DNA of 64,000 nucleotides from Planctomycetaceae bacterium (GTDB lineage Bacteria; Planctomycetota; Planctomycetia; Pirellulales; Pirellulaceae), in assembly GCA_027487485.1 (NCBI GenBank), contig JAIYDN010000107.1, positions 62,001-126,000 of the forward strand. The letters run 5' to 3'. How positions within the stretch are numbered: position 1 is the stretch's first letter; every line of letters starts with the position of its first letter. The notes beneath the pieces are model-generated. The model did no database searches, was not told the origin of the DNA, and worked only from the letters and a program-made list of their open reading frames with translations. Of this stretch, positions 1 through 64,000 are shown one piece after another. The translations under genes and the position numbers were made by a program.

Positions 1-645
1 GGAGCCGAGGACGCAAGAGAACACGCGACCGTCAGGCGACACTTGGCAATCGAGACTGACTTCCTGTGGTTGGAAGTTAGGAATCCGCTCGAGAGTTCCT
101 GTATCGAACAATTGAAGCCAATACTTGTTGTCATTCTTTACGATTAATCCGAGAGGTCCATTTCCATAGGCGCCAGCGAGGATATCAACGCACATGCCTT
201 TCCCGAAATCTCGGTGCTCAATCGTTAATTCGTGATTGAAAGTCTTCAGGTCGTATCTTGAAATTCTGCCGAGAAGTTTTGAAAGGAAAAACACTTTTGT
301 CGCCGTTCCAGCGACCCTTTCATCAAGAAAAGGTTCTTTGATTTGCATTTCGATTATCCGCAGTGTGGAAAAATCAAAAAGAAAGTGCGACCTTTGCTTT
401 CCAGCGAAAGCCAGAAATCGCCCTTTGCCCGCCAAGGATACTGACTGCCAAAAGTTTCCGTAATGAAGGTCAACGTTCAACCCACTTGATGAAAGTCGCT
501 TGACGGCAGCTTCTTTGTCATTTCCAACAGAAAGTTTTGCAAAAAACGGCAACGCAAGGAAAACCCAAAAAAACACGAGTCTTCGTTTCGATAACAATCC
601 CTCTTTAATGCGACTCTTCTCGCTTAGTTTTCTTTGTTCTGCCAT
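1..645 (-). CDS. Membrane-anchored or secreted beta-propeller-like protein (3' end outside window)
   Basis: The reading frame is open from an ATG at 645 to the window edge, giving 215 residues with the C-terminus missing. Residues about 20-42 hold a basic stretch followed by a hydrophobic segment (VFFWVFLALPFFAKL), a signal peptide or type II anchor. The rest is rich in short beta-strand blocks, including a late QVSPDGRVFSCVLG block of the WD40/YVTN type, so I infer a beta-propeller. It is divergent from the gene at 761, whose C-terminal half is similar in style. An alternative in-frame ATG at 687 would overlap a possible upstream start of that neighbour. No enzyme motif is visible and the function is unknown. 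Confidence 0.7.
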   Translation of the reverse strand, partial: MAEQRKLSEKSRIKEGLLSKRRLVFFWVFLALPFFAKLSVGNDKEAAVKRLSSSGLNVDLHYGNFWQSVSLAGKGRFLAFAGKQRSHFLFDFSTLRIIEMQIKEPFLDERVAGTATKVFFLSKLLGRISRYDLKTFNHELTIEHRDFGKGMCVDILAGAYGNGPLGLIVKNDNKYWLQLFDTGTLERIPNFQPQEVSLDCQVSPDGRVFSCVLGS

Positions 646-760
646 ATCGACGGTCGCCAATAAACCATTTGCATCAGATTGAAGCATGATATTACACTAT
701 TGCGAATCGCATTGGAACGAGCCATATGCGCGATGCTCCCAAATCGAATCGAAACAAAAC

Positions 761-3598
761 ATGGAAAGAAGTGAAGATTCTGAGGCAAATAGTCCCGGTG
801 TGCCGGACTTGCAAGATCTTGATTTTCAAGAATATCATGTCGCCCAGATACCGCTCACGCCCCGTCTAGTCGAAGAGCAGGTTGAGACAACGAACCCTTT
901 GAGAGAATTTTCGTTTTCCATTGGAGTAAAACAGCTCGCTGCGATTGCTTTAATAGGTGGTTGTGTGTTGCTGTTGTTCGTGGCGATCTTGAGTTACTTT
1001 GGAGCCGTTTTCTTTTGGTCCTTCGCTCCTTCCGAAGGCTATCTTTCGGATTCCTTGCCGAAGTTCGAAGTTGCGAATCAAACGGACGGAGAGTCTGGCG
1101 AATCGAATTCTTCTTCAAGCGACCATCTACCACAAAATGCAAATGAAGGTGCTATTCGTCCTGCTGGGAAAATCATTGACGATCGTGCGATGAGTGGCAA
1201 GGAAACAGATAAGCAAACAACTATCGTTTCGGAGATCGAATTGCCTCAACTACCAACGTTTGAACGCGAGGATTCTCCCGTAGCTTCCCCTGATCTGAAT
1301 GAATCGAAGGTACCTGAAAACGAGTTGGCCTTGACGGACTCGTTGTCGAAGCGAATTAAGAATGCGATTGTGACCGTTAACGGCAGGTTTGGCCCAATGG
1401 CTGGGCTCTTAGTAGCCAAGATAGACAAAACGGGCTACGTCGTAGTATCAGATCGTATAGTTGAGTTCAAGCCTGCAACGGGTACGCCTCTAACTTGTTA
1501 CTTCGGTCATGAGTCACGCCAAGTGTTCTCTTGCGAATGCAAAGCCGATGGTTTGCGAACCTATGGAGGTCTATGCATTCTATGCATCACACATGAGAAT
1601 CTCCCTGAACCCGTCGATCTGGAATCAGTTGCTTCGCCCAGCGAGGGGCTCGCGGTGAAGGTGTTGGCCCTTCAGAATGACTTTTACGCTGGTGAAAGGC
1701 TAGTTGACTCCGGAAGTATCCCAGAGATTCCTTGCTCGATTCTGAAAACTAAATCCGATAGTGCGGGGGTGGTCGAACGAATTCAATTAAGTCAATTGAT
1801 TGACCACCGCTATTCAGGAGGAGCTGTTGTTGACAACGATGGGAAATTGGTCGGTATCGCATTTCCGAGCTCGATTGACAATAACGGCAAAGTCCTTCGT
1901 GATTTGGTCGTGCCGCAAACAACTATTTCAACAATGTTGCAAGGAACTGTCGCCAGCGATTTCGGTGGGATGGATAAGTACAACAATCCTGATGGAGTTG
2001 GGTTGCAAGCAGACCTCATTGATCCGTATGGCCGTATCCAGTCCGTCATGGCGATTGTTTGCGAAAAGGAATCGTTACCTCCCGATTGGAACGATCGCAC
2101 TCCGGAGCTGATAGCTGGACCAGGCATTTTGAGTTGCGAGCTAGAAATTCAACGAATTACAAAGCAGCCTAGTGCCGCCAACTCACTGAAGTTAGTGCTT
2201 GGCGATAAGGAACTGTTTTATCAAATTCAGATTAAACGGTCGGATGGTTCAACGCAGTGTTACCCCATATCCAAGTTCCTCAAGGACAAGCCTCATTTTG
2301 AAAGCAAACGATTCGATTGGACAGCTCCTGAAGAGGTGAATTCGCAAACGCCCCCAAGGCCTTGTCTGATCACTTCCCAGGCCAACACCGTTGCTCAGTT
2401 GGGTCGATTTCATGCTGACTGCGAATCGCTTCTTCCTTTCTTGGCAATATCCAGCGATAACGACCACCTCTTTGTTGGCAGTAAGGAAGGTACAATCATC
2501 GCGTTTTCTACCGAGGATAGAAGCGAAGTTGCCCGTCACGTGTTGAGTGGGCCTTGCATATTCTTCGGCCTGTCTAAAGCAGGATTAGTGGCGGTGAATA
2601 AGAATGCAGTTACCGTCCTCAATACAAACAATCTCCAAACAATAAGAAAATTCGCTGTCGCGGACGTGGGTGAACTGGCATGCAATCCCAATTGCGATTG
2701 GGCATACTTTCTGCGCCACGATGACTCTAAGTTGATAGCCATATCGTTAAACTCGGGAGATGTCTTTCCGTTTGAAGAAAAGATCGATGTCGAGCTGAAG
2801 TTTCCCGTACTTTCCAACGATGGAAGGTATCTTGTTGCCTTCAACGGACGATTCGACGATTGTGTTCGATATCGTATCGATGGGAACAAACTAAAATTGG
2901 TCCAAAGAACTTCAGAGATTCATCCAAGTATTCGAAAAGTGGCTATGTTCTCGGTTTTCGGACATAGAGCATTGCCCGTCGATAATCGTCAGGAAAATCA
3001 GAAATCGACGCCGATACCGCTTGATTCTTTCGAGCAATCCGCTTCCAGTACGAAGACTGGCGAGCACTCCGCTCCGGGCTTTGGCGTTTTAGACCCAGTT
3101 ACCGATCGAATCTACGGGAATCGGCCTGAATCATCGAATCAACCATCGTTGACCGTTTGGTCGAGTCAGACCGCTGAAAGCACTTACTCTCTCGCGGGAC
3201 AGGAGCATTACCGCAGCCGGGATGACGGTATCAAGACGATCATCGCCCATCCAAAAGGAAATCAAGTAGTTGTTTTGACCAATTATCAGTTGTTGTCCCT
3301 TATATTGGGAGAAACAAGCAACAAGTCAACGGATGCTACGTCGAACAGCAGCGAAGTTAACTCGGCAAAGAGTGTCGTAAGTATTCCATTGCCTATTACC
3401 AAAGAATTGCCGAATTCATCCTCCGTAATTCGAACATGGAAAGACAAATCGGGGCTTTTTGAAGTCGATGCGAAAGTGGTAGAAGTCGATCAAACTGGCG
3501 TTGTACTTTTGGAGCGAGCGAACGGATCACAGGTCGAGATTGATCTTGATCAGCTTAGCGAATCAGACCAGCTGCTTATCAATAGCATGCGTCGCTAG
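761..3598 (+). CDS. Membrane protein: degenerate trypsin-like domain, beta-propeller, SHD1 domain
   Basis: A 945-residue protein if started at the ATG at 761 (MERSEDSE); an in-frame ATG at 686 adds 25 atypical residues. An acidic cytoplasmic tail precedes one membrane segment (around LAAIALIGGCVLLLFVAIL, residues 60-85) and a linker. A trypsin/HtrA-like fold follows, with YSGGAVVDNDGKLVGIAF matching the block around the catalytic Ser. The strand where HtrA proteins carry TNNHVV reads VVSDRIVEF, so the catalytic His is missing. Next come WD40-like blocks (AISSDNDHLFVGSKEGTIIAF). The end (RTWKDKSGLFEVDAKVVEVD to LDQLSESD) matches the SHD1 domain common in planctomycetes. Inferred role: non-enzymatic binding or sensing at the envelope. 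Confidence 0.75.
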   Translation: MERSEDSEANSPGVPDLQDLDFQEYHVAQIPLTPRLVEEQVETTNPLREFSFSIGVKQLAAIALIGGCVLLLFVAILSYFGAVFFWSFAPSEGYLSDSLPKFEVANQTDGESGESNSSSSDHLPQNANEGAIRPAGKIIDDRAMSGKETDKQTTIVSEIELPQLPTFEREDSPVASPDLNESKVPENELALTDSLSKRIKNAIVTVNGRFGPMAGLLVAKIDKTGYVVVSDRIVEFKPATGTPLTCYFGHESRQVFSCECKADGLRTYGGLCILCITHENLPEPVDLESVASPSEGLAVKVLALQNDFYAGERLVDSGSIPEIPCSILKTKSDSAGVVERIQLSQLIDHRYSGGAVVDNDGKLVGIAFPSSIDNNGKVLRDLVVPQTTISTMLQGTVASDFGGMDKYNNPDGVGLQADLIDPYGRIQSVMAIVCEKESLPPDWNDRTPELIAGPGILSCELEIQRITKQPSAANSLKLVLGDKELFYQIQIKRSDGSTQCYPISKFLKDKPHFESKRFDWTAPEEVNSQTPPRPCLITSQANTVAQLGRFHADCESLLPFLAISSDNDHLFVGSKEGTIIAFSTEDRSEVARHVLSGPCIFFGLSKAGLVAVNKNAVTVLNTNNLQTIRKFAVADVGELACNPNCDWAYFLRHDDSKLIAISLNSGDVFPFEEKIDVELKFPVLSNDGRYLVAFNGRFDDCVRYRIDGNKLKLVQRTSEIHPSIRKVAMFSVFGHRALPVDNRQENQKSTPIPLDSFEQSASSTKTGEHSAPGFGVLDPVTDRIYGNRPESSNQPSLTVWSSQTAESTYSLAGQEHYRSRDDGIKTIIAHPKGNQVVVLTNYQLLSLILGETSNKSTDATSNSSEVNSAKSVVSIPLPITKELPNSSSVIRTWKDKSGLFEVDAKVVEVDQTGVVLLERANGSQVEIDLDQLSESDQLLINSMRR

Positions 3599-3666
3599 TT
3601 GCCAAACCCATTCTGCGACTATCGACAGATCCGTTCTGCTGACCGACTTGGATCCAATGATATACC

Positions 3667-3943
3667 ATGATTTTCAAGACAAAACTTGATGTAAACCCGG
3701 CATCGCTAACGAATGATTCGCTTGATCTGGAATGTGAAATCCAAGTCAACTTAAACTATCGCCTATGTGATCAAGGACGTCCAATATCTGAAACAATTCG
3801 ACCTGTCTAAACTCGGTAAGAGAACCGTTGATCAGGCGGTTGAAATGATCGAGAAATTGCATCATGAATCCACTGCAGGCAATTACGCAACCAGTGGTTG
3901 CGGCCCTTCGGTCGGTATCATGCTCTGCTTGCCAATGTATTAG
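3667..3943 (+). pseudogene. Small gene broken by a single-base frameshift, family unknown
   Basis: An ATG at 3667 opens a frame reading MIFKTKLDVNPASLTND onward. From about 3761 a second frame, offset by one base, continues as AYVIKDVQYLKQFDLSKLG to a TAG at 3941. Dropping one A from the TTAAACT run at 3751..3757 joins them into one protein of about 91 residues (junction EIQVNLTIAYVIKDV). Both halves have normal protein composition, which favours one ancestral gene over two chance frames. I do not recognise the family. A sequencing error at the A run would give the same picture. Confidence 0.4.
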
Positions 3944-3966
3944 GGGCGAAGTCGGTTAGTAACGAG

Positions 3967-6900
3967 TTAACCAGGATGGATTCTTTCCCAGCGTTTGGCT
4001 CGTTCAAGGGTCTTTACGAAGATGGCTTTATTCAGGCTTGATGGAAAGGTTTCTGATTGCCTAAGCCGACTTAATTGACTGGCTAGTTTAGCCGCCTTGG
4101 ATTTGTCTCCCAGTGGAGTTAACCGCTCGCGAATACTGGGGGTTATTTCCGCACCAAGCGTCATCGCGCTTTCAAGCATCTGGGCTAGGATCAAGTGGAT
4201 GTCACTCGGCAGTTCGGGCGATGTTTCGATGTATCGCGCAAGCGTTTGAAGCACGATCCAATGATGTAACGGTGAAACTTGGGCGGCTTCGTTGAAGGCC
4301 TTGAGCGTGCGATTCAGTTTCAAGTAACTTTGGCAGCCAGCCATCGCCTCTCCAAGCCGTTCTGGAATGACCAGCAGACGCTCGATGGCTTCGATCAGCG
4401 CATCCAGAGCTGCAATTCGAGTTTCATTGCGGTCATTGGACGTCGCGAGCAGGCATAATCGACAGGCTTCGCTTGACCAAGTTGCCTCGGGATCAAATAG
4501 GTGAGCCATGTGCCCAGCTAAACAGCTAGCCTCGGTATCCATCGGGTTCGCCATCGCTTCCCACGAGTTGACCCATTGGTGGTCCAACAAGTTTGGATCG
4601 AAGGATGAAATAGAAGTCGGATTGGTTGAAAGTGCCTTTTCGGCAAGAGAAAAAGGAACCGTAGGGTCGTCTGTCAGGGCTCCGTCCACAGAGATAATTT
4701 GTTGGTCATCGATCTTGGCTCGCGCGATCGGTAATCTTGGCGTGTAATGCGAGTCTGCTAACGAAATGACTCGCGCACGTTCCGCCGCGATCATGACCGC
4801 TTCAATTCCCCAGCCTCCATTATTGGAAAGCTCGCAATCGTCCCCCAGGGCATACCGTAACGGGACGCCTCCGTTGTAGTGATCTGGCTCGCCAAGCATC
4901 CCAAGCGCATCGCTTCGTCCATCTGGTGTCAATCGAAGTATTGCTTGGGCTAAATCGTAATGACTTGGTAACTCACGGTGTTTCGCATAGCTGCTGTTAA
5001 GACGCTCGACCAAAATCACTGGATCGAGCCACCCACCCTTGTGAGTGGGCAACGCTAACATGGGCATTGGCGCGTCTGGTCGTCGAGCGTACGGGTTCCG
5101 GGACTCAACCAAATTGTTTTGGATGCTGCTGATTCTTTCGCGTAGAAACCAACCTCGCATGTTATACCAATGAACCGTGCTAGTTCGCGCTATTGTTGGC
5201 AAACCCAGCCAAGCCATAAGCAACTGGGGAAAGCCAATATTGATACTATAGTACAGCACTTCTTGATTATGGTTCTCGGCGCGGTTTGCAATGCGTTGTC
5301 GAAGTGCTCCAACTCGTAAATCAAAATCGTCCGGTCTCTCGTTATGGAAACGGCAGATTCCATCGAGCACTCGCTCTAAGTCCATGATGTCACTGATTTG
5401 CTCAATGACGGACGAAACCAAGGCAATCAATTCGTCTAGTGACTGAACTGGCTTGATCTGGCAGGAAGGATCGCATCGCGGCGCAACATGTTTGTCTAGT
5501 GGATGAACCATGGGCTGGGCGTTATTGTTCAGCGCAGCAAGGGCCGCATTTAGTTGCGATTGGTGGCGAAGCATTTCGGGAAGAGCCGAGGCTTGCTTGA
5601 GCAGTTCGCTATCGGTTGTTACTGCGTCACGGATTGCATGCTCCGTTTTTGACTCGGACGAAGGATTCGATTTCGATTTTGCCCGAGGGGAGGCTGATTT
5701 ATCGACAGACGATTTTGGTGCCACGTTTCCTTGGAGGCAAGACTGCAGCAGCATATCTAATTTCGGTCGAACGGCGACTGCAACGCCTTCTTTCATGCTC
5801 GCTAACTCGTTCGCGTCTTCTTGATCGATCAACTTGTGGTTGGACTCAAGTACGGCGATCGCTTCTGCTTGTATGTCCGCGTTGGAGTGTCGAATGGCTG
5901 GTATGATCGCTTTCACTGCTTTGGGTTTGCACTCTGGTAACTGCTTCATGAGTTTCACAGCCAACTTCAGCGCGGCACTCGGTTGAGATTTTTTGTCGAC
6001 TAAAAACGCATTGGGCATCGAATCCAAATAAGAGTCAGCATCGAGCCGATTCGCTGTCTGGAGTTTTGAAATCGCATTCAAGGCGTTGCTAACGACGGTG
6101 GAATTGCTGGAGGCTAGCAGTTGCAGGTACTGGTCGACCAGTAACACTCTTTCTTCTAACGTCGGTTCGAGCATCTCGTGAAATTTCCCAAAACCGCTCA
6201 GTGTGGTCGGCGCGAGCGGCAGAGTCATCCCATCGAGGCTTCGCTTCAAGAGCCGCATACGGTCTAGTTTGCCGTCTTGACTGAATTCAATCAGTGCTGT
6301 CCCCCATTCCTTTAATCGATAACGAAATGCGTCGGAATCGATATCAAACAATCGCCAGATATCGTGTTCCAACAATTCAAGATCAGCTGCAATCAGTTCC
6401 TTGATCGATCGAAAGGATTCGGGTTCCGTATCATCAGAAAGTTCTTCAGCTTCTGCTGCGTCGATGTGGGTAGAGTACGAAAAAAAAGGAAATACGGCTG
6501 CCATCCGAGCGTAGTACTCGGGCGAATCATTCGAGGGCAACGCACCGGCGCGGATGAGCCCTCGTTCAACGTACCAGTTCGGTATTGGGTACTCATTCCG
6601 CCATTCCTTCTCCAGCCACTTTCCAAGCCAAGGTGGTCTTCGCGCCGCAAGAACCTTCAGGATCTGATGTGGCATGTCCTGCAAATCGGTGCGAGACCAT
6701 CCACAGGACGCGTCTGTGCTTTCCAAGAAGCGTTGATCGCAAAGCGCTACTGCCATCAATTGAGCTGCCCAACGTGGGCAACGCCAATCACGATAGGTTT
6801 GCTCTTTGATCGTTTTCATCAGTTCCAAAATCTCGTCGCGGTCTGGCTCTTCGGTCGGTATTGCGTCGGCCTTAAATCCTGGACTCCAGTAACGATTCAA

Positions 6901-7062
6901 CCAATAGCAGAGCTTTGCTGCGTAACCGGACAGCGGAGTACGTTCTGCTTCTGTCATTGAAGCGAGCGCGTTACACATCGCTGCGGAATCGCCTTGGATC
7001 ACAAGTGTTTTCAAATCAACGGTCGTTAAGGTGGGCGTTACGGTGGGCGTTACGGGGGGCAT
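3967..7062 (-). CDS. DUF6493-like large helical repeat protein, partner of the SWIM gene
   Basis: A 1031-residue soluble protein with no signal peptide. The middle (roughly residues 300-440) is made of HEAT-like helix pairs (ALNAISKLQTANRL, AIIPAIRHSNADIQAEAIAVLESN). A charged, low-complexity Ser/Lys linker lies near 460-490. The C-terminal half has LPTHKGGWLDPVILVERL and DALGMLGEPDHYNGG, which I associate with the DUF6493 family from memory. The start overlaps the end of the SWIM gene by 13 bp, so the two are probably translationally coupled. The N-terminal TPTVTPT stretch comes from a 12-bp repeat (GTGGGCGTTACG) near 7030. Known context: SWIM and such repeat proteins occur in predicted MoxR/VWA conflict systems. 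No MoxR or VWA gene is adjacent here. Confidence 0.7.
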   Translation of the reverse strand: MPPVTPTVTPTLTTVDLKTLVIQGDSAAMCNALASMTEAERTPLSGYAAKLCYWLNRYWSPGFKADAIPTEEPDRDEILELMKTIKEQTYRDWRCPRWAAQLMAVALCDQRFLESTDASCGWSRTDLQDMPHQILKVLAARRPPWLGKWLEKEWRNEYPIPNWYVERGLIRAGALPSNDSPEYYARMAAVFPFFSYSTHIDAAEAEELSDDTEPESFRSIKELIAADLELLEHDIWRLFDIDSDAFRYRLKEWGTALIEFSQDGKLDRMRLLKRSLDGMTLPLAPTTLSGFGKFHEMLEPTLEERVLLVDQYLQLLASSNSTVVSNALNAISKLQTANRLDADSYLDSMPNAFLVDKKSQPSAALKLAVKLMKQLPECKPKAVKAIIPAIRHSNADIQAEAIAVLESNHKLIDQEDANELASMKEGVAVAVRPKLDMLLQSCLQGNVAPKSSVDKSASPRAKSKSNPSSESKTEHAIRDAVTTDSELLKQASALPEMLRHQSQLNAALAALNNNAQPMVHPLDKHVAPRCDPSCQIKPVQSLDELIALVSSVIEQISDIMDLERVLDGICRFHNERPDDFDLRVGALRQRIANRAENHNQEVLYYSINIGFPQLLMAWLGLPTIARTSTVHWYNMRGWFLRERISSIQNNLVESRNPYARRPDAPMPMLALPTHKGGWLDPVILVERLNSSYAKHRELPSHYDLAQAILRLTPDGRSDALGMLGEPDHYNGGVPLRYALGDDCELSNNGGWGIEAVMIAAERARVISLADSHYTPRLPIARAKIDDQQIISVDGALTDDPTVPFSLAEKALSTNPTSISSFDPNLLDHQWVNSWEAMANPMDTEASCLAGHMAHLFDPEATWSSEACRLCLLATSNDRNETRIAALDALIEAIERLLVIPERLGEAMAGCQSYLKLNRTLKAFNEAAQVSPLHHWIVLQTLARYIETSPELPSDIHLILAQMLESAMTLGAEITPSIRERLTPLGDKSKAAKLASQLSRLRQSETFPSSLNKAIFVKTLERAKRWERIHPG

Positions 7063-8438
7063 TGTGCTTCACTTTCTTGTTTCATTCGAGCTGCTAAAAT
7101 GTGTTTGCAAGGCCCTCGTTCACTTTGATGCTTGCTGTACCAAACGCAAGTGCATCGATCGTGGTCGTCGGACAATAGTACAAGATGCTGTGTTCCGCTG
7201 CCTTGAACCATCCATTCCGATTGGTTGTCCGAAATTACTTTGTGCTGATGGACGGCATCTTCTTTCACTAGCTTTCTTGCTGCTAGCAGGCGTGGTTGTA
7301 AAGATTCTATCAAGTCCAATTGAAACGGAAGTTCGCGGTGGTAGTAGCAACCATTCGAAAGATCGAATCCCACAAGACCGCGTGTTGCCAGCGCGTCCAG
7401 CGCACCGCAGATCTCGTGCTTCGGTAATCCAAACTTGGTCGATAGTGTATTGGGATCGATTGAACCCTGCCAATTCAGATAGGATTTGACATGATCAAAC
7501 GCATTCTGCCAGTTTTCGCTGGCCAATGCACTCAGTACTTGTCCTTCGCCCGAAAAGCCGCGATACAATTCTGGGCTGAGTGCGATCTGGAACTGGCTGG
7601 TCGCTAGGTCGAGGCACCAGACGCTAACGCCTGATTGGAGATCGCTCCAAATGGTTGCTTCGCCCTTCCCGTGTCGCAAAAGCGGCTCGATCGAGCGCAG
7701 TCGTTCCGTTCCAGAAATGCAGATCGCATTGTCAGACTTTCGGCTGGTAAGTCGTAACGATCTGCCAGCTGAAATAGCCCAAATGGCCTCCGTGCGAGCT
7801 GCGTTTCGTGGCAAAGCGCGAATGAATTGAAGCAATTGACTGACAGGCATGGACGTCACGCGAGTTGCTTTCGATAGGTACGCTTGCACTTCGCAAAAAC
7901 CGCGAATCCAACGTAACGGAAGCTTTACCTTCTTCTCGATGTACTCTTGTTGATCAACGTGGACTGCGACCTGTTGTGCGCCAATCGAGAGCCGAACGTT
8001 TTGCGAAGCGCGAATTCTTGCCAAGCTGTTTCGCAAAGGATCATTGATGTCGATGTTGGTTGTGCCGCGTCCTGTGATTGGCTTGCGAAACGCAGATTCT
8101 TGAAACACAGCTTGGACATAGACTCCAACGCAGCCACTGAAACCTTCAAACCGAAGGGTGCCCTCCCCGCAGGTAACAACGGGGTCCAGCAAACCTGCTT
8201 TGGGAAGAAAGAAATGGGTCCGGACGATATTCGCCAAGCATAACAAGGACTCGGCAAAGGTCACCGGATCGACCAGCGTCGCATCTAAAAACTGAGGATG
8301 GGAATCGACGCTGGAGGTGGCTAGCCGAAGGAAGGGTTCATTGGGATTTGAATCCGCAATGTTGCTTGGATGGGCGTATCGATAAGTATAGTCTAAGCTC
8401 TGTAAGCTCATGTCGTTAAGCCTGCCCAACCGAGCCAT
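7050..8438 (-). CDS. SWIM zinc finger protein
   Basis: A 462-residue soluble protein whose C-terminus holds the SWIM zinc-binding pattern: RCTCVWYSKHQ, then GPCKHILAARM, giving CxC...CxH. SWIM domains bind zinc and are thought to contact nucleic acid or protein. The rest is mixed alpha/beta with a central RSLRLTSRKSDNAICISGTERLRS stretch broken by short strands. It is the first gene of a two-gene unit with the DUF6493-like gene. The start at 8438 (MARLGRLND) was used; an internal Met at 8411 (MSLQSLDY) is an alternative. The SWIM motif is clear; the biological role is inference, possibly defence or protein quality control. Confidence 0.8.
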   Translation of the reverse strand: MARLGRLNDMSLQSLDYTYRYAHPSNIADSNPNEPFLRLATSSVDSHPQFLDATLVDPVTFAESLLCLANIVRTHFFLPKAGLLDPVVTCGEGTLRFEGFSGCVGVYVQAVFQESAFRKPITGRGTTNIDINDPLRNSLARIRASQNVRLSIGAQQVAVHVDQQEYIEKKVKLPLRWIRGFCEVQAYLSKATRVTSMPVSQLLQFIRALPRNAARTEAIWAISAGRSLRLTSRKSDNAICISGTERLRSIEPLLRHGKGEATIWSDLQSGVSVWCLDLATSQFQIALSPELYRGFSGEGQVLSALASENWQNAFDHVKSYLNWQGSIDPNTLSTKFGLPKHEICGALDALATRGLVGFDLSNGCYYHRELPFQLDLIESLQPRLLAARKLVKEDAVHQHKVISDNQSEWMVQGSGTQHLVLLSDDHDRCTCVWYSKHQSERGPCKHILAARMKQESEAQCPP

Positions 8439-8508
8439 CGTTTGCGGAGATACGTGTTTCCATAATGCATAGGACCGCAGTTGCTCAATCGCATGTCATG
8501 AGTAACCA

Positions 8509-8793
8509 CTAAAGGAATGGAAACTCATGGTCGCCGCGTCGAATGCGAACGATTTCCAAAGTCCCATCTTTTTCGCGGAAGAAGATGATGTAGCTTCCGA
8601 CGTAAGTCGAAGGAATACCGTCGCCAAGATCGCTTCGATCGTCACCGATGCCAGGGTGTTTCGCAGCTAAGCGGTACTTTGCACGAATTTTCTCAACCCA
8701 TTGTCTTGCGGCAAAAGGCTTGTCTTTGGCGATAAAGCGCACGATCTCGTTCAAATCATCCTTCGATAGGGCAGAGTATCGGAGGCTCAGCAT
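8509..8793 (-). CDS. ParE/RelE-superfamily toxin
   Basis: A 94-residue protein with the ParE layout: an N-terminal strand (LSLRYSALSKDDLNEIVRFI), two helices with AARQWVEKIRAKYRLAAKHPGIGDDRSDL, then C-terminal strands ending SYIIFFREKDGTLEIVRIRRGDHEF. Family members either poison DNA gyrase (ParE) or cut mRNA (RelE), and sequence alone does not decide which. The HPGIGDDR and VRIRRGDH blocks are typical of chromosomal ParE-like toxins. It lies 3 bp downstream of the antitoxin gene, the usual antitoxin-first order. Nothing looks truncated. Confidence 0.85.
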   Translation of the reverse strand: MLSLRYSALSKDDLNEIVRFIAKDKPFAARQWVEKIRAKYRLAAKHPGIGDDRSDLGDGIPSTYVGSYIIFFREKDGTLEIVRIRRGDHEFPFL

Positions 8794-8796
8794 TGG

Positions 8797-9045
8797 CTAT
8801 CCTCGATTGCTTGACGATTCAATTCGTCTGAGTTCGGCCTCAATTTCATCGAAAACAGCGTCTTCATCCAACGACTCACCACGATCGAGTTGGTCTACAC
8901 CTGCAGCGATTTTCTCTCGAAGTTCCTCTCGGCTTTTTAGTAATCGGATTCCATCAACGACCGCATCTTCTTCCGATTGGTATTTGCCTTGGGCTACAAG
9001 GCTCCTCACAAAATCGTTCGCTTCGACGGGCAAATTCAAATTCAT
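8797..9045 (-). CDS. ParD-like antitoxin
   Basis: An 82-residue protein if started at the ATG at 9045 (MNLNLPVEANDFVRS), chosen because a GGAGA lies about 10 bases upstream. The N-terminal strand and following helices (VRSLVAQGKYQSEEDAVVDG, IRLLKSREELREKI) match the ribbon-helix-helix antitoxins paired with ParE. The acidic C-terminal tail (LDEDAVFDEIEAELRRIE) would be the toxin-binding segment. Such antitoxins usually repress their own operon, so an operator is expected just upstream of 9045, though no clear palindrome is visible there. Confidence 0.82.
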   Translation of the reverse strand: MNLNLPVEANDFVRSLVAQGKYQSEEDAVVDGIRLLKSREELREKIAAGVDQLDRGESLDEDAVFDEIEAELRRIESSSNRG

Positions 9046-9256
9046 CGCTTGTCTCCACTGCAACCGGGATATCCAACACTATTCTGTAACCTGGCCGAGA
9101 GAGGTCAGATGGACGTACATATTGTAATTCCGACGCATTGGTGACGTCCATTGCCTACTCCCCCCTTGATGTCACAAAATGGGGAAAAGACGGCTAAGTA
9201 ATACGGCTGGAATCTAAAGGTCTCGTTGAACTAGCATATCATTTCTGGCGTGCCGT

Positions 9257-9290
9257 GCCGTAACTGAGTCCAAAGCGACTTGTTACGGCC
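9257..9290. repeat. GCCGTAAC palindromic repeat, short copy
   Basis: GCCGTAACTGAGTCCAAAGC followed by GACTTGTTACGGCC forms an imperfect palindrome with ends GCCGTAAC and GTTACGGC. The same block is the right half of the larger repeats at 26365, 27178 and 27438, where it reads CTGCGTCCAAAGCGACTTG in its centre. It lies in the gene-free stretch 9046..9731 together with a DUF1697 relic and a 72-bp palindrome. No coding potential. Confidence 0.8.
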
Positions 9291-9320
9291 AACGACTGCC
9301 GCCGGCGGTCAACTGGAACG

Positions 9321-9373
9321 GTGCCAACAACCGGACATAACTGCGCAACCATCCACAAATAATCTGACATGCT
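9321..9373 (+). pseudogene. Relic of a DUF1697 gene 3' end
   Basis: Read from 9321 the DNA gives VPTTGHNCATIHK, a stop, then SDML. The intact DUF1697 gene downstream ends VPTTARNYTTIHNLSEML, so these are the same segment at different stages of decay. The bases just upstream (GGTCAACTGGAACG) also match the intact gene (CAACTGGTCTTGAACG) with small deletions. The DNA after both copies stays similar for about 200 bp, through the 72-bp palindromes. This marks an old tandem duplication whose first copy is lost apart from this tail. Confidence 0.65.
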
Positions 9374-9497
9374 AGTTCTTGGACGACCTCTACTTTCGGG
9401 ACTAGAGCAAGCGTGTGATTCAACATGACTGCTAAGATGTTACAAAATTTTGCGATGTCGACTCGGGTAGTTATCCGAAAGGTGAGAAATGGTTTCG

Positions 9498-9569
9498 GTC
9501 GAAATATGTGGGGCGAAAGATAGTTCGCTGGAGTAAAGTTCTAAAATTTTTCGACCCACATTTTTCGAC
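9498..9569. repeat. 72-bp palindromic element, copy 1
   Basis: The left arm GTCGAAATATGTGGGGCGAA and right arm TTCGACCCACATTTTTCGAC are imperfect inverted repeats around an AT-rich core. The same structure, 72-73 bp long, occurs at 10369, 38955 and 41817. The right flank, ACTGTTTTGGGAAGAAG and then CTCGGGCTCGCC, is shared with copy 2. No transposase gene lies beside any copy, so it resembles a non-autonomous MITE or a REP-type element. Confidence 0.8.
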
Positions 9570-9731
9570 AGACTGTTTTGGGAAGAAGAAAAGCGACGCT
9601 CGGGCTCGCCCCGAATGTCGCACAAAGGATTGGCGTGCTAGTTGCATGTGCTAATTGACCGAGCTATGTTGCGTCCCGGCCTCGGCCGCAGCAAATTCAA
9701 TCCACCAGAAATCTTCTCACGCTTACAACTG

Positions 9732-10271
9732 ATGCAAACCTGGATCGCTCTATTCCGCGGAATCAATGTCGGCGGCCGAAACAAGATGCCGATGGCGGTT
9801 CTTGCTAGGACGCTTGAATCTGCAGGCTGCCTTTCCGTACGTACTTACATTCAGAGTGGCAATGTCGTCTTTGTGTCTTCTTTGAGATCCAAGCTTAACC
9901 TTTCTAAGAGACTCGAAGACGCTACCGAGGCCCAGTTTGGTTTTCGACCAAACATTTTTCTGCAGACGGATACTGACTTTCGCTCTGCCATCACTAACAA
10001 CCCGTTCACAGACGCGATACTCGAACCCAAGACTCTCCACTTCTTCTTTCTTGATTCCAAACCGGACTCGCCGAACATCAAAGGTATTGCTGAACTCGCA
10101 AGTCCCTCTGAACGTTTCCAATTGACTGATACTGTGTTTTATTTGCACGCCCCCGATGGTTTCGGCCGCTCGAAACTCGCAACTGGTCTTGAACGCAAGC
10201 TCGGCGTGCCAACAACCGCTCGTAACTACACCACAATCCACAACCTGTCCGAGATGCTAAACGTCGACTGA
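9732..10271 (+). CDS. DUF1697 family protein
   Basis: A 179-residue cytoplasmic protein starting at the ATG at 9732 (MQTWIALFRGINVGGRNKMP), the usual N-terminus of DUF1697 proteins. An upstream in-frame start at 9642 would add 30 untypical residues. Family hallmarks are RGINVGGRNKMPM, TYIQSGNVVF and the C-terminal GRSKLATGLERKLGVPTTARN. The family is widespread and uncharacterised, with a ferredoxin-like fold. A decayed copy of its 3' end lies upstream at 9321, and 72-bp palindromes sit on both sides, so the gene occupies a duplicated, repeat-bounded segment. Confidence 0.88.
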   Translation: MQTWIALFRGINVGGRNKMPMAVLARTLESAGCLSVRTYIQSGNVVFVSSLRSKLNLSKRLEDATEAQFGFRPNIFLQTDTDFRSAITNNPFTDAILEPKTLHFFFLDSKPDSPNIKGIAELASPSERFQLTDTVFYLHAPDGFGRSKLATGLERKLGVPTTARNYTTIHNLSEMLNVD

Positions 10272-10368
10272 TCGATACCCGTTGCAATCCCATGTGAAGC
10301 CAAACGGCGTCACCCACCTTGCGATCCCCTGCGGGTGTTCAAGGTCGGATAGATGTGGAATGGTTGTT

Positions 10369-10440
10369 GTCGAAAGATGTGGGGCGAAAAATAGTTCGAA
10401 GAAATAAAGTTCTAGAATTTTTCGACCTTCATTTTTCGAC
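10369..10440. repeat. 72-bp palindromic element, copy 2
   Basis: The arms GTCGAAAGATGTGGGGCGAA and TTCGACCTTCATTTTTCGAC flank the core AAATAGTTCGAAGAAATAAAG. It begins about 100 bp after the DUF1697 stop, as copy 1 follows the DUF1697 relic. The following 120 bp share ACTGTTTTGGGAAGAAG, CGGGCTCGCCTCGAATGTCG and GGTTTGGCGTGC with the DNA after copy 1. The rest of 10272..10687 holds no gene I can support. Confidence 0.8.
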
Positions 10441-10687
10441 AGACTGTTTTGGGAAGAAGGAAAAATAGGTACGTCTCTTCATCGAACTTTGGCTACAGCG
10501 CCGTTCGGGCTCGCCTCGAATGTCGCAAAAGGTTTGGCGTGCAAGTTGACGGACATTTTTGATGATGGCTCGGATGGCGATGCAATTCGAGAGTGCCTTG
10601 AAGCGTCCGAGCGGATATACTCTTGGCGACGAGCACGAGCACGAAATTGCTCGATAGCCATTTGATGTTTGCATGAAGGACTACAAC

Positions 10688-11263
10688 ATGAAAGCTGTAA
10701 TTGTTGCGTTCGATCGGTTCACGGATGTTGATGTGTTTTTGCCATGGGACCTATTGAATCGCGTTCGTTTCCGCGACAAAGAATTTAGCGTTAGAATTGT
10801 AGGTCCATCAAAGACTCACAGATCCGTTTGTGGTCTTGAGTTGCCGATGCACGGAGGAATCGAAGAATGCAATCATGCTGATCTCGTATTCTTCGCCAGT
10901 GGACCGGGGACTCGCGAGCTCATCAAGGACGAACATTTCTTGAAGCAAGTACGACTCGATCCAGACCGCCAAATCATTTGTTCCATGTGTTCGGGTGCTT
11001 TGATTCTTGCTGCGCTAGGAATTCTGGAGGGTGTTTCGGCGACTACCTATCCCACCGCCGTCGACGAGTTGAGGGGCTTTGGCGTTGAAGTGGAGACGAC
11101 GAAGCACTTGGTTACCCATGGAAACATTGGTACTGCAGCTGGATGTCTCGCTGCCGTTGACCTGATGGGATGGGCAATCGAAAAACTGTATGGCCCAGAG
11201 ATACGGAAGGATGTAATTGCGTCGGTTTTGCCCGTGGGGCAAGGTCAGGCTTGTATCTATTGA
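10688..11263 (+). CDS. DJ-1/PfpI superfamily protein (isonitrile-hydratase-like)
   Basis: A 191-residue protein from the ATG at 10688 (MKAVIVAFDRFTDVD). It has the class I glutamine-amidotransferase-like fold of DJ-1/PfpI proteins: an N-terminal strand, DLVFFASGPGTRELI, and the nucleophile elbow ICSMCSGALILAA with Cys at about residue 101. The TDVDVFLPWDLLNR start resembles isonitrile hydratases and the ligand domains of AraC-type GATase-like regulators. No DNA-binding domain is attached. Roles in this superfamily range from hydratase and chaperone to deglycase, so the substrate is open. Confidence 0.8.
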   Translation: MKAVIVAFDRFTDVDVFLPWDLLNRVRFRDKEFSVRIVGPSKTHRSVCGLELPMHGGIEECNHADLVFFASGPGTRELIKDEHFLKQVRLDPDRQIICSMCSGALILAALGILEGVSATTYPTAVDELRGFGVEVETTKHLVTHGNIGTAAGCLAAVDLMGWAIEKLYGPEIRKDVIASVLPVGQGQACIY

Positions 11264-11384
11264 GATGGGAACAAAGCCTGGAAACGTTTGGTTCTGGTTT
11301 GCCGTTCGAACTTTTGCTCGTAGAAGACGTATTCCATTCCTGATAGACTACTAAAACAAAACCACCTTCGAGCTGGAGAGAAAA

Positions 11385-11930
11385 ATGTCTCGTTTCATGA
11401 CAGCGGTCGTAATTCTTGTTTTGCTTTTCTCTGCTTCTCGATTGTTTGCAATTGATGTATGCCTGGTCAATGACTCTGAGCGTACGACCGTCATTACCGT
11501 GATCTCTGGCTCGGACCGCTTTGAAAAACGTTTAGAGCCGAAATCACATGCATTTGTTGTCCTCGCGGATACCAAAGACGATCGAGTCGTAATCGCTCAA
11601 ACGGTTGAAGAGTCGATCTCTGGCAAGGTAAGCTCGTCGATGAAAGTGGTGGACACGAAGGTCCTTTCAGATCATGTGAACCGCTTGAACTTTTGCTACG
11701 TGCATGGAAGCGAAGCAGAAGGGCTTCGGATGGATCTACTTGCATTCGTTTGCTTGGATATTGTCCCGTATCGATGGGGAAAAGAACCTGCCGAAGATGA
11801 ACGATTCCCTCAGCTAAAGGCAGAATTGGTGAAGAGCCTAAGGAGCACAACAGAAGTCGATCCGAAGTCGAATGCAAATTTGAAGAAGTTTGTCCATCAA
11901 TTCTCGCTCGCTGAGCGTAACAAAGATTAA
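11385..11930 (+). CDS. Secreted protein of unknown function
   Basis: A 181-residue protein with a clear signal peptide (MSRFMTAVVILVLLFSASRLFA, cleavage near 22). The mature part starts with a compact beta region (IDVCLVNDSERTTVITVISG) and ends in a charged helix (LKKFVHQFSLAERNKD). A GGAGAG lies about 10 bases before the start, a good ribosome site. It lies 28 bp before the membrane thioredoxin gene and is probably co-transcribed with it, so it may be a client or partner in the periplasm. I do not recognise a domain. Confidence 0.75.
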   Translation: MSRFMTAVVILVLLFSASRLFAIDVCLVNDSERTTVITVISGSDRFEKRLEPKSHAFVVLADTKDDRVVIAQTVEESISGKVSSSMKVVDTKVLSDHVNRLNFCYVHGSEAEGLRMDLLAFVCLDIVPYRWGKEPAEDERFPQLKAELVKSLRSTTEVDPKSNANLKKFVHQFSLAERNKD

Positions 11931-11958
11931 TGGGCATTGACCCAAGGAAAAAGCTAGC

Positions 11959-12465
11959 ATGAGTGAGTCTGCATCCTTGGCGTCATCGTCCGTTGACACC
12001 GCGCCGCTTCCGAATCGAATTCGGAGATTCAATTTTTGGCGATACTTCTGGTTATCATTCCTTGTGGTCTCGCTTGGGTACGCTTGGTATTGTTTTTACG
12101 CTCCCACCAACAACATCGTTTGGGCTGATAACTTTGTTTCTGCCCAAAAACAGTCTGCCGTTTCTGGGAAGCCGATCATTCTGTACTTTACCGGCAAGTG
12201 GTGTGTTCCGTGCCGAATCATGAAACGCCAAGTGTGGGCCGACAAAGAAGTGGAGGAGTTGGTGAATGCCCAATTCATCCCTCTGTCTATCGACTTGGAT
12301 AGTCCCGATAACGCTGAGTTGTTGACTCGATACAACGTCCGAGGGGCACCCGTGATCATTGTTACCGACCCACTGGGAAATGCTCTGCGATGGAGAGGAG
12401 GTGGAATGGGGAGATCGGAGTTCCTGGAGTTGCTACGGGAACCGAAAATTTCGGAAAGCGATTGA
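11959..12465 (+). CDS. Membrane-anchored thioredoxin-like protein
   Basis: A 168-residue protein with a basic N-terminus and one membrane segment at about residues 31-47 (FWLSFLVVSLGYAWYCF). The thioredoxin domain carries the redox motif WCVPC (Cys 82 and 85) in TGKWCVPCRIMKRQVW and the cis-Pro loop RGAPVIIV. This pattern resembles periplasmic DsbD-C-terminal or thioredoxin_7 domains that keep exported cysteines reduced. It follows the secreted-protein gene at 11385 by 28 bp. The direction of electron flow cannot be told from sequence, and no DsbD-like partner is visible in the window. Confidence 0.85.
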   Translation: MSESASLASSSVDTAPLPNRIRRFNFWRYFWLSFLVVSLGYAWYCFYAPTNNIVWADNFVSAQKQSAVSGKPIILYFTGKWCVPCRIMKRQVWADKEVEELVNAQFIPLSIDLDSPDNAELLTRYNVRGAPVIIVTDPLGNALRWRGGGMGRSEFLELLREPKISESD

Positions 12466-12491
12466 ATAGTCGCGTGTTGCTGGATGGGTTT

Positions 12492-13001
12492 TCAAGCGCT
12501 AGGGGATTCGCGAATCTTGTCCATCAATAGTTCGCAGTCCAAGCGAAGCTTCTGCATCTGGTCCGAGCTCCAGCGTTGTCCAATGCGACTTGCAATGTGG
12601 AGGGCTGCGATGCCCGCTATGGCTAAGATAGGAACGGCGCTCATCCATGTGGATTGCTTCAAAAGCGAGACTGCATAAACATAAATCATCGCAAAAAATG
12701 CAGTGAAACCTAGCGCTAAGTAGACCACCCAAACGAAGGTCCAAACTTCTTGACGCGGTTCAAATCGAGCGTGGATGCGAGTCCCGTTGGCTCCGTCGTC
12801 ATCCAGAGTCAGCGACAGATGTGGAGTCCAATATCGCAATTCCGTTTTCGGAACATGCAATTCGGCAAATCGTTCAAAGGCCAAGCAGTTCCGATTCCAT
12901 GGTTCCCTTGACAGTATCTCGCGAACTTTTTGATCTACCGTCGAAACGGGCATTGGTAGATGCATATCAAATGCCGGAGTTAGATCGGATATCGACATCA
13001 A
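12492..13001 (-). CDS. Two-helix membrane protein of unknown function
   Basis: A 169-residue protein with a soluble N-terminal half containing short beta segments (ELRYWTPHLSLTLDDDGANGTRIHARF). Two membrane helices follow at about 90-113 (WTFVWVVYLALGFTAFFAMIY) and 121-139 (WMSAVPILAIAGIAALHIA). The C-terminal tail is a charged helix. The arrangement resembles small membrane proteins that carry a modified-START or GyrI-like soluble part, but I cannot assign a family. It converges with the thioredoxin gene, leaving only 26 bp between stops. Confidence 0.65.
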   Translation of the reverse strand: MMSISDLTPAFDMHLPMPVSTVDQKVREILSREPWNRNCLAFERFAELHVPKTELRYWTPHLSLTLDDDGANGTRIHARFEPRQEVWTFVWVVYLALGFTAFFAMIYVYAVSLLKQSTWMSAVPILAIAGIAALHIASRIGQRWSSDQMQKLRLDCELLMDKIRESPSA

Positions 13002-13082
13002 CAGGCCCCTTTGAATGATGAGAGAAAGCGTCGTATCGTCGACGCTAGCGAGGCTGGCCCGGGCCTTCCAAACGAGCTGGCG

Positions 13083-14009
13083 TTAGGAAACGACCGCCTG
13101 GGCGGAGTCTACTGTAAGCTGGGTTCCCGATTGAAAGTGACTTCGTTTGATAAAGGCTAGAGCCACGACCTGTGTCGCGTTTCCAGATTCATCGAGCGTT
13201 GCACTTCGAATCGTTCCCACTTCCTTCTCCTCAGCATAAACCGTAGCCAGGGAAATTGGAACAGATGCTGTTGAAACCGAAAGCATGACTAGCTTTTTTT
13301 GCACTTGTCCAAGAGCATCAAGTCTTGCAATCGTTTCTTGCCCCAGATAACACCCTTTGTTGAATGAAATTGCCAGCTGATCTCGATCGAGCTCTTGAGG
13401 CAAGTTGCGATCATCAAAATCCAAACCGTACCAGGGCCATTTGGCGAGGATGCGAAGGTGTTCCCAGCCTGATCGACTTTCAAGGTCGCTTGTCCAGCAA
13501 TCACTTCCAAGCCGGTCATGGATCGCGTTCTGGTTCGCATCGGATGGGACCAGACATAAGAAAGACTCGGGACCGATCCAAGCGGCATGCACCAAAACGC
13601 ACTCCACTCCCGCTATCTCCAGTCGTCCGGCCGATCCTGCGATAGGGGCCTGATCGATACTCATGCCAAATACCGATGCAACGGTGGCTCGATCTTGCAA
13701 CAACCAGAAAACAAAGTGTTGGCTTTGGTCCGACACAATTGCATCTTCGCGAATGATGTACCGGTCGAAGTGGGGGACAAGACGTTCGGCTTGCCCTGGG
13801 ACTGTGAGAAAGTAGACGCAGTCGTCCAAGCCGAAAGCGATTCCGTGGCCAAACGTTCTACCCTTCACGTCGGTAACAAATGTCTCGGTCGCTTGTCCGT
13901 GGCTCAGCTTGCGCAAATCTTGCGTGCAGAGATTGTTGAAGACACGACAGCGGTCGCTACCTTGAAAGCGAATGATAGTCCCGAAGCCTAGCGAAAATCC
14001 TTTCGACAC
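13083..14009 (-). CDS. ygfZ: YgfZ/GcvT-domain folate-binding protein
   Basis: A 308-residue protein with the YgfZ signature KGCYLGQETIARLDALGQ followed by VQKKL at residues about 230-255. This motif separates YgfZ from aminomethyltransferase (GcvT). An N-terminal FNNLCTQDLRKL block also matches the family. Known role: tetrahydrofolate-dependent help in making or repairing some Fe-S enzymes, including MiaB. It follows the membrane protein gene at 14018 by 8 bp and is probably co-transcribed with it. The length fits the family. Confidence 0.88.
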   Translation of the reverse strand: MSKGFSLGFGTIIRFQGSDRCRVFNNLCTQDLRKLSHGQATETFVTDVKGRTFGHGIAFGLDDCVYFLTVPGQAERLVPHFDRYIIREDAIVSDQSQHFVFWLLQDRATVASVFGMSIDQAPIAGSAGRLEIAGVECVLVHAAWIGPESFLCLVPSDANQNAIHDRLGSDCWTSDLESRSGWEHLRILAKWPWYGLDFDDRNLPQELDRDQLAISFNKGCYLGQETIARLDALGQVQKKLVMLSVSTASVPISLATVYAEEKEVGTIRSATLDESGNATQVVALAFIKRSHFQSGTQLTVDSAQAVVS

Positions 14010-14017
14010 TTGGTTGG

Positions 14018-14713
14018 TTATTCCTTTTCTTTTAAGGCTTCTTCGATCACCGTGAGGAAAACCTGAGAAACGCTTTTCTCGAACGGTTCCTTGGAGATAA
14101 CTAACTTGTCGGACATGGTCGAAAGTCTTCGTTGGAATTCGCGAAGTCGATCATCGTTCACATCGTCGCGAATTGTAAGGCGTCCAGATCGCTGATCTTT
14201 GGTAGCTACATTTTGGACTGCGAATTCCATGTCTTGGATTGACAGTTTTCCTTCCGACGCAGCCCGCAGCCATCGATCACAAGCCGCAGTGAATTCGGCC
14301 TTCTCTTCTTCGATGAACCCGTCCGATTGCTTGGCTGCCGCCACGAGTTGCTCGACAACGCCCCATTGTAAGACTGGGCTATCGGTCATACGAATCACTA
14401 ACCGCGAAAGTTGGCGAGTTGTAAGTTCTTCGCGTTCCATGTCCGAGGATAGGTCGGTCATACGTTCGATAATGGCTTGCTTGTCGGTTGTGCTTAAAGA
14501 CGACTGTTCGACCCAGGGGATCAGCTGTTCGCGGACGGAGTAGGCAGCGCGTCGGCCTTGGCTGCCCGTCATCATTGCGGCCATGGCGATCATTCCAAGG
14601 CTCAAACAAATCGCACCAATCACGGCCACGACAAGGCAAGCGGGGCCCAATGAGACATCTTTCTGAGGTCCACCGGATCCGCGTTCGACTGGTTGTCCGT
14701 TCTCTTTTGCCAT
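14018..14713 (-). CDS. Single-span membrane protein with helical soluble domain, unknown function
   Basis: A 231-residue protein with a polar N-terminus, one membrane segment at about 23-49 (GPACLVVAVIGAICLSLGMIAMAAMM), and a helical, charged domain. Stretches such as LSTTDKQAIIERMTDLSSDMEREELTTRQL (broken here by no known motif) suggest a helix bundle. It sits 8 bp upstream of ygfZ and 82 bp downstream of greA. I do not recognise the family; it looks like a lineage-specific protein. Confidence 0.7.
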   Translation of the reverse strand: MAKENGQPVERGSGGPQKDVSLGPACLVVAVIGAICLSLGMIAMAAMMTGSQGRRAAYSVREQLIPWVEQSSLSTTDKQAIIERMTDLSSDMEREELTTRQLSRLVIRMTDSPVLQWGVVEQLVAAAKQSDGFIEEEKAEFTAACDRWLRAASEGKLSIQDMEFAVQNVATKDQRSGRLTIRDDVNDDRLREFQRRLSTMSDKLVISKEPFEKSVSQVFLTVIEEALKEKE

Positions 14714-14795
14714 GGTTTAAGCGTCTCTAAGATGGAGTGTCTGGCGTCAGCCTAGGGGGCCGGTCGGAATCGACTGGCCCGATTTACCCAGCTAA

Positions 14796-15272
14796 CTAGT
14801 CTTTGAATTCGATGGAGAGGACTTCATATTTGAGTGTTCCCCGAGGGGCTTGGATTTCGACCTTTTCACCCACTTTTTTGCCCATCAATGCGACGCCGAA
14901 TGGGCTGCTGGAAAGGATCCGACCGACTTCGTAGTCCTCGTCACCCGCTCCCACCAGTGTGTATTCTTCTTCGTCGCCCCATGGGTCCTTTACCCGCACC
15001 GTTGCGCCAAATCCAACTTGATCTTTTGGCAAAGTTGCACTGTCGATAATGTGCGCGTTGCTGAGCTTGGTTTTGAGCGCATTGATTTTCGACTGGGTTA
15101 GCCCTTGGTTTTCGCGCTGAGCGTGGTACTCGGCGTTTTCTTTCAAGTCCCCTTCGGCCCGTGCTTCGGCTATCTTCTCGGAAATGCGAGGCATCTCTAC
15201 ATTTTCGAGCCGATCAATCTCTGCTCGAATTCGGTTGTAACCGTCACGAGTCATCGGCACGTAATCACTCAT
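14796..15272 (-). CDS. greA: Transcription elongation factor GreA
   Basis: A 158-residue protein from the ATG at 15272 ([20 protein letters not shown]); a longer frame to 15347 adds non-family residues. The N-terminal coiled coil has [20 protein letters not shown], whose acidic tip (Asp and Glu) reaches into the RNA polymerase channel to stimulate cleavage of backtracked RNA. The C-terminal FKBP-like domain carries [18 protein letters not shown] and ends KYEVLSIEF. Length is typical. A terminator at 15304..15348 separates it from the gene upstream, so it has its own promoter. Confidence 0.95.
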
Positions 15273-15303
15273 CTTCCAAACTCCTATGCATCCTAATGCA
15301 CTT

Positions 15304-15348
15304 AAAAAAAGATGCGACCTGACTTCGAAGACGAAGAAAAGTCGCATC
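15304..15348 (-). terminator. Rho-independent terminator after the squalene-cyclase-like gene
   Basis: On the minus strand GATGCGAC, a loop of 22 bases and GTCGCATC form a perfect 8-bp stem, followed at once by seven T residues. The loop contains a further small hairpin (CTTCG with CGAAG). It lies 83 bp past the stop at 15432 and ends the ispG-proB-exbD run before greA. Confidence 0.88.
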
Positions 15349-15431
15349 GTGATTCACGGTTGTCATTCTATCATCAGGCGGGCAAACCCGCTCAACCTAC
15401 CATCATTCCGCCAAGATCACGATTGTCAAGT

Positions 15432-18263
15432 TCAATCGGCTGTCGCGTCATAGATCGGGAGGTGTCGATAGTATACCTCTAACGACAAAAGATTGAGCGT
15501 TGTAACGTACAGACGGCCCCCAAAACGTCCCCAGGCGTCTGGGATTTGCCCATTCGGCTCCCAAGATCCATCGAATTCGCCACTTTGCAATTGGCTTCGA
15601 ATCAGCATGGGGTACAGGCTTCCGTACCATGTTTTCCAGCGATTCCCACCCATGTGGAACAGAACTTGGGTGGAGTAATACCAATAATAAGTGTCGCGTT
15701 GCGGGTTTTCTGCGGTCCCTTCCGCAGGAAGCCGCTGCAACAGCCAGTCCGCTCCTTGAGTCATGTTGGCATTGTCCCGACGCCACCCCAGATACAATCG
15801 CATGAGCAAACCCACACTTGTCATTACCGGCGTGGGCACCCGGCCATGCCGCGTGGTGGGGGTGTCCGGAGCTTGCCAATTGTAACGATAAAGGAATTTT
15901 TCTCGCTCGCTCGCTTGCGATCCATTGAGCCATTTTTCGATTCTGACATAGGACTCTTTGGGGACATCAAGCCCCGATAGTTCAGCGCTCTTGAGAGCCA
16001 TCATGCACCAGCCCGTCACGCTGGTATCCGATCCGATTTTGGGTTGGTATCGCCATCCACCGGATTGTGGATCTTGACTTTGAATCAAAAAGTTGACCGC
16101 ACGTTGAGCGTTGTCTTTAATTTCCGGATCTTGGGTCATGCCATAGGATTCACACAGGGCAAGGGTTGCAATCGAATGGCTGTACAGCCATGCATTGCTG
16201 TCGGATTTCGCGTCCGTCGGTACATAGAGATCACCATTAGGTTTCTGATTGGCTCGGAACCATTGCAACGCTCCTTTGCAGCTCCCTTCGTACTTGAATT
16301 GTTGATGCGTGTAACCAGCACCTTGAAACGCCAGCAAGGCCAGCGCGGTGGCAGCAGTTGGGCTTTGAATTTCCACTCGTTCCTTGAAGTCGTCTAAGCT
16401 CCATGATCCGTCGCGACGTTGGTACTTGGCAAGGAACTGCAAGCCGCGTTCAATTGCAGCTTCCGTCTGCGGCCCTAAAGGTCCTAGATCGTTGGAGGAT
16501 TCGTCCTCGGATTCCCGATTGCGGCTCATTCGCTTTGAAAACGCGGGGGCAGGAATCGGAACGGCTGATCTCGCAATCTTAGGTCCACCTACGTCCGGAC
16601 GTTTGAAGCGGTCTGTCGTAAGCTCCACATCCTTGATCTCAGGCATCGCGATATCTCGCTTGGCGGAATCGAGCCCTTTGCGAGCGATATCCACCCTCGC
16701 TGCCGACGAACTATCGGGAACGATATTCAACGCAGGCGAACCGATGCTGGGGCTGAGCGCCGGCTCGCGACCTGACTTGGCCGTTCCCTTGGTATCCCCC
16801 ACGCGATTCGAGTTCAGTTCGGACCGGCTTAGATCTGTCATTGCACCAAACGAAGGTGCTAGGTCTTCGGTTCCATCTCCTTGGGATCGAGATAGTGAAT
16901 TCAGCGGACCGGTCGCAATCGGTTGGCTTGCGGCGGGTGGGCTTGTGGCAAGATTGGATTCGCGGGCTTTCGCTCCCTGGAGCTGACCCTGTTGTGCAAA
17001 TCGCGGATCGGTCAAAAACGAATTCTCATTCGGAACTCCGGATGTATTGTTTTTGGAACGTTGTTGGGTGCCAAGTTCCGACGCGCGACTGAGACTGGGT
17101 TCAAGCTGCGGAGTCGACATGGTTGGAACCGTGCCTGTCCTGCTGCTTCCTGCCTTGGTCAAATCTCTGGAACGCTCTTGCATCCCAGTGTCTCGTTCTG
17201 CGGACAAATCACTTGGTTGATCTGCGATCGCCGACCTTGATGGAAGCTGAGGGACTGGAACGCTAGATCCGGCGAGCTCCGATACCGAAGATTGGGATCG
17301 TTCCAGTAGCTGTTTCGCATCAGGCCGAATGGGTAGGGCCTCGGAAATTCTATCCAAGGCTTTTTCCATTTCCTTCTCATTCGACTTTGGTTGTGTCAAA
17401 GAGCGATCGCCAAGCTTCGGCGCAACATTAGGTTTTTCTGGCAGGCCAGGGAGCGGGCTGTTCATGAACGCGTTGTCGGCGATCGAGCCTTGTTTGGCAT
17501 CCTGCCGAGCTGGATCAAGCTCGATTCGATCGGGCTGGAGATCGGCGGGCCTTAAGGCTTGCGGTTCGGGCTCTTTTTGGACTTCTGTCTCGGGGACTTC
17601 GATCATGGAAGTCAAGTTGTCCGCGGTCTTTGTTGGATCTGGGCGATCCAATTGTTTCGCGGTGGAGGTGATCGCGGGCTGGCTGGGTGCCGCTTCCTTT
17701 CTGGGTTGCTCGAACGGCTTTTCGGCGAGGGTCGGTTCCAGATTGTCTTTGGTTGCCATGGCGTCCAACTTCGCGGGCTCGTCCGGTCGCTTGTCGGGAT
17801 CGATCGCTTTTTCTGCTTTGGTCGAGTCGGTTTTGACAGGCTGCAAGTAGTCTGGACGCGAATCGCTTTGAGGGTTCGTCTGCTCAAAGTATTTTGGCAT
17901 TTTGACTGGGCTCGTGGCCTCGGCAGCAACCTGATTCGCCTTCGATGGCCATGGTTCTTGGAACAAAACCACATTGAGCGCAAACAGCGTAAGAAATAAA
18001 TGAAGGAGCACGCTGACGAGAAAACCCAACTGAACTGATTTTTCAACGAGATCGTTTGCCAGAACTCGCGTCAGCATGGACGTCGCGATAAGAACCGTCG
18101 GGATGGCAAGCAAGTACGTCCATGCATTGTAGAATGGGCTTGGATCATCGAAGCTTAGCAGTCGAACCACCAGCAACAGCACCAACACTCCCAGAAGCAT
18201 TAAGGCAGCATCCAGGGCAATCAAGCCGGAGTTGGGTTTGGCTCGTGTGGCAGGTAAGTTCAC
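15432..18263 (-). CDS. Membrane-anchored prenyltransferase/squalene-cyclase-repeat protein
   Basis: A 943-residue protein in three parts. Residues 1-115 hold three membrane segments (ALMLLGVLVLLLVVRLL; YLLAIPTVLIATSMLT; FLVSVLLHLFLTLFALNVVL). Residues about 115-600 are a disordered Pro/Ser/Lys-rich linker. From about 610 an alpha/alpha-toroid of the squalene-cyclase/prenyltransferase type begins, with RRDGSWSLDDF, SGGWRYQPKIG and EFDGSWEPNG. The DxDD acid motif of hopene cyclases is not visible, so cyclase activity is doubtful and a scaffold or binding role is more likely. Its start overlaps the ExbD stop by 4 bp, so both should act together at the membrane. Confidence 0.8.
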   Translation of the reverse strand: MNLPATRAKPNSGLIALDAALMLLGVLVLLLVVRLLSFDDPSPFYNAWTYLLAIPTVLIATSMLTRVLANDLVEKSVQLGFLVSVLLHLFLTLFALNVVLFQEPWPSKANQVAAEATSPVKMPKYFEQTNPQSDSRPDYLQPVKTDSTKAEKAIDPDKRPDEPAKLDAMATKDNLEPTLAEKPFEQPRKEAAPSQPAITSTAKQLDRPDPTKTADNLTSMIEVPETEVQKEPEPQALRPADLQPDRIELDPARQDAKQGSIADNAFMNSPLPGLPEKPNVAPKLGDRSLTQPKSNEKEMEKALDRISEALPIRPDAKQLLERSQSSVSELAGSSVPVPQLPSRSAIADQPSDLSAERDTGMQERSRDLTKAGSSRTGTVPTMSTPQLEPSLSRASELGTQQRSKNNTSGVPNENSFLTDPRFAQQGQLQGAKARESNLATSPPAASQPIATGPLNSLSRSQGDGTEDLAPSFGAMTDLSRSELNSNRVGDTKGTAKSGREPALSPSIGSPALNIVPDSSSAARVDIARKGLDSAKRDIAMPEIKDVELTTDRFKRPDVGGPKIARSAVPIPAPAFSKRMSRNRESEDESSNDLGPLGPQTEAAIERGLQFLAKYQRRDGSWSLDDFKERVEIQSPTAATALALLAFQGAGYTHQQFKYEGSCKGALQWFRANQKPNGDLYVPTDAKSDSNAWLYSHSIATLALCESYGMTQDPEIKDNAQRAVNFLIQSQDPQSGGWRYQPKIGSDTSVTGWCMMALKSAELSGLDVPKESYVRIEKWLNGSQASEREKFLYRYNWQAPDTPTTRHGRVPTPVMTSVGLLMRLYLGWRRDNANMTQGADWLLQRLPAEGTAENPQRDTYYWYYSTQVLFHMGGNRWKTWYGSLYPMLIRSQLQSGEFDGSWEPNGQIPDAWGRFGGRLYVTTLNLLSLEVYYRHLPIYDATAD

Positions 18264-18682
18264 GATTCCTCCCGTGGTTCGGTGGAAATCTTATAGGACG
18301 GTACTTTCAGTTTGGTGCACATGTCCATGATTGCAACCACAGCTTGAAAGGCGACTGTTCGGTCGCCTCGAATGATGACCATTTGATTGATGGGATTGTC
18401 GACGACGGCTTGCTTCACGACTTCTTCAACGCGATCGATCGTCATCCGCTCGCCACGGACCATGTACTGGCCAGATGCATCTACATTGATTACAAGTTCA
18501 TTGGGTTCCATCGTCATGGGGACAGCACTGGACGCGGATGGTAATTGAACAGGAAGTTCTCGATCATCCTGAGCGAACCGGGTGGCTACCAAAAAGAAAA
18601 TCAGCAGCAGGAAGACGACATCGATCAGGGGTGTCAAACTGAGTGAATCAAGGGCTCTTCCTTTTTTGAGTTGAATCGGCAT
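18260..18682 (-). CDS. ExbD/TolR family energy-transducing protein
   Basis: A 140-residue protein with the ExbD layout: a short cytoplasmic N-terminus, one membrane helix SLTPLIDVVFLLLIFFLVAT carrying the proton-path Asp in LIDVVF, and a periplasmic domain ending VAIMDMCTKLKVPSYKIST. Family members work with a MotA/TolQ/ExbB proton channel. No such gene lies beside it: proB is 25 bp upstream and the squalene-cyclase-like gene overlaps downstream. The channel partner must be encoded elsewhere if the protein is energised in the normal way. Confidence 0.88.
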   Translation of the reverse strand: MPIQLKKGRALDSLSLTPLIDVVFLLLIFFLVATRFAQDDRELPVQLPSASSAVPMTMEPNELVINVDASGQYMVRGERMTIDRVEEVVKQAVVDNPINQMVIIRGDRTVAFQAVVAIMDMCTKLKVPSYKISTEPREES

Positions 18683-18707
18683 TTGGCATCCTAAGCGATT
18701 GCAAGTT

Positions 18708-19838
18708 CTAAACGATCGCGAGATTGTCTCGATGAATAACCTCTTCGTAGGGGCATTGTCCCAATATCTGCTCGATCCGATCCGATCGGCATCCTCGTAT
18801 TTGCTTTACCTGGGTCGCATTGTAGTTGATTAGCCCTCGAGCAATTTCCGTGGCATGTTCGTTGATGATGGAAACGACATCTCCCTTGCCAAAATCCCCT
18901 TCTACCGTTTTGATCCCGATGGCCAACAAGCTTCTTCCATCTTCGCACATGGCCTTTGCTGCTCCTTGGTCCACTGACAATAGTCCAGCGGGTTGAGCCG
19001 AAAAGCCAATCCAGCGTTTGCGTGGCGAAATGGCTTTCGACTGTGGCACAAACAAGGTACCAATCGATTCACCTCGGGCCAACCGAACCAGCACATCCGG
19101 TCCTCGGCCCCAGCCGATGATAACACTTTGGCCACTGTTCGTCACGAATTTGGCGGTGGCGAGTTTGCTAGCCATTCCACCTTTGCTAACACCTGTTTTT
19201 CGATCGCGAACCATTTCTTCAATCGATTCATCAATTCGTTCGACGGTCGGTACCACCTGTGCATTGGGATCGCTGGGGTCGCGATCATATAGGCCCTGCA
19301 CGTCGCTGAGAATGACTAACAGACTTCCTTCCAGCAGACCTGCAACCATCCCGGCAAGTCGATCGTTGTCGCCGAAGGTGGTTTTCAATTCGTCGACAGC
19401 GACGGTGTCGTTTTCATTGATGATTGGGATGGCACCCAGTTCCAGAAGCCGTCGCAGCGTGTTGCGAACATTCAAATAAGCAACGCGATCGTCCAGTTCG
19501 GAGGCGGTTAAGAGAACTTGAGCGGCAAGTCGACCATGCTTGGCGAACGTTTGTTCGTAGACGTGGATGAGATGCGTTTGGCCGATGGCAGCGACCGCTT
19601 GCAGAGTTGCGAGGTCGGATGGTCGACTGGTCAGTCCCAGTTTTCCGACTCCGCTGGCAACCGCGCCGCTGGAGACCAAGACGACCCGCTTACCCATTTC
19701 AACCAGCATGATCAATTGCCTTGCCAAGTTAGCAACTTGAGCTTGATCAAGCAGGCCATCGTCTCCGGTCAAGGATCGCGATCCCACCTTGACGATCCAG
19801 GTCGATGCTTCAGAAACCAGTTGCCGATTGTTTGACAC
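18708..19838 (-). CDS. proB: Glutamate 5-kinase
   Basis: A 376-residue enzyme that phosphorylates glutamate in the first step of proline synthesis. Motifs of the amino-acid-kinase domain are WIVKVGSRSLTG at the N-terminus, VVLVSSGAVASGVGKLGL, IPIINENDTVAVDEL and KGGMASKLATAKF. Residues about 275-376 form the C-terminal PUA domain (GAAKAMCEDGRSLLAIGIK, FGKGDVVSI). Length matches PUA-containing forms. It lies 53 bp after ispG and 25 bp before exbD. The proA partner is not in the window. Confidence 0.95.
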   Translation of the reverse strand: MSNNRQLVSEASTWIVKVGSRSLTGDDGLLDQAQVANLARQLIMLVEMGKRVVLVSSGAVASGVGKLGLTSRPSDLATLQAVAAIGQTHLIHVYEQTFAKHGRLAAQVLLTASELDDRVAYLNVRNTLRRLLELGAIPIINENDTVAVDELKTTFGDNDRLAGMVAGLLEGSLLVILSDVQGLYDRDPSDPNAQVVPTVERIDESIEEMVRDRKTGVSKGGMASKLATAKFVTNSGQSVIIGWGRGPDVLVRLARGESIGTLFVPQSKAISPRKRWIGFSAQPAGLLSVDQGAAKAMCEDGRSLLAIGIKTVEGDFGKGDVVSIINEHATEIARGLINYNATQVKQIRGCRSDRIEQILGQCPYEEVIHRDNLAIV

Positions 19839-19891
19839 GTTGATCCTAGGCGAGAGGTCTGTTCAGATGGAAAGTAAAATGAGTTAGGTCG

Positions 19892-21049
19892 TTAAGCTTT
19901 GGCCGAGCTGGTCTGCTGCTTGGTCAGGATCAAGCGATCGAGTTCTTCGCGAAGCTTAGGTAGAATTTCATCGTAGGGGTAAGCGCCAATCGCTTCCCCG
20001 CCGCGCTTGAGATTGACCTTGGCAGGCCCGCACCACAGTCCAAGATCGGCATCATCGGTTTCGCCCGGTCCGTTCACTCGGCAACCCATGACAGCAATCG
20101 TGATGGCGTAGTCTTTTGCATATTGCGTCATCGCCTTGACATCTTGAGCCAGCTCGACAAACGCTTCGTTTTCTACTCGGGAGCAACTTGGGCAGGAGAT
20201 GATATTGAGCTTGGTTGGGTCGAGAGCCACCACGGATCTCAAGCGTCCATTGCGAATGTCATCGATGATTTGTCGGCCCGCTTCGATCTCCATCGACTTC
20301 TTGGAGTTTGGCACTGTTAAGCTGACGCGAATCGTGTCGCCGATGCCACGTCCGATCAACTGCTCGAAAGCGATACGCGTCTTGATGATCCCATCTGGTG
20401 GAAGCCCAGCTTCGGTAACTCCCAAGTGCAGTGGAATATCAGGTCGAAGTTCGGCAAAGCGTTGATTGACCGTAACGACATTCGATGGATCGCTATCTTT
20501 GAGCGAAACAACGTAGCGGGTGAAGCCGATCGAGTCGAGCAGTTCGCAATGCTCCGTCGCAGAGGCTAGCATGGGGCCCAAAGAGTCTTTGCTATCGAAC
20601 AGTTCTTTTTGGTTCGGGTCGACGCTGCCACAGTTTACTCCGACTCGCATCGCACAATCGTTGGCGCCCGCCACGTCGGCCAAAAACTTGACTTTGTCTT
20701 GCCAGGGGCGTGATTTCTCGTGGTGGTACAGGTGGCCAGGGTTGTATCGCACCTTGTCGACATGCGGAGCGACCTTCTCGACCAATCGATAATTTTCCTG
20801 GAGGTCCACGGACAGATTGGCGGTTGTCTGGCGACGAATTTCGGCCAACGCTTCGGCGTCCTTGTCGCTGTCGACCGCGATGCGAACCACATCGGCGCCC
20901 GCTTTTTGCAGATCGTTCACAAGAGCAACAGTCGCGTCGATATTGGTCGTGGCGGTTGCCGTCATGCTCTGCACGGCAATGGGATGTTCAGCTCCGACGG
21001 CTATCGAACCGATAGAGACGCTTCGTGTTGGATTACGTTTAATTTGCAT
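19892..21049 (-). CDS. ispG: 4-hydroxy-3-methylbut-2-enyl-diphosphate synthase (IspG/GcpE)
   Basis: A 385-residue enzyme of the MEP isoprenoid pathway that reduces MEcPP to HMBPP with a 4Fe-4S cluster. The TIM-barrel part starts [15 protein letters not shown] and has the family block VRYNPGH. The cluster ligands are visible in ISCPSCSR (two Cys) and [11 protein letters not shown] (third Cys). The length matches the compact bacterial form rather than the longer form with an inserted domain. It heads a minus-strand run with proB. Confidence 0.95.
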
Positions 21050-21272
21050 GAGTTAAGCGTGATAGAGAGAAAAATGGGGCGCCAAGCGAACATTCCGTCC
21101 GGTCATTCTACCCGGATCGGAATCAACCGAAACTACCATAAATTCGTCACGCTGCTTTCGCCCTTTGAAGCTGCGTCCATCGAAATTCAGGATTTTGAGC
21201 CCATGAAAAGTCAGGTAACGCAACTTCAAAACTAGCTTTCTTGGCTCGGCTTTAGGTTGATACCGTGGACGA

Positions 21273-22253
21273 TCAAGACAATCCAAAGGCTTTTTGCATT
21301 TGTTTTCGGACGATGGTCAATCTTTCCAGTCCGCCGCCACCCACTTCGGCGGTTGCCCAGCCGGTGAAGTTGATTTCTTCGAGTCCCTTTTGGACTTCGG
21401 CCCAGGGAAGATCGTCTTCTTCCGACGTAATATCGACGAATTTGTTTTTGGCGCGGCTGAAGCCCTTCACATCCAGCTTGACGGCGCGGCGTCCAAATGC
21501 GTTCAGCCACGCTCTTGGTTGTCCGTATTTCCAATGGTTTCCGATGTCGTAGTACATTCCGATCCAAGGGCTATTGAAACTGTCCACGAACCGAATGAAC
21601 TTGTCTGGCGACTGCTCGGGGGGGAGGTCGTGATCGTAATGCAATTTGTTCCAAACGTTTTCGAACAAAATAGGTTGTCCGAGCGACGCGGCGAGAGGAA
21701 TCAGCTTTTTGATTTCCTCGGAGGCTCTGGCTTCGACCTCGTGTTCCGTACCATCGTCCCCACGTCCTACGACAATCAAAACACCACTGCCGCCGATGGC
21801 ATGGGATACTCGCAAACAATGCTCGATATTTGCAACTCCTTTGGCTCGATCGTCAGGGTTTCCGCTCGTGAGGCGGACTTGCCAATGCTGATGGTTAATG
21901 GCGTTATGGCAGAAAACGCCCGATTCTTGGACTGCTTTTTTCGCTTCATCGACCGTGAAATTTCCCGCCTCATCAAAGTCCACACCATCGAAGCCAGCTT
22001 GGTCGGCAAGCTTGAGCCGCTCAACCAATGACAGCTTCTTTCCATTGGACTCATTGGAAATCATGGTCAGTTTGCACGAAATCAGAATTCTCTTGCCGGT
22101 GGGGGGAACGACCGTTGCAGACTTGGTATCGGCCTCCGTCGTTCGCACGGGGGATGCTAGGCTGTTGGAAGCGTTGAGATAAGCTGCGGTTGCTGCCGCG
22201 GCAGCCCCAGCGCCTAAAAAGCTTCTGCGTTCCATTGAGAGGGGTCGGTTCAT
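21273..22253 (-). CDS. Tat-exported TIM-barrel protein (sugar isomerase/epimerase-like)
   Basis: A 326-residue protein with a Tat-type leader (MERRSFLGAGAAAAATAA, from an inner Met at 22235). The xylose-isomerase-like TIM barrel follows, with DQAGFDGVDFDEAGNF, GVLIVVGRGDDG, ILFENVWNKLHYDHD and WIGMYYDIGNHWKYG. The Glu, Asp and His residues there match the metal site of AP_endonuc_2 family members. The family includes hydroxypyruvate isomerases and sugar epimerases; the substrate cannot be told. Export through Tat is common for these in planctomycetes. A stretch of 223 bp without a supported gene separates it from ispG. Confidence 0.82.
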   Translation of the reverse strand: MNRPLSMERRSFLGAGAAAAATAAYLNASNSLASPVRTTEADTKSATVVPPTGKRILISCKLTMISNESNGKKLSLVERLKLADQAGFDGVDFDEAGNFTVDEAKKAVQESGVFCHNAINHQHWQVRLTSGNPDDRAKGVANIEHCLRVSHAIGGSGVLIVVGRGDDGTEHEVEARASEEIKKLIPLAASLGQPILFENVWNKLHYDHDLPPEQSPDKFIRFVDSFNSPWIGMYYDIGNHWKYGQPRAWLNAFGRRAVKLDVKGFSRAKNKFVDITSEEDDLPWAEVQKGLEEINFTGWATAEVGGGGLERLTIVRKQMQKAFGLS

Positions 22254-22385
22254 TTCGAGTCAAGCTCCAGTTCACAAAGAGGAATCAGCGTCAAGAAGTC
22301 AGCAAATCACAGTCGCCGGACCCATTCCATTGCAATCCGGGCGAGCCCTAGTCTAGCCTACCTCGCCACCGTAGTCACTCCGACC

Positions 22386-22616
22386 GTAGTGGACGAGGCA
22401 ACGAGTCCCGGCTGTTTCGTAGTGGACGAGGCGACGAGTCCCGTCTGTTTCGTAGTGGACGAGGCAACGAGTCCCGTCTGTTTCGTAGTGGACGAGGCAA
22501 CGAGTCCCGTCTGTTTTGTAGTGGACGAGGCAACGAGTCCCGTCTGTTTTGTAGTGGACGAGGCGACGAGTCCCGTCTGTTTTGTAGTGGACGAGGCGAC
22601 GAGTCCCGGCTGTTAC
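22386..22616. repeat. 33-bp tandem repeat array, seven units
   Basis: Seven units of 33 bp (GTAGTGGACGAGGCAACGAG then TCCCGTCTGTTTC) run head to tail with only a few substitutions. A degenerate eighth unit starts at 22617 (GTATTCAACGAGGC). There are no spacers, so this is not a CRISPR. Because 33 is divisible by three, both strands stay open and give repeated-peptide frames (VVDEATSPVCF on plus) that I judge spurious. Related units occur inverted at 35377..35595. The array fills the centre of the gene-free stretch 22254..22861; the rest holds nothing I can assign. Confidence 0.92.
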
Positions 22617-22861
22617 GTATTCAACGAGGCTATCAGGCACGGTTTAACAGCGCCTCGTTCTGGAAAACCCCAGAAAACCGGTTAACTTCCTTGGACACTA
22701 CATATTCTTCGGACGAGATTTCAGTAAAATGGATGGTGACTATCGATGGGCAAGGCCGACTCGTTGCAATGATGCAGGGTTGCTATTTCGACTAATTTGA
22801 TGGGGATAGTGCATCGAGATCCACGAAGACTCAATCGTGGTTCTTCGAGGAACAATTTGGC

Positions 22862-24412
22862 ATGACGCAGATTACATCGGACCGAATTTTTGAACTTATT
22901 GAAAAAAGCCGACTCGTCGAGTCAGGCAAGCTTCAAGCTCAGCTGGATGTGATTCGGGCCCGGCATGACGGGGTTCTGCCGGAGGACCCGGTGGTCGTTT
23001 GTAAGGAGCTTGAAGACGCCGGCGTTATCACGCGTTGGCAAAGCGAGAAAATTCTCCAGGGCAAATACAAGGGTTTCTTTTTGGGGAGCCACAAGCTTTT
23101 AGGGCACCTCGGTTCTGGTGGAATGAGCAGTGTCTATTTGGCGGAACATATGCTGATGAAGCACCAGCGTGCCATCAAGGTTCTTCCAAAATCCAAGTTG
23201 GGCAAGAACAGCTATCTAGAACGATTTCAGCGAGAGGCCAAGGCTATCGCGTCGCTGAACCATCCCAACATCGTTCGGGCCTACGACATTAATAATGAAA
23301 AAGACACTCACTACTTGGTGATGGAGTATGTCGAAGGCGCGGACATGCAGAACTTGGTTCGAAAGCATGGCCCATTGCCTTATGCCGTCGCAGCGGACTA
23401 TATCGCACAAGCAGCTCGAGGATTGCATCACGCTCATGAGGCTGGTCTTATTCACCGAGATGTGAAGCCGGCGAACCTTTTGGTCAACAAAGATGGCGTG
23501 GTCAAGGTTTTGGACCTTGGGCTGGCTTTGTTTTCGGAAGACACCGATGCATCCTTGACGATGGAATACAACGACAAGGTATTGGGGACTGCGGATTATT
23601 TGCCACCCGAACAGGCTATCAATAGTCACAAGATTGACAGCCGTGCTGATATGTATGGACTTGGGTGCACCCTTTACTTTTTGCTAACGGGCCATCCGCC
23701 TTTTCCTGACGGCAGCATTGCAAGCCGAATCATCAAGCACCAGAACTCGATGCCACCCGACATTCGGAAAGAACGAGTCGATTGCCCAGGGGAACTGGAT
23801 GGCGTATGCGTCAAAATGATGCAAAAGGATCCGAAATTCCGGTACACATCGTGCCTTCAAGTCGCCGAGATCTTAGAAGCTTGGCTCAAAAAGTACCGGG
23901 AAGAGACCAAAGACAATCCTTCCAAACATCGGGACAACAATTTGTCCGTAACCGATATTTTGGACGGCAAGGTTCGTTCTCAACAGAACATCGACACAGT
24001 CACCAATCGCGGAAGCGGTACCATTGGTGGCAAAATGAATTTGGGTAGTGCTGTGGTTAGCCTTTCCGCTTCCGACAGTGGTGTTCTAAGAGCGATTGCA
24101 AAAAGCGATGCTTCCTCGATCGATAGCAAGATCGATCTTGTGCGAGACACCAGCAAGCCGAACGCTCAGAAGTCGAAGAGTCAAGCGATTGCGAAAGCCA
24201 ATTCGCCGATGTCTGGTCCGCAAAAGGGGTCCGGCTCGGGGTCGCCACTAGTCAAACCCATGGAAAAGCCCAAATCGGCAGCCGGACCAAACATTGCCTC
24301 CAAGACGGCAGTGCCCAAGAATAAGTCGAACACGGCAGTAATCATCACGGTAATCGCAATCGTCTTGATTTTGGGTGTTGGCATTATCGCTGCGATTATT
24401 GCCAACCGGTAG
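22862..24412 (+). CDS. Membrane-anchored Ser/Thr protein kinase (PknB-like)
   Basis: A 516-residue protein. An N-terminal helical region of about 70 residues (RIFELIEKSRLVESGKLQ) precedes the kinase domain. Kinase motifs are the Gly loop LGHLGSGGMSSVYLAEH, the Lys in RAIKVLPKS, the catalytic loop HRDVKPANLLVN, and the metal motif as DLG in KVLDLGLALF. The activation segment ends GTADYLPPEQA. A disordered Ser/Lys-rich linker leads to one C-terminal membrane segment (AVIITVIAIVLILGVGIIAAII), so the kinase faces the cytoplasm with almost nothing outside. The cytochrome gene follows after 44 bp and may be co-transcribed. Confidence 0.92.
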   Translation: MTQITSDRIFELIEKSRLVESGKLQAQLDVIRARHDGVLPEDPVVVCKELEDAGVITRWQSEKILQGKYKGFFLGSHKLLGHLGSGGMSSVYLAEHMLMKHQRAIKVLPKSKLGKNSYLERFQREAKAIASLNHPNIVRAYDINNEKDTHYLVMEYVEGADMQNLVRKHGPLPYAVAADYIAQAARGLHHAHEAGLIHRDVKPANLLVNKDGVVKVLDLGLALFSEDTDASLTMEYNDKVLGTADYLPPEQAINSHKIDSRADMYGLGCTLYFLLTGHPPFPDGSIASRIIKHQNSMPPDIRKERVDCPGELDGVCVKMMQKDPKFRYTSCLQVAEILEAWLKKYREETKDNPSKHRDNNLSVTDILDGKVRSQQNIDTVTNRGSGTIGGKMNLGSAVVSLSASDSGVLRAIAKSDASSIDSKIDLVRDTSKPNAQKSKSQAIAKANSPMSGPQKGSGSGSPLVKPMEKPKSAAGPNIASKTAVPKNKSNTAVIITVIAIVLILGVGIIAAIIANR

Positions 24413-24456
24413 TTCTAGATTCCGAACATGGCGTCCAAAAGCGTGCAGGTGAAAGA

Positions 24457-26364
24457 ATGATGATGTTGAGATGCTCTTCGATCCTATTCGTCTTTGCTTA
24501 TGTTCTTTCTGGTGATTTGCTCGCCTTCGATCTGGGGGCGCTCAAGCAATCCATAGTGAAAGCAGGCCAGCAATTAAAAGCGGGTGAGATCTCGGATTGC
24601 ATCACGAACATTCAAGAAGCCTCGGACGCCCTCCCAGGACTGGTGATGCAAGCCACTCCCAAAGAATTGACGGAGCTGAAAGGCTTACATGCCAAGCTTC
24701 AGAAGGCGCATGAGCTGTTAGCCATCGAGGGAGCGGAACTGGACGATCTTCCTAGTTGGGACGAGTTGATCAAGATCAAGAAATCCGGCGGAACAGTGCC
24801 TGGTAAGAAGCCTGCTGGAACGATGGAGGAGAAAAAGAAAGCTGATGAATCTAAAGGTGTCAGTTTTACTCGCGATTTGGCACCCTGGCTGGTAAGTCAA
24901 TGCGGGCGATGTCATGTGAGTGAAAGTCGTGGTCGATTTTCCATGGCAACATTTGAAGCGCTCATGAAAGGGACTCGGGATGGCGTCGTTCTGTTCCCTG
25001 GGGATCCCGTAGGCAGCAGGTTCGTGGAGGTGATTGAAACCGGCGATATGCCTCGTGGTGGTGGAAAAGTTTCTCCCGAGAACTTAGCCAAACTCAAACA
25101 GTGGGTCACCGAAGGTGCGAAGTTTGATGGACCAGCAGCGTCGGCCCCTTTGCCGTCATTGGTCACGGACAAAGCACCTGATGCGGCTGCTCCGATGAAG
25201 TCGGAACCGGCCGTGGTCGCAATGGCAACAGGAAAAGAAACCGTCAGCTTTTCACAGGATATCGCTCCCATTTTGATCGCCAATTGCAATGGCTGCCATT
25301 ACAACGGCACGCGAAATTCTGGAGGCCTTCGGTTCGATGACTTTGCTGGGTTGCTCAAGGGCGGGACCAGTGGTTTGGCCATTGAAGCAGGCAAGCCGGA
25401 AGAGAGCTTACTTATTCGCAAGCTTCGCGGTACATCGGGTGCACGCATGCCGTTGGGGCGTGCTCCGTTGGATGACGATAAAATCAAACTGGTTGCGACA
25501 TGGATTAGCGAAGGAGCGACCTTTGACGGCTACAGTCAAGATGGCAAGCTCGATCAGGTGGTTGGCAAAGCTTGGGCATCCAAGGCTGGTCATGAAGAAC
25601 TGATGGCCAAGCGAATGGATCGGGCTCGCGAGAAATGGAAGATAGTCTCACCGAAAAGTGAGCCATCCGAAGCCAGCGATCAGCAGTTTCACGTGATCGG
25701 TGATATTGGTGATGAGAATGCGAAGTTGTTGTTGTCGCAAGCCAACAACGCGCTGAAGCAGGTCAAAAAGATGTTCAAGATTACCGGGAACGATCCGATT
25801 CTAAAGGGCGGTATCACGATTTTTGCATTGAAGCAACGTTACGATTACAGCGAATTTGGCAAGATGGCGGAAGGTGGGCGATCGATACCTTCCGAATGGT
25901 CAAGTCATTGGCGCAAAGAAACGCTCGATACTTATATCGCAATCATATTTGATAAGACGGAAAGCAAGATCAATGAATCGTCGCTTGTTCAGCAGATATC
26001 GAGTCTTTGGGTGGGTTCGATGGATGGTGTTCCCAAATGGTTTGCAGACGGGGCCGGACGCAATGCCCTAGCGAACTTGGTAGGCCAAAACGATGCAAGG
26101 GTCCAAGCCTGGGTCAAGCGAGTGCCAGAATCGATGAAGCAGCTCGAGGATATGAAACGGCTGATGAACGGCAACATGAATGACGAAGATGCAGCCACCA
26201 TTGGATTCGGAGTGATTCGATGGATGTATGACTCGAAGATGAAGTCACAGTATGAAACGATTCTTAGAACGTTAGCGAGTGGTTCGAACTTTGAACAAGC
26301 GACCATGAAGGCCATCGGGCCAATCGAAGTGTTCCTAAAGAACTTGCTTGGAAAAACCAAGTAG
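24457..26364 (+). CDS. Secreted planctomycete cytochrome-type protein with a peptidase-like C-terminal domain
   Basis: A 635-residue protein with a signal peptide (LRCSSILFVFAYVLSGDLLA). Two planctomycete cytochrome c modules carry haem motifs CGRCH (near residue 149) and CNGCH (near 277), each followed by a GRFSM or GGLRF block and an RMP/DMP ligand region. From about residue 410 a third domain has WVGSMDGVPKWFADGAGR, the form seen after the zinc site in peptidase-MA/DUF1570-like proteins. The expected HExxH is replaced by LVQQISSLW, so I infer a dead metalloprotease fold. The stop TAG at 26362 is the first TAG of a GTAGGCCG repeat border. Function unknown; redox or binding at the periplasm is likely. 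Confidence 0.78.
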   Translation: MMMLRCSSILFVFAYVLSGDLLAFDLGALKQSIVKAGQQLKAGEISDCITNIQEASDALPGLVMQATPKELTELKGLHAKLQKAHELLAIEGAELDDLPSWDELIKIKKSGGTVPGKKPAGTMEEKKKADESKGVSFTRDLAPWLVSQCGRCHVSESRGRFSMATFEALMKGTRDGVVLFPGDPVGSRFVEVIETGDMPRGGGKVSPENLAKLKQWVTEGAKFDGPAASAPLPSLVTDKAPDAAAPMKSEPAVVAMATGKETVSFSQDIAPILIANCNGCHYNGTRNSGGLRFDDFAGLLKGGTSGLAIEAGKPEESLLIRKLRGTSGARMPLGRAPLDDDKIKLVATWISEGATFDGYSQDGKLDQVVGKAWASKAGHEELMAKRMDRAREKWKIVSPKSEPSEASDQQFHVIGDIGDENAKLLLSQANNALKQVKKMFKITGNDPILKGGITIFALKQRYDYSEFGKMAEGGRSIPSEWSSHWRKETLDTYIAIIFDKTESKINESSLVQQISSLWVGSMDGVPKWFADGAGRNALANLVGQNDARVQAWVKRVPESMKQLEDMKRLMNGNMNDEDAATIGFGVIRWMYDSKMKSQYETILRTLASGSNFEQATMKAIGPIEVFLKNLLGKTK

Positions 26365-26620
26365 GCCGCGCGAACGTAGGCCGTAACAAGCGCTAGCGCA
26401 GTTACGGCAGTCCCGTCCGAATCCCATTGCCCCATCGAACAAGTCGGCCATGCCTAGCCCGCCATGCCGTAACTGCGTCCAAAGCGACTTGTTACGGCCT
26501 ACGGCAGAGCGTCAGCTAAACAATGTAGAACAGTTGTCCTCAACTGTTCAGAAGCTTGCAAAGGCATTCCATCCCGGTTCACATCTGGTGGCACTCGACG
26601 CTCGATTCAATTGGAAGAGC
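26365..26620. repeat. GCCGTAAC palindromic repeat, long copy A2
   Basis: From 26376 the DNA reads GTAGGCCGTAACAAGCGCTA and then GCGCAGTTACGGC; a second GCCGTAAC...GTTACGGCC palindrome ends near 26500. After it, GAACAGTTG TCCT CAACTGTTC (26528..26549) is a perfect 9-bp hairpin. The whole block of about 250 bp recurs nearly unchanged at 27178..27430. It directly abuts the stop of the cytochrome gene. No coding potential. Confidence 0.88.
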
Positions 26621-26809
26621 GTTGTCGCGTGAACGCAACGATGCATTGACTCAATAGGAAATCAGCAAATTGCTTTTTGATTAACGCATGAATTTAGGTA
26701 TCGGCAGAGCAAGTGCAAAACAAACTTAGTGAATCGCGTCCAGTTATTCAAAATGGGGCATATGGTTCTTCGTTGTTTTGAGTGAACTGTAATTGAACGA
26801 AAGCATGGA

Positions 26810-27184
26810 ATGGCGATGAGAACTTCTCAGGTCACGTTCACGGAATTTCTTGTGCTTTCGTGCCTTGTTGCACTCGGCGCGCAGGCTTGGATGCTTTTTC
26901 CAAATTATGGTCCCGCTTTTGTTTTGTTGGCGGCCTGGTTAATACTTTTTTTGAGATTTGGTTTCCACAAACAAGTTAGTACGAGTGTCATTCAGGCTCT
27001 AATCGTATTGCTTGTGTTCTATGCTCGATTTCGAAAGGGTGCAGGCATGAACTGGTGGCTTACGCCGTATTTTCTTGCGGATGCGGCGTTCTATTCGTTG
27101 CTGCTTTTGCTACTTCATGTCGTATCGCTTAAGTTGATGCGATTGATGATTGCCAAGCGTTACTACCCAAGACCTAGGCCGTAA
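26810..27184 (+). CDS. Small multi-span membrane protein between two repeat copies
   Basis: A 124-residue protein, nearly all hydrophobic: helices near residues 10-27 (EFLVLSCLVALGAQAWML), 31-49, 58-72 and 88-115 (YFLADAAFYSLLLLLLHVVSL). The last codons, AGG CCG TAA, lie inside the GCCGTAAC repeat starting at 27178, so the repeat supplies the stop. It is flanked by two near-identical repeats about 800 bp apart, so recombination between them could delete it. No family recognised; it has a basic tail (RYYPRPRP). Confidence 0.65.
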   Translation: MAMRTSQVTFTEFLVLSCLVALGAQAWMLFPNYGPAFVLLAAWLILFLRFGFHKQVSTSVIQALIVLLVFYARFRKGAGMNWWLTPYFLADAAFYSLLLLLLHVVSLKLMRLMIAKRYYPRPRP

Positions 27185-27430
27185 CAAGCGAGTAGGCCGT
27201 AACAAGCGCTAGCGCAGTTACGGCAGCCCCGTCCGAACCGAATTGCCCCATCGAACAAGTCGGCCATGCCTAGCCCGCCATGCCGTAACGGCGTCCAAAG
27301 CGACTTGTTACGGCCTACGGCAAAGCGTCAGCTAAACAATGTAGAACAGTTGTCCTCAACTGTTTAGAAGCTTGCAAAGGCATCCCATCCCAATTCACGC
27401 GTGGTGGCACTCGATGCCAAATTCAATTTC
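27178..27430. repeat. GCCGTAAC palindromic repeat, long copy A3
   Basis: It starts within the last codons of the membrane gene (TAGGCCGTAACAAGCG, immediately repeated as GAGTAGGCCGTAACAAGCG). It then follows copy A2 almost base for base, including GTCGGCCATGCCTAGCCCGC, the hairpin GAACAGTTG TCCT CAACTGTT (27344..27364) and GAAGCTTGCAAAGGCAT. The right ends of both copies diverge after GTGGCACTCGA. Confidence 0.88.
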
Positions 27431-27437
27431 TACCGAA

Positions 27438-27575
27438 GGCCGTAACATGCGATAGCGCAGTTACGGCAGGCCCCGTTCGAATCGAATTGCCTCACCGAAC
27501 AAGTCAAGCCATACCTAGCACGCCAGGCCGTAACGGCGTCCAACGCGACTTGTTACGGCCTACGCGAGTAGGCCT
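27438..27575. repeat. GCCGTAAC palindromic repeat, copy A4
   Basis: GGCCGTAACATGCGATAGCG through CGCGACTTGTTACGGCC repeats the paired-palindrome part of A2 and A3 with more substitutions, and lacks the AACAGTTG hairpin part. It ends 12 bp before the stop of the minus-strand gene at 27587, so three repeats occupy nearly everything from 27178 to 27586. Confidence 0.85.
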
Positions 27576-27586
27576 CGTTGGTGTCA

Positions 27587-28087
27587 TCAATCGAGCAACA
27601 GCAACAGGATCAGGCTACCAAGGTTCTGAAGCTTGGCGGCAATCAAGATTCCAGACATCGCAGAGCAATCGCCAATTTTGAAGATGCGGAGCTCCGTGGT
27701 CAGCTCACTATCAAAAGCCGTTTGGAGTGCTTTGCTGGATAGTTCGGCATCCTCGGTGTTCTCCAGCAACAGGTTAGCAGATTGTCGAGCATCCCGGTCG
27801 GTCAAGGACTTCAGCTCAGCCAGAATACCGAGCGAGGAACTTGGTTCGCGTGAATAAACTTTCGCCCATCCATTGATCCAATTCTGAGCTCCTAGTCGAT
27901 CCCACGATTCTCCAACAAAGTACTGATACTTTGCTAATGCTTCCGATTCTAGGTCGTTCGCTTGCTCCGCGAAGGGAACAAAGAAGACGGAACTTCCGAA
28001 GGCCGCTTGGCTCGGGTTTCCAAAGTACTTTTCTAGTTCAGCAACCAAGTCCGGTTTGCTGCGAATCGTATCGGCTTGAGATTCCAT
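27587..28087 (-). CDS. Soluble protein of unknown function
   Basis: A 166-residue protein without signal peptide. It begins MESQADTIRSKPDLVAELEK and has helical segments (ALAKYQYFVGESWDRLGAQN, SLTDRDARQSANLLLENTED). The C-terminus is an odd hydrophobic run, SLILLLLLD, which comes from a CAACAGCAACAG stretch next to repeat A4 and may reflect 3'-end remodelling by the repeat. The gene at 28140 lies 52 bp upstream on the same strand. No family recognised. Confidence 0.6.
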   Translation of the reverse strand: MESQADTIRSKPDLVAELEKYFGNPSQAAFGSSVFFVPFAEQANDLESEALAKYQYFVGESWDRLGAQNWINGWAKVYSREPSSSLGILAELKSLTDRDARQSANLLLENTEDAELSSKALQTAFDSELTTELRIFKIGDCSAMSGILIAAKLQNLGSLILLLLLD

Positions 28088-28139
28088 GTCTTACGCCTCG
28101 TTGTTGAAAGTCCAAAATGAAACTGACCAAATCAAAAAG

Positions 28140-29393
28140 CTATTTGGATTTCAGTTTTTGGTTCTGCCAGGCTTGAATTCGCTCTTCGCGCGGCTTGTCG
28201 AGCCCCTCAGGTAACGCAATCGTCTCTGGAAAGAAACCTCGCAACGCATGAAGACGCAGATAAGGAAAATAGGGTTGTGGATCGTCACCTCGAAGCCGAA
28301 GCGATACGAGGAGTGCGATGTCGCGGTATTCGACCGTAAAACGTTCGACGGCTAGACCTGGTGGCAATTGGCCATTTGCGTCGAGTTTGTCGGGCGAGGG
28401 AAGCGCCAATCGTTCACTCACGAAACAAACCGTCTTGTCTTGAAGCCAAGTCTCCACCTTGGGCAAATCTCCTTTCTCACCGAAGCGGAACAACGCTTGC
28501 ATCGAAAGGGCAAAGCCATCGGTATCTACTTTGATCTCCTCCGAATTCAAAAGGTCTAGTGCAAGAGTTCGGCACCCGGTTAGCTCTTTTTCAATAAACC
28601 ATAGCAAGCAGGTGATGCGTTCGAGCTTCACGCGTGAGCTCCAAGTGGTCAGCATGCGTTCGAGCGATTTTCGATATTGAGGTTCGTTGAGTAACGGAGA
28701 AAACGGGGCAAGTCGAAAAGTTCGAATGCTAATGCCTTCCAGTGCTTGATCCTGTAGTTCTTCCGAAGCATTAAGAGCGTATAGCAGGGCAAGCCCGTCA
28801 CCTGCTTCGGCGTACAGGAGCCTTGATTTTTTGTCGCCAACTCGGGCGGCAATCTGCTTCGCATACGCTATGGCTTCGTCTTTGGATTCGAGCTGTTGTT
28901 CGACCAGTCTTGGGTGCAATTCCAGAAGCGTTAAAAAGAGCTTTTTCGCACCTCGTGTTTGTCCGCTGTATCGCGAAAAAGTCTTCCAGCCATCGAATCC
29001 GAATGTTTTTTCGGGGTCTTTCGATCGCATGAACGACGCGACTTGAGTTTGAAGTCGCTCTGCTTTGATTTTGGCGATGATTCCGCGGATGCGTAATTTG
29101 GTTTCGAAGTCGGAGGACTCCCGGCTCATTTCTTCCAAGGCTACAAGGGATTTTTCATCGCAGCGAGTCGCAAGTTCTTCGGTGGCTGCCTCGCGCACTG
29201 CAAAGGTCTGATCGGCCAAATCTTGTACCAAGGTTTTCAGCCGCTCGGTACCTATAGCTACGTGGGGCGCGTCGTCCGGCCCCTGGCCGCCGTTGGCAGC
29301 GCCATGAAGACAGCATGCCACCATCAGCGATTGACAAAGCGCCCAAGGAATCATGCGTGTCGGAATAGAAAGCAATTGAAAAAAGGCAGGCAT
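28140..29393 (-). CDS. Secreted HEAT-like helical protein
   Basis: A 417-residue protein from the ATG at 29393 (MPAFFQLLSIPTRM); a longer frame to 29462 would reach into a promoter-like repeat, and an inner ATG at 29354 is also possible. The signal segment is MIPWALCQSLMVACCLHGAA. The mature protein starts with a HEAT-like unit (DLADQTFAVREAATEELATR) and continues helical with AIAYAKQIAARVGDKKSRLL. This signal-plus-HEAT start is frequent in planctomycete exported proteins of unknown role. Two direct 14-bp repeats lie just upstream at 29435..29468. Confidence 0.7.
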   Translation of the reverse strand: MPAFFQLLSIPTRMIPWALCQSLMVACCLHGAANGGQGPDDAPHVAIGTERLKTLVQDLADQTFAVREAATEELATRCDEKSLVALEEMSRESSDFETKLRIRGIIAKIKAERLQTQVASFMRSKDPEKTFGFDGWKTFSRYSGQTRGAKKLFLTLLELHPRLVEQQLESKDEAIAYAKQIAARVGDKKSRLLYAEAGDGLALLYALNASEELQDQALEGISIRTFRLAPFSPLLNEPQYRKSLERMLTTWSSRVKLERITCLLWFIEKELTGCRTLALDLLNSEEIKVDTDGFALSMQALFRFGEKGDLPKVETWLQDKTVCFVSERLALPSPDKLDANGQLPPGLAVERFTVEYRDIALLVSLRLRGDDPQPYFPYLRLHALRGFFPETIALPEGLDKPREERIQAWQNQKLKSK

Positions 29394-29434
29394 TCGAAGA
29401 GCGTGGTCCCGGAATAAACAAATCAACACATGTT

Positions 29435-29468
29435 GTTGGCAAAACAAATGGTATGTTGGCAAAACAAA
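29435..29468 (-). promoter_or_regulatory. Two 14-bp direct repeats, candidate operator
   Basis: GTTGGCAAAACAAA occurs at 29435..29448 and again at 29455..29468, spaced exactly 20 bp, two turns of the helix. They sit 42-75 bp upstream of the proposed start of the secreted HEAT-like gene (29393). Same-face spacing suits a dimeric or paired regulator. The rest of the divergent stretch 29394..29799 shows no gene. Confidence 0.4.
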
Positions 29469-29799
29469 CCTAGTCGCGACATTTTACCAAGTCTGCGAGT
29501 TTGAGGTTCTAAAGTCTCGGAAAAACTCCTTGCTGATCAAGAAGACCGCAGTTAAGCTTAAGAATGTTCAGGGATTTGCGGCCGCTTGCAGCCTAACTGC
29601 TAAATAGCCACTGAAGTTCCCGAGCTCGCAAATGCGTCGCGTCCAATCGCGATTCCGCATTTCTTGCTCTACCCACTTCAGCGACCACGACACCTTACCA
29701 GATCATTCTAGGGTGCGTGAACCATGCATGGTTAGCTCTTGTGTCGCAATTCGTCTGGCATCACTTCCGTTTTGTCATCCTACCGGCCATCATCATTCC

Positions 29800-31071
29800 A
29801 TGGAAAACGCTGCCATCGTGGATCATTCCCCTAACGTGTCTCCTTCGAATTCCTCTGCAGATTCTGCCGCTACATCATCCAGTCACGGCGAATTTGCCAA
29901 ACGTGCTGGCTTTAGCACTTTGAGTGTTCATGCCGGGGAAGCTCGTCAAAAGCCCAACGATTCCATCACAGACTCGATTTGTTGTGCGAGCACCTACACG
30001 TTCGAATCGACTCAGGGGATTCTGGACTACATCGAACAGAAGCAGGATCGCGAAGAATACGGGCGGTATGGCAATCCCAACGAAAAAGTAGTGGAAAGAA
30101 AGCTCGCGGCCCTGGATCTTGCGGAAGATGCCATCCTTTATTCGAGCGGTATGGCTGCAATCGTGGGCTTACTCATGGCGAAACTGAGTGCTGGGGACGA
30201 GATCGTATTCTTCGACCAATGTTATCATCGCAGCCGTGAATTCTGTGCCAAGCATTTGGCCAGATTTGGGGTGGTGACTCATCAAGTCAAGACGGGCGAC
30301 TTCAAGGCGATGGAAGCTGCCATGAATGCTCGCACCAAGATGATTGTGAGTGAATCCCCTACGAATCCTCATTTGACCGTAATCGATCTGGAGCAGTTCG
30401 TTGCGATTGGCAAGAAGCATCAGGTGGAAACACTCATCGATGCAACCCTTGCAACGCCTTTCAACATCCGACCGATCGAATACGGGGTGGATTATGTTTG
30501 GCATTCCGCGACGAAGTACATGGGTGGTCATAACGATTTGCTTGCAGGGGTCATCTCCGGTTCCAAGGAAAAGCTGGAAGATGTTCGAAAGCTTCGCGGT
30601 ATTCTTGGTGGCATCAATTCTCCGCACAACATGTACTTGTTGGAGCGTGGCTTGAAAACCTTTGCTTTGCGGATGCAACGGCACAACGAGAATGGTCAGC
30701 GAATAGCCGAGTTCTTGGAGAAACATCCACGCATTGAACGCGTCTACTATCCTGGGCTCAAGTCGCATGCTAGCCATGAAGTGGCCAAGCGAACCATGAA
30801 GGGTTTTGGTGGTTTGATCACCTTTTTGGTCCGCGATGCTGATTGGCGACAAACCGCAGCCGTTATCGATGCATGCCGTATCCCGCGGATCGCTCCAAGC
30901 CTGGGTGGGGTTGAATCGTTGATCGAACAGCCCTTGGTAATGAGCTACTGGGACTATTCACCCGAAGATCGAATGCGGTTTGGAATCAATGACAATATGA
31001 TTCGAATGTCGTGTGGCATCGAAGACGCAGACGATTTAATTGCCGATTTGAAGCAAGCGTTAGAAGTATGA
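29800..31071 (+). CDS. Cys/Met-metabolism PLP enzyme (cystathionine lyase/synthase type), first copy
   Basis: A 423-residue protein from the ATG at 29800 (MENAAIVDHSPNV); an upstream frame to 29632 adds unlikely residues. After a Ser-rich start come the family blocks STLSVHAGEARQKPNDSI, EYGRYGNPNEKVVERKLAAL, YSSGMAAIVGLLMAKL and the PLP-lysine block HSATKYMGGHNDLLAGVI. The C-terminus has the substrate-binding SLGGVESLIEQPLVMSYWDY. Members act as cystathionine gamma-synthase, beta-lyase or gamma-lyase. Its stop overlaps the next gene by 4 bp (ATGA), so the two are coupled and probably catalyse successive transsulfuration steps. Confidence 0.88.
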   Translation: MENAAIVDHSPNVSPSNSSADSAATSSSHGEFAKRAGFSTLSVHAGEARQKPNDSITDSICCASTYTFESTQGILDYIEQKQDREEYGRYGNPNEKVVERKLAALDLAEDAILYSSGMAAIVGLLMAKLSAGDEIVFFDQCYHRSREFCAKHLARFGVVTHQVKTGDFKAMEAAMNARTKMIVSESPTNPHLTVIDLEQFVAIGKKHQVETLIDATLATPFNIRPIEYGVDYVWHSATKYMGGHNDLLAGVISGSKEKLEDVRKLRGILGGINSPHNMYLLERGLKTFALRMQRHNENGQRIAEFLEKHPRIERVYYPGLKSHASHEVAKRTMKGFGGLITFLVRDADWRQTAAVIDACRIPRIAPSLGGVESLIEQPLVMSYWDYSPEDRMRFGINDNMIRMSCGIEDADDLIADLKQALEV

Positions 31072-32210
31072 AATTTCGAACCAGAGCCATCCATGTGGGT
31101 AGCGAACCGGACCCAGCAACGGGCGCGGTCGTAACACCGATTCACTTGGCGACCACTTTTATTCAGCCTGCCGCCGGAACTTGGGGGCAATTTGATTACT
31201 CCAGGAGCGGCACACCGACCCGTTCGGCGGTGGAGAAGACTCTTGCGAGCTTAGAGGGTGCTGCGGGCTCGCTTGCTTTCTCGTCCGGCATGGCAGCGAC
31301 GCACTGCGCATCGATGCTTTTAAAATCGGGCGAGCATGTGGTTGCAGGGTGCGATATCTATGGTGGGACCTTTCGACTGCTTCACAAGATTTGCAATCGC
31401 GCTGGGGTCACAGTGACGTTGGCCCCTGCGGATGATGTATCGCAGATCTCCGCAGCGATTCAAGACAACACCAAGATGGTTTGGATCGAAAGCATCGGGA
31501 ATCCACTAATGACGATTCCTGATATTCCTGCGATTGCAAAAATTGCTCATGAACGCGGTGCCTTGCTGGGAGTCGACAGCACGTTCGCCCCACCGTGCAT
31601 GCTTCGTCCTTTGGAATTGGGGGCGGATATCGTTATGCATTCGGCCACTAAATACTTGGGCGGTCACAGCGATTGCTTGGCTGGGGTTTTGTCGTGCCGG
31701 GAAGCGTCGCTTCATAAAGAACTATACTTCGTTCAAAATGCAACCGGCGCTGTGCTGGGAAGTCTCGAATCGTTCCTTTTGCAACGCGGGCTCAAGACGC
31801 TTGAGCTTCGGATGCGCGAGCAGTCGAAAACCGCTTTGGAAATCGCCAACTGGCTTCAGCAGCACCCGCGAGTCACTCGAGTCTTGTACCCTGGATTGCC
31901 AAGCCACACGAACCATCAACGAGCCAAGCAATTCATGGGGGACCAGTTCGGGGCAATGATTTCCTTCGAAATCGACGGAGATTTTCAGCGCACCAAGATG
32001 GTATGTCAGTCCACGAAATTGTTTGGACTAGCAGTAAGTCTCGGGGCAGTGGAGTCCTTGATCGAGCAGCCTGCGTCAATGTCGCATGCGAGCTACGATG
32101 CGCAGGCAAAGGCAAAGTTTGGTATAACTGACTCGTTGATTCGAATCTCGATCGGGCTTGAAGATCCCTCCGACTTGATAGCCGATCTCGATGCGGCTAT
32201 TTCGATATAA
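31068..32210 (+). CDS. Cys/Met-metabolism PLP enzyme, second copy
   Basis: A 380-residue protein starting MKFRTRAIHVGSEPDPATGA at the ATG of the ATGA overlap. Motifs are VVTPIHLATTFIQP, DYSRSGTPTRSAVEKTLASL, AFSSGMAATHC, the PLP lysine in HSATKYLGGHSDCLAGVL, and AVSLGAVESLIEQPASMSHASY near the end. The LEGAAGSLAFSSG and Ser-His C-terminal block resemble cystathionine gamma-lyase or gamma-synthase. It differs clearly from the first copy, so this is an old gene pair, not a recent duplication. The exact reaction needs assay. Confidence 0.9.
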   Translation: MKFRTRAIHVGSEPDPATGAVVTPIHLATTFIQPAAGTWGQFDYSRSGTPTRSAVEKTLASLEGAAGSLAFSSGMAATHCASMLLKSGEHVVAGCDIYGGTFRLLHKICNRAGVTVTLAPADDVSQISAAIQDNTKMVWIESIGNPLMTIPDIPAIAKIAHERGALLGVDSTFAPPCMLRPLELGADIVMHSATKYLGGHSDCLAGVLSCREASLHKELYFVQNATGAVLGSLESFLLQRGLKTLELRMREQSKTALEIANWLQQHPRVTRVLYPGLPSHTNHQRAKQFMGDQFGAMISFEIDGDFQRTKMVCQSTKLFGLAVSLGAVESLIEQPASMSHASYDAQAKAKFGITDSLIRISIGLEDPSDLIADLDAAISI

Positions 32211-32220
32211 AGCACTACTC

Positions 32221-32403
32221 ATGCGATACTATGCATTCTTGAAGGATACTTGGTGGCTTTGGCTGACGTATCTGATCATCAACTTCTTTTTGATCTTTTT
32301 TATCGGTCCCGTCTTTTGGGCGGTCGTTCCGATGATGATCGTGAACTTCGTCTATTTTGCCTTCGTGCGGTACGATGAAGATGGCAATTTTATCGGGGCT
32401 TGA
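32221..32403 (+). CDS. Small two-helix membrane protein
   Basis: A 60-residue protein from the ATG at 32221 (MRYYAFLKDTWWLWLTYLII). Two hydrophobic helices (WLTYLIINFFLIFFIGP and FWAVVPMMIVNFVYFAFV) are followed by an acidic tail (RYDEDGNFIGA). It starts 10 bp after the PLP enzyme stop, so it is probably in the same transcript. A longer frame from 32191 overlaps that gene and is less likely. Function unknown. Confidence 0.65.
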   Translation: MRYYAFLKDTWWLWLTYLIINFFLIFFIGPVFWAVVPMMIVNFVYFAFVRYDEDGNFIGA

Positions 32404-32444
32404 GCACCGATAGGGCATGATTCAATCTCTCCTTGACTCTCACC

Positions 32445-34223
32445 ATGGTTCGGTTTTTGCCTATGTACCAATCCATTCGATCGCTTCGCCGATTCCCAGT
32501 AGGGATGGCTTTCTGCTTCTTGTTGTTGTGCCTAACCGCCGTTCGAGCTCAGGAGGAATCTTATCCTGAGCATCCGGATTCGATCAAAAAAGCAGGGATT
32601 CCCCAAGGCAAGGTCGAAGGGCCGTTCCCGTGGGAAAGCAAAATCTATCCCGGAACTCAGCGAAACTACTATCTGTATGTGCCATCGCAATACAGCCCCT
32701 CCAAGCCGGCTTGCGTTTTCGTGGTCTTGGATGGACTCGGCCGGGCGAACGAATGGAAGCTGCCGGTGGTCATGGACAATCTTATTGCATCCGGTGAAAT
32801 GCCAGTCACGATCGGGATATTCATCGAGCCTGGTGTTGTCCCCGCCGCGAATGAGAACGCTCAGCCGCGTTTCAATCGAAGTTTCGAGTTCGATGGTCTT
32901 GGGGATCGTCTGGCCAAGTTCTTGGAACTCGAGATGTTGCCTCATGTTTCCAAAAGCTATGCATTGAGTACCGATCCCAACGACCGAGCCATTGGCGGTG
33001 CAAGCTCGGGTGCGATCGGTGCCTTCAATGTTGCTTGGGAACGACCGGATCTGTTTCGTCGTGTGCTTAGCACCATCGGTACGTATGTCGGATTGCGAGG
33101 TGGTGATGAGTTGTCAACTTTGGTTCGAAAAACGGAACCGAAGCCTTTGCGAATCTTTTTGCAAGACGGCGATCATGATTTGAACATCTACGCTGGCGAT
33201 TGGTGGGTCGCTAACTTGCAGATGCTTTCGGCGCTGCAATACGCGGGCTATGAAGTCGAACATGTTTGGGGCAAGGGAGGCCATAACGGAAAGCAAGGGG
33301 CAGCTATTATGCCGGACGCTTTGCGTTGGCTGTGGAAGGGGCACCCTAATCCCATCCGACCAAGCATGCCGGCTCAGGCCAGGATCAACATTCTGTTGCC
33401 TGATCAACCTTGGGAGCTTGTGAGTCAAGGCCATCAATTTTCTGACGGGCCAGCTGTTGGACCGGAAGGGGAAGTCTACTTTGTCGATGTTCCTAGCAAT
33501 CAAATTTTTGTCGCAAGGGATCAAAACGGAAAGCCGGACGTTCAGATTTTCGCCAAAGACGCCGGAGGCACGAGTGGATTGATGTTTGGCCCCGACAAAA
33601 AACTGTATGCGTGTGAATACAACCGCAAACGAATAGTTCGTTATTCGATGGACGGAACTCTGGAGGTACTCGCCGAAAACTCGCCATGCAACGATTTGGT
33701 GGTTTACCAAGGGGGACTGTTTTATACCGACCCAAGCACCAAGAGAATTTTCCATGTGGGGTTCGATGGCGCCAAAAAAGAAGTGGATTCAGGTATTTCG
33801 TTGGGGAATGGGCTCATTGTCTCTCCCGACCAGACGCTGCTGCACGTCGCGGATTCGGACGGTCGGTTCACGTATTCGTTCCAGATCCAATCGGACGGAT
33901 CGTTGCGGTATAAGCAGGAATATGGGTACCTGCACACCCCGGACGCGACCACTCGAAGCGCCGCGGACGGAATGACCATGGACATGAATGGGCACCTGTA
34001 CGTTGCAACTTCGCTGGGCATTCAGATTCTGGACCAACCAGGCCGCGTCAACCAAATTTTGGCCAAGCCGCAAAACGCATTTCTGAGCAATATTGCTTTC
34101 GGCGGCCCCGAACGCGATCTTTTGTACGCGACCTGCGGGGACAAAGTCTTTCGTAGAAAAGTGAATGCCAAGGGAAGCGTATCGTGGGAGAAACCCACCA
34201 AGCCCCCGAAGCCCGGCCTTTAA
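32445..34223 (+). CDS. Secreted fusion: CE1-type esterase plus SMP-30/gluconolactonase-like domain
   Basis: A 592-residue protein from the ATG at 32445 (MVRFLPMYQSIRSLRRF) with signal peptide MAFCFLLLCLTAVRAQ. The first half is an esterase-D-like alpha/beta hydrolase: CVFVVLDGLGRANEWK, nucleophile elbow IGGASSGAIGAFN, Asp in LQDGDHDLNIY and His in GKGGHNGKQG. The second half (residues about 330-580) is an SMP-30/gluconolactonase beta-propeller: FSDGPAVGPEGEVYFVDVPS, GTSGLMFGPDKKLYACEYN, ISLGNGLIVSPDQTLLHVAD and SAADGMTMDMNGHLYVATS. Such pairs act on plant or algal polysaccharide esters and sugar lactones. Both domains look catalytically intact. Confidence 0.88.
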   Translation: MVRFLPMYQSIRSLRRFPVGMAFCFLLLCLTAVRAQEESYPEHPDSIKKAGIPQGKVEGPFPWESKIYPGTQRNYYLYVPSQYSPSKPACVFVVLDGLGRANEWKLPVVMDNLIASGEMPVTIGIFIEPGVVPAANENAQPRFNRSFEFDGLGDRLAKFLELEMLPHVSKSYALSTDPNDRAIGGASSGAIGAFNVAWERPDLFRRVLSTIGTYVGLRGGDELSTLVRKTEPKPLRIFLQDGDHDLNIYAGDWWVANLQMLSALQYAGYEVEHVWGKGGHNGKQGAAIMPDALRWLWKGHPNPIRPSMPAQARINILLPDQPWELVSQGHQFSDGPAVGPEGEVYFVDVPSNQIFVARDQNGKPDVQIFAKDAGGTSGLMFGPDKKLYACEYNRKRIVRYSMDGTLEVLAENSPCNDLVVYQGGLFYTDPSTKRIFHVGFDGAKKEVDSGISLGNGLIVSPDQTLLHVADSDGRFTYSFQIQSDGSLRYKQEYGYLHTPDATTRSAADGMTMDMNGHLYVATSLGIQILDQPGRVNQILAKPQNAFLSNIAFGGPERDLLYATCGDKVFRRKVNAKGSVSWEKPTKPPKPGL

Positions 34224-34244
34224 TTCGCCAAGGTGTAACCGATT

Positions 34245-34273
34245 TCAAACGGGTTCCGACAGGATCCGTTTGA
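34245..34273. terminator. Hairpin after the esterase gene, possible terminator
   Basis: TCAAACGG and CCGTTTGA form a perfect 8-bp stem around a 13-base loop, 21 bp past the stop at 34223. There is no T run directly after it, so intrinsic termination is uncertain; it may instead protect the mRNA end. Confidence 0.4.
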
Positions 34274-34502
34274 GTTCAGTCGGATTTCCCCGTTTGTGAT
34301 TTTTTCTGGGAAACAGGATCGAGGCTAGTCCCCGTGGGGCAGGGGGAATAAGCCTGATGAAACGTTTTTGCTAGCCAAAAGGAGGGGTTTTGTGCAGTTT
34401 GCGGCCAAAATCCCTAGACAAATCTATGCAGGCTTGGCATCATATGCGTCCTTAATTTTTCGGGGATGATTAGCCAGTTGATCGATTTCAGGAGTTTGTG
34501 AA

Positions 34503-34778
34503 GTGCCAAATATCAAGAGTGCCAAAAAGCGCCATCGCCAGTCCCTCGAGCGCCGAGCACGCAATCGTTCTGCCAAGTCGCATCTCAAGACAGCCATGAA
34601 AAAGCTGCGGGAAGCCGTCGAATCCAAGAAATTTGACGAAGCCAAGGTTCAGTACAATGACCTGTGCAAGCTGTTGGATCAAACTGCGTCCAAGAAGATT
34701 ATTCACGTCAACAAGGCTTCGCGAGCGAAGAGCCGATTGAGCCATTACATCAAAAAAGCAGCAACGGCTGTCGCCTAG
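34503..34778 (+). CDS. rpsT: Small ribosomal subunit protein bS20
   Basis: A 91-residue basic protein: MPNIKSAKKRHRQSLERRAR at the start and RAKSRLSHYIKKA near the end, both S20 hallmarks. It binds 16S rRNA early in 30S assembly. The start codon is GTG at 34503, supported by AGGAG at 34490..34494, eight bases upstream. Length is normal. It stands alone between unrelated genes; in many bacteria S20 represses its own translation, and the 279-bp leader could hold such a site, but I see no clear structure. Confidence 0.95.
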   Translation: MPNIKSAKKRHRQSLERRARNRSAKSHLKTAMKKLREAVESKKFDEAKVQYNDLCKLLDQTASKKIIHVNKASRAKSRLSHYIKKAATAVA

Positions 34779-34841
34779 TTCAGGCGAATTTGCCGGACGT
34801 CGGCCTTCCTGGAAGGCAATTCGATTTCAAGGGCAACAGGC

Positions 34842-35330
34842 TTGATCCGCTGGCTAGGTTCTTTTCGTTGGGCTAATTGTGGGCTAGGTTCGATTGTAGA
34901 CCTGGCTCATTCCCATGCACGAATCCGCAATTGCCGATACGGTGAAATCGAACTGATCGATGGGGCCGTTCATCGCATCTACCCGCGTTGGTGGCCTCGA
35001 GTGGGTTCGGAATGGGAATCCATGGTGGATTCCTACCTTCCTCGACTTCCCGCTGATCATTGCCGCGTTTATTACGCGTTCCCGATGCGTTCCCCTGGCT
35101 TCATGTCGGTGTTGTACGCACACAGTGGTCCGAACACGAGCTACCGAACATTGTACCGTGGTGTCACCGCCGTCGATGAGATAGCACGGATTCGGAATGC
35201 GGATGCGATTGTCTGCCAAGCGACCAACACTCGATTAACCGAACGATTGATGCGACGTTTGGGTTACGTTCGCCACGCTTTCTCGTTGGGCGATAACCAC
35301 TACATCAAACGATTGAAATACCAATCGTAG
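34842..35330 (+). CDS. Protein of unknown function, acetyltransferase-like C-terminus
   Basis: A 162-residue frame opened by a TTG at 34842 (MIRWLGSFRW); no ATG is placed to give a better start, so the 5' end is uncertain. The body is mixed alpha/beta (HCRVYYAFPMRSPGFMSVLY, VTAVDEIARIRNADAIVCQA). The end, TERLMRRLGYVRHAFSLGDNHYIKRL, resembles the last helix and strand of GNAT acetyltransferases (RLGYV block). The acetyl-CoA loop Q/RxxGxG/A is not visible, so the assignment is weak. It ends 46 bp before the repeat array. Confidence 0.55.
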   Translation: MIRWLGSFRWANCGLGSIVDLAHSHARIRNCRYGEIELIDGAVHRIYPRWWPRVGSEWESMVDSYLPRLPADHCRVYYAFPMRSPGFMSVLYAHSGPNTSYRTLYRGVTAVDEIARIRNADAIVCQATNTRLTERLMRRLGYVRHAFSLGDNHYIKRLKYQS

Positions 35331-35376
35331 TTGTGGCATGCATGGCACTGTCGCCTAGTCTATAACGTTGCTTCCC

Positions 35377-35595
35377 GTAGTGGATCTGGCTACAGATTCC
35401 GTACAACCAAAGGCATGGCCTCGTAGCCTCGTCCACTACAATGCATGCATGGCCTCGTAGCCTCGTCCACTACAATGCGTGCATGGCCTCGTAGCCTCGT
35501 CCACTACAATGCATGCATGGCCTCGTCGCCACGTCCACTACAAGTTGGTAGTGGATCTGGCCACAGATCCTGTAGTGGATCTGGCTACAGATCCC
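35377..35595. repeat. GTAGTGG repeat array, mixed orientation
   Basis: A unit GTAGTGGATCTGGCTACAGA at 35377 is followed by about four 34-bp units (ATGGCCTCGTAGCCTCGTCC then ACTACAATGCATGC) starting at 35415, 35449, 35483 and 35517. Two GTAGTGGATCTGG units follow at 35548 and 35572. The 34-bp units are the reverse complement of GTAGTGGACGAGGC, the core of the 22386 array, so both arrays belong to one family. The last unit overlaps the 3' end of the glycosyltransferase gene. Confidence 0.9.
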
Positions 35596-36751
35596 GCTCG
35601 GCTAAGAGATTTGCGTAGATTCTTCGAATCACGTCCGTCATATGTTCGTGACGGAATTGTTCGGTAAAGAGCTCGGAGCCACGTTTACCTAACTTGCTTC
35701 GCAGATCGGAATCCGACGCAAGTTTCAAGATGGCGTTTGTCAGTCCGTTGACTTCCATGGGTGGCAGAAGAAAGCCCGTTTCGTCTTGGAGAATCACCTC
35801 GCGCGCACCATCGATATCGTAGCTGATAGCAGGTTTGCCAGCGATCAGGGCCTGTGGCAGCGCTCTGGCCAGCCCTTCGCGAAGCGACGTGTGGATCAGA
35901 ACGTCCATGGCTCCGATGTAGCGAGGGACATGATCGGGTGGCACCAATCCGACGAATACAAAGCGGTCAGACAAACCGTTGGACGCGATTTGTTGTTCAA
36001 ACGACTCGCGAAGAATTCCATCCCCGACGAACAAGAATTTGACATGAGGATTACTTTGGCATGCTTGTTTGGCTGCTTGGATCACATAGGTGTGGCCCTT
36101 TAGATGAAACAAGCGTGCGATCTTACCAAACACGACATCCGAATCCTTGAACCCAAGTTCGGAGCGAATGCGATCGCGATGCTCGTTGGCATGCACAAAC
36201 GGTTCGACGTTCATTCCGCTATAAACCGTTGTGAATTTGGAACGTTTGGCGACACCTGCCGAGACCATTAAGTCGGTCATCGCATTGGCAACGCTGATCA
36301 TATGATGGCATCGCTTGCCTGCCCAACGTTCACATTGGATAAAGAACCATCTGCTGACTCGGTTTTGGTACGGATGGAAAGGAGCACCATGCACCGAATG
36401 AATTACACAGGGAACTCGGGAAGCCCAAGCAGCATCGCGTCCAATCAGCCCGGCCTTGGCGCTGTGCGTGTGCACCACATCGGGTTTCCATGTGTCGATA
36501 ATCTGCAGCAGTTGCTCTCTCGCTTGCCAGTCCTTGAGCGGGTGAATCGCACGAATCAGGGACTTTGCTGTGTGGATCTCTAGTCCATAGATGTCCGATT
36601 GAGCCAGAAGCTTTCCTTCTGGCCCTGTCGTTGGTCCGGTGACTAAAATGACTTCATCTGCATGGTGCCGGACCAGGTCCATGCAATTGTAGAGCGTATT
36701 CTCTTGGGCCCCACCAACGATCATTCTTGTGATGATGTGCATGACTCTCAT
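35585..36751 (-). CDS. GT4-type glycosyltransferase
   Basis: A 388-residue GT-B enzyme. The N-terminal domain starts MRVMHIITRMIVGGAQENTL, the usual donor-loop start of GT4 enzymes. The C-terminal domain has VFGKIARLFHLKGHTYVIQA, FLFVGDGILRESFE and the E-x7-E region in SLREGLARALPQALIAGKPAISYDIDG (shown in two blocks: SLREGLARALPQ and GKPAISYDIDGAREV). Substrate unknown, probably a nucleotide sugar for envelope glycans. The stop TAG is inside the GTAGTGG repeat (GGGATCTGTAGCCAGATCC on the minus strand). It overlaps the transporter gene upstream by 4 bp. Confidence 0.9.
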   Translation of the reverse strand: MRVMHIITRMIVGGAQENTLYNCMDLVRHHADEVILVTGPTTGPEGKLLAQSDIYGLEIHTAKSLIRAIHPLKDWQAREQLLQIIDTWKPDVVHTHSAKAGLIGRDAAWASRVPCVIHSVHGAPFHPYQNRVSRWFFIQCERWAGKRCHHMISVANAMTDLMVSAGVAKRSKFTTVYSGMNVEPFVHANEHRDRIRSELGFKDSDVVFGKIARLFHLKGHTYVIQAAKQACQSNPHVKFLFVGDGILRESFEQQIASNGLSDRFVFVGLVPPDHVPRYIGAMDVLIHTSLREGLARALPQALIAGKPAISYDIDGAREVILQDETGFLLPPMEVNGLTNAILKLASDSDLRSKLGKRGSELFTEQFRHEHMTDVIRRIYANLLAERDL

Positions 36752-37719
36752 GCTTTGGACGCCTCCGCCTGAAGTTCTTCATCCCGAATCACATTGCGAA
36801 TGGTCAAGCCGATCAAGATCAAGCCGGCACCGACCCAGGTCCACCACTGAGGGACTTGGTATTCCGGATCGCCAGTTCGCATGCAATGCACCCAAACGGG
36901 AAGCAGGATTGGTTCAAGGAGTGTGATGACTGAAGCCACGTGGCTAGGTGTGGTCTTAAGACCACGTGCAAAAAGATAATAGGGAAGTCCCATTTGAAGG
37001 ATTCCCAAGCATGCCAAGATGACCCACATCCAGCCCGTTGGAAGCGAGACGCCGCTCAGCCAAACCATGGGGGTCATCACCAGCAGGATCACGATATGGT
37101 TCAGTGCTGCCAGCCATGACGATTCGTGATCACGAAGTACACGCATGCACATAATCACGCCGGCGTAACAGACCCCCGACATCACGGCCAACAACGGAGC
37201 CCACCATTGGTAGTGCTTCGAAGGGACACTATAGAGAGCGTCCATGACCAAGATGAAACACACGCCTAAAATGCACGTGCCAAGCATGAACCAATCCCGT
37301 CCTCGAGGGATCTCACGAAACAGAAAGATGGATGCGAGAGTTACCCAAGCGGGAGCCAAATACTGGAGCCAAATGGTGTTTGCCGGCGAGCCGCTTACCA
37401 GTGCCGTCAGGAAGGTCCAAGTCATTCCGGAAAAGCACAGAGTCATTGGGATCATGACCCAATGAAAGCTTGGCTTGCGCACTAGGGGCAGCAAAAACAG
37501 AGTGGAGAATAAGGCACGCCAAACGGCGATGGCGGTTCCGCGGTGTTCGATTGGCCAAACGTCCAGCAGTTTGGTTTGAGTGAAAAAACCGCTGCTGCTC
37601 CACAGAACTGCCGCCACGATGATCAACCAGATCCCGGTGCCTGTGGTCGGGCGAACAGAAACATCGGGTTCCGATCGTTTGGAATCTGAATTCAACTGAG
37701 TTTCGTCGTTCGATCCCAC
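36748..37719 (-). CDS. EamA/DMT-family transporter
   Basis: A 323-residue integral membrane protein with about ten helices in two EamA repeats: IWLIIVAAVLWSSSGFFTQ opens the first and WAPLLAVMSGVCYAGVIMCM opens the second. EamA proteins export or import metabolites such as amino acids or sugar nucleotides. The 4-bp overlap with the glycosyltransferase suggests a joint transcript and perhaps supply of a substrate, but that is inference. Start at 37719 (MGSNDETQLN) gives a polar tail before the first helix. Confidence 0.88.
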   Translation of the reverse strand: MGSNDETQLNSDSKRSEPDVSVRPTTGTGIWLIIVAAVLWSSSGFFTQTKLLDVWPIEHRGTAIAVWRALFSTLFLLPLVRKPSFHWVMIPMTLCFSGMTWTFLTALVSGSPANTIWLQYLAPAWVTLASIFLFREIPRGRDWFMLGTCILGVCFILVMDALYSVPSKHYQWWAPLLAVMSGVCYAGVIMCMRVLRDHESSWLAALNHIVILLVMTPMVWLSGVSLPTGWMWVILACLGILQMGLPYYLFARGLKTTPSHVASVITLLEPILLPVWVHCMRTGDPEYQVPQWWTWVGAGLILIGLTIRNVIRDEELQAEASKA

Positions 37720-37728
37720 GCTTCAAAA

Positions 37729-38433
37729 CTAACGATTTCGGTAATTGGATTGGTGCAAAAGAGATTGGTTTCCTGGCGGAACGCGTCGGCTGTGCACGGA
37801 CGGTGCGGCTGGCAGCAAATCATCACTCGAATTGGGCGGCTGTGGAAGCTCAAAATAGTTTTTGTCGCTGGGTGATTCTGGCTTACGAAGGGGTGGGGCG
37901 GGAGGAACGGTTTCGTAGAAGTTGGGTGGTGGGCTAGATGGAACTGGGGCCATTTGCTGCGTTGGCTGGTACGGGGCCATTTCGGCCGGTTGCATGGCTT
38001 GTGGACTCATTCCTGGACCGGCACTGCCAGGGTAGTAGGGGGCCGGGCTGGGTTGGACAGAGCTTTGCGTGCCTGCGTATGCCGACTGGCTATAGGGGTG
38101 AATTGACTGGCTGTAGGTATGGGGTTGCAATTGTGGGGAGTAGCTAACGGCGGTCGCCCTGGGGCCACGGAACAGAGGGGAGGAGGGTGGTGAGGTCGGT
38201 TCACCGTAGAAGCTAGAGAACGATAGTTTGGGCGGGCATCGCCCTTCCTTGCAGGCATGGTAGCCATCGCTGTATCCAAAGCCTTGCCAACGTCCAAAAT
38301 AATTGATGGGCGAAAATCGATTTTGGGAGGGAAGTTGCGCTTCAGCAGGTGAGCAAAAGAATCCCGAAAAAACGAATGCCATTGGGACCAACGCGGGTCC
38401 GAACATGTGTCTCAGATTCATGATCTTAATCAT
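37729..38433 (-). CDS. Secreted Pro/Ser/Tyr-rich protein
   Basis: A 234-residue protein with a signal peptide (PALVPMAFVFSGFFCSPAEA, cleavage before QLPSQN). A short ordered block INYFGRWQGFGYSDGYHACK with CPPKL follows, then a low-complexity region of Pro, Ser, Gln and Tyr (YSPQLQPHTYSQSIHPYSQS). This composition suggests an extended surface or wall-associated protein. Start at 38433 or the inner ATG at 38421 (MNLRHMFG), the latter with AAGG better placed. It ends 9 bp before the transporter start. Confidence 0.7.
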   Translation of the reverse strand: MIKIMNLRHMFGPALVPMAFVFSGFFCSPAEAQLPSQNRFSPINYFGRWQGFGYSDGYHACKEGRCPPKLSFSSFYGEPTSPPSSPLFRGPRATAVSYSPQLQPHTYSQSIHPYSQSAYAGTQSSVQPSPAPYYPGSAGPGMSPQAMQPAEMAPYQPTQQMAPVPSSPPPNFYETVPPAPPLRKPESPSDKNYFELPQPPNSSDDLLPAAPSVHSRRVPPGNQSLLHQSNYRNR

Positions 38434-38954
38434 CCTTGATAGACCAATTTCAAATTCTCGGTGGGCACAAGAAATCCATTTCCCGTGCTATCATTCTGCT
38501 AACGAATTTTCTTTTGAGTCCTCGAACTTATCGACCAAAAGAAGCAATGAGTTGACCTGTAGCGGTCGTTCTCAATCTTCCAGGCTGTCGATGTTCCGCG
38601 TGTTCCGACTAGGTAATCTGTAACCCTTGTCTCACAGCCGCGGGCGCTTGCCCCGTTACCGATTCCGTGTATTTACTGAACCGCGGGCCCTAGTTTTAAT
38701 GTTTCGTGGTTTGGCATTCCATCATACTCGTACTCAATGAAATGGTACTCGTACTCGTACTCGAACCACGGTAGTCGATTACGGGAATCCACGTTTCCCA
38801 GGAGGTGGGTAATGGGATTCCAATTCTCGCAGCATCAAAGGGAGCGAGAAGACCAGTCCAGAAACCACGCAAGCGCAACGCGAAGGCGTGCCTTGTGCCA
38901 CTCCTTCGCAACAGGTTTGGCGCGCTAACGAGCACTACCATACCGAGAAGAGCC
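38434..38954. other. Gene-free stretch with short tandem repeats
   Basis: No frame here has protein-like composition. It holds a TACTCG microrepeat at 38725..38763 and, near 38865..38900, ACGCAAGCGCAACGCGAAGG with GCCTTGTGCC. A close match to the latter (CAACTGCAACGCGAAGG, GCCTTGGGCC) is found at 40298..40325, marking another dispersed repeat family. Confidence 0.6.
38725..38763. repeat. TACTCG short tandem repeat
   Basis: TACTCGTACTC, a nine-base interruption, then TACTCGTACTCGTACTCG. The six-base unit is repeated five times in all. It lies in a gene-free stretch and translates only to Tyr-Ser or Val-Leu runs. Confidence 0.75.
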
Positions 38955-39027
38955 TGTCTAAAAATGTGGGTCGAAAAATTTTCGAGCCTTGTTTCCGCGA
39001 TCCATTTTTCGACCCTCATTTTTCGAC
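38955..39027. repeat. 72-bp palindromic element, copy 3
   Basis: The arms GTCTAAAAATGTGGGTCGAA and TTCGACCCTCATTTTTCGAC flank a core with ATTTTCGAGCC. The right flank CAGCAGCCATTGCTCTTTGT then TCAGAAA is shared with copy 4, so the conserved unit is about 100 bp here. It lies 172 bp before the stop of the nucleotidyltransferase gene; copy 4 is on the other side of this region. Confidence 0.82.
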
Positions 39028-39198
39028 AGCAGCCATTGCTCTTTGTTCAGAAATCAATCGCCCTATTGGGACACTTCGTTTTTGGTTTAGCTTGAGCCAA
39101 GATGTTTAGCCGACGATGTTTTGAGTCGATCAGGCAAGAGAGTCTATCGTTCCAAGTCTCATTCAACTTTCATTCGACCGAGTTCAGCATATTACGTA

Positions 39199-39789
39199 TT
39201 ACTGGACCGGCTTGCGGTAACTTTCTAACTCCGCCAACAGATCCTTCCCGCGGTTGTAGCCTCGCTCCTGGACAAGCTGGAGCAATCTCGCGGATTCTTG
39301 AATATCTTCTAAGTTAGCCTCGGACAACAAGTTTTTGATGTCAATTACATCCTGAGGGCGGCTAATCGGGTCTACCGACAGTACTTTGAGAGCCAATAAT
39401 CCAGATAGCGATGCCACAGGAATGGGAAGGTTATCAAAGACATCGATTGGCTCGGCCCCATTTACGATCTCCTGTTCGATACCCGAGGATGCAAAAAGTA
39501 GATCTACAAAAACGCTTCCCAGCGGGGCCTTGATCATCCGAACAGTGGCGATTCGTCCATGTTTAGTATGCTCAAGTAGCGTTTGCACTTGGAAACCATG
39601 GCTTGAAAGTTCACGAACGTAGTTTTCTGCCTCTTGGTCATTTTCAGCGGCAATCACTAGATCGATATCCTTTGTAAATCGCTCGATGGTTCTAAACGAA
39701 ACTGCCAAGCCGCCGATCAATGCATACCCTATCCGGCTTTCCGTGAGCCAGTTGACAACCTCTCGAGTTACCTGCTCGAGTTTTTGCAT
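39199..39789 (-). CDS. AbiEii-like nucleotidyltransferase
   Basis: A 196-residue protein with the minimal nucleotidyltransferase motif ALIGGLAVSFRT followed by FTKDIDLVIA: Gly 26-27 and the metal Asp residues 41 and 43. A later SVFVDLLFAS supplies the third acidic residue. This resembles the AbiEii/AbiGii toxin-type and MNT families, which add nucleotides to RNA or protein. Its start overlaps the partner gene by 22 bp, the usual toxin-antitoxin style arrangement. The cognate AbiEi regulator is not seen; the partner is of another type. Confidence 0.8.
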   Translation of the reverse strand: MQKLEQVTREVVNWLTESRIGYALIGGLAVSFRTIERFTKDIDLVIAAENDQEAENYVRELSSHGFQVQTLLEHTKHGRIATVRMIKAPLGSVFVDLLFASSGIEQEIVNGAEPIDVFDNLPIPVASLSGLLALKVLSVDPISRPQDVIDIKNLLSEANLEDIQESARLLQLVQERGYNRGKDLLAELESYRKPVQ

Positions 39790-40127
39790 GACTTGAACCT
39801 CTCTATGTCTCCGATGATGCCAACTCCGTCACCCATTTCCGCGCCAGGGCGATCTTGATACCATCCTCGAACGGCTTCCTCGATTTCCGTCATTGAAATA
39901 AGCGGGTTCATCTTTTTCAACTTATAAACAAATGCACGCTCACCGAGTTCGACAAGCTCCAGGATGGTTTCAAATTTTGTCGAGGGAGTGGTCAAGGGTT
40001 GTCCCTTTTTTGCTGTTGATTGAGGCGGATAGATTAGTGGGGTGTCGGTGTCACGACAGATCTCGATGCGAGCGATCGCTGTCTTTACGAAGTTCAATGA
40101 AGCTTTGTTCTGGTTGCACTCGAGCAC
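39768..40127 (-). CDS. Small partner of the nucleotidyltransferase, possible antitoxin
   Basis: A 119-residue frame opened by a GTG at 40127. The conserved part is C-terminal: FETILELVELGERAFVYKLK, ISMTEIEEAVRGWYQDRPGAEMGD. From memory this form (a helix pair, then a W...RPGAEHGD tail) recurs in small proteins encoded just before nucleotidyltransferases, so a linked function is likely. The first 50 residues are less protein-like, and the true start may be further in. The overlap with the next gene supports coupling. Confidence 0.6.
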   Translation of the reverse strand: MLECNQNKASLNFVKTAIARIEICRDTDTPLIYPPQSTAKKGQPLTTPSTKFETILELVELGERAFVYKLKKMNPLISMTEIEEAVRGWYQDRPGAEMGDGVGIIGDIERFKSCKNSSR

Positions 40128-40388
40128 TCACCTAGTATAGAACAGATGTCGCACAGCGATCTTTGGCTTTAGAGAAATTTCGACATAAGGGCCCCTCGAC
40201 AAGAACATGGTGGGGTACTCCACTCCTAATTCGATTTGAATCCAAAATGTCTACCCGGCTATGTTCTGAGTTTTTAGACACCAGACCAGAATCCAAGCAA
40301 CTGCAACGCGAAGGTAGGCCTTGGGCCCAGATTTTCCATGGAAACAGAATCACCTCCGGGAGGACTCAACGGTAAGAGATCCAGTACA

Positions 40389-41669
40389 ATGTTTTCGAAA
40401 CCAGGCTGCCCTCTCAAGTTATGCAACTTACCCGGAAAAAACACTGTGCCGAAACTGAATCGTCTTCTAAGATCCCTCGCCTCCCTAGCTCTTATCCTTC
40501 CCATGGGATTGTCATACACCAGCCGACTTGATGCGCAAGAATCGCCCGCATGGAAGAAGCATATCATCAATCATCGATCACCATTTGAAGCCGTCGGTGT
40601 GGCGGATTTTAATGGTGACGGAAAACTAGATGTGTTCAGCGGCGACTCGTGGTATGCCTCGCCCAATTGGACTCAGCACAAAGTTCGTGACGTACCTCGA
40701 GGTACGAACCCTCATTACTACGAAGATTTCTGCGATGCCCCGCTGGACGTCAACGGCGACAACAAAATTGACATCGTGACTTGCGCGTACTTCAGCCAAA
40801 AGATCGCTTGGGCGGAACAACCTACTGATCCGACTCTACCGTGGACGGAACACGTTATCGATATGCCTGGCTCGATGGAAACAAGCTATCTGCTCGATCT
40901 TTATGGTGACAAAACGCCTGTGCTGATCCCGAACGTAGGAGGACAGGTCCTCTTGTACGAACTGGTTTCTAAATCTCTGAAGGTCGAATGGAAGATGCGA
41001 AAACTTGCATCCCAGGGCGCAGGGCACGGCATCGGGCATGGTGATATCAATCGAGACGGACGCATCGATTTGATCACTCCGATGGGATGGTACGAGCAGC
41101 CCGTAGATCGCACGGATGATTGGGCGTTTCATCCCGAGTTCCAACTTGGAACGGCCAGTATTGAAATCATCGGACACGATTTTGATGGAGATGGAGATAC
41201 CGATATCGCTTGGGGAATGGGGCATGATTTCGGATTGCACTGGCTGAAGCAGTCTACCGATGCAGAAGGCAAAAGGACGTGGACGAAGGAAGATATCGAC
41301 ATGACGTTTTCTCAAGTCCACACACTCCACTTGGCGGACTTCGATGGTGATGGCGAGAAAGAGTTCGTTACCGGCAAACGAATCTATGCTCATGAGAGTG
41401 AACCCGGGGCTACGGCGGAGCCATGCATTTACGTTTTTAAGTTCGACCGCCAGAACTCCAAATGGCTGAGAACGGTCGTCTACCGTGGCGAGCCCGCTCC
41501 GGCTGCTCCCATGAACCCCGAGCTTCGCGACGCGCTCCAAGATTTCCGACCTGGTTCCGCAGGTACTGGATTGCAGATGGCACTGCACGACCTGGATGCC
41601 GATGGCGATGTCGATATCGTTGCGCCAGGTAAATCGGGACTGTATTGGTTTGAAAACCCTCTTCGCTAA
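40389..41669 (+). CDS. Secreted FG-GAP/VCBS-repeat protein
   Basis: A 426-residue protein with a signal segment LNRLLRSLASLALILPMGLS. The mature part is a seven-bladed propeller type with Ca-binding FG-GAP loops: GVADFNGDGKLDVFSGD, APLDVNGDNKIDIVTC, GDINRDGRIDLITPMGW, HDFDGDGDTDIAWG, LADFDGDGEKEFVTG and HDLDADGDVDIVAPG. The DxDxDGxxD pattern is complete in each. No enzyme domain is attached. Start is taken at the ATG at 40389; a GTG at 40447 would give a tidier signal peptide. Likely an exported binding or adhesion protein. Confidence 0.85.
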   Translation: MFSKPGCPLKLCNLPGKNTVPKLNRLLRSLASLALILPMGLSYTSRLDAQESPAWKKHIINHRSPFEAVGVADFNGDGKLDVFSGDSWYASPNWTQHKVRDVPRGTNPHYYEDFCDAPLDVNGDNKIDIVTCAYFSQKIAWAEQPTDPTLPWTEHVIDMPGSMETSYLLDLYGDKTPVLIPNVGGQVLLYELVSKSLKVEWKMRKLASQGAGHGIGHGDINRDGRIDLITPMGWYEQPVDRTDDWAFHPEFQLGTASIEIIGHDFDGDGDTDIAWGMGHDFGLHWLKQSTDAEGKRTWTKEDIDMTFSQVHTLHLADFDGDGEKEFVTGKRIYAHESEPGATAEPCIYVFKFDRQNSKWLRTVVYRGEPAPAAPMNPELRDALQDFRPGSAGTGLQMALHDLDADGDVDIVAPGKSGLYWFENPLR

Positions 41670-41816
41670 TAGATGAGCAGTCATTAGCAATCAGACCTTT
41701 TGGGCTGCTCCGCTCTTGTTCTTCGGTCAGAATTGGGCTTAGTCGGACTTAGGCGCTTTAGGTAGAAGCGTCGCTTAGAAGTCGGGACAGTACGAACGAG
41801 AAGCCGGAAAGAATCT

Positions 41817-41888
41817 GTCGAAAAATGAGGGTCGAAAAATTTTCGAGCCTGTCTTGCGCCAAACATTTTTCGCCCCTCATTTTTCGAC
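41817..41888. repeat. 72-bp palindromic element, copy 4
   Basis: This copy has the cleanest symmetry: GTCGAAAAATGAGGGTCGAA on the left and TTCGCCCCTCATTTTTCGAC on the right, with CTGT and ACAG extending the arms outward. The core reads ATTTTCGAGCCTGTCTTGCG. It lies between the FG-GAP gene and the small membrane protein gene at 41961. Confidence 0.85.
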
Positions 41889-41960
41889 AGCAGTCATTCC
41901 ACTTTGTTCTGGAAACTAGCAACCTTGAAGGACCGTCCACACCTGAACGGTATGGAACGA

Positions 41961-42260
41961 TTACGGTTGGCTGGTTTCGGTCTGGGCCGGGGAGTTTTCG
42001 TACTCCTTTCCATCGGATCCGGAAAAGAAAAAGAAGTAGATCGCGGCGATGGATACCAAAACAATCACGGCCAGCGGGTATGAAGCAAAGACGAGCGCTG
42101 GTTGCAAACCTGGATGCGCATCTTCCATCGGAGGGTCGTTGCCTGTGACGGCATCCAACACCGGACTTGTGGACGAATCCGTCGCTATGGCTTCTTTTTC
42201 CTTCAATGATCCCTCGTTCGTTCCGTACCCTGGGGGCGGTCTTTGATTCTGATTCAACAT
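41961..42260 (-). CDS. Small single-span membrane protein
   Basis: A 99-residue protein from the ATG at 42260 (MLNQNQRPPPGYGTNEGS). A polar Pro-rich N-terminus precedes one C-terminal helix (PLAVIVLVSIAAIYFFFFS) and a polar tail. The longer frame to 42392 adds residues unlike a protein start. No family recognised. Confidence 0.6.
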   Translation of the reverse strand: MLNQNQRPPPGYGTNEGSLKEKEAIATDSSTSPVLDAVTGNDPPMEDAHPGLQPALVFASYPLAVIVLVSIAAIYFFFFSGSDGKEYENSPAQTETSQP

Positions 42261-42661
42261 AGTATTTGGCTCATTTCTATTGAGTTGTCGGTCGTGCAAC
42301 GAATTTTTTTTCACGTTCTGACCAAGTCGGCAGAAGTCATCGAACGAAGTCGAATGATTCAGACGCACCACTAGCAATCGGTGCTGCATCAACGCTCAGC
42401 CAAAGTTGTTGCAATTGCTGCGCCGCGATCCTCAGGACTAGCTTTCACCCAACCAAGTGTTTCAGCCATCGATTCAATTCTCCTCGTTGGTTTGGATCCC
42501 ATTGATTTTTGTGTTGCAAAATCAAGCTCACTTACCAACCGTAGACTCTGGTCGGTCAGCGTCTAGAGTGATCCGTCAACAGCCTAGGTCTCGAAATGTT
42601 GGCGTGCTTTAGACCACTCGATATTTGATGCCGCCCCCTCCGACTTGCCCCTTAACGTTGA
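42261..42661. other. Gene-free stretch
   Basis: About 400 bp between two minus-strand genes. I see no frame with protein-like composition, no repeat shared with the rest of the window and no RNA gene. The promoter of the small membrane protein gene (start 42260) should lie at its left end. Confidence 0.5.
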
Positions 42662-43168
42662 TTATCGAGGCTTGTTACCAGTTCGCGCGTTGATGCGCCC
42701 GTACGCATCTTCGGCGGCTAGCTTTGCTTGGTCCCAGGTCATGGTCGTGGCGCCCCCTTCGGCTTCCCAACGCAATTTGGCACGCGATTCTCCTTCCCTC
42801 CAGTTCAAATCGGGCTCGTAGGTTTCCCAACCGGACCGATAGGCAGGTTCATAGTCCTCGTAGGAATAATCACCGGAGTAGTAGGGTCGGTCCTCATAGG
42901 CATCGCGCCAGTAAGCAGTTTCGACGGTCGGGTCGACGTTCTCTGCAATGGCTCTCCCTGCGTAAGCGCCCGCGACGCCACCTGCTATGGTTCCGGCAAC
43001 GGTGCCGATGGGACCGGCCAAGGTTCCCGTCACTGCACCCGCAAGTGCTCCACCGAGCGCTGCACCCAATCCGGTTCCCATTGGATGTGAGCCGGGTTCG
43101 CCGGTAATTGGATCTTCATTACTCAGTTCAACGTTCGATGCAGTTGTACCACCCGATTTAGACTTCAT
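42662..43168 (-). CDS. Glycine-zipper membrane-associated protein
   Basis: A 168-residue protein from the ATG at 43168 (MKSKSGGTTASNVELS), preceded by CTGGAGAAA as ribosome site. Residues about 31-73 form a glycine zipper with alternating Gly/Ala (GTGLGAALGGALAGAVTGTL then GTVAGTIAGGVAGAYAG), which inserts in or packs against membranes. The rest is acidic and Tyr-rich (YEDRPYYSGDYSYEDYEPAY), ending in a helix. Such proteins are often stress-related; no more can be said. Confidence 0.72.
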   Translation of the reverse strand: MKSKSGGTTASNVELSNEDPITGEPGSHPMGTGLGAALGGALAGAVTGTLAGPIGTVAGTIAGGVAGAYAGRAIAENVDPTVETAYWRDAYEDRPYYSGDYSYEDYEPAYRSGWETYEPDLNWREGESRAKLRWEAEGGATTMTWDQAKLAAEDAYGRINARTGNKPR

Positions 43169-43492
43169 TTTTTTCTCCAGAGAATGCTCAATTGAAATTC
43201 GCGATTTGAAATTTGCCGCTCTCAAACCCAGTTGCAAGTCCAATGTTGCAAGTGCTGTGCCAACGCGCAGGGGCCGATGGAAGTCGTAAGCTCAAGAGGT
43301 TTGGCACCGCTTTTGCGACACCATGACGGAGGTCGGGCCTCATTCGAATCCGCGGACTTAGATGCGCGGTATTGGTGGCGATTGGTAGTTCGATCAAAGC
43401 ATGTCAGATCGTTGGGGTAAGCACCCATGGACTGAGCAGTAAGTTGTCTTGATCACTTGGCCTCTTCTCCTTTTAATGAAAGTTCACCGCAT

Positions 43493-44107
43493 ATGGAAAA
43501 CTTAGTGTTGTATGGAAAAACGATCGCATTCCTCGCTACAGATGGGTTCGAGCAAATTGAACTTACCGACCCATGGTCGGCAATTAAGAATGCAGGGGGA
43601 ACCGTGAAGCTGGTCGCCCCTGTATTTGATGGAACGATTCGTGGCGTACATCACGACGTTCCGGGCGCCGAGTTTATCGTTGATGTAAACGTTTCCGATG
43701 CAAACGTGGAAGAGTACGATGCATTGGTTTTGCCAGGCGGAGTGTTCAGTCCAGACGCCTTGCGATTGGATCAGGATTCGGTCAACTTCGTAAAGTCCTT
43801 CTTTGCTGCACATAAGCCTGTCGCAGCCATATGCCATGCTCCTTGGTTGCTCATTGAAGCCGATGTTGTTGACGGCCGAAAGCTAACTTCATGGCCAAGC
43901 CTAAGGACAGACATTGTCAATGCCGGTGGCATATGGCTCAATCAAGCATGTGTTTGCGATCAAGGGTTGATAACCAGCAGAAGCCCTGAGGATCTCACCA
44001 TTTTTTGCAAAACAATCATTCTTGAATTCGCAAAGGGGATGCTGGCCTTTCAACCCGTTGATGCCCAGGCTCACCCAGACACGAGCCCAAGAGCCCTCGT
44101 TAAGTAA
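43493..44107 (+). CDS. DJ-1/PfpI family protein (type 1 glutamine amidotransferase-like)
   Basis: A 204-residue protein from the ATG at 43493 (MENLVLYGKTIAFLATDGFE). Catalytic features of the PfpI/YhbO branch are Glu 20 in DGFEQIEL, ALVLPGGVFSPDALR, and the Cys-His pair 114-115 in VAAICHAPWLLIEA. Members act as glyoxalase/deglycase or chaperones and are often induced by oxidative or carbonyl stress. It is the second DJ-1-superfamily gene here, from a different branch than 10688. The length is longer than YhbO because of a C-terminal tail (HPDTSPRALVK). Confidence 0.88.
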   Translation: MENLVLYGKTIAFLATDGFEQIELTDPWSAIKNAGGTVKLVAPVFDGTIRGVHHDVPGAEFIVDVNVSDANVEEYDALVLPGGVFSPDALRLDQDSVNFVKSFFAAHKPVAAICHAPWLLIEADVVDGRKLTSWPSLRTDIVNAGGIWLNQACVCDQGLITSRSPEDLTIFCKTIILEFAKGMLAFQPVDAQAHPDTSPRALVK

Positions 44108-44134
44108 AAAAGTTTTCAAAGTGGCGATCGCCTC

Positions 44135-45103
44135 ATGGGTCCGTCATGGGATAAAATGGAGAGCTTCGATTTCGTTCCTCTCGTTAGCTTGACCATGCCC
44201 AGCACAACTGCTCGACTTGCCCAGCAAGGCCTTATTCGGCCGCCCCATTTTTTGGCCGACAATGTCATGTACGAAACGATGATGGGCTCGATTGCCTATG
44301 GCGTTTCGACGGACCAGTCTGATCGCGACATTTATGGTTTCTGTGTTCCGCCGAAAGAAGCCGTGTTTCCCCATCTCGATGGTGAAATACCTGGTTTCGG
44401 CGAACCCAAGAAACGCTTCGAGCAGTTCCAAGCTTCGCACATTGATGACTCCAGCGCTCAAGGCGGCAAAGGAGTAAAATACGACCTGACCATTTATTCC
44501 TTCGTGAAGTACATGTCTCTTTGCATGGAATGCAATCCGAACATGATTGACTCACTTTTCACGCCTCACGAATGCGTTCTTCACATTACTCAGGTAGGCA
44601 CCATGGTCCGCGAAGCGCGGCATCTGTTTTTGCACAAAGGCTGCTGGCCCAAATTCAAAGGGTACGCCTATGCACAGCTACATAAGATGCGTGGCAAAAA
44701 CCCTATCGGTAAGCGGTTGGAATTGCAGAAAGAGTTTGGGTACGACGTCAAATATGCTTACCACATTGTGCGACTCCTTGGCGAGTGCGAACAAATTTTG
44801 ATGGATGGCAACATAGATCTACGGCGAGATCGTGAGCACCTGAAGGCGATTCGTCGTGGTGAAGTCCCCGAAGAAGACATCATGCACTGGGCATCAGAAA
44901 AGGAGAAGCACTTGGAGAGTCTGTATCATTCTTCAAAAATCCCCGACCATCCCGATGTGGTTAGCATTCGGCAGCTGCTGCTCAGGTGTCTGGAGCATCA
45001 CTACGGCTCGCTCGATGCCTGCGTGGTTCAAGTTGATCCGGCCGTTGCCGCATTGCGAGAGATTCGCGACATCGTAAATCGGGCTTCCAACGTCTTTCAA
45101 TAA
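44135..45103 (+). CDS. RlaP-like nucleotidyltransferase (RNA-repair DNA polymerase beta family)
   Basis: A 322-residue protein. The nucleotidyltransferase core is MMGSIAYGVSTDQSDRDIYG: GS at 51-52 and metal Asp 63 and 65. This GSxAYG...SDxDxxG form is that of the RlaP family, which is often found beside RNA ligases and 2',3'-phosphate processing enzymes. A helical C-terminal part (MIDSLFTPHECVLH, FGYDVKYAYHIVRLLGECEQ) also fits. No RNA ligase or RtcB lies nearby; the DJ-1 gene ends 27 bp upstream. Substrate unknown. Confidence 0.82.
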   Translation: MGPSWDKMESFDFVPLVSLTMPSTTARLAQQGLIRPPHFLADNVMYETMMGSIAYGVSTDQSDRDIYGFCVPPKEAVFPHLDGEIPGFGEPKKRFEQFQASHIDDSSAQGGKGVKYDLTIYSFVKYMSLCMECNPNMIDSLFTPHECVLHITQVGTMVREARHLFLHKGCWPKFKGYAYAQLHKMRGKNPIGKRLELQKEFGYDVKYAYHIVRLLGECEQILMDGNIDLRRDREHLKAIRRGEVPEEDIMHWASEKEKHLESLYHSSKIPDHPDVVSIRQLLLRCLEHHYGSLDACVVQVDPAVAALREIRDIVNRASNVFQ

Positions 45104-45334
45104 TGCTGAATTGGATTCTCCGTGGTTCGTCCCGAAACGCTTCTGCAAACTTACCAACGTGGATTTCAAGTGCTCTAAAGCATGGAAGTTTTTGCAGTCG
45201 CTCCGACAAATCCGAAGAGAAGCGGTTATGCAGAGCCAATCTGCGAGGAAAGTCAAGAAAGGCTCAGGGGGGATGGCGTTAGCGGTGACAAAGAGACGTC
45301 ACTTAATCAATCGATTTTCGCAAGGTTTTTGTGG

Positions 45335-45374
45335 TTGGTGCGGTTTTTGCGTCAGCAGTTGGCACGATTTTTGT
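45335..45374 (+). promoter_or_regulatory. Tandem sigma-54-like promoter elements before htrA
   Basis: Two sites fit the -24/-12 pattern TGGCAC-N5-TTGC: TGGTGC (45336..45341), five bases, TTGC (45347..45350); and TGGCAC (45360..45365), five bases, TTGT (45371..45374). They are 24 bp apart. The start codon is at 45454, so a transcript from the second would have a leader of about 70 bases. Each match departs from consensus at one or two bases. The left part of the gene-free stretch (45104..45334) shows nothing else. Confidence 0.4.
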
Positions 45375-45453
45375 AGGTGAGCCGTGCTGGTGTTTTCTGC
45401 GTAAGTCATTTTGACAACGCAATTCAAACCTTTAAATCAAACGAGCCAGGAAA

Positions 45454-46983
45454 ATGTATCGACCTCTCGAAGCTTGGAAACTATGCGCCCTTTCGCTTTT
45501 GTTTGGGGCGCCGATTGGATATTGGTTAGCGTCTAGCCCGTCGGCCACCCACTCTCCCGTTTATGCCCAGCAAGTTACGGATGCACAGTCTGCAAAAAAT
45601 GGCCTGGAGCTTTCCGCTAGCGTCGCCAGCGCGGATCAGCTTTCCAAGGTTTTCCGCGACGTGTCGAAATCGCTCAAGCCTTCCGTGGTCAGCATTAAAA
45701 ACATTGTTGAGCAGCGAGTACGCGTAGGACGATCGCGAGGCAATTTGAATTTGCCGCCCGAATGGGAGAAGCTCTTAGGCCCGCAGGTCAATGACTTTGA
45801 CGGCGATTCTTCCGGTGGTGAGATCCGGCGAGGCCGCGTCGACAACGGCTTAGGCTCGGGAGTCATCGTGCGTGAAGATGGTTATATTCTAACGAACAAC
45901 CATGTGGTCAAAGGTGCGAGTGTCCTTGAGGTCGTGCTCAGCGACGATCGCAAGATGGAAGCCAAAGTGATTGGAACTGACGAACGCACCGACCTTGCGG
46001 TGTTGAAGATCGACGCAACCGGACTGGTTGCTGCGAAGCTCGGCAGTTCGGGTGATATGGAAGTAGGGGACTGGGTGATCGCTATCGGCAGCCCGTTCGG
46101 TTTGGCTCAAACCGTAACGGCCGGAATCGTGAGTGCCACGAATCGGAACGACCAAGGCATTACGCTTTACGACAATTTCATCCAGACGGATGCAGCCATC
46201 AATCCTGGAAACAGCGGCGGGCCGCTCTTAAATCTTCGGGGGGAAGTAATCGGCATCAACACGGCGATTGCGTCGCGAAGCGGTGGATACAATGGGATTT
46301 GCTTTGCGGTCCCAAGCGATACTGCTCAGAGGATTTTAGGGGATCTGATTTCCAAAGGACGCGTAACGCGTGGGTTCATCGGCGTGGCGCCGGAAACGCT
46401 AACGCCTGAAATCGCACAGCAATTGTCATTGCCACCGGACCTGAAGGGCGCCTTAGTAACCTCCGTCAACAAAAACACGCCAGCCGACAAAGCTGGTATT
46501 CAACGAGGGGATGTTATTACGGCGATCAACAACAAACCAGTTATCTCTGGTTCCGACATGCGGCGAGCGATTGGCGAGTCGAAACCGGGCAGCCAAGTCC
46601 GCGTCACCATTATGCGAGACAACAAACCAACCGATCTTTTGATTCAAGTCGGTGAACTGGACGAGAAGGCACTTGCTGCGTCCATGGAATCTCGCGAAAT
46701 TCTTGGTATCCAAGTTGGCGAAGTTTCCGACGAAACTCGGGAAGAATTCGGCCTGGAGGCTGGTGAAGGAGTCGAAGTGAAGGGAATCAACCGCCGCAGC
46801 CCACTTGCAACCCGGATCCCACCAGGGGTCGTGATCCTGTCGGTCAACGGAAAGAAAGTCAATAATGTTGATGAATTTTCGGATGCGGTGGAACGAGCCT
46901 TGACGGACGGGTCCAGCGGGCAAATCAAAATGGTCATTCGAGATGCGGAATCGGACAAAATGTTCCAAATTCGCATTCGATAA
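45454..46983 (+). CDS. HtrA/DegP-type serine protease with PDZ domains
   Basis: A 509-residue envelope protease. A signal or anchor segment (LCALSLLFGAPIGYWLA) is followed by the trypsin-like domain with intact triad: His 150 in TNNHVVKGAS, Asp 180 in ERTDLAVLKID and Ser 254 in NPGNSGGPLLNLRG. Two PDZ domains follow: LVTSVNKNTPADKAGIQRGD (about 345-395) and VEVKGINRRSPLATRIPPG (about 440-505). It degrades or refolds damaged exported proteins. An RVRVGRSRGNLN segment before the domain is the LA-type loop. A terminator lies just downstream. Confidence 0.94.
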   Translation: MYRPLEAWKLCALSLLFGAPIGYWLASSPSATHSPVYAQQVTDAQSAKNGLELSASVASADQLSKVFRDVSKSLKPSVVSIKNIVEQRVRVGRSRGNLNLPPEWEKLLGPQVNDFDGDSSGGEIRRGRVDNGLGSGVIVREDGYILTNNHVVKGASVLEVVLSDDRKMEAKVIGTDERTDLAVLKIDATGLVAAKLGSSGDMEVGDWVIAIGSPFGLAQTVTAGIVSATNRNDQGITLYDNFIQTDAAINPGNSGGPLLNLRGEVIGINTAIASRSGGYNGICFAVPSDTAQRILGDLISKGRVTRGFIGVAPETLTPEIAQQLSLPPDLKGALVTSVNKNTPADKAGIQRGDVITAINNKPVISGSDMRRAIGESKPGSQVRVTIMRDNKPTDLLIQVGELDEKALAASMESREILGIQVGEVSDETREEFGLEAGEGVEVKGINRRSPLATRIPPGVVILSVNGKKVNNVDEFSDAVERALTDGSSGQIKMVIRDAESDKMFQIRIR

Positions 46984-47021
46984 TCGAGTGTTGTTCGGCA
47001 AGAAAACCTGTTACATTACTG

Positions 47022-47065
47022 AGCGGTCGTGTTTCGCATGAAGAAACGCGACCGCTTTGTTTTTG
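47022..47065 (+). terminator. Rho-independent terminator after htrA
   Basis: AGCGGTCGTGTTTC and GAAACGCGACCGCT pair over 14 bases (one G-U pair) around a short loop, followed by TTGTTTTT. It lies 38 bp past the stop at 46983 and separates htrA from the metalloprotease gene. Confidence 0.9.
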
Positions 47066-47146
47066 ACGATGGAAAATGCCTTAAGAATTTTCCTTCGTTT
47101 TACCTGTTTCTTTTTTATTGTGGCCACTAGTTAAGGAAGCGTTCGT

Positions 47147-48022
47147 ATGCGTTGGGAAGGTAGAGAGCAGTCAGCGAACGTGGAGGATCGACGTGGAATG
47201 GCAATGAACGCTGGCGGCATGGTCGCCGGCGGCGGCATTGGTACTCTGCTTCTGATTTTGATTATGACTTTTCTGGGGGCGAACCCAGCTAAGCTGATGG
47301 AAGAGGTGGGGCAGCAGCAGCCACAAAACAAGCAACAAACCAGCATCAATCCAGCCGACGATCGAGACGCGCCGTTGAAGGAGTTTGTCTCGGTGGTGAT
47401 GCGAGATACGGAAGACGTCTGGGGCAAGTTGTTTCGCGAGCAAATTTCGGCTCGTTATCAAGAGCCAAAATTGGTACTGTTCAAAGGACAAGTGCGTTCG
47501 GCTTGCGGTGCGGCGACAGCTTCGGTGGGACCATTTTATTGTCCCGGTGATAGTAACGTGTACCTTGATTTTGATTTCTTCCGAGATCTAAAGAACGATC
47601 TCAAGGCTCCTGGCGATTTTGCAATGGCGTATGTTATCGCTCATGAAGTCGGGCATCACGTCCAGAATCTGCTTGGGCTTTCTGCGAAAGTTCAAAGCAT
47701 GCAAAACCGAGCTGGCAAGAAAGAAAGCAATGAGCTTAGCGTGAGATTGGAATTGCAAGCCGATTACTTGGCTGGCGTTTGGGCTCATCATGCTCAATCG
47801 CAAAAGAAAATTCTCCAGGAAGGCGATATCGAAGAAGCCATCAATGCCGCGAGCAAGATTGGCGATGACACGCTTCAAAAGCGGGCTCAAGGCAGGGTCA
47901 TGCCGGACTTGTTCACGCACGGCACATCGAAACAGCGAGTGACTTGGTTTTCTCGCGGTTTCAAGTCTGGCGATGTCCAAGGGATGATGCAACCTTTTGA
48001 GCTTCCCTACGACCAGCTCTAG
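47147..48022 (+). CDS. ypfJ: YpfJ-type neutral zinc metallopeptidase
   Basis: A 291-residue protein of the YpfJ/PF04228 family. It starts MRWEGREQSANVEDRRG, the family's usual N-terminus, followed by one membrane helix (GIGTLLLILIMTFLG). The zinc site is HEVGHH at about residue 166 with the downstream ELQADYLAGVWAHH carrying the third ligand. The block CGAATASVGPFYCPGDSNVY also matches the family. It is predicted to face the periplasm. Substrates unknown. It has its own promoter because of the terminator upstream. Confidence 0.93.
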   Translation: MRWEGREQSANVEDRRGMAMNAGGMVAGGGIGTLLLILIMTFLGANPAKLMEEVGQQQPQNKQQTSINPADDRDAPLKEFVSVVMRDTEDVWGKLFREQISARYQEPKLVLFKGQVRSACGAATASVGPFYCPGDSNVYLDFDFFRDLKNDLKAPGDFAMAYVIAHEVGHHVQNLLGLSAKVQSMQNRAGKKESNELSVRLELQADYLAGVWAHHAQSQKKILQEGDIEEAINAASKIGDDTLQKRAQGRVMPDLFTHGTSKQRVTWFSRGFKSGDVQGMMQPFELPYDQL

Positions 48023-48098
48023 CATGGTGTTTCGTCGATGTCGTTTGCATCCGTGGCTAACCACTGAATGATCCGTTTTACTCCCTAGGTAATCTTGC

Positions 48099-48743
48099 AT
48101 GGCCGTTCGCATACCTGTTGTAGTCAGCCAAAGCGAAAGACGCTCGGGCGCAATGGCAGACTACGAAGAACAATTGATCACTCGATTGATTTTCGAGAAT
48201 GGTCTGGACGCCACCTTGGTTGCGGACTTGAAGTCCATCGGAATCGACACCACCGACCATCTTTGCATCGAAGGTTTGAAGGGTGATTTTGCGATAGCCA
48301 CTTGGGAATCCAAGGATTATGTATGCGAGCATTTGCATCGGCTGGGTGTGGAGTCGGTCGATCTCGTCCCGACGGATGGAAGCCCCAAGCACAGCTCCCA
48401 TCGGAACGGGCAGCCTGCAAAGACGATCTTCTTTATTGCACTTTCTACCAGCATTCCGATCGAGAAAACGATCAGCGTCCTACAGGGGCTTCGCGAGGCT
48501 CGATCCGTTCCTGTGTTTTCGCTTGGTGGCATCAAGCAGAGACCAGAACCTTCGCCAGCCACGACATTGAAACCGAATGTGGTATCAATATCCCCGCTCG
48601 TTTCCCAAGCGTCCTTAAAATCCAACCAAGATGCTTCACCGACGAACGAACAGTCGAACTTAAGCATTGCGAATTTGGAACACGATGACTCGTTTCCCGA
48701 GATCGACCAGCTCATGCTGGATCTCGACCGATTTGAACTCTAA
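48099..48743 (+). CDS. Protein of unknown function
   Basis: A 214-residue soluble protein. The N-terminal half is mixed alpha/beta (LITRLIFENGLDATLVADLK, TIFFIALSTSIPIEKTISVL), the C-terminal third is disordered and Ser/Pro-rich, and the end is an acidic helix (EIDQLMLDLDRFEL). It lies 76 bp after ypfJ and 12 bp before the 743-residue gene, so probably in one transcript with it. I do not recognise the family; it appears lineage-specific. Confidence 0.65.
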   Translation: MAVRIPVVVSQSERRSGAMADYEEQLITRLIFENGLDATLVADLKSIGIDTTDHLCIEGLKGDFAIATWESKDYVCEHLHRLGVESVDLVPTDGSPKHSSHRNGQPAKTIFFIALSTSIPIEKTISVLQGLREARSVPVFSLGGIKQRPEPSPATTLKPNVVSISPLVSQASLKSNQDASPTNEQSNLSIANLEHDDSFPEIDQLMLDLDRFEL

Positions 48744-48755
48744 ACGGAGAAACCC

Positions 48756-50987
48756 ATGAAGGTGTTGCAGTCCACTAAGATCTTTCGAGCGACCTGGTTG
48801 ATGTTTGTCTTTTCAGGCGTTTGTATCAGTGCCTTTCCAAGCCGTGCCGATGCGCAAAGCGATTCCGAACTGAAGTCACTGAAGCTGGTCCCCAAAGACG
48901 CCGATTTTCTTTACGGCTCATTCCGATTGCCTGAACAATGGAACCGGCTTTCGACCGGTCCAGTGGCAACCAGCTTCATGAAGCTGCCATCGGTCGTGAA
49001 AATCTTGACGCAATTTAAAACGGAATGGAAGGAACGTGAGGCGGTTGGTTCTAACATTCGCGTCGCTCTGGAAAATGGAAATGTCCAAGATGCATTGGCG
49101 TTCTTGCGGGAACTTACTTCTTCCGAGCTGTTTCTGTTTGGCGACAAAAATTTCTCGTCGATGAATTTGCGCATAGCCAAAATCAACGATGAAATGGCAA
49201 GCTTGATGGCATCAGGTTTGGATGACAGCGAAGAGCAAACGCAACTGATTGCAACCAAATGGATCGAGGGATTGAAGGGGATGACCATTCCCACCCTTGT
49301 TATGGGAGCGCGATGCGACGATACCGATCTGGCCCTGGGTAAGATCGATCAATTGGAAGTGCCCGTTTTTGCTCTCAAGCAGATTCCAGATGCTGCACCG
49401 TTCTTGCACAGCCTGAATCGAATCGAGGATAAACGTGGCGACCGGTTACAATGGGTTATCTCTGGCTCCCAGATACCGTGGGACGTTATTCCGACCAATG
49501 ATGATTTTGATGAAGAGATGCGAGACACGGTCAAGGAAGCCTTGGATCCAGTCACCTTTACCCTCACGATTGGGTTGTTTGATGGTAACTTTATCGTTGC
49601 TCTAAGCCCGACTCCGGAAGCCCTTCTGGAACTCGGGAAAGGTGAATCGATTCTTGAGCATCCCGACATGAAACCGGTCGTCGACGCAATGAGCAAGCCT
49701 TTGATAGGAATTGCTTATTCCTCCGATGCATTGGCTGATTCCACCTTCACGTCGACGTATAAGAATTTCTTCTCCCGTAATCTTGCCGGCGCCAGCATGC
49801 AGATCTCGTCGCAACTGGAAGAAGACAGCGAAATCAAGGACTTCTTGGAGGACTTTTCGAGCGACTTGGCATGGATGGATGAAGCGATCGCAAAATTTGT
49901 TCCTAAATTCCAAGGTGCACTTTCCTTAACCTTCCTGACGGATGACGGTTGGGAACGGCACGACCATCTTCGAACGAAAGATGTTCTCTTGGACACCAGT
50001 TCCAAGCTCGCCACCTTGGAGCATGTAGGTGGAGACCCACTGATGATGGTTGCCACCAAGCTTCAAGACCACCCCGAGTATTTTCAATTGATTCGAAAAA
50101 TCGTCCAGAAGGCCAAGTTGCGTTTCGATGAGGCCGTCGAAGTCGACTGGAGCGAATTGAATGAGGATGAAGATATTCAAGACAGGCTGCAACAAGCGAA
50201 GCAGGCGGTCGAGATGGCTTGGCCCTTCTTGGTCCGAGTCGCCGATGCATGGGAAAAGAAATTCTTGCCTTCGATGTCGGGCGAACATGCAATCATCCTC
50301 AGTGCCGGAAACCTGGCTGCTGAACAATGGGTCAAGGATATGCCACCAGCGTCGGAACCCTTGCCTTTGATCGAACTAGCCACAGTGACGGGGCTCAAGG
50401 ACAAGTCTTTGTTTCAAAGCGGGTTCGAAGATCTGTTTGGCTTGTGTGACGAAATCGTTGAAATGATTCGAAAGCAAGATCCCAATGCGGTGCCCGCAGG
50501 CTACTCGATTCCGCGTCCAACCCAATCCACATCTGCGCAAGGTGAAAAATTTGGGTATCCCATTCCGGCCGATTGCCCCGTCCCTAAAGACATGATGCCG
50601 CAAATGCTGTTTAGCGGGGAGTTCGCCGTGGGAACTTATTCCGACAAGCAAGCGGTAGCCCTGATGACAGCGACTCCGTTGAAGATCGGCCAGGGGGTTA
50701 TTGACCCATCGGCCAATCAGGCCAACGCGTCGTACGTTTCCTTTGGAAGACTGTTTCAATTCGCTTCTCCTTGGCTGCGTTACGCTATGAGCCAATCGAT
50801 GGAAAACCTAAACGACTCGGTTCTGGACCCATCGATGCCTGAAGATTTTGCGAATTACGAACTGACCGGAAACGACGTTCTTGCCATGTTCGGCGTGCTG
50901 GGACAAATCGGGGATTTATCCAGCAGCACTACCTCCAATGGTTCGGGCGGCACCGTCACCCGTTCTGTATATCGACAAGCGAAGTAG
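48756..50987 (+). CDS. Large secreted protein of unknown function
   Basis: A 743-residue protein with a signal peptide (FRATWLMFVFSGVCISAFPSRADAQ). The mature part has LVPKDADFLYGSFRLPEQWN at its start, then repeated alpha/beta blocks such as FTLTIGLFDGNFIVALSPTP, which resemble DUF3352-type proteins where an inhibitor-like domain is repeated. The C-terminus is Ser/Gly-rich (SSSTTSNGSGGTVTRSVYRQ). An ATG with GGAGAAA upstream gives a clear start. It precedes the Rid gene by 16 bp. No enzyme motif seen. Confidence 0.7.
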   Translation: MKVLQSTKIFRATWLMFVFSGVCISAFPSRADAQSDSELKSLKLVPKDADFLYGSFRLPEQWNRLSTGPVATSFMKLPSVVKILTQFKTEWKEREAVGSNIRVALENGNVQDALAFLRELTSSELFLFGDKNFSSMNLRIAKINDEMASLMASGLDDSEEQTQLIATKWIEGLKGMTIPTLVMGARCDDTDLALGKIDQLEVPVFALKQIPDAAPFLHSLNRIEDKRGDRLQWVISGSQIPWDVIPTNDDFDEEMRDTVKEALDPVTFTLTIGLFDGNFIVALSPTPEALLELGKGESILEHPDMKPVVDAMSKPLIGIAYSSDALADSTFTSTYKNFFSRNLAGASMQISSQLEEDSEIKDFLEDFSSDLAWMDEAIAKFVPKFQGALSLTFLTDDGWERHDHLRTKDVLLDTSSKLATLEHVGGDPLMMVATKLQDHPEYFQLIRKIVQKAKLRFDEAVEVDWSELNEDEDIQDRLQQAKQAVEMAWPFLVRVADAWEKKFLPSMSGEHAIILSAGNLAAEQWVKDMPPASEPLPLIELATVTGLKDKSLFQSGFEDLFGLCDEIVEMIRKQDPNAVPAGYSIPRPTQSTSAQGEKFGYPIPADCPVPKDMMPQMLFSGEFAVGTYSDKQAVALMTATPLKIGQGVIDPSANQANASYVSFGRLFQFASPWLRYAMSQSMENLNDSVLDPSMPEDFANYELTGNDVLAMFGVLGQIGDLSSSTTSNGSGGTVTRSVYRQAK

Positions 50988-51003
50988 CAGAAAGAGATTG
51001 AGT

Positions 51004-51360
51004 ATGAACAGGATCGTAAGGCACGGTGTTACTTCACGCTGGTCCGACGCCGTGGTGCATGGCGGCGTTGGCTATTTTGTCGAGGTGCCGGACGATCCTG
51101 GTTTGGACTGCGAGGGCCAGTTTCGCCAAGTGCTTCAGCAAGTGGAGAAACGGCTAGAGCAGATCGGCAGTGACATGCAGCATTTGCTGCAAGTGGTCAT
51201 ATATCTACCCGACCCAAGCGACCTGACCTGTTTTAACGAGATATGGGACGCTTGGGTTCCATCCGGGCACGCTCCTTCAAGAGCGTGTATTCATGCAGCG
51301 TTAGCAGCTCCAGGCTACCGCGTCGAATTGGTCATCACGGCTGCGTTGATAGCTGAATAA
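51004..51360 (+). CDS. Rid-family protein (YoaB-like)
   Basis: A 118-residue protein from the ATG at 51004 (MNRIVRHGVTSRWSDAVVHG); a longer upstream frame overlaps the previous gene out of frame and is rejected. It has the YjgF/RidA fold, closest to YoaB: RWSDAVVHGGVGYFVEVPDD, LQVVIYLPDPSDLTCFNEIW and the ligand-binding GHAPSRACIHAAL with the conserved Arg. Rid proteins hydrolyse reactive imines or enamines made by PLP enzymes. Two such PLP enzymes are in this window (29800, 31068), though far away. Confidence 0.88.
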   Translation: MNRIVRHGVTSRWSDAVVHGGVGYFVEVPDDPGLDCEGQFRQVLQQVEKRLEQIGSDMQHLLQVVIYLPDPSDLTCFNEIWDAWVPSGHAPSRACIHAALAAPGYRVELVITAALIAE

Positions 51361-51518
51361 CAGGCAAACAGCCTTCCTGCCTCACAGTGATCACATCGTG
51401 AGAATTGCGAACTGAGGATTGCCATGTTTTCGATACTAGACCCAAGTCGTGTATGGAAAACTTCGGAAGCACAGCACGTGCAAAATCTGATCCGTCGTAA
51501 CTCTTTGGTTCAGGCAGA

Positions 51519-52301
51519 TTATCGAATGCGTCGCAGGTCGGGATATAGCGATTTCGCTCCGTCGGATCGAAGGAATGTTCGCTTCTGATATCCTGTCCGC
51601 ATGCGCCATGCAAGTTCGCTCAGGAATAGAAATACTCCGATCATGATGACGATCAAAGTAGGCCCAGGCCAAAGAACTTGCTTGTTGGCCAACGTCCAAT
51701 TGAACCATGGTTCGGATTCCAGTGTCCAGGGCTGGTGTCCGAGTAGAAACAAGGAAAACAGCACGAAAATCAGTATCTTCACGCCGTAAAAAGCAACTCG
51801 GAATATCCATTTGATATCTGTCTCGGGTGCTAGCACAACAGCCGAGTTTCCAACCGAATCCATCGCGATGACGAATAGAATCCAATCCAAGAATTTCCTG
51901 CGAATCTCTTGATAACGACTGGCAAAAGCAAGAAAGCACATTGCAAGGATGACGGTAGTGATCGATTCCAACGACAGATCCAGTTGCGATTTTGATCGAT
52001 CCCGAAAACTCCAGCATAAAACCAATCCAAGCAGTAGTACTGCTACATTGGACCTGGATGTCAAAAAGACCAAAGCAGCGATCATCGTCAATCGCAAGCT
52101 AAGCCAGATCGGCAACGAGCCTACAAACAGGACGTCGATAGCCGCCCCAGTGACTAGCAGCATAAAAACGCTACATGCGAGCTCTGCAGGTTTCCGCCAT
52201 TCGTTGCTGTCGGCCATGCCCATTGCTCCCGATGGTGCAGCCTCAGGGGGAATGTCCCCAGGTGCAATTATTTGTATTGGACCATTGTGTTCATCGCTCA
52301 T
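51519..52301 (-). CDS. Multi-span membrane protein coupled to DUF58
   Basis: A 260-residue protein with a polar N-terminus and about six hydrophobic helices, including ACSVFMLLVTGAAIDVLFVG, LRLTMIAALVFLTS, ITTVILAMCFLAFA and TLIVIMIGVFLFLSELAW. It overlaps the DUF58 gene by 4 bp. In MoxR/DUF58 operons the next gene is usually a membrane transglutaminase; no such domain is visible here, so this may replace it or be a shorter membrane partner. Family not recognised. Confidence 0.72.
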   Translation of the reverse strand: MSDEHNGPIQIIAPGDIPPEAAPSGAMGMADSNEWRKPAELACSVFMLLVTGAAIDVLFVGSLPIWLSLRLTMIAALVFLTSRSNVAVLLLGLVLCWSFRDRSKSQLDLSLESITTVILAMCFLAFASRYQEIRRKFLDWILFVIAMDSVGNSAVVLAPETDIKWIFRVAFYGVKILIFVLFSLFLLGHQPWTLESEPWFNWTLANKQVLWPGPTLIVIMIGVFLFLSELAWRMRTGYQKRTFLRSDGAKSLYPDLRRIR

Positions 52302-54094
52302 CGTCTTGCTCCTGTCGCGCTAGCACGCCCGTCGCGAGCAATATCGATTTCCGATAGCAATAACCTCATGGTTTTCGCCTCTCCGGATATCGCCACGGGG
52401 ATTCCTAATTTAGCGAGGTTGCGCTTTAACGGTGCCATCCATTCGTGAAGCCGCAAGTGCTCGGCCTCTCGCCGTAAATCTGATGCGCTAAGGATTCTGC
52501 CTTCCAACGTGAACGGCTTTGGCCGAACAAACGTCGGCGATGGAATGACGACAGCCACCCGATGATGTTTGGCTTTGGCGATTTTCAGTGCTTCGAAAAA
52601 GTCGCTTCGATGGAATTGCATTCCTGTAAGTTCTGTTATCACAGCAAACACTTCGTTGTCGCGAGCTCGGCCGACAGCCGACTGAATCGCTTTCGCGAGC
52701 AGATTGGATCGAGCCGACGATCGCAACCACGACGTATCGGTCGATGAGATCATGGGTGCCATCCATGGAGACCCACATTCGCTTAGAAACCGAGCGAGGT
52801 ATTTTGCCAACAAAGGAGCGTTCCAGTTCAATTCCACTTGAGTGATCGGCGAAAGGTCGTAGAGTTCAGCCATCACAGCCGCCAGCTGAGTTCTTTGGCG
52901 AGTCGCTCGTGTGATTAGGAACGAGAACGAGGATATGGAGATCGGGTTGATTTGTGGATCTAGCAACTCTGGAAAGCGTTCGTTGCAAATTGCATAGGCA
53001 GTTTCCAGGAGCGCGACCGAAGCCTGGGTTTGACTGGGGCAAGAATTTGTGGCGAATTTGGCCATTCCCTGCATCTGCTGATAAAAGCCCTTGGTACCTG
53101 TTGTGGCGGGAATGTGCTGCGTTTCTGTATCGCCGATAAGATACGATCCAACGGCATCACCGGCATGAACGACCGAATGCGCCAAAGTGGCTGCAACGCT
53201 GGTGATCTGATCGATCAATCGAAGTCCAAAACCACCGACCCGAGTGCTCGCGGTTCCATCCAAAATCAACTGCACTCGCACGGGCACTTCGGATTCATAC
53301 TGACGCGCCATCAGTTTCTCGCGCCGGGCGGATGCTTTCCAAGCGATAGACTTAGGTGGATCGCCATCAACGTACTCACGCAGCTCCAGCAGCTCAAAGC
53401 CGATACCCGGCCTTTGGTAGCGATGAAGCCCTTGTCGTGGAATCACGCTCAAATTCTTGAGAATGGGAGTCATGTCCTTCAAGGGTATAAAGTTAGGCAG
53501 AACCAAAAAGGACTGCGAGGCTTCAACGAATACTTCTTTGCGGAAAAACTTCCATGGATCGTGAAATTCGATTCGAACACCTGGCATGACCAGCTCCCCA
53601 GCACCTAACGCATGTGCATCGTAGGCAACTCGGATTAGGTTCTGCGGTTTTTGAACGCGTATTTCGTTGGCCTTCACGCTCTCCTGTTCGATGAACACTA
53701 AGTTTCTCAGTGGGCGCCAAAGGGAAGCCAGCCACGGCGGCGTGCTTGGTCCTGGATTCGATGGTGTTGGATCAAGTTGTAGATTTTCGGGAAGCACATC
53801 CCGTATTCGTTGAGCCGTTCGGAAAACACTGTCTTGGCATTCCAATACCAATTCAATTTCGGCTTTCCGGTTAGCCCATAAGATTCCTGTCGATTGCTCG
53901 CGACCGTTGACTTTACGCACAACGCGCAACGCTTCAAGCTCGCGTGCTGAAAACCAAAGAAACGAAATCCAGCTCCAAACAATCCAAACCAAAACGGAAA
54001 GGCAAAGAGTGGCAATGGTAGTTTGGCCTCGAGCCATGGAGATGCCAAGTCCAGCCAGAGCAATCAACGCCAGGAATCGTGCTCGATTGGTCAC
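52298..54094 (-). CDS. DUF58 domain protein
   Basis: A 598-residue protein. Two N-terminal hydrophobic helices (LALIALAGLGISMARG, TLCLSVLVWIVWSWISFLW) are followed by a beta domain and the DUF58 signature ELREYVDGDPPKSIAWKASA with KLMARQYESE. DUF58 is fused to a VWA-like fold (VRVQLILDGTASTRVGGFGL) whose MIDAS is incomplete: DGTAS instead of DxSxS. It is the standard partner of MoxR ATPases. Both neighbours overlap by 4 bp. Confidence 0.9.
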   Translation of the reverse strand: MTNRARFLALIALAGLGISMARGQTTIATLCLSVLVWIVWSWISFLWFSARELEALRVVRKVNGREQSTGILWANRKAEIELVLECQDSVFRTAQRIRDVLPENLQLDPTPSNPGPSTPPWLASLWRPLRNLVFIEQESVKANEIRVQKPQNLIRVAYDAHALGAGELVMPGVRIEFHDPWKFFRKEVFVEASQSFLVLPNFIPLKDMTPILKNLSVIPRQGLHRYQRPGIGFELLELREYVDGDPPKSIAWKASARREKLMARQYESEVPVRVQLILDGTASTRVGGFGLRLIDQITSVAATLAHSVVHAGDAVGSYLIGDTETQHIPATTGTKGFYQQMQGMAKFATNSCPSQTQASVALLETAYAICNERFPELLDPQINPISISSFSFLITRATRQRTQLAAVMAELYDLSPITQVELNWNAPLLAKYLARFLSECGSPWMAPMISSTDTSWLRSSARSNLLAKAIQSAVGRARDNEVFAVITELTGMQFHRSDFFEALKIAKAKHHRVAVVIPSPTFVRPKPFTLEGRILSASDLRREAEHLRLHEWMAPLKRNLAKLGIPVAISGEAKTMRLLLSEIDIARDGRASATGARR

Positions 54095-55074
54095 AGCTTT
54101 GGTGACCCTGATTGTGAATCCACAATGACAGGAACTTGTTGGATCAACTGCTGAACAATTGCTTCCACCGATTGACCATCCATCTCGGATTCTGGCCGAA
54201 GGATCAAACGATGCCCCAGCACGGGCAACGCGACAGCTTGTATATCTTCATGAGTCATGAACTCACGTCCTTGGATCAGCGCTCGAACCCGTGACGCTTT
54301 CATCAAGTAGATTGCAGCTCGCGGGCTGGCCCCTAGCAAAAGATCCGGATGAGTTCGACTGCGGCGAACCAAGTCAATGATGTAGCCTTTCAATTCCTGG
54401 ATGCAAAAAACAGAATCGACCATTCTTTGAATCATGATCAATTCTTCGGCGTTGGAAATCGGAAGTGTCTTGCCGGTAGGTTTGCTATGAAGATCGAGCA
54501 TCGCGATTTCTTGATCGCGTGAAGGGTAGCCTACTTGGATGCGAAACAGGAAGCGATCCAATTGAGCTTCAGGCAAACGATAGACCCCTTCTTGTTCAAT
54601 CGGGTTTTGGGTCGCAAGAACCATGAAGGGCTCAGGCAAGGGAAGGGTTTTCCCTTCGATCGTGACTTGACGCTCTTGCATCGCCTCGAGCAGCGACGAT
54701 TGCGTTCGTGCGGGAGCACGGTTGAGCTCATCTGCAAGGAGAAGTTGGCAGAAGACAGGCCCTTTTCGCATCACGAAGTTGCTGGTCTGTCGGTCTAGGA
54801 CTTGCGTTCCTGTCACGTCCGAAGGAAGCAAATCGGGAGTGAACTGGATTCTTTCGAAATGAATTCCCAAGGCCATCGAAAAGGTCCGGCAAAGCGTGGT
54901 CTTTGCCGTGCCAGGAACTCCTTCCAAAAGCACATGCCCGCCTGCCAGCAGCGCGATCAAAAGCTGGTCGGTAACATGCCCTAGGCCTACAACCACTCGC
55001 TCGATCGAATCCTGAGTGCGCTTGCGAAGTTCTTTAACGCGTTGAGCGATTTCGCCCGAATTTGCTGCTTGCAC
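54091..55074 (-). CDS. MoxR-family AAA+ ATPase
   Basis: A 327-residue ATPase. Walker A is EGVPGTAKTTLCRT (residues about 51-64), Walker B LLLADELNRAPARTQ, sensor 1 FMVLATQNPIEQEG, and a C-terminal lid with LGASPRAAIYLMKASR. MoxR proteins act as chaperones that load cofactors or remodel protein complexes, usually with VWA proteins such as the DUF58 protein encoded next. A 4-bp overlap couples them. Confidence 0.95.
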   Translation of the reverse strand: MQAANSGEIAQRVKELRKRTQDSIERVVVGLGHVTDQLLIALLAGGHVLLEGVPGTAKTTLCRTFSMALGIHFERIQFTPDLLPSDVTGTQVLDRQTSNFVMRKGPVFCQLLLADELNRAPARTQSSLLEAMQERQVTIEGKTLPLPEPFMVLATQNPIEQEGVYRLPEAQLDRFLFRIQVGYPSRDQEIAMLDLHSKPTGKTLPISNAEELIMIQRMVDSVFCIQELKGYIIDLVRRSRTHPDLLLGASPRAAIYLMKASRVRALIQGREFMTHEDIQAVALPVLGHRLILRPESEMDGQSVEAIVQQLIQQVPVIVDSQSGSPKL

Positions 55075-55128
55075 AGATTGTGTTTCTAGTTAAACGTTGG
55101 TGTCGTTGAAAGCCATCGTCTGCAAATT

Positions 55129-56310
55129 CTAATGGAAGTCAACTGAATGAAAACAGGCATGGTCCCGTGAACTCGAATTGGCCTGAATCCCCAACAGCAT
55201 ATCGCCAAGCGCCCTGCCATACCACTGTCGGTAGCCAAGGTAGCTGGTTGTCAGTCGAGGATTGATTTCAATCGGCACCCACTGAGTCCAGTCATGGGTG
55301 CCATCAGGAATTAAAAAATCGATCCCTATCCAGCCGGAAGGCTTGCCAGGAATCGCGTTCAGGACTCGATTGGCAAACCGCTCTAGCTGCTGAAGCGTGG
55401 TGTCGTCTAGCGGGCCGAAACCACCTGTGTATTGAACATTGGAGACGGATGCGTCGTCCTTGCATGGCAAATGTTCGATGCGTTGCGCAACGGATCCAAG
55501 TATCCAATGGGACGGTCCGGCAAGGACAGCAAGGCTCCGAGCGCTCCCTGCCAGCCACGGCTGCACGATCCAGCTTTCCCAATGCTGGGCCCGTTCTTCC
55601 AAGCTCCAAGCGGAGTCCTCAGTTCTTTGGGTGGCTTCGTTGGGCTGGGTGACTTGTGGGTTGGAACGACACCATGTTGTAAGAGATCGGTCGTTTTCGA
55701 ATCGCTTCATATCAGCGCACCCTGCACCGTCGCGTCGCTTCAGGACCAATCCATCTGGACTTGCATTAGCGAAACTAGTCTGTTCGACCGGGGGGGATTG
55801 TAAGAAAGACGTTAGAGTTTGCGTGGAAGGATGAGGAAGATTCGCATCCAACATTGCTTCCGCAAACAATAGCTTGTCGGAGGTTGCTTTCAAGAACAAT
55901 GCATCCGGCGCAAGTACGATAGCTCCGTGTTCGCGCAAGTAACTGACCGTGATCGCCAGAAGATTATCGATTTCAGGCGCGATCACGATCGTGATTTCAG
56001 CAGGAATCGCAACTTGCCGCCATTGCGAAAGCCAATCGACGCGATTGCTGCAGACAAAATCATCGAATGGTGTTAAAGCACAAGTTGGATCTTGCTTCGA
56101 ATGGACAAGCTCCTGATCTAAGCAAGTAAAAACTTGATGACCGCATTGCTGAAGATCGCTCGCAAGAGCATGCAGCATTGCCCAGCCTTCACGAAGCAGG
56201 GCTTGCGCGATCTCGCTTATTTCCGATTCACCAGCGGATTCAGAGTTGGGAATTCCGATAAGCTCGTGGATGCCGCCACCGCTCAGAAGCTCAAGAACCG
56301 CTACCTTCAC
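55129..56310 (-). CDS. ATP-grasp ligase, possibly MfnD-like
   Basis: A 393-residue protein. It begins MKVAVLELLSGGGIHELIG, then has KATSDKLLFAEAMLDANLPH, the ATP-binding GLVLKRRDGAGCADMKRF, VQPWLAGSARSLAVLAG and the metal site WVPIEINPRLTTSYLGY. This order is ATP-grasp, and the N-terminal GGG start recalls tyramine-glutamate ligase MfnD of methanofuran synthesis. Planctomycetes are known to carry H4MPT/methanofuran C1 genes, which makes this plausible but unproven. It overlaps the secreted gene at 56307 by 4 bp, and MoxR follows after 54 bp. Confidence 0.75.
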   Translation of the reverse strand: MKVAVLELLSGGGIHELIGIPNSESAGESEISEIAQALLREGWAMLHALASDLQQCGHQVFTCLDQELVHSKQDPTCALTPFDDFVCSNRVDWLSQWRQVAIPAEITIVIAPEIDNLLAITVSYLREHGAIVLAPDALFLKATSDKLLFAEAMLDANLPHPSTQTLTSFLQSPPVEQTSFANASPDGLVLKRRDGAGCADMKRFENDRSLTTWCRSNPQVTQPNEATQRTEDSAWSLEERAQHWESWIVQPWLAGSARSLAVLAGPSHWILGSVAQRIEHLPCKDDASVSNVQYTGGFGPLDDTTLQQLERFANRVLNAIPGKPSGWIGIDFLIPDGTHDWTQWVPIEINPRLTTSYLGYRQWYGRALGDMLLGIQANSSSRDHACFHSVDFH

Positions 56311-57509
56311 CAGTCACGCCGCAAATCAAGATTGGTATCTGCGAACTTTTCCGCATACCACTGCCGCCACTTTTGCTTGTCGAAACCAAAGTTTTCGCCA
56401 GTCAGCTGAGTTAAGGTGGCAAGTATCGGTTCGTGATTGTATGGGGTCTTTGTCGTGATAACGCTCGGGGTCGATGCAGAAACACCGCCATCGTTCGTAA
56501 CGGTATTCGTTTGACCTACGGCTTGAGTGCGAACAATGGTTGATTGGAGGGTATTGATCAGTTGGTAAATGCAGCGAGCATCGGCGATGCCATTGAGATT
56601 GCTTCCGGCTCGATCTTTGGTTTTCACCTCTTTGGATCCCAGGGCACTCAAGAATGCCAGAATAGCAAGCTCTTGAGACTGCTCGGTCCGCATCAGCAAT
56701 TCGATCGATCGGTCTACGATGGTTTGATTGGTAGAATTCATGGCAAGATCGATCAAGCTGGCGGACGCAGTTGTTCCGGGCATTTGTTCAAGCACTTGCA
56801 TGTAGAACTCTCCATTCCTACCTTGGTCTAGCTCTTTCTTGAGCTTCGAAACAATAAGATCGATAGCGAGAGGGTCGTTGAGATTTCTGAGGAACTCGGT
56901 GGCTTGCCTGCCTGTTTTCGGATTTCCAAGGTTCTTTAATTCGCGTTCAATTTTTTTGTTGATTTCTACCTTCGCTAATTTTTGCTTTTGTTCGACTTCG
57001 ACGATGGCTCTGGCTTGCGGGGTTGTCCATCCTCTCGCCTCGTACTTCTTGACCAAGCCGAGACTTTTCTGGATTCGATCGCCATGAAGCCAGTTACCGT
57101 ACTTGTCGGGGCGGTATCCTAACGCTGCCCAAGATTGCTTGTCTGCAGGGTCCAGCTCCACAATGCGTTCGTAATGAGCATCGGCGAGGAGTTTTTGATT
57201 ATTGGCGATGCATTCTTTGACAGCCTCGCGATGCGCTTCAATTGAATCATCCTTGGCAGCTACCGATTCGATGTATTGTTTTTCTCGATCGCCGATTCGT
57301 GTTGACTTGGAAGAGAATTTATTCTTCGGCAACTCGATCTCAATACCGTCGGTTGTCTCGATTCTCCAAATCTCTGCATTGCGATCATTCAACAACTTGC
57401 CCGAAAAGCTTCCGCCACCGATCAGCTCGAACGTGTCCGCGGTTGCCAAACCAGAAAGGGCGAGAACGGAACTAATAGCGAAACAAGAAACAAATTGGTG
57501 AGAACGCAT
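56307..57509 (-). CDS. Secreted helical-repeat protein
   Basis: A 400-residue protein with signal peptide MRSHQFVSCFAISSVLALSG (cleavage after LATA). The mature start is a beta domain (DTFELIGGGSFSGKLLNDRN, GIEIELPKNKF). A TPR/HEAT-like helical part follows (CIANNQKLLADAHYERIVEL, NSTNQTIVDRSIELLMRTEQ). The C-terminus, LTQLTGENFGFDKQKWRQWY, has the form that closes HEAT-type secreted proteins in planctomycetes. It heads the run into the ATP-grasp gene. Function unknown. Confidence 0.75.
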   Translation of the reverse strand: MRSHQFVSCFAISSVLALSGLATADTFELIGGGSFSGKLLNDRNAEIWRIETTDGIEIELPKNKFSSKSTRIGDREKQYIESVAAKDDSIEAHREAVKECIANNQKLLADAHYERIVELDPADKQSWAALGYRPDKYGNWLHGDRIQKSLGLVKKYEARGWTTPQARAIVEVEQKQKLAKVEINKKIERELKNLGNPKTGRQATEFLRNLNDPLAIDLIVSKLKKELDQGRNGEFYMQVLEQMPGTTASASLIDLAMNSTNQTIVDRSIELLMRTEQSQELAILAFLSALGSKEVKTKDRAGSNLNGIADARCIYQLINTLQSTIVRTQAVGQTNTVTNDGGVSASTPSVITTKTPYNHEPILATLTQLTGENFGFDKQKWRQWYAEKFADTNLDLRRDW

Positions 57510-57584
57510 TGCAAACGCCTGCCGAAGTAGGAGTGGAACGTTGGCCCGTCAAGACGCTGTTCTTATTGTAGCTCAACTGGCGAC

Positions 57585-60203
57585 TTAAATTCCAGAGTTA
57601 TTCCAGGTCGCCAAATAAGCGTCCAGGCCGCCCAAGTGGGGTAATTCGCTCGGCCCGATTGCCAGTTCATGGCTAGGCTTTTTGGGCCCCATGACCGAAT
57701 CGTTCGAAGAGGGTGGAGCCGAAGCGGCTGCCTTTGCAATATCGAGAATGGACGAGCTGTATTCACCCGCTGGGGCGCAGGAGGCGCAAGCTGGGCAGTT
57801 GCAACGGTCCGGGCCGATATCTTGTCGCCGACTGCGTTCGTTCGAATTGCTGACGATCCAGCTGGTAGGCTGATTTGCATTCACGTCGAGGACGAACGAA
57901 GGAAATGAGGAGATGCCATGCTGCTCAGAGCTATTGTCTCCATTCGTAGGAACGGTTGTGGAAGCTCGGTTTTCCCCTTCACCCGAGCCACGCCGGTTGA
58001 TGTAGTTGATGACCTGAAGAATATCCAGGGGAGAAATCGCTCTATCCCCGTTGACATCAAAATAGGGCGCATTAACAAGCCCTGAACCGTCCAGCGATCT
58101 CGCTTGATTCGCGTTGATCTCGTTGATCAAAATCAAGGCATCCAAAGGCTCGACGCTACCGGAGGCATTTACGTCTTCTGGTAGGTTTGAATTTTGCCAA
58201 GGACTAGGTAATCGATGCAGGCCGAAGTCGACATGCGAAATAGTGTCGCCGGCGTTCAAGATCACGGTCTGAATCCCGCTGGAGCCGTTGGAAGGAATGA
58301 CTGCTTGAGTTTCGGGCAGGACGACCAAGCGATACGAACCAGCCGGAAGGTTGGGCAAGGCATAGCTTCCGTCGCTGGCTGTTCTAGCCGAGCTGCGTGG
58401 ACCGAATCGCAAATTATCGAGCTTAACAGAAGAGTCGTTGATTCCGCGGACAATGACCGAAGCAATCTGAGCTGTGTCGGTGCCAATTTCCAAAGTCAGC
58501 TTTTGTGCATTGATCATCCCTTTTTGTTCTGTGCGTTTGATCAACGATCCATCGGCGGCGAATGCCTCAACGCGAACATCGGTATTGTCCGCGATAGCTA
58601 TTGCATCGATGGAAACAAACGAGGTTGGGCTATCGAATCGAACTCGCAACTGTCGGTTGGTGCTGTGGAATGCTTCGACATAGCTTCCCGCCGAACGCGA
58701 GAAAGGCCGAAAAATCCTAGTCCCAGTCGACGCGTTGGCATCATTGAAAATACCGATGCTTCCTGAGGCATCGGGTCCGACGACATCCAATCTTACGCCT
58801 GCGGTTTGATTGCTGAAGAAGCCAATACCAAAATCATCTGGCTCAACGATGCGTTGCAAATTGATTGGCAAGGAGTTGTCATCGACGATTGTGACCGATG
58901 CACCCACATAACCCGATTCGTTTGCGTCCCAAATGTTGTCGTTGTCAAGGTCGTTCCACACGAACCCTTGTATTCCAGGTTGAGCGGTGGTGTCCGGAAG
59001 ATTGCCTAAAGTTCCTTCAAACACATTACTGGTGATCCCGATACGAGGATCGATCGCACGAATCTCAATGCGTTGTTGACCGGAGCTTACCGGAATGGAA
59101 ATGTCGATGTCGACTTGATATCGATTGGGAGTTATCGCAGTTGTCCATGGCCCGTTGTCGATTCGGTACTCAATTCGACCGATTCTGTTGAGGGTGATGT
59201 CATTTTGAGTACCGGAACTATTCCGATTGGGAAGAGTTTGTGGTGATGCTTTACCAACAAAACGATAGAACCCACTCAACGAGTTGAGCCGCCCTGTGCC
59301 CTCGAGCTTCAGCGGAACATCCAATAAATCAAAGATGCCATCATTGTCAGAATCCACCCAACCAATTTGAGCGAGTGTCGCATCGGCTGACACCAGCGAA
59401 GCATAGGCTGCTTGCAGGTTGGATCCTGCGGACATGATGCTTAATTCTTGCTGAAAATTGGGGTCCGGATTCCTATCGATCGCATTCGTGTTTTGGGCGT
59501 TATAGTATCCACGTCGCTCGCTGTACTCACCACCGCCAACATATTCATCGCGAGCCCAAAACAAGTGGCCCGTTTCGTGTGCAAAGGTGGAGGCGGGACG
59601 TGTCGAGGGAACAACTTGAAACAACCCTCCCGCGAAAGCGAAAGCACGTGCGAAAGAACCGCCCGGAGCGAAGCTTCCATCACCATCATTGACGGAATTG
59701 ACAACGAAAATCGTGAAGGACCAATCGGTCCCTAGTTTTGCACGCTGTGCGTTGTTGAAGTCTCGAACATTGGATTCTAGATTAGGACTGGCGGAGTAGC
59801 CCACGTCCGAAAGAAAGTCGCTTACCCAAAGAGAGTACGCGTTCGAGCTTCGAAAGATCGGCTCGTAAGGAGTCGGATGTGGTTGAGTTGCATACGTGGT
59901 ATCAATGACCCATTCCAAGGTGTGAACGGAGCTCTTCGTCGCGAGCAAATCCGTCCACCAATTTAAACCCTGCCGAATATTGTTCAGTACTGCCGTCGTG
60001 TGGCTGCTCGTCCAGTTCTCTGTGCTTTCATCGATGGTTCCATCGCTCTCTAGGAAGACAGGAGTGACGGCGACCCTGCCAAGCATGAACTCACCCGTGT
60101 CTTCCGCTTCCGCGCCGAAGGGAAGCGTGGCCATGACACGACGATCCTCGAGCATTTCCATGCCGAGCTTTCGGGTCCGCTTTTTTGGGTTCGGGCTGGC
60201 CAT
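57585..60203 (-). CDS. Giant secreted metalloprotease-like protein with SdrD-B-like and dockerin modules
   Basis: An 872-residue protein from the ATG at 60203 (MASPNPKKRTRKLGMEMLED). The N-terminus holds the planctomycete sorting signature EMLEDRRVMA. A metallopeptidase-like domain has TFAHETGHLFWARDEY (HExxH plus downstream residues). Next come a beta region, an SdrD-B-like unit (IQGFVWNDLDNDNIWDANES), a further beta domain, and two dockerin-type Ca loops (DVNASGSVEPLDALILINEI and DVNGDRAISPLDILQVINYI). The end is Cys-rich (CNCPACASC) and not explained. Likely exported and bound to cell-surface partners. Confidence 0.85.
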   Translation of the reverse strand: MASPNPKKRTRKLGMEMLEDRRVMATLPFGAEAEDTGEFMLGRVAVTPVFLESDGTIDESTENWTSSHTTAVLNNIRQGLNWWTDLLATKSSVHTLEWVIDTTYATQPHPTPYEPIFRSSNAYSLWVSDFLSDVGYSASPNLESNVRDFNNAQRAKLGTDWSFTIFVVNSVNDGDGSFAPGGSFARAFAFAGGLFQVVPSTRPASTFAHETGHLFWARDEYVGGGEYSERRGYYNAQNTNAIDRNPDPNFQQELSIMSAGSNLQAAYASLVSADATLAQIGWVDSDNDGIFDLLDVPLKLEGTGRLNSLSGFYRFVGKASPQTLPNRNSSGTQNDITLNRIGRIEYRIDNGPWTTAITPNRYQVDIDISIPVSSGQQRIEIRAIDPRIGITSNVFEGTLGNLPDTTAQPGIQGFVWNDLDNDNIWDANESGYVGASVTIVDDNSLPINLQRIVEPDDFGIGFFSNQTAGVRLDVVGPDASGSIGIFNDANASTGTRIFRPFSRSAGSYVEAFHSTNRQLRVRFDSPTSFVSIDAIAIADNTDVRVEAFAADGSLIKRTEQKGMINAQKLTLEIGTDTAQIASVIVRGINDSSVKLDNLRFGPRSSARTASDGSYALPNLPAGSYRLVVLPETQAVIPSNGSSGIQTVILNAGDTISHVDFGLHRLPSPWQNSNLPEDVNASGSVEPLDALILINEINANQARSLDGSGLVNAPYFDVNGDRAISPLDILQVINYINRRGSGEGENRASTTVPTNGDNSSEQHGISSFPSFVLDVNANQPTSWIVSNSNERSRRQDIGPDRCNCPACASCAPAGEYSSSILDIAKAAASAPPSSNDSVMGPKKPSHELAIGPSELPHLGGLDAYLATWNNSGI

Positions 60204-60218
60204 TACTTGGTTTTGCAA

Positions 60219-60430
60219 AAATACGAAGCACGGATCACAACGTCCTTTAGATGGTACTACGCGGGAAAGATTCCCGACCCGGACTAATCATTTTCCGACT
60301 TTTCTTAGGGCGGAGAGTTTGCAATCGGCACAGGTTTTGCCGATTGTAGGGGACCTTTTTCTGAAAAAAGAAAAGCAGCCGCACGCCAAGCACTACCCAG
60401 CTTCACCTCACTCGCACAGCGAAGCAACCG
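60219..60430. other. Intergenic hairpin
   Basis: AATCGGCA (60323..60330) and TGCCGATT (60338..60345) form a perfect 8-bp hairpin with a seven-base loop, followed by GTAGGGGACCTTTTT on the plus strand. On the minus strand it lies 86 bp past the CPBP gene stop and could end that transcript, though no T run follows on that strand. Nothing else is visible in the stretch. Confidence 0.45.
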
Positions 60431-61189
60431 TTATTGAAATAGGAGTAAATACCCGACAGCAAAAATCGCGGCATCCACCATTGCATGGCTCAACCAGCCC
60501 GGAGCAAGTTTTCCGTAGCGAACCAACAACGCAGCCCAAATCGCGCCCCCTACCGCTACTCCCAGGGCGCACAAGTAAGTCCATACCGACCCATATCCAA
60601 AGTATTTTGCAAGCACAATGATGTGATGGGACATAAAACCCAAACTGGAACACACCATCGAAATCGGCATCGAGAAGTGCTCCTTCATCCCCTGAAACAC
60701 GAACCCTCGCCAATACAGCTCTTCAAAACCCGAATGCAGGACTGCATAGAAGATTGCAATCCCAAGTAAGACCATTGGCGAGTCCGCTCCGAGCCCTTGA
60801 AGCTTTTGCTTTGCGGCGATTTTCACCGGCTCCATCACACCCAGGGGCATGAAAATAAACTGATACGCCGCCAGGATCGAAACACTCACGACCAGTCCGG
60901 TCAGAAACCCAGCCAACATCCCGGCGTTTTTCCTCGGCTCCGTTTTTGCCGCGCCGTCGGTGAGGCCGTTGGCATCACTGCCGTTGAGGCTATTGGCAGC
61001 ACCGCCGGTGATTAGGTCGCGCCGAGCCCGATCACGCCAAACCAACAAAGCCGCACCAAGAATCAGGAATTGAAACAGCTTGGCAGCAAAATACGCCCCT
61101 TTTTGAAGGAACGGGGATGCATTGGATAGCAGATCAAAATAGATATAAGTGCTGATCGTGGGGAATGAAATTCCGAGTAGCACAAGCAA
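60431..61189 (-). CDS. CPBP-family intramembrane protease
   Basis: A 252-residue membrane protein with six or so helices. The CPBP/CAAX-protease motifs are present: EExxxR in SGFEELYWRGFVFQGM, FxxxH in SLGFMSHHIIVL, and the last HxxxD in GWLSHAMVDAAIFAVG. Such enzymes cut near or in membranes; in bacteria some give bacteriocin immunity. The start shown is TTG at 61189; the frame stays open upstream without an ATG, so a few more residues are possible. It is divergent from thiO. Confidence 0.83.
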   Translation of the reverse strand: MLVLLGISFPTISTYIYFDLLSNASPFLQKGAYFAAKLFQFLILGAALLVWRDRARRDLITGGAANSLNGSDANGLTDGAAKTEPRKNAGMLAGFLTGLVVSVSILAAYQFIFMPLGVMEPVKIAAKQKLQGLGADSPMVLLGIAIFYAVLHSGFEELYWRGFVFQGMKEHFSMPISMVCSSLGFMSHHIIVLAKYFGYGSVWTYLCALGVAVGGAIWAALLVRYGKLAPGWLSHAMVDAAIFAVGYLLLFQ

Positions 61190-61291
61190 AAGAGGAAATC
61201 GGCTTGAACAGAACCATCGACCTTCGGGCCCGATGCTTGAATCTGGTTGTTGCGTTATAATGCTGCTCCCTTTTGATGCAAAGCGCCGCCC

Positions 61292-62464
61292 ATGTCGAAC
61301 AAAAAATATGATCTATTGCTCTGTGGAGGTGGTGTAATCGGTTTGTCCGTCGCCCTCCAGTGCGCTAGGAAGGGCTGGTCGGTCATCGTCGTAGACTCTG
61401 GCGACATCGGCAAGGGGGCTTCTTGGGCAGGGGCCGGTATTCTGCCGGCCGGGGCTAAGCTTCCCGCCCTAGACCCAATCGAGCAACTAAGGGCTTTGTC
61501 GCATCAACTTCATGCCGAATGGTCGAGCATCCTGAAGCAAGAAACAGGTATCGATAACGAGTATCGAAACAGCGGCGGAGTCTATCTTGCAAGAACGAAT
61601 GCAGAACGCGCTACCTTGGCGGGGAATCAGCTCTGGTGGAACGAACACGGGATCCAGTTCGAATGCTGGGAAGGTCAGGAACTTGCTCGTAACATTTCGG
61701 CTTTGAAAGATCTCGCTGCTGATTCCCCCAACCTAAGGGCTTGGCACGTGCCGGCGGATTGCACCCTCCGAAATCCACGTCACCTTCAGGCCTTAATGCA
61801 AGCGTGTTTGAAATTAGGGGTTAACTTGGTCGGAAAGACTCCTATCGATCGTTTTCACAGCGAGCGCGATTGCATCCTTGCAGCGATCTCAGGAAACCAA
61901 CGATTTTCGGCGGATCGTTACTGCATTACCAACGGTGCATGGGCCTCGCAACTGTTGCCTGAACTAGGAATCGATACAGGAATACTTCCTGTGCGCGGGC
62001 AGATGGTTCTTTTTAAGCTGGATCATCCTCCTTTTTCGCAAGTGATCCATGATGGGCATCGGTACCTGGTGCCGCGGGAGGATGGCCACGTTCTTGCAGG
62101 TTCTTGCGAAGAAGAGGTCGGTTTCGATCCTACCACCACCGACACGATGGTCCAGGATCTGAAAGATTGGGCTTACCGGCTGTGTCCGTTGCTTACCCCG
62201 TCGATGGTCCTTCGATCTTGGGCTGGATTACGACCAGGATCGTTTGATACGTATCCGTATCTTGGTACACTGCATCCCTTTCAAAACGGTTTTTTGGCTT
62301 CCGGACACTTTCGACATGGCTTGCATTGGTCGACGGCTACGGCATTGCTGATGCAACAATGGATGGCAGGCGAACCGACCGAGATTGACTTAAAACCCTT
62401 TTGCATTCAACGCGGCCAAACCCTCGGCAACCAATTGACCAATCACGGTACAACCTCAACATGA
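61292..62464 (+). CDS. thiO: Glycine oxidase ThiO-like FAD enzyme
   Basis: A 390-residue flavoprotein. The FAD motif is YDLLLCGGGVIGLSVALQCA; the family's KGASWAGAGILPAG block follows. The C-terminus has VLRSWAGLRPGSFDTYPYLG and GHFRHGLHWSTATALLM, matching ThiO/DAO proteins. It oxidises glycine to an imine for thiazole synthesis in the thiamine pathway, as known for ThiO. No thiG/thiS lies nearby. It overlaps the TPR gene by 4 bp (ATGA). Confidence 0.9.
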   Translation: MSNKKYDLLLCGGGVIGLSVALQCARKGWSVIVVDSGDIGKGASWAGAGILPAGAKLPALDPIEQLRALSHQLHAEWSSILKQETGIDNEYRNSGGVYLARTNAERATLAGNQLWWNEHGIQFECWEGQELARNISALKDLAADSPNLRAWHVPADCTLRNPRHLQALMQACLKLGVNLVGKTPIDRFHSERDCILAAISGNQRFSADRYCITNGAWASQLLPELGIDTGILPVRGQMVLFKLDHPPFSQVIHDGHRYLVPREDGHVLAGSCEEEVGFDPTTTDTMVQDLKDWAYRLCPLLTPSMVLRSWAGLRPGSFDTYPYLGTLHPFQNGFLASGHFRHGLHWSTATALLMQQWMAGEPTEIDLKPFCIQRGQTLGNQLTNHGTTST

Positions 62465-62781
62465 ATTCCCGCTTAGAAAAAATCCTTTCGATGCTCGAAA
62501 CTGATCCACGTGACCCATTTTTGCGGTACACGTTGGCAATGGAATATCGCAAGCTGCAACAAAACGAGAAAAGTCTCGAGCTGCTCACCGAGTTGACGAT
62601 TCACGAAAACCCTAAGTACGTTGCCGCGTTTTTTATGGCTGCCCAACAATTGGTAGAACTGGAACGGCTCGACGACGCCAGATCCTATTTGCGCGAAGGA
62701 ATCGAGGAAGCAAGGCTGCAAAACAACCACCATGCGGCTGCGGAGATGAGTGAGTTGCTATCAGAGATTGGAAAAGAGTGA
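62461..62781 (+). CDS. Small TPR protein
   Basis: A 106-residue protein from the ATG at 62461 (MNSRLEKILSMLETDPRDPF). It consists of about three TPR-like helix pairs: RYTLAMEYRKLQQNEKSLEL, YVAAFFMAAQQLVELERLDD, ARSYLREGIEEARLQNNHHA. It overlaps thiO by 4 bp and tsaB by 4 bp, so translation is coupled across the three genes. TPR proteins are scaffolds; the partner is unknown. Confidence 0.85.
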   Translation: MNSRLEKILSMLETDPRDPFLRYTLAMEYRKLQQNEKSLELLTELTIHENPKYVAAFFMAAQQLVELERLDDARSYLREGIEEARLQNNHHAAAEMSELLSEIGKE

Positions 62782-63578
62782 TTACCGACACAAGCGATAC
62801 GGGGTTTGGGCCACAGTGGAAAGGTAAATCGCAACTGTGTTTGTTGGCCATGGAAACAAGCGGCAAGAGCGGATCGGTTGCGGTCTTGCGAGCCAAACCT
62901 CAGTCCGTGATCTGCGATTCGGAAGACCTACCCCAACAATGGGGCTCGGCAAAGACGTTAGCACCTACCATCCAACGCCTTCTGAAAGATCTGTCGATTG
63001 AACCAACCAGCTTGGATGCAATCGCCCTTGTGACCGGCCCGGGTTCATTTACGGGACTGCGAGTGGGAGTAGCGACTGCCAAAGCGATGGCCTATGCATT
63101 GCAAGTTCCAGTCGTAGAAGTGGACACGCTCGATGCGATCGCATTTCAGAATGTCCAGGTGCCTCAAGTGATGCACATGATCATGGACGCGTATCGCGGT
63201 CAGTTGTTCTACGCTACGTATGAGGTGAAGCGTGAAGGCACTTTTGAAAAGCTGACTGAAACCAAGATTGTGGACATGATCGAATTGGTCGGATCGGTCT
63301 TGGATGCGACCCCATCGACGGAACAAATTCTTTTTATCGGACCGGGCTGCTCGCGATTTCGAAAGACGCTGCTGGACGACGATTGGCTAGAAGGTCGCGA
63401 CTTAAGTTCGATCCGTTCGCGATTCGTTTGGAACGAAACTCCCAAATCGATCCCTCAAGCAGAAAGCGTTGCACGACTTGGTCTGCAACGCTTCATTCAA
63501 AATCAAACTTTGGATCCGATGTCTGTCATGCCGCATTATTACCGTGCAAGTGCGGCAGAGGAGTCGGCTTCGATTTAG
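62778..63578 (+). CDS. tsaB: tRNA threonylcarbamoyladenosine protein TsaB
   Basis: A 266-residue protein whose GTG start lies in the GTGA overlap with the TPR gene. The ASKHA-type N-terminus is LCLLAMETSGKSGSVAVLRA, and ALVTGPGSFTGLRVGVATAK is the TsaB hallmark (helix interface with TsaD). TsaB joins TsaD and TsaE to make t6A at position 37 of ANN-decoding tRNAs. The length is slightly more than usual, due to an N-terminal extension of about 20 residues and a C-terminal tail. Confidence 0.93.
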   Translation: MITDTSDTGFGPQWKGKSQLCLLAMETSGKSGSVAVLRAKPQSVICDSEDLPQQWGSAKTLAPTIQRLLKDLSIEPTSLDAIALVTGPGSFTGLRVGVATAKAMAYALQVPVVEVDTLDAIAFQNVQVPQVMHMIMDAYRGQLFYATYEVKREGTFEKLTETKIVDMIELVGSVLDATPSTEQILFIGPGCSRFRKTLLDDDWLEGRDLSSIRSRFVWNETPKSIPQAESVARLGLQRFIQNQTLDPMSVMPHYYRASAAEESASI

Positions 63579-63616
63579 TTCAAACTTCTTACAGTCTGTT
63601 GATCTAGCAGAGTGTC

Positions 63617-64000
63617 TTAGAGATACATGCCTTGGAAGGCGAAGTACCCCAGAGCCGCAATGGTCATCGGGATACCGTAGGGCAGTAGGTACATTCGCGA
63701 CTTGCGTTCCGCTGCTCGTTGAAACAACGCCTCAGGATCGCGTACTTCGACGAATTCGCCGATCAACATATTAAACTGCTGAAAGTGCTTCTTCCACCGA
63801 CCGCTGTAAGCAATCATCATGATCGCCATGATTCCACCCACGATCGCTGTTGTGGCAAATATATTCCATGTATGTTCGGCATGAACCCAAGCACCAATTC
63901 CAGCGAGCAATTTGACATCTCCTGCCCCCATGCCACCTACCATATAGATGCCATAAAGTAAGCCGAGGCCGAAGAAGGTTGCAAGAAGACTCCAGCCAAG
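63617..64000 (-). CDS. Prepilin peptidase, type IV/A24 (5' end outside window)
   Basis: The minus-strand frame runs to the window edge, giving the last 127 residues. The GxGD aspartyl-protease motif is visible in VGGMGAGDVKLLAGIGAWV, with hydrophobic helices before (FFGLGLLYGIYMV) and after (TAIVGGIMAIMMIAYSG). The tail ends in another helix (YGIPMTIAALGYFAF). A short loop KKHFQQFNMLIGEFV and form like CpaA/TadV suggest a Flp/Tad pilus or type IV pilus enzyme. It converges with tsaB. Confidence 0.88.
   Translation of the reverse strand, partial: LGWSLLATFFGLGLLYGIYMVGGMGAGDVKLLAGIGAWVHAEHTWNIFATTAIVGGIMAIMMIAYSGRWKKHFQQFNMLIGEFVEVRDPEALFQRAAERKSRMYLLPYGIPMTIAALGYFAFQGMYL

Follow-up and report, generated by a model that had tools for sequence, protein, structure and literature searches.

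In the stretch of DNA analysed here (64,000 nt, referred to as the window), an intact DUF1697 gene is preceded by a short piece that resembles its own end, and the same two repeats follow both in the same order. This raises the question whether one segment was duplicated and its first gene copy lost, or whether gene end and repeats came together by separate routes. The features concerned are the following.

9202-9293, plus strand: repeat B, decayed copy covering profile positions 36-127 of 127 (profile match, E 6e-19)
9321-9374, plus strand: DUF1697 gene-end relic with an in-frame stop (nucleotide alignment to 10206-10259; tblastn)
9375-9470, plus strand: spacer from the relic to A1, without detectable homology to the spacer behind the gene (shuffle tests)
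9472-9587, plus strand: palindromic repeat A, copy 1 (A1; profile match, E 5.6e-32)
9590-9643, plus strand: hairpin repeat C, copy 1 (C1; profile match, E 2.2e-16)
9732-10271, plus strand: intact DUF1697 gene, 179 amino acids (PF08002, E 4.8e-40)
10345-10458, plus strand: palindromic repeat A, copy 2 (A2; profile match, E 1.1e-26)
10492-10547, plus strand: hairpin repeat C, copy 2 (C2; profile match, E 1.9e-18)
10673-11263, plus strand: DJ-1/PfpI family gene (PF01965, E 1.8e-15)
26376-26502, 27192-27318 and 27436-27563: other repeat B copies in the window (profile matches)

The Relic and the Intact Gene

The relic aligns without gaps to 10206-10259, with 41 of 54 nucleotides identical. Its global alignment score of 28 lies well above the maximum of 13.5 among 1000 shuffles, and its local score of 43 exceeds the best of 2000 shuffles (30). 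The encoded peptide VPTTGHNCATIHK*SDML pairs in frame with VPTTARNYTTIHNLSEML, residues 159-176 of the DUF1697 protein. At the protein level, tblastn gives E 6.4e-4 against a 732-base target; among 11 neighbouring genes used as controls the best E was 0.006, one gene's self-match excepted. The relic is a genuine DUF1697 gene end, as a preliminary description of this DNA had held. It scores higher against the DUF1697 gene of its own genome (local score 43) than against that of the relative G017 (30).

Further pieces of the DUF1697 gene were searched for to the left of the relic and none were found. The relic had no match in the other 26 genomes of a 27-genome genus set, and none was found in the relative G002. 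The relic is truncated no more than 30 nt from where the repeat B copy at 9202-9293 ends. Further to the left, the minus strand carries a gene for a ParE-like toxin (8509-9063) with a likely antitoxin gene upstream; the toxin gene is kept in G004 and other relatives, with no adjoining relic in the matches seen.

The intact gene is read from the ATG at 9732, within a longest open reading frame that begins at 9642, and it is the sole DUF1697 match found in the source genome (G000). A solved relative of its protein, 2hiy, is titled 'Hypothetical protein'.

What the Two Gene Ends Share

Both gene ends are followed by repeat A (A1 and A2 identical at 97 of 116 positions), by the flank ACTGTTTTGGGAAGAAG at both palindromes, and by hairpin C (C1 and C2 with 47 identities and 6 mismatches), which had been described behind the palindrome. 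Significant alignment thus exists outside the palindrome, in the gene end and in hairpin C. The intervening DNA behaves differently from these parts. A similar spacer, recognised earlier by the word TTGCGAT, is not borne out: 9375-9463 and 10260-10335 align no better than chance (582/1000 shuffles equal or better), a global test of 9375-9470 against 10260-10342 was matched by 125/1000 shuffles, and inclusion of the left edge of A left 119/1000 as good. Spacer homology between the two gene ends is therefore not supported. Behind C the two copies show no alignment either (376/1000 shuffles as good), and the gap from A to C measures 3 nt in copy 1 versus 34 nt in copy 2. What had been taken for some 300 bp of shared order is accordingly a gene end followed by members of two repeat families. 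The order is real; as proof of a duplication it fails, with spacers at chance level and A followed by C being a recurrent layout. Shared order carries little weight here, since both A and C are dispersed families and C frequently follows A.

Three Families of Non-coding Repeats

None of the repeats A, B and C is coding, and all lie outside the DUF1697 gene. An oriented pattern of A finds 47 sites in the 7.49-Mb source genome, and the reversed control pattern finds 0; since the pattern recovers 59 of 62 aligned copies, these 47 are near-complete rather than exact. Repeat B, a nested palindrome some 127 bp long, stands at no fewer than about 40 places (best 40 of 65 candidates). A separate first-look search covered the best 40 of 91 candidate places. 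Hairpin C occurs at at least seven sites, the query included, in a genome-wide search with 10464-11380 (best 18 of 61). Among the matches listed, five of these seven have A upstream; the other two lie on contigs C95 and C2, where the A pattern finds no A. A scored A lies within 250 bases upstream of C in 8/10 copies of the source genome and 1/5 copies of G002, at loci selected on the basis of A and B. In the source genome, C behind A is thus a repeated arrangement.

Within 44 aligned copies of the source genome, A1 and A2 are each other's closest match. When G002 copies are added, one of them narrowly overtakes A2 in closeness to A1 (0.86 vs 0.85), leaving A2 second. Similarly, C1 and C2 are mutual best (0.887) among the source-genome C copies compared, and the G002 copy of C from the corresponding place equals C2 in its closeness to C1. 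The A alignment holds 62 rows from 68 copies (four dropped for a short profile match, two more left out); of 25 B copies, the length filter left 20, and 18 of them entered the alignment.

A function as a structured RNA element finds no support for A and B: their arms carry no compensatory base changes (0/14 pairs in A and 0/24 in B with changes on both sides), and at gathering thresholds Rfam matches nothing in the window. A terminator role for A, tied to gene ends, was likewise rejected: with a simple, purpose-built hexamer gene caller, genes to the left of A (63 of 68 copies scored) run towards it in 39 cases and away in 24, a mild tilt. Four of the 68 copies lie inside a predicted gene. Most likely, A, B and C act passively, as homology stretches and hairpins where endpoints of recombination and deletion gather.

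Other repeats occur in and around this material. The three B copies at 26376-27563 share one orientation, and the first two have 237 bases in common at 93%, with unique DNA enclosed. The motif TACTCGTACTC lies in a 43-nt segment (38722-38764) that has 90-100% matches in many genomes of the 27-genome genus set, some of them with several copies each, and is far more widespread than A. Two tandem repeat arrays (22320-22674 and 35336-35546) have periods of 33 and 34 bases, and in G020 (contig C27; locus L101, 2827-3091) four relatives of C stand head-to-tail with a period of about 70. No title on repeats A, B or C was found among the titles and abstract openings searched, and the print record may hold more.

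Neighbouring Copies of A Are Same-Facing Sisters

Neighbouring copies of A within 10 kb form 18 pairs among the 47 sites; random placement on one line gave a mean of 2.8 and a maximum of 12 in 2000 trials. Orientation is the same in 18/18 of these pairs, a result equalled by 1 of 100,000 label shuffles, versus 7/11 for more distant neighbours. The pairs are also related by sequence, with a mean identity of 0.862 compared to 0.774 overall, which none of 10,000 random sets reached (16 of the 18 census pairs, in the set of 44 source-genome copies). Not every pair is close, for example that at 133569 and 134081 on contig C3. Predicted genes between paired copies occur in both orientations.

Shared flanking sequence is undetectable in 10 of the 16 local pairs. 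Hence A can double locally without its surroundings, and segment duplication is rejected as the general origin of local A pairs. Accordingly, it does not follow that the element predates the duplication at the DUF1697 gene or moved with it, as suggested earlier.

Comparison With the Relative G002

In a 40-genome set that includes the source genome, G002 is the only relative to match where the query holds A; for G016, G020 and G023, matches are confined to its C portion. Across a wider contig collection, where near kin of the source genome may be absent, the exact A pattern matched one record, most likely G002 itself. Collinearity of G002 with the window begins at 9562, within A1, and stops at 10195 with the end of the G002 contig. 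To the left of the counterpart of 9562 it has other genes (within L100:3916-6150), and this DNA has no match in the source genome at 1e-5. Conversely, 1-9561 and 10196-11935 of the window have no G002 match at 1e-25, in an assembly listed as 77% complete. Upstream of its DUF1697 gene, G002 shows the short A-C distance of copy 1, so the two A-C blocks would have differed before G002 split off.

We compared 22 G002 stretches with the source genome, which were chosen for carrying A, B or C and had no control set. Three of them (L179, L188 and L190) have flanks from non-neighbouring places of the source genome, joined at A or B; L188 and L190 are reciprocal junctions at B between contigs C22 and C40, and this reciprocal junction falls at the window's B cluster at 26376-27563. 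L186 is without an 8-kb source-genome segment that begins at one A and ends about 130 bases beyond a second, L182 is without 196 bases adjoining A, and L100 has its break inside A. L175 (with an extra A), L178 and L189 are collinear or nearly so across the repeat; L178 also has a 2.8-kb jump at a point with no scored A, B or C. The remaining 13 stretches have unique flank on one side only or none. Some rearrangement junctions between the two genomes therefore fall at A or B, as individual cases with no control set for enrichment.

Two further places concern the presence and absence of material at A. The extra A of L175 (1187-1281; G002 contig C506) lies 70 bases from a first copy and is absent at the matching place of the source genome (contig C82); it is flanked by a repeated word, a possible target-site duplication, that is partly repeated in the A-less site as well. 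For window positions 39119-41951, which lie between A copies of equal orientation at 38942 and 41804, G002 offers no match at 1e-25; 116 bases of this segment do match at 79%, at a place on G002 contig 201 that two A copies enclose.

Origin of the Site

At roughly even probability, we favour an old local joint duplication of the gene end and the repeats, later truncated beside B. Given the mutual-best A pair, the mutual-best C pair and the gene end, a joint duplication would be the most economical account, though short of proof. Either the end of the gene or the entire gene, together with the A-C block behind it, would have been duplicated in direct orientation before the split from G002, most simply through unequal recombination between same-facing A copies. 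Most of the first gene copy would then have been lost in a deletion ending near the B copy at 9202-9293, and the remaining scrap and its spacer would have decayed. That the relic resembles the local gene more than its G017 counterpart is consistent with this, as are the single DUF1697 gene found, the truncation near B and the junctions at A or B elsewhere. The earlier claim of a duplicated segment is hence supported in part, by the gene end and the sister repeats, and not by the spacer behind the gene end, where a simple segment copy predicts homology. The recurrence of A followed by C, the G002 copies of A and C that are as close or marginally closer to A1 and C1, and the flankless local pairs, which mean that A pairs need no segment duplication, also speak against a joint origin. 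No genome with two whole DUF1697 copies at the matching place was seen.

The same observations might be explained with no joint duplication at all. The relic would be the tail of a DUF1697 copy that is older or was acquired on its own, and an A-C composite, doubled locally, would have landed behind both ends. The non-homologous spacers, the recurrent A-C composite, the local A pairs without shared flank and the second A of G002 C506 all fit such a course. It would, however, need a second DUF1697 source in a genome with one such gene, and the relic is nearer to the DUF1697 gene beside it than to that of G017. We regard this course as possible, with a probability clearly below that of the joint duplication.

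G017 could point to a different history. There, DUF1697 and DJ-1 are also neighbours on one strand, in the opposite order (DJ-1, then DUF1697), and the DUF1697 gene has an internal deletion. Both genes might once have formed a longer tandem row with different survivors in each species, the relic being the end of an earlier unit. Yet 9000-9731 was searched for a DJ-1 scrap and none was seen, the DNA retrieved around the DJ-1 loci of G024 and G015 shows no DUF1697 match, and a translocation would equally give the swapped order, which makes such a row unlikely. A 45-nt direct repeat at the G017 DUF1697 gene was considered as a private duplication of its 3' flank and rejected, as more copies occur in the 319 kb of G017 examined.

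A broader reading, which overlaps with the joint duplication, the separate arrival of the repeats and the tandem row, takes A, B and, in G017, a further repeat D as sites where accessory genes are captured, lost and reordered as units bounded by same-facing repeats. Such an integron-like system, with sites other than attC, would be driven either by an unknown recombinase or simply through homologous recombination between the repeats, and the scrap would be a by-product of one exchange. We hold this reading to be improbable. The reading is kept alive mainly because of D, a different palindromic repeat of about 190-245 bases with four copies on one strand of the G017 contig that carries DUF1697 and DJ-1 (L193; positions 1152, 1949, 3256 and 4760). 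These sit between plus-strand open reading frames taken for genes, two of which were confirmed by similarity. The G017 palindromes contain a motif that resembles TACTCGTACTC.

Finally, a chance resemblance of the relic, which could appeal to its 54 nt and its modest protein-level E value in a 732-base target, is very improbable with nucleotide scores that 0/1000 and 0/2000 shuffles reached.

Comparison With Known Systems

A pseudogene scrap alone is ordinary. Less so is the surrounding pattern: the palindrome, about 100 bp long, has close neighbours that are same-facing sisters around unique genes, and it lies at several junctions between the source genome and G002. If confirmed with controls, this pattern would explain part of the fluid gene order in Pirellula-like planctomycetes and would provide a site at which gene gain and loss independent of attC could be tested.

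In integron cassette arrays, as at A, accessory genes lie between same-facing palindromic sites. The attC core boxes have the consensus RYYYAAC and GTTRRRY. Neither box is present in any of the 62 A copies, and in B one box occurs in 3/18 copies and the other in 1/18, never both in order (0/18). We therefore reject A and B as integron attC sites; furthermore, and unlike cassettes, the genes enclosed by A face both ways.

REP/BIME and MITE-like repeats resemble A in being short, non-coding, mostly intergenic and palindromic, with tens of copies. They differ from it in arrangement: adjacent A copies point in one direction without exception, and unique genes lie between them. Presence and absence at one site between relatives, as known for MITE-like elements, is seen for A in one case (G002 C506 vs source-genome C82).

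Tandem duplication with a pseudogenised copy differs from the present site in one respect: the stretch from gene end to repeat is not kept here, and continuous homology through the spacer is not visible. In other respects the likeness holds. The repeat block behind the intact gene has a second copy, next to which a truncated gene end lies, the gene ends are homologous (41/54 nt), and the two repeat copies are closest to each other among the 44 A copies of the source genome.
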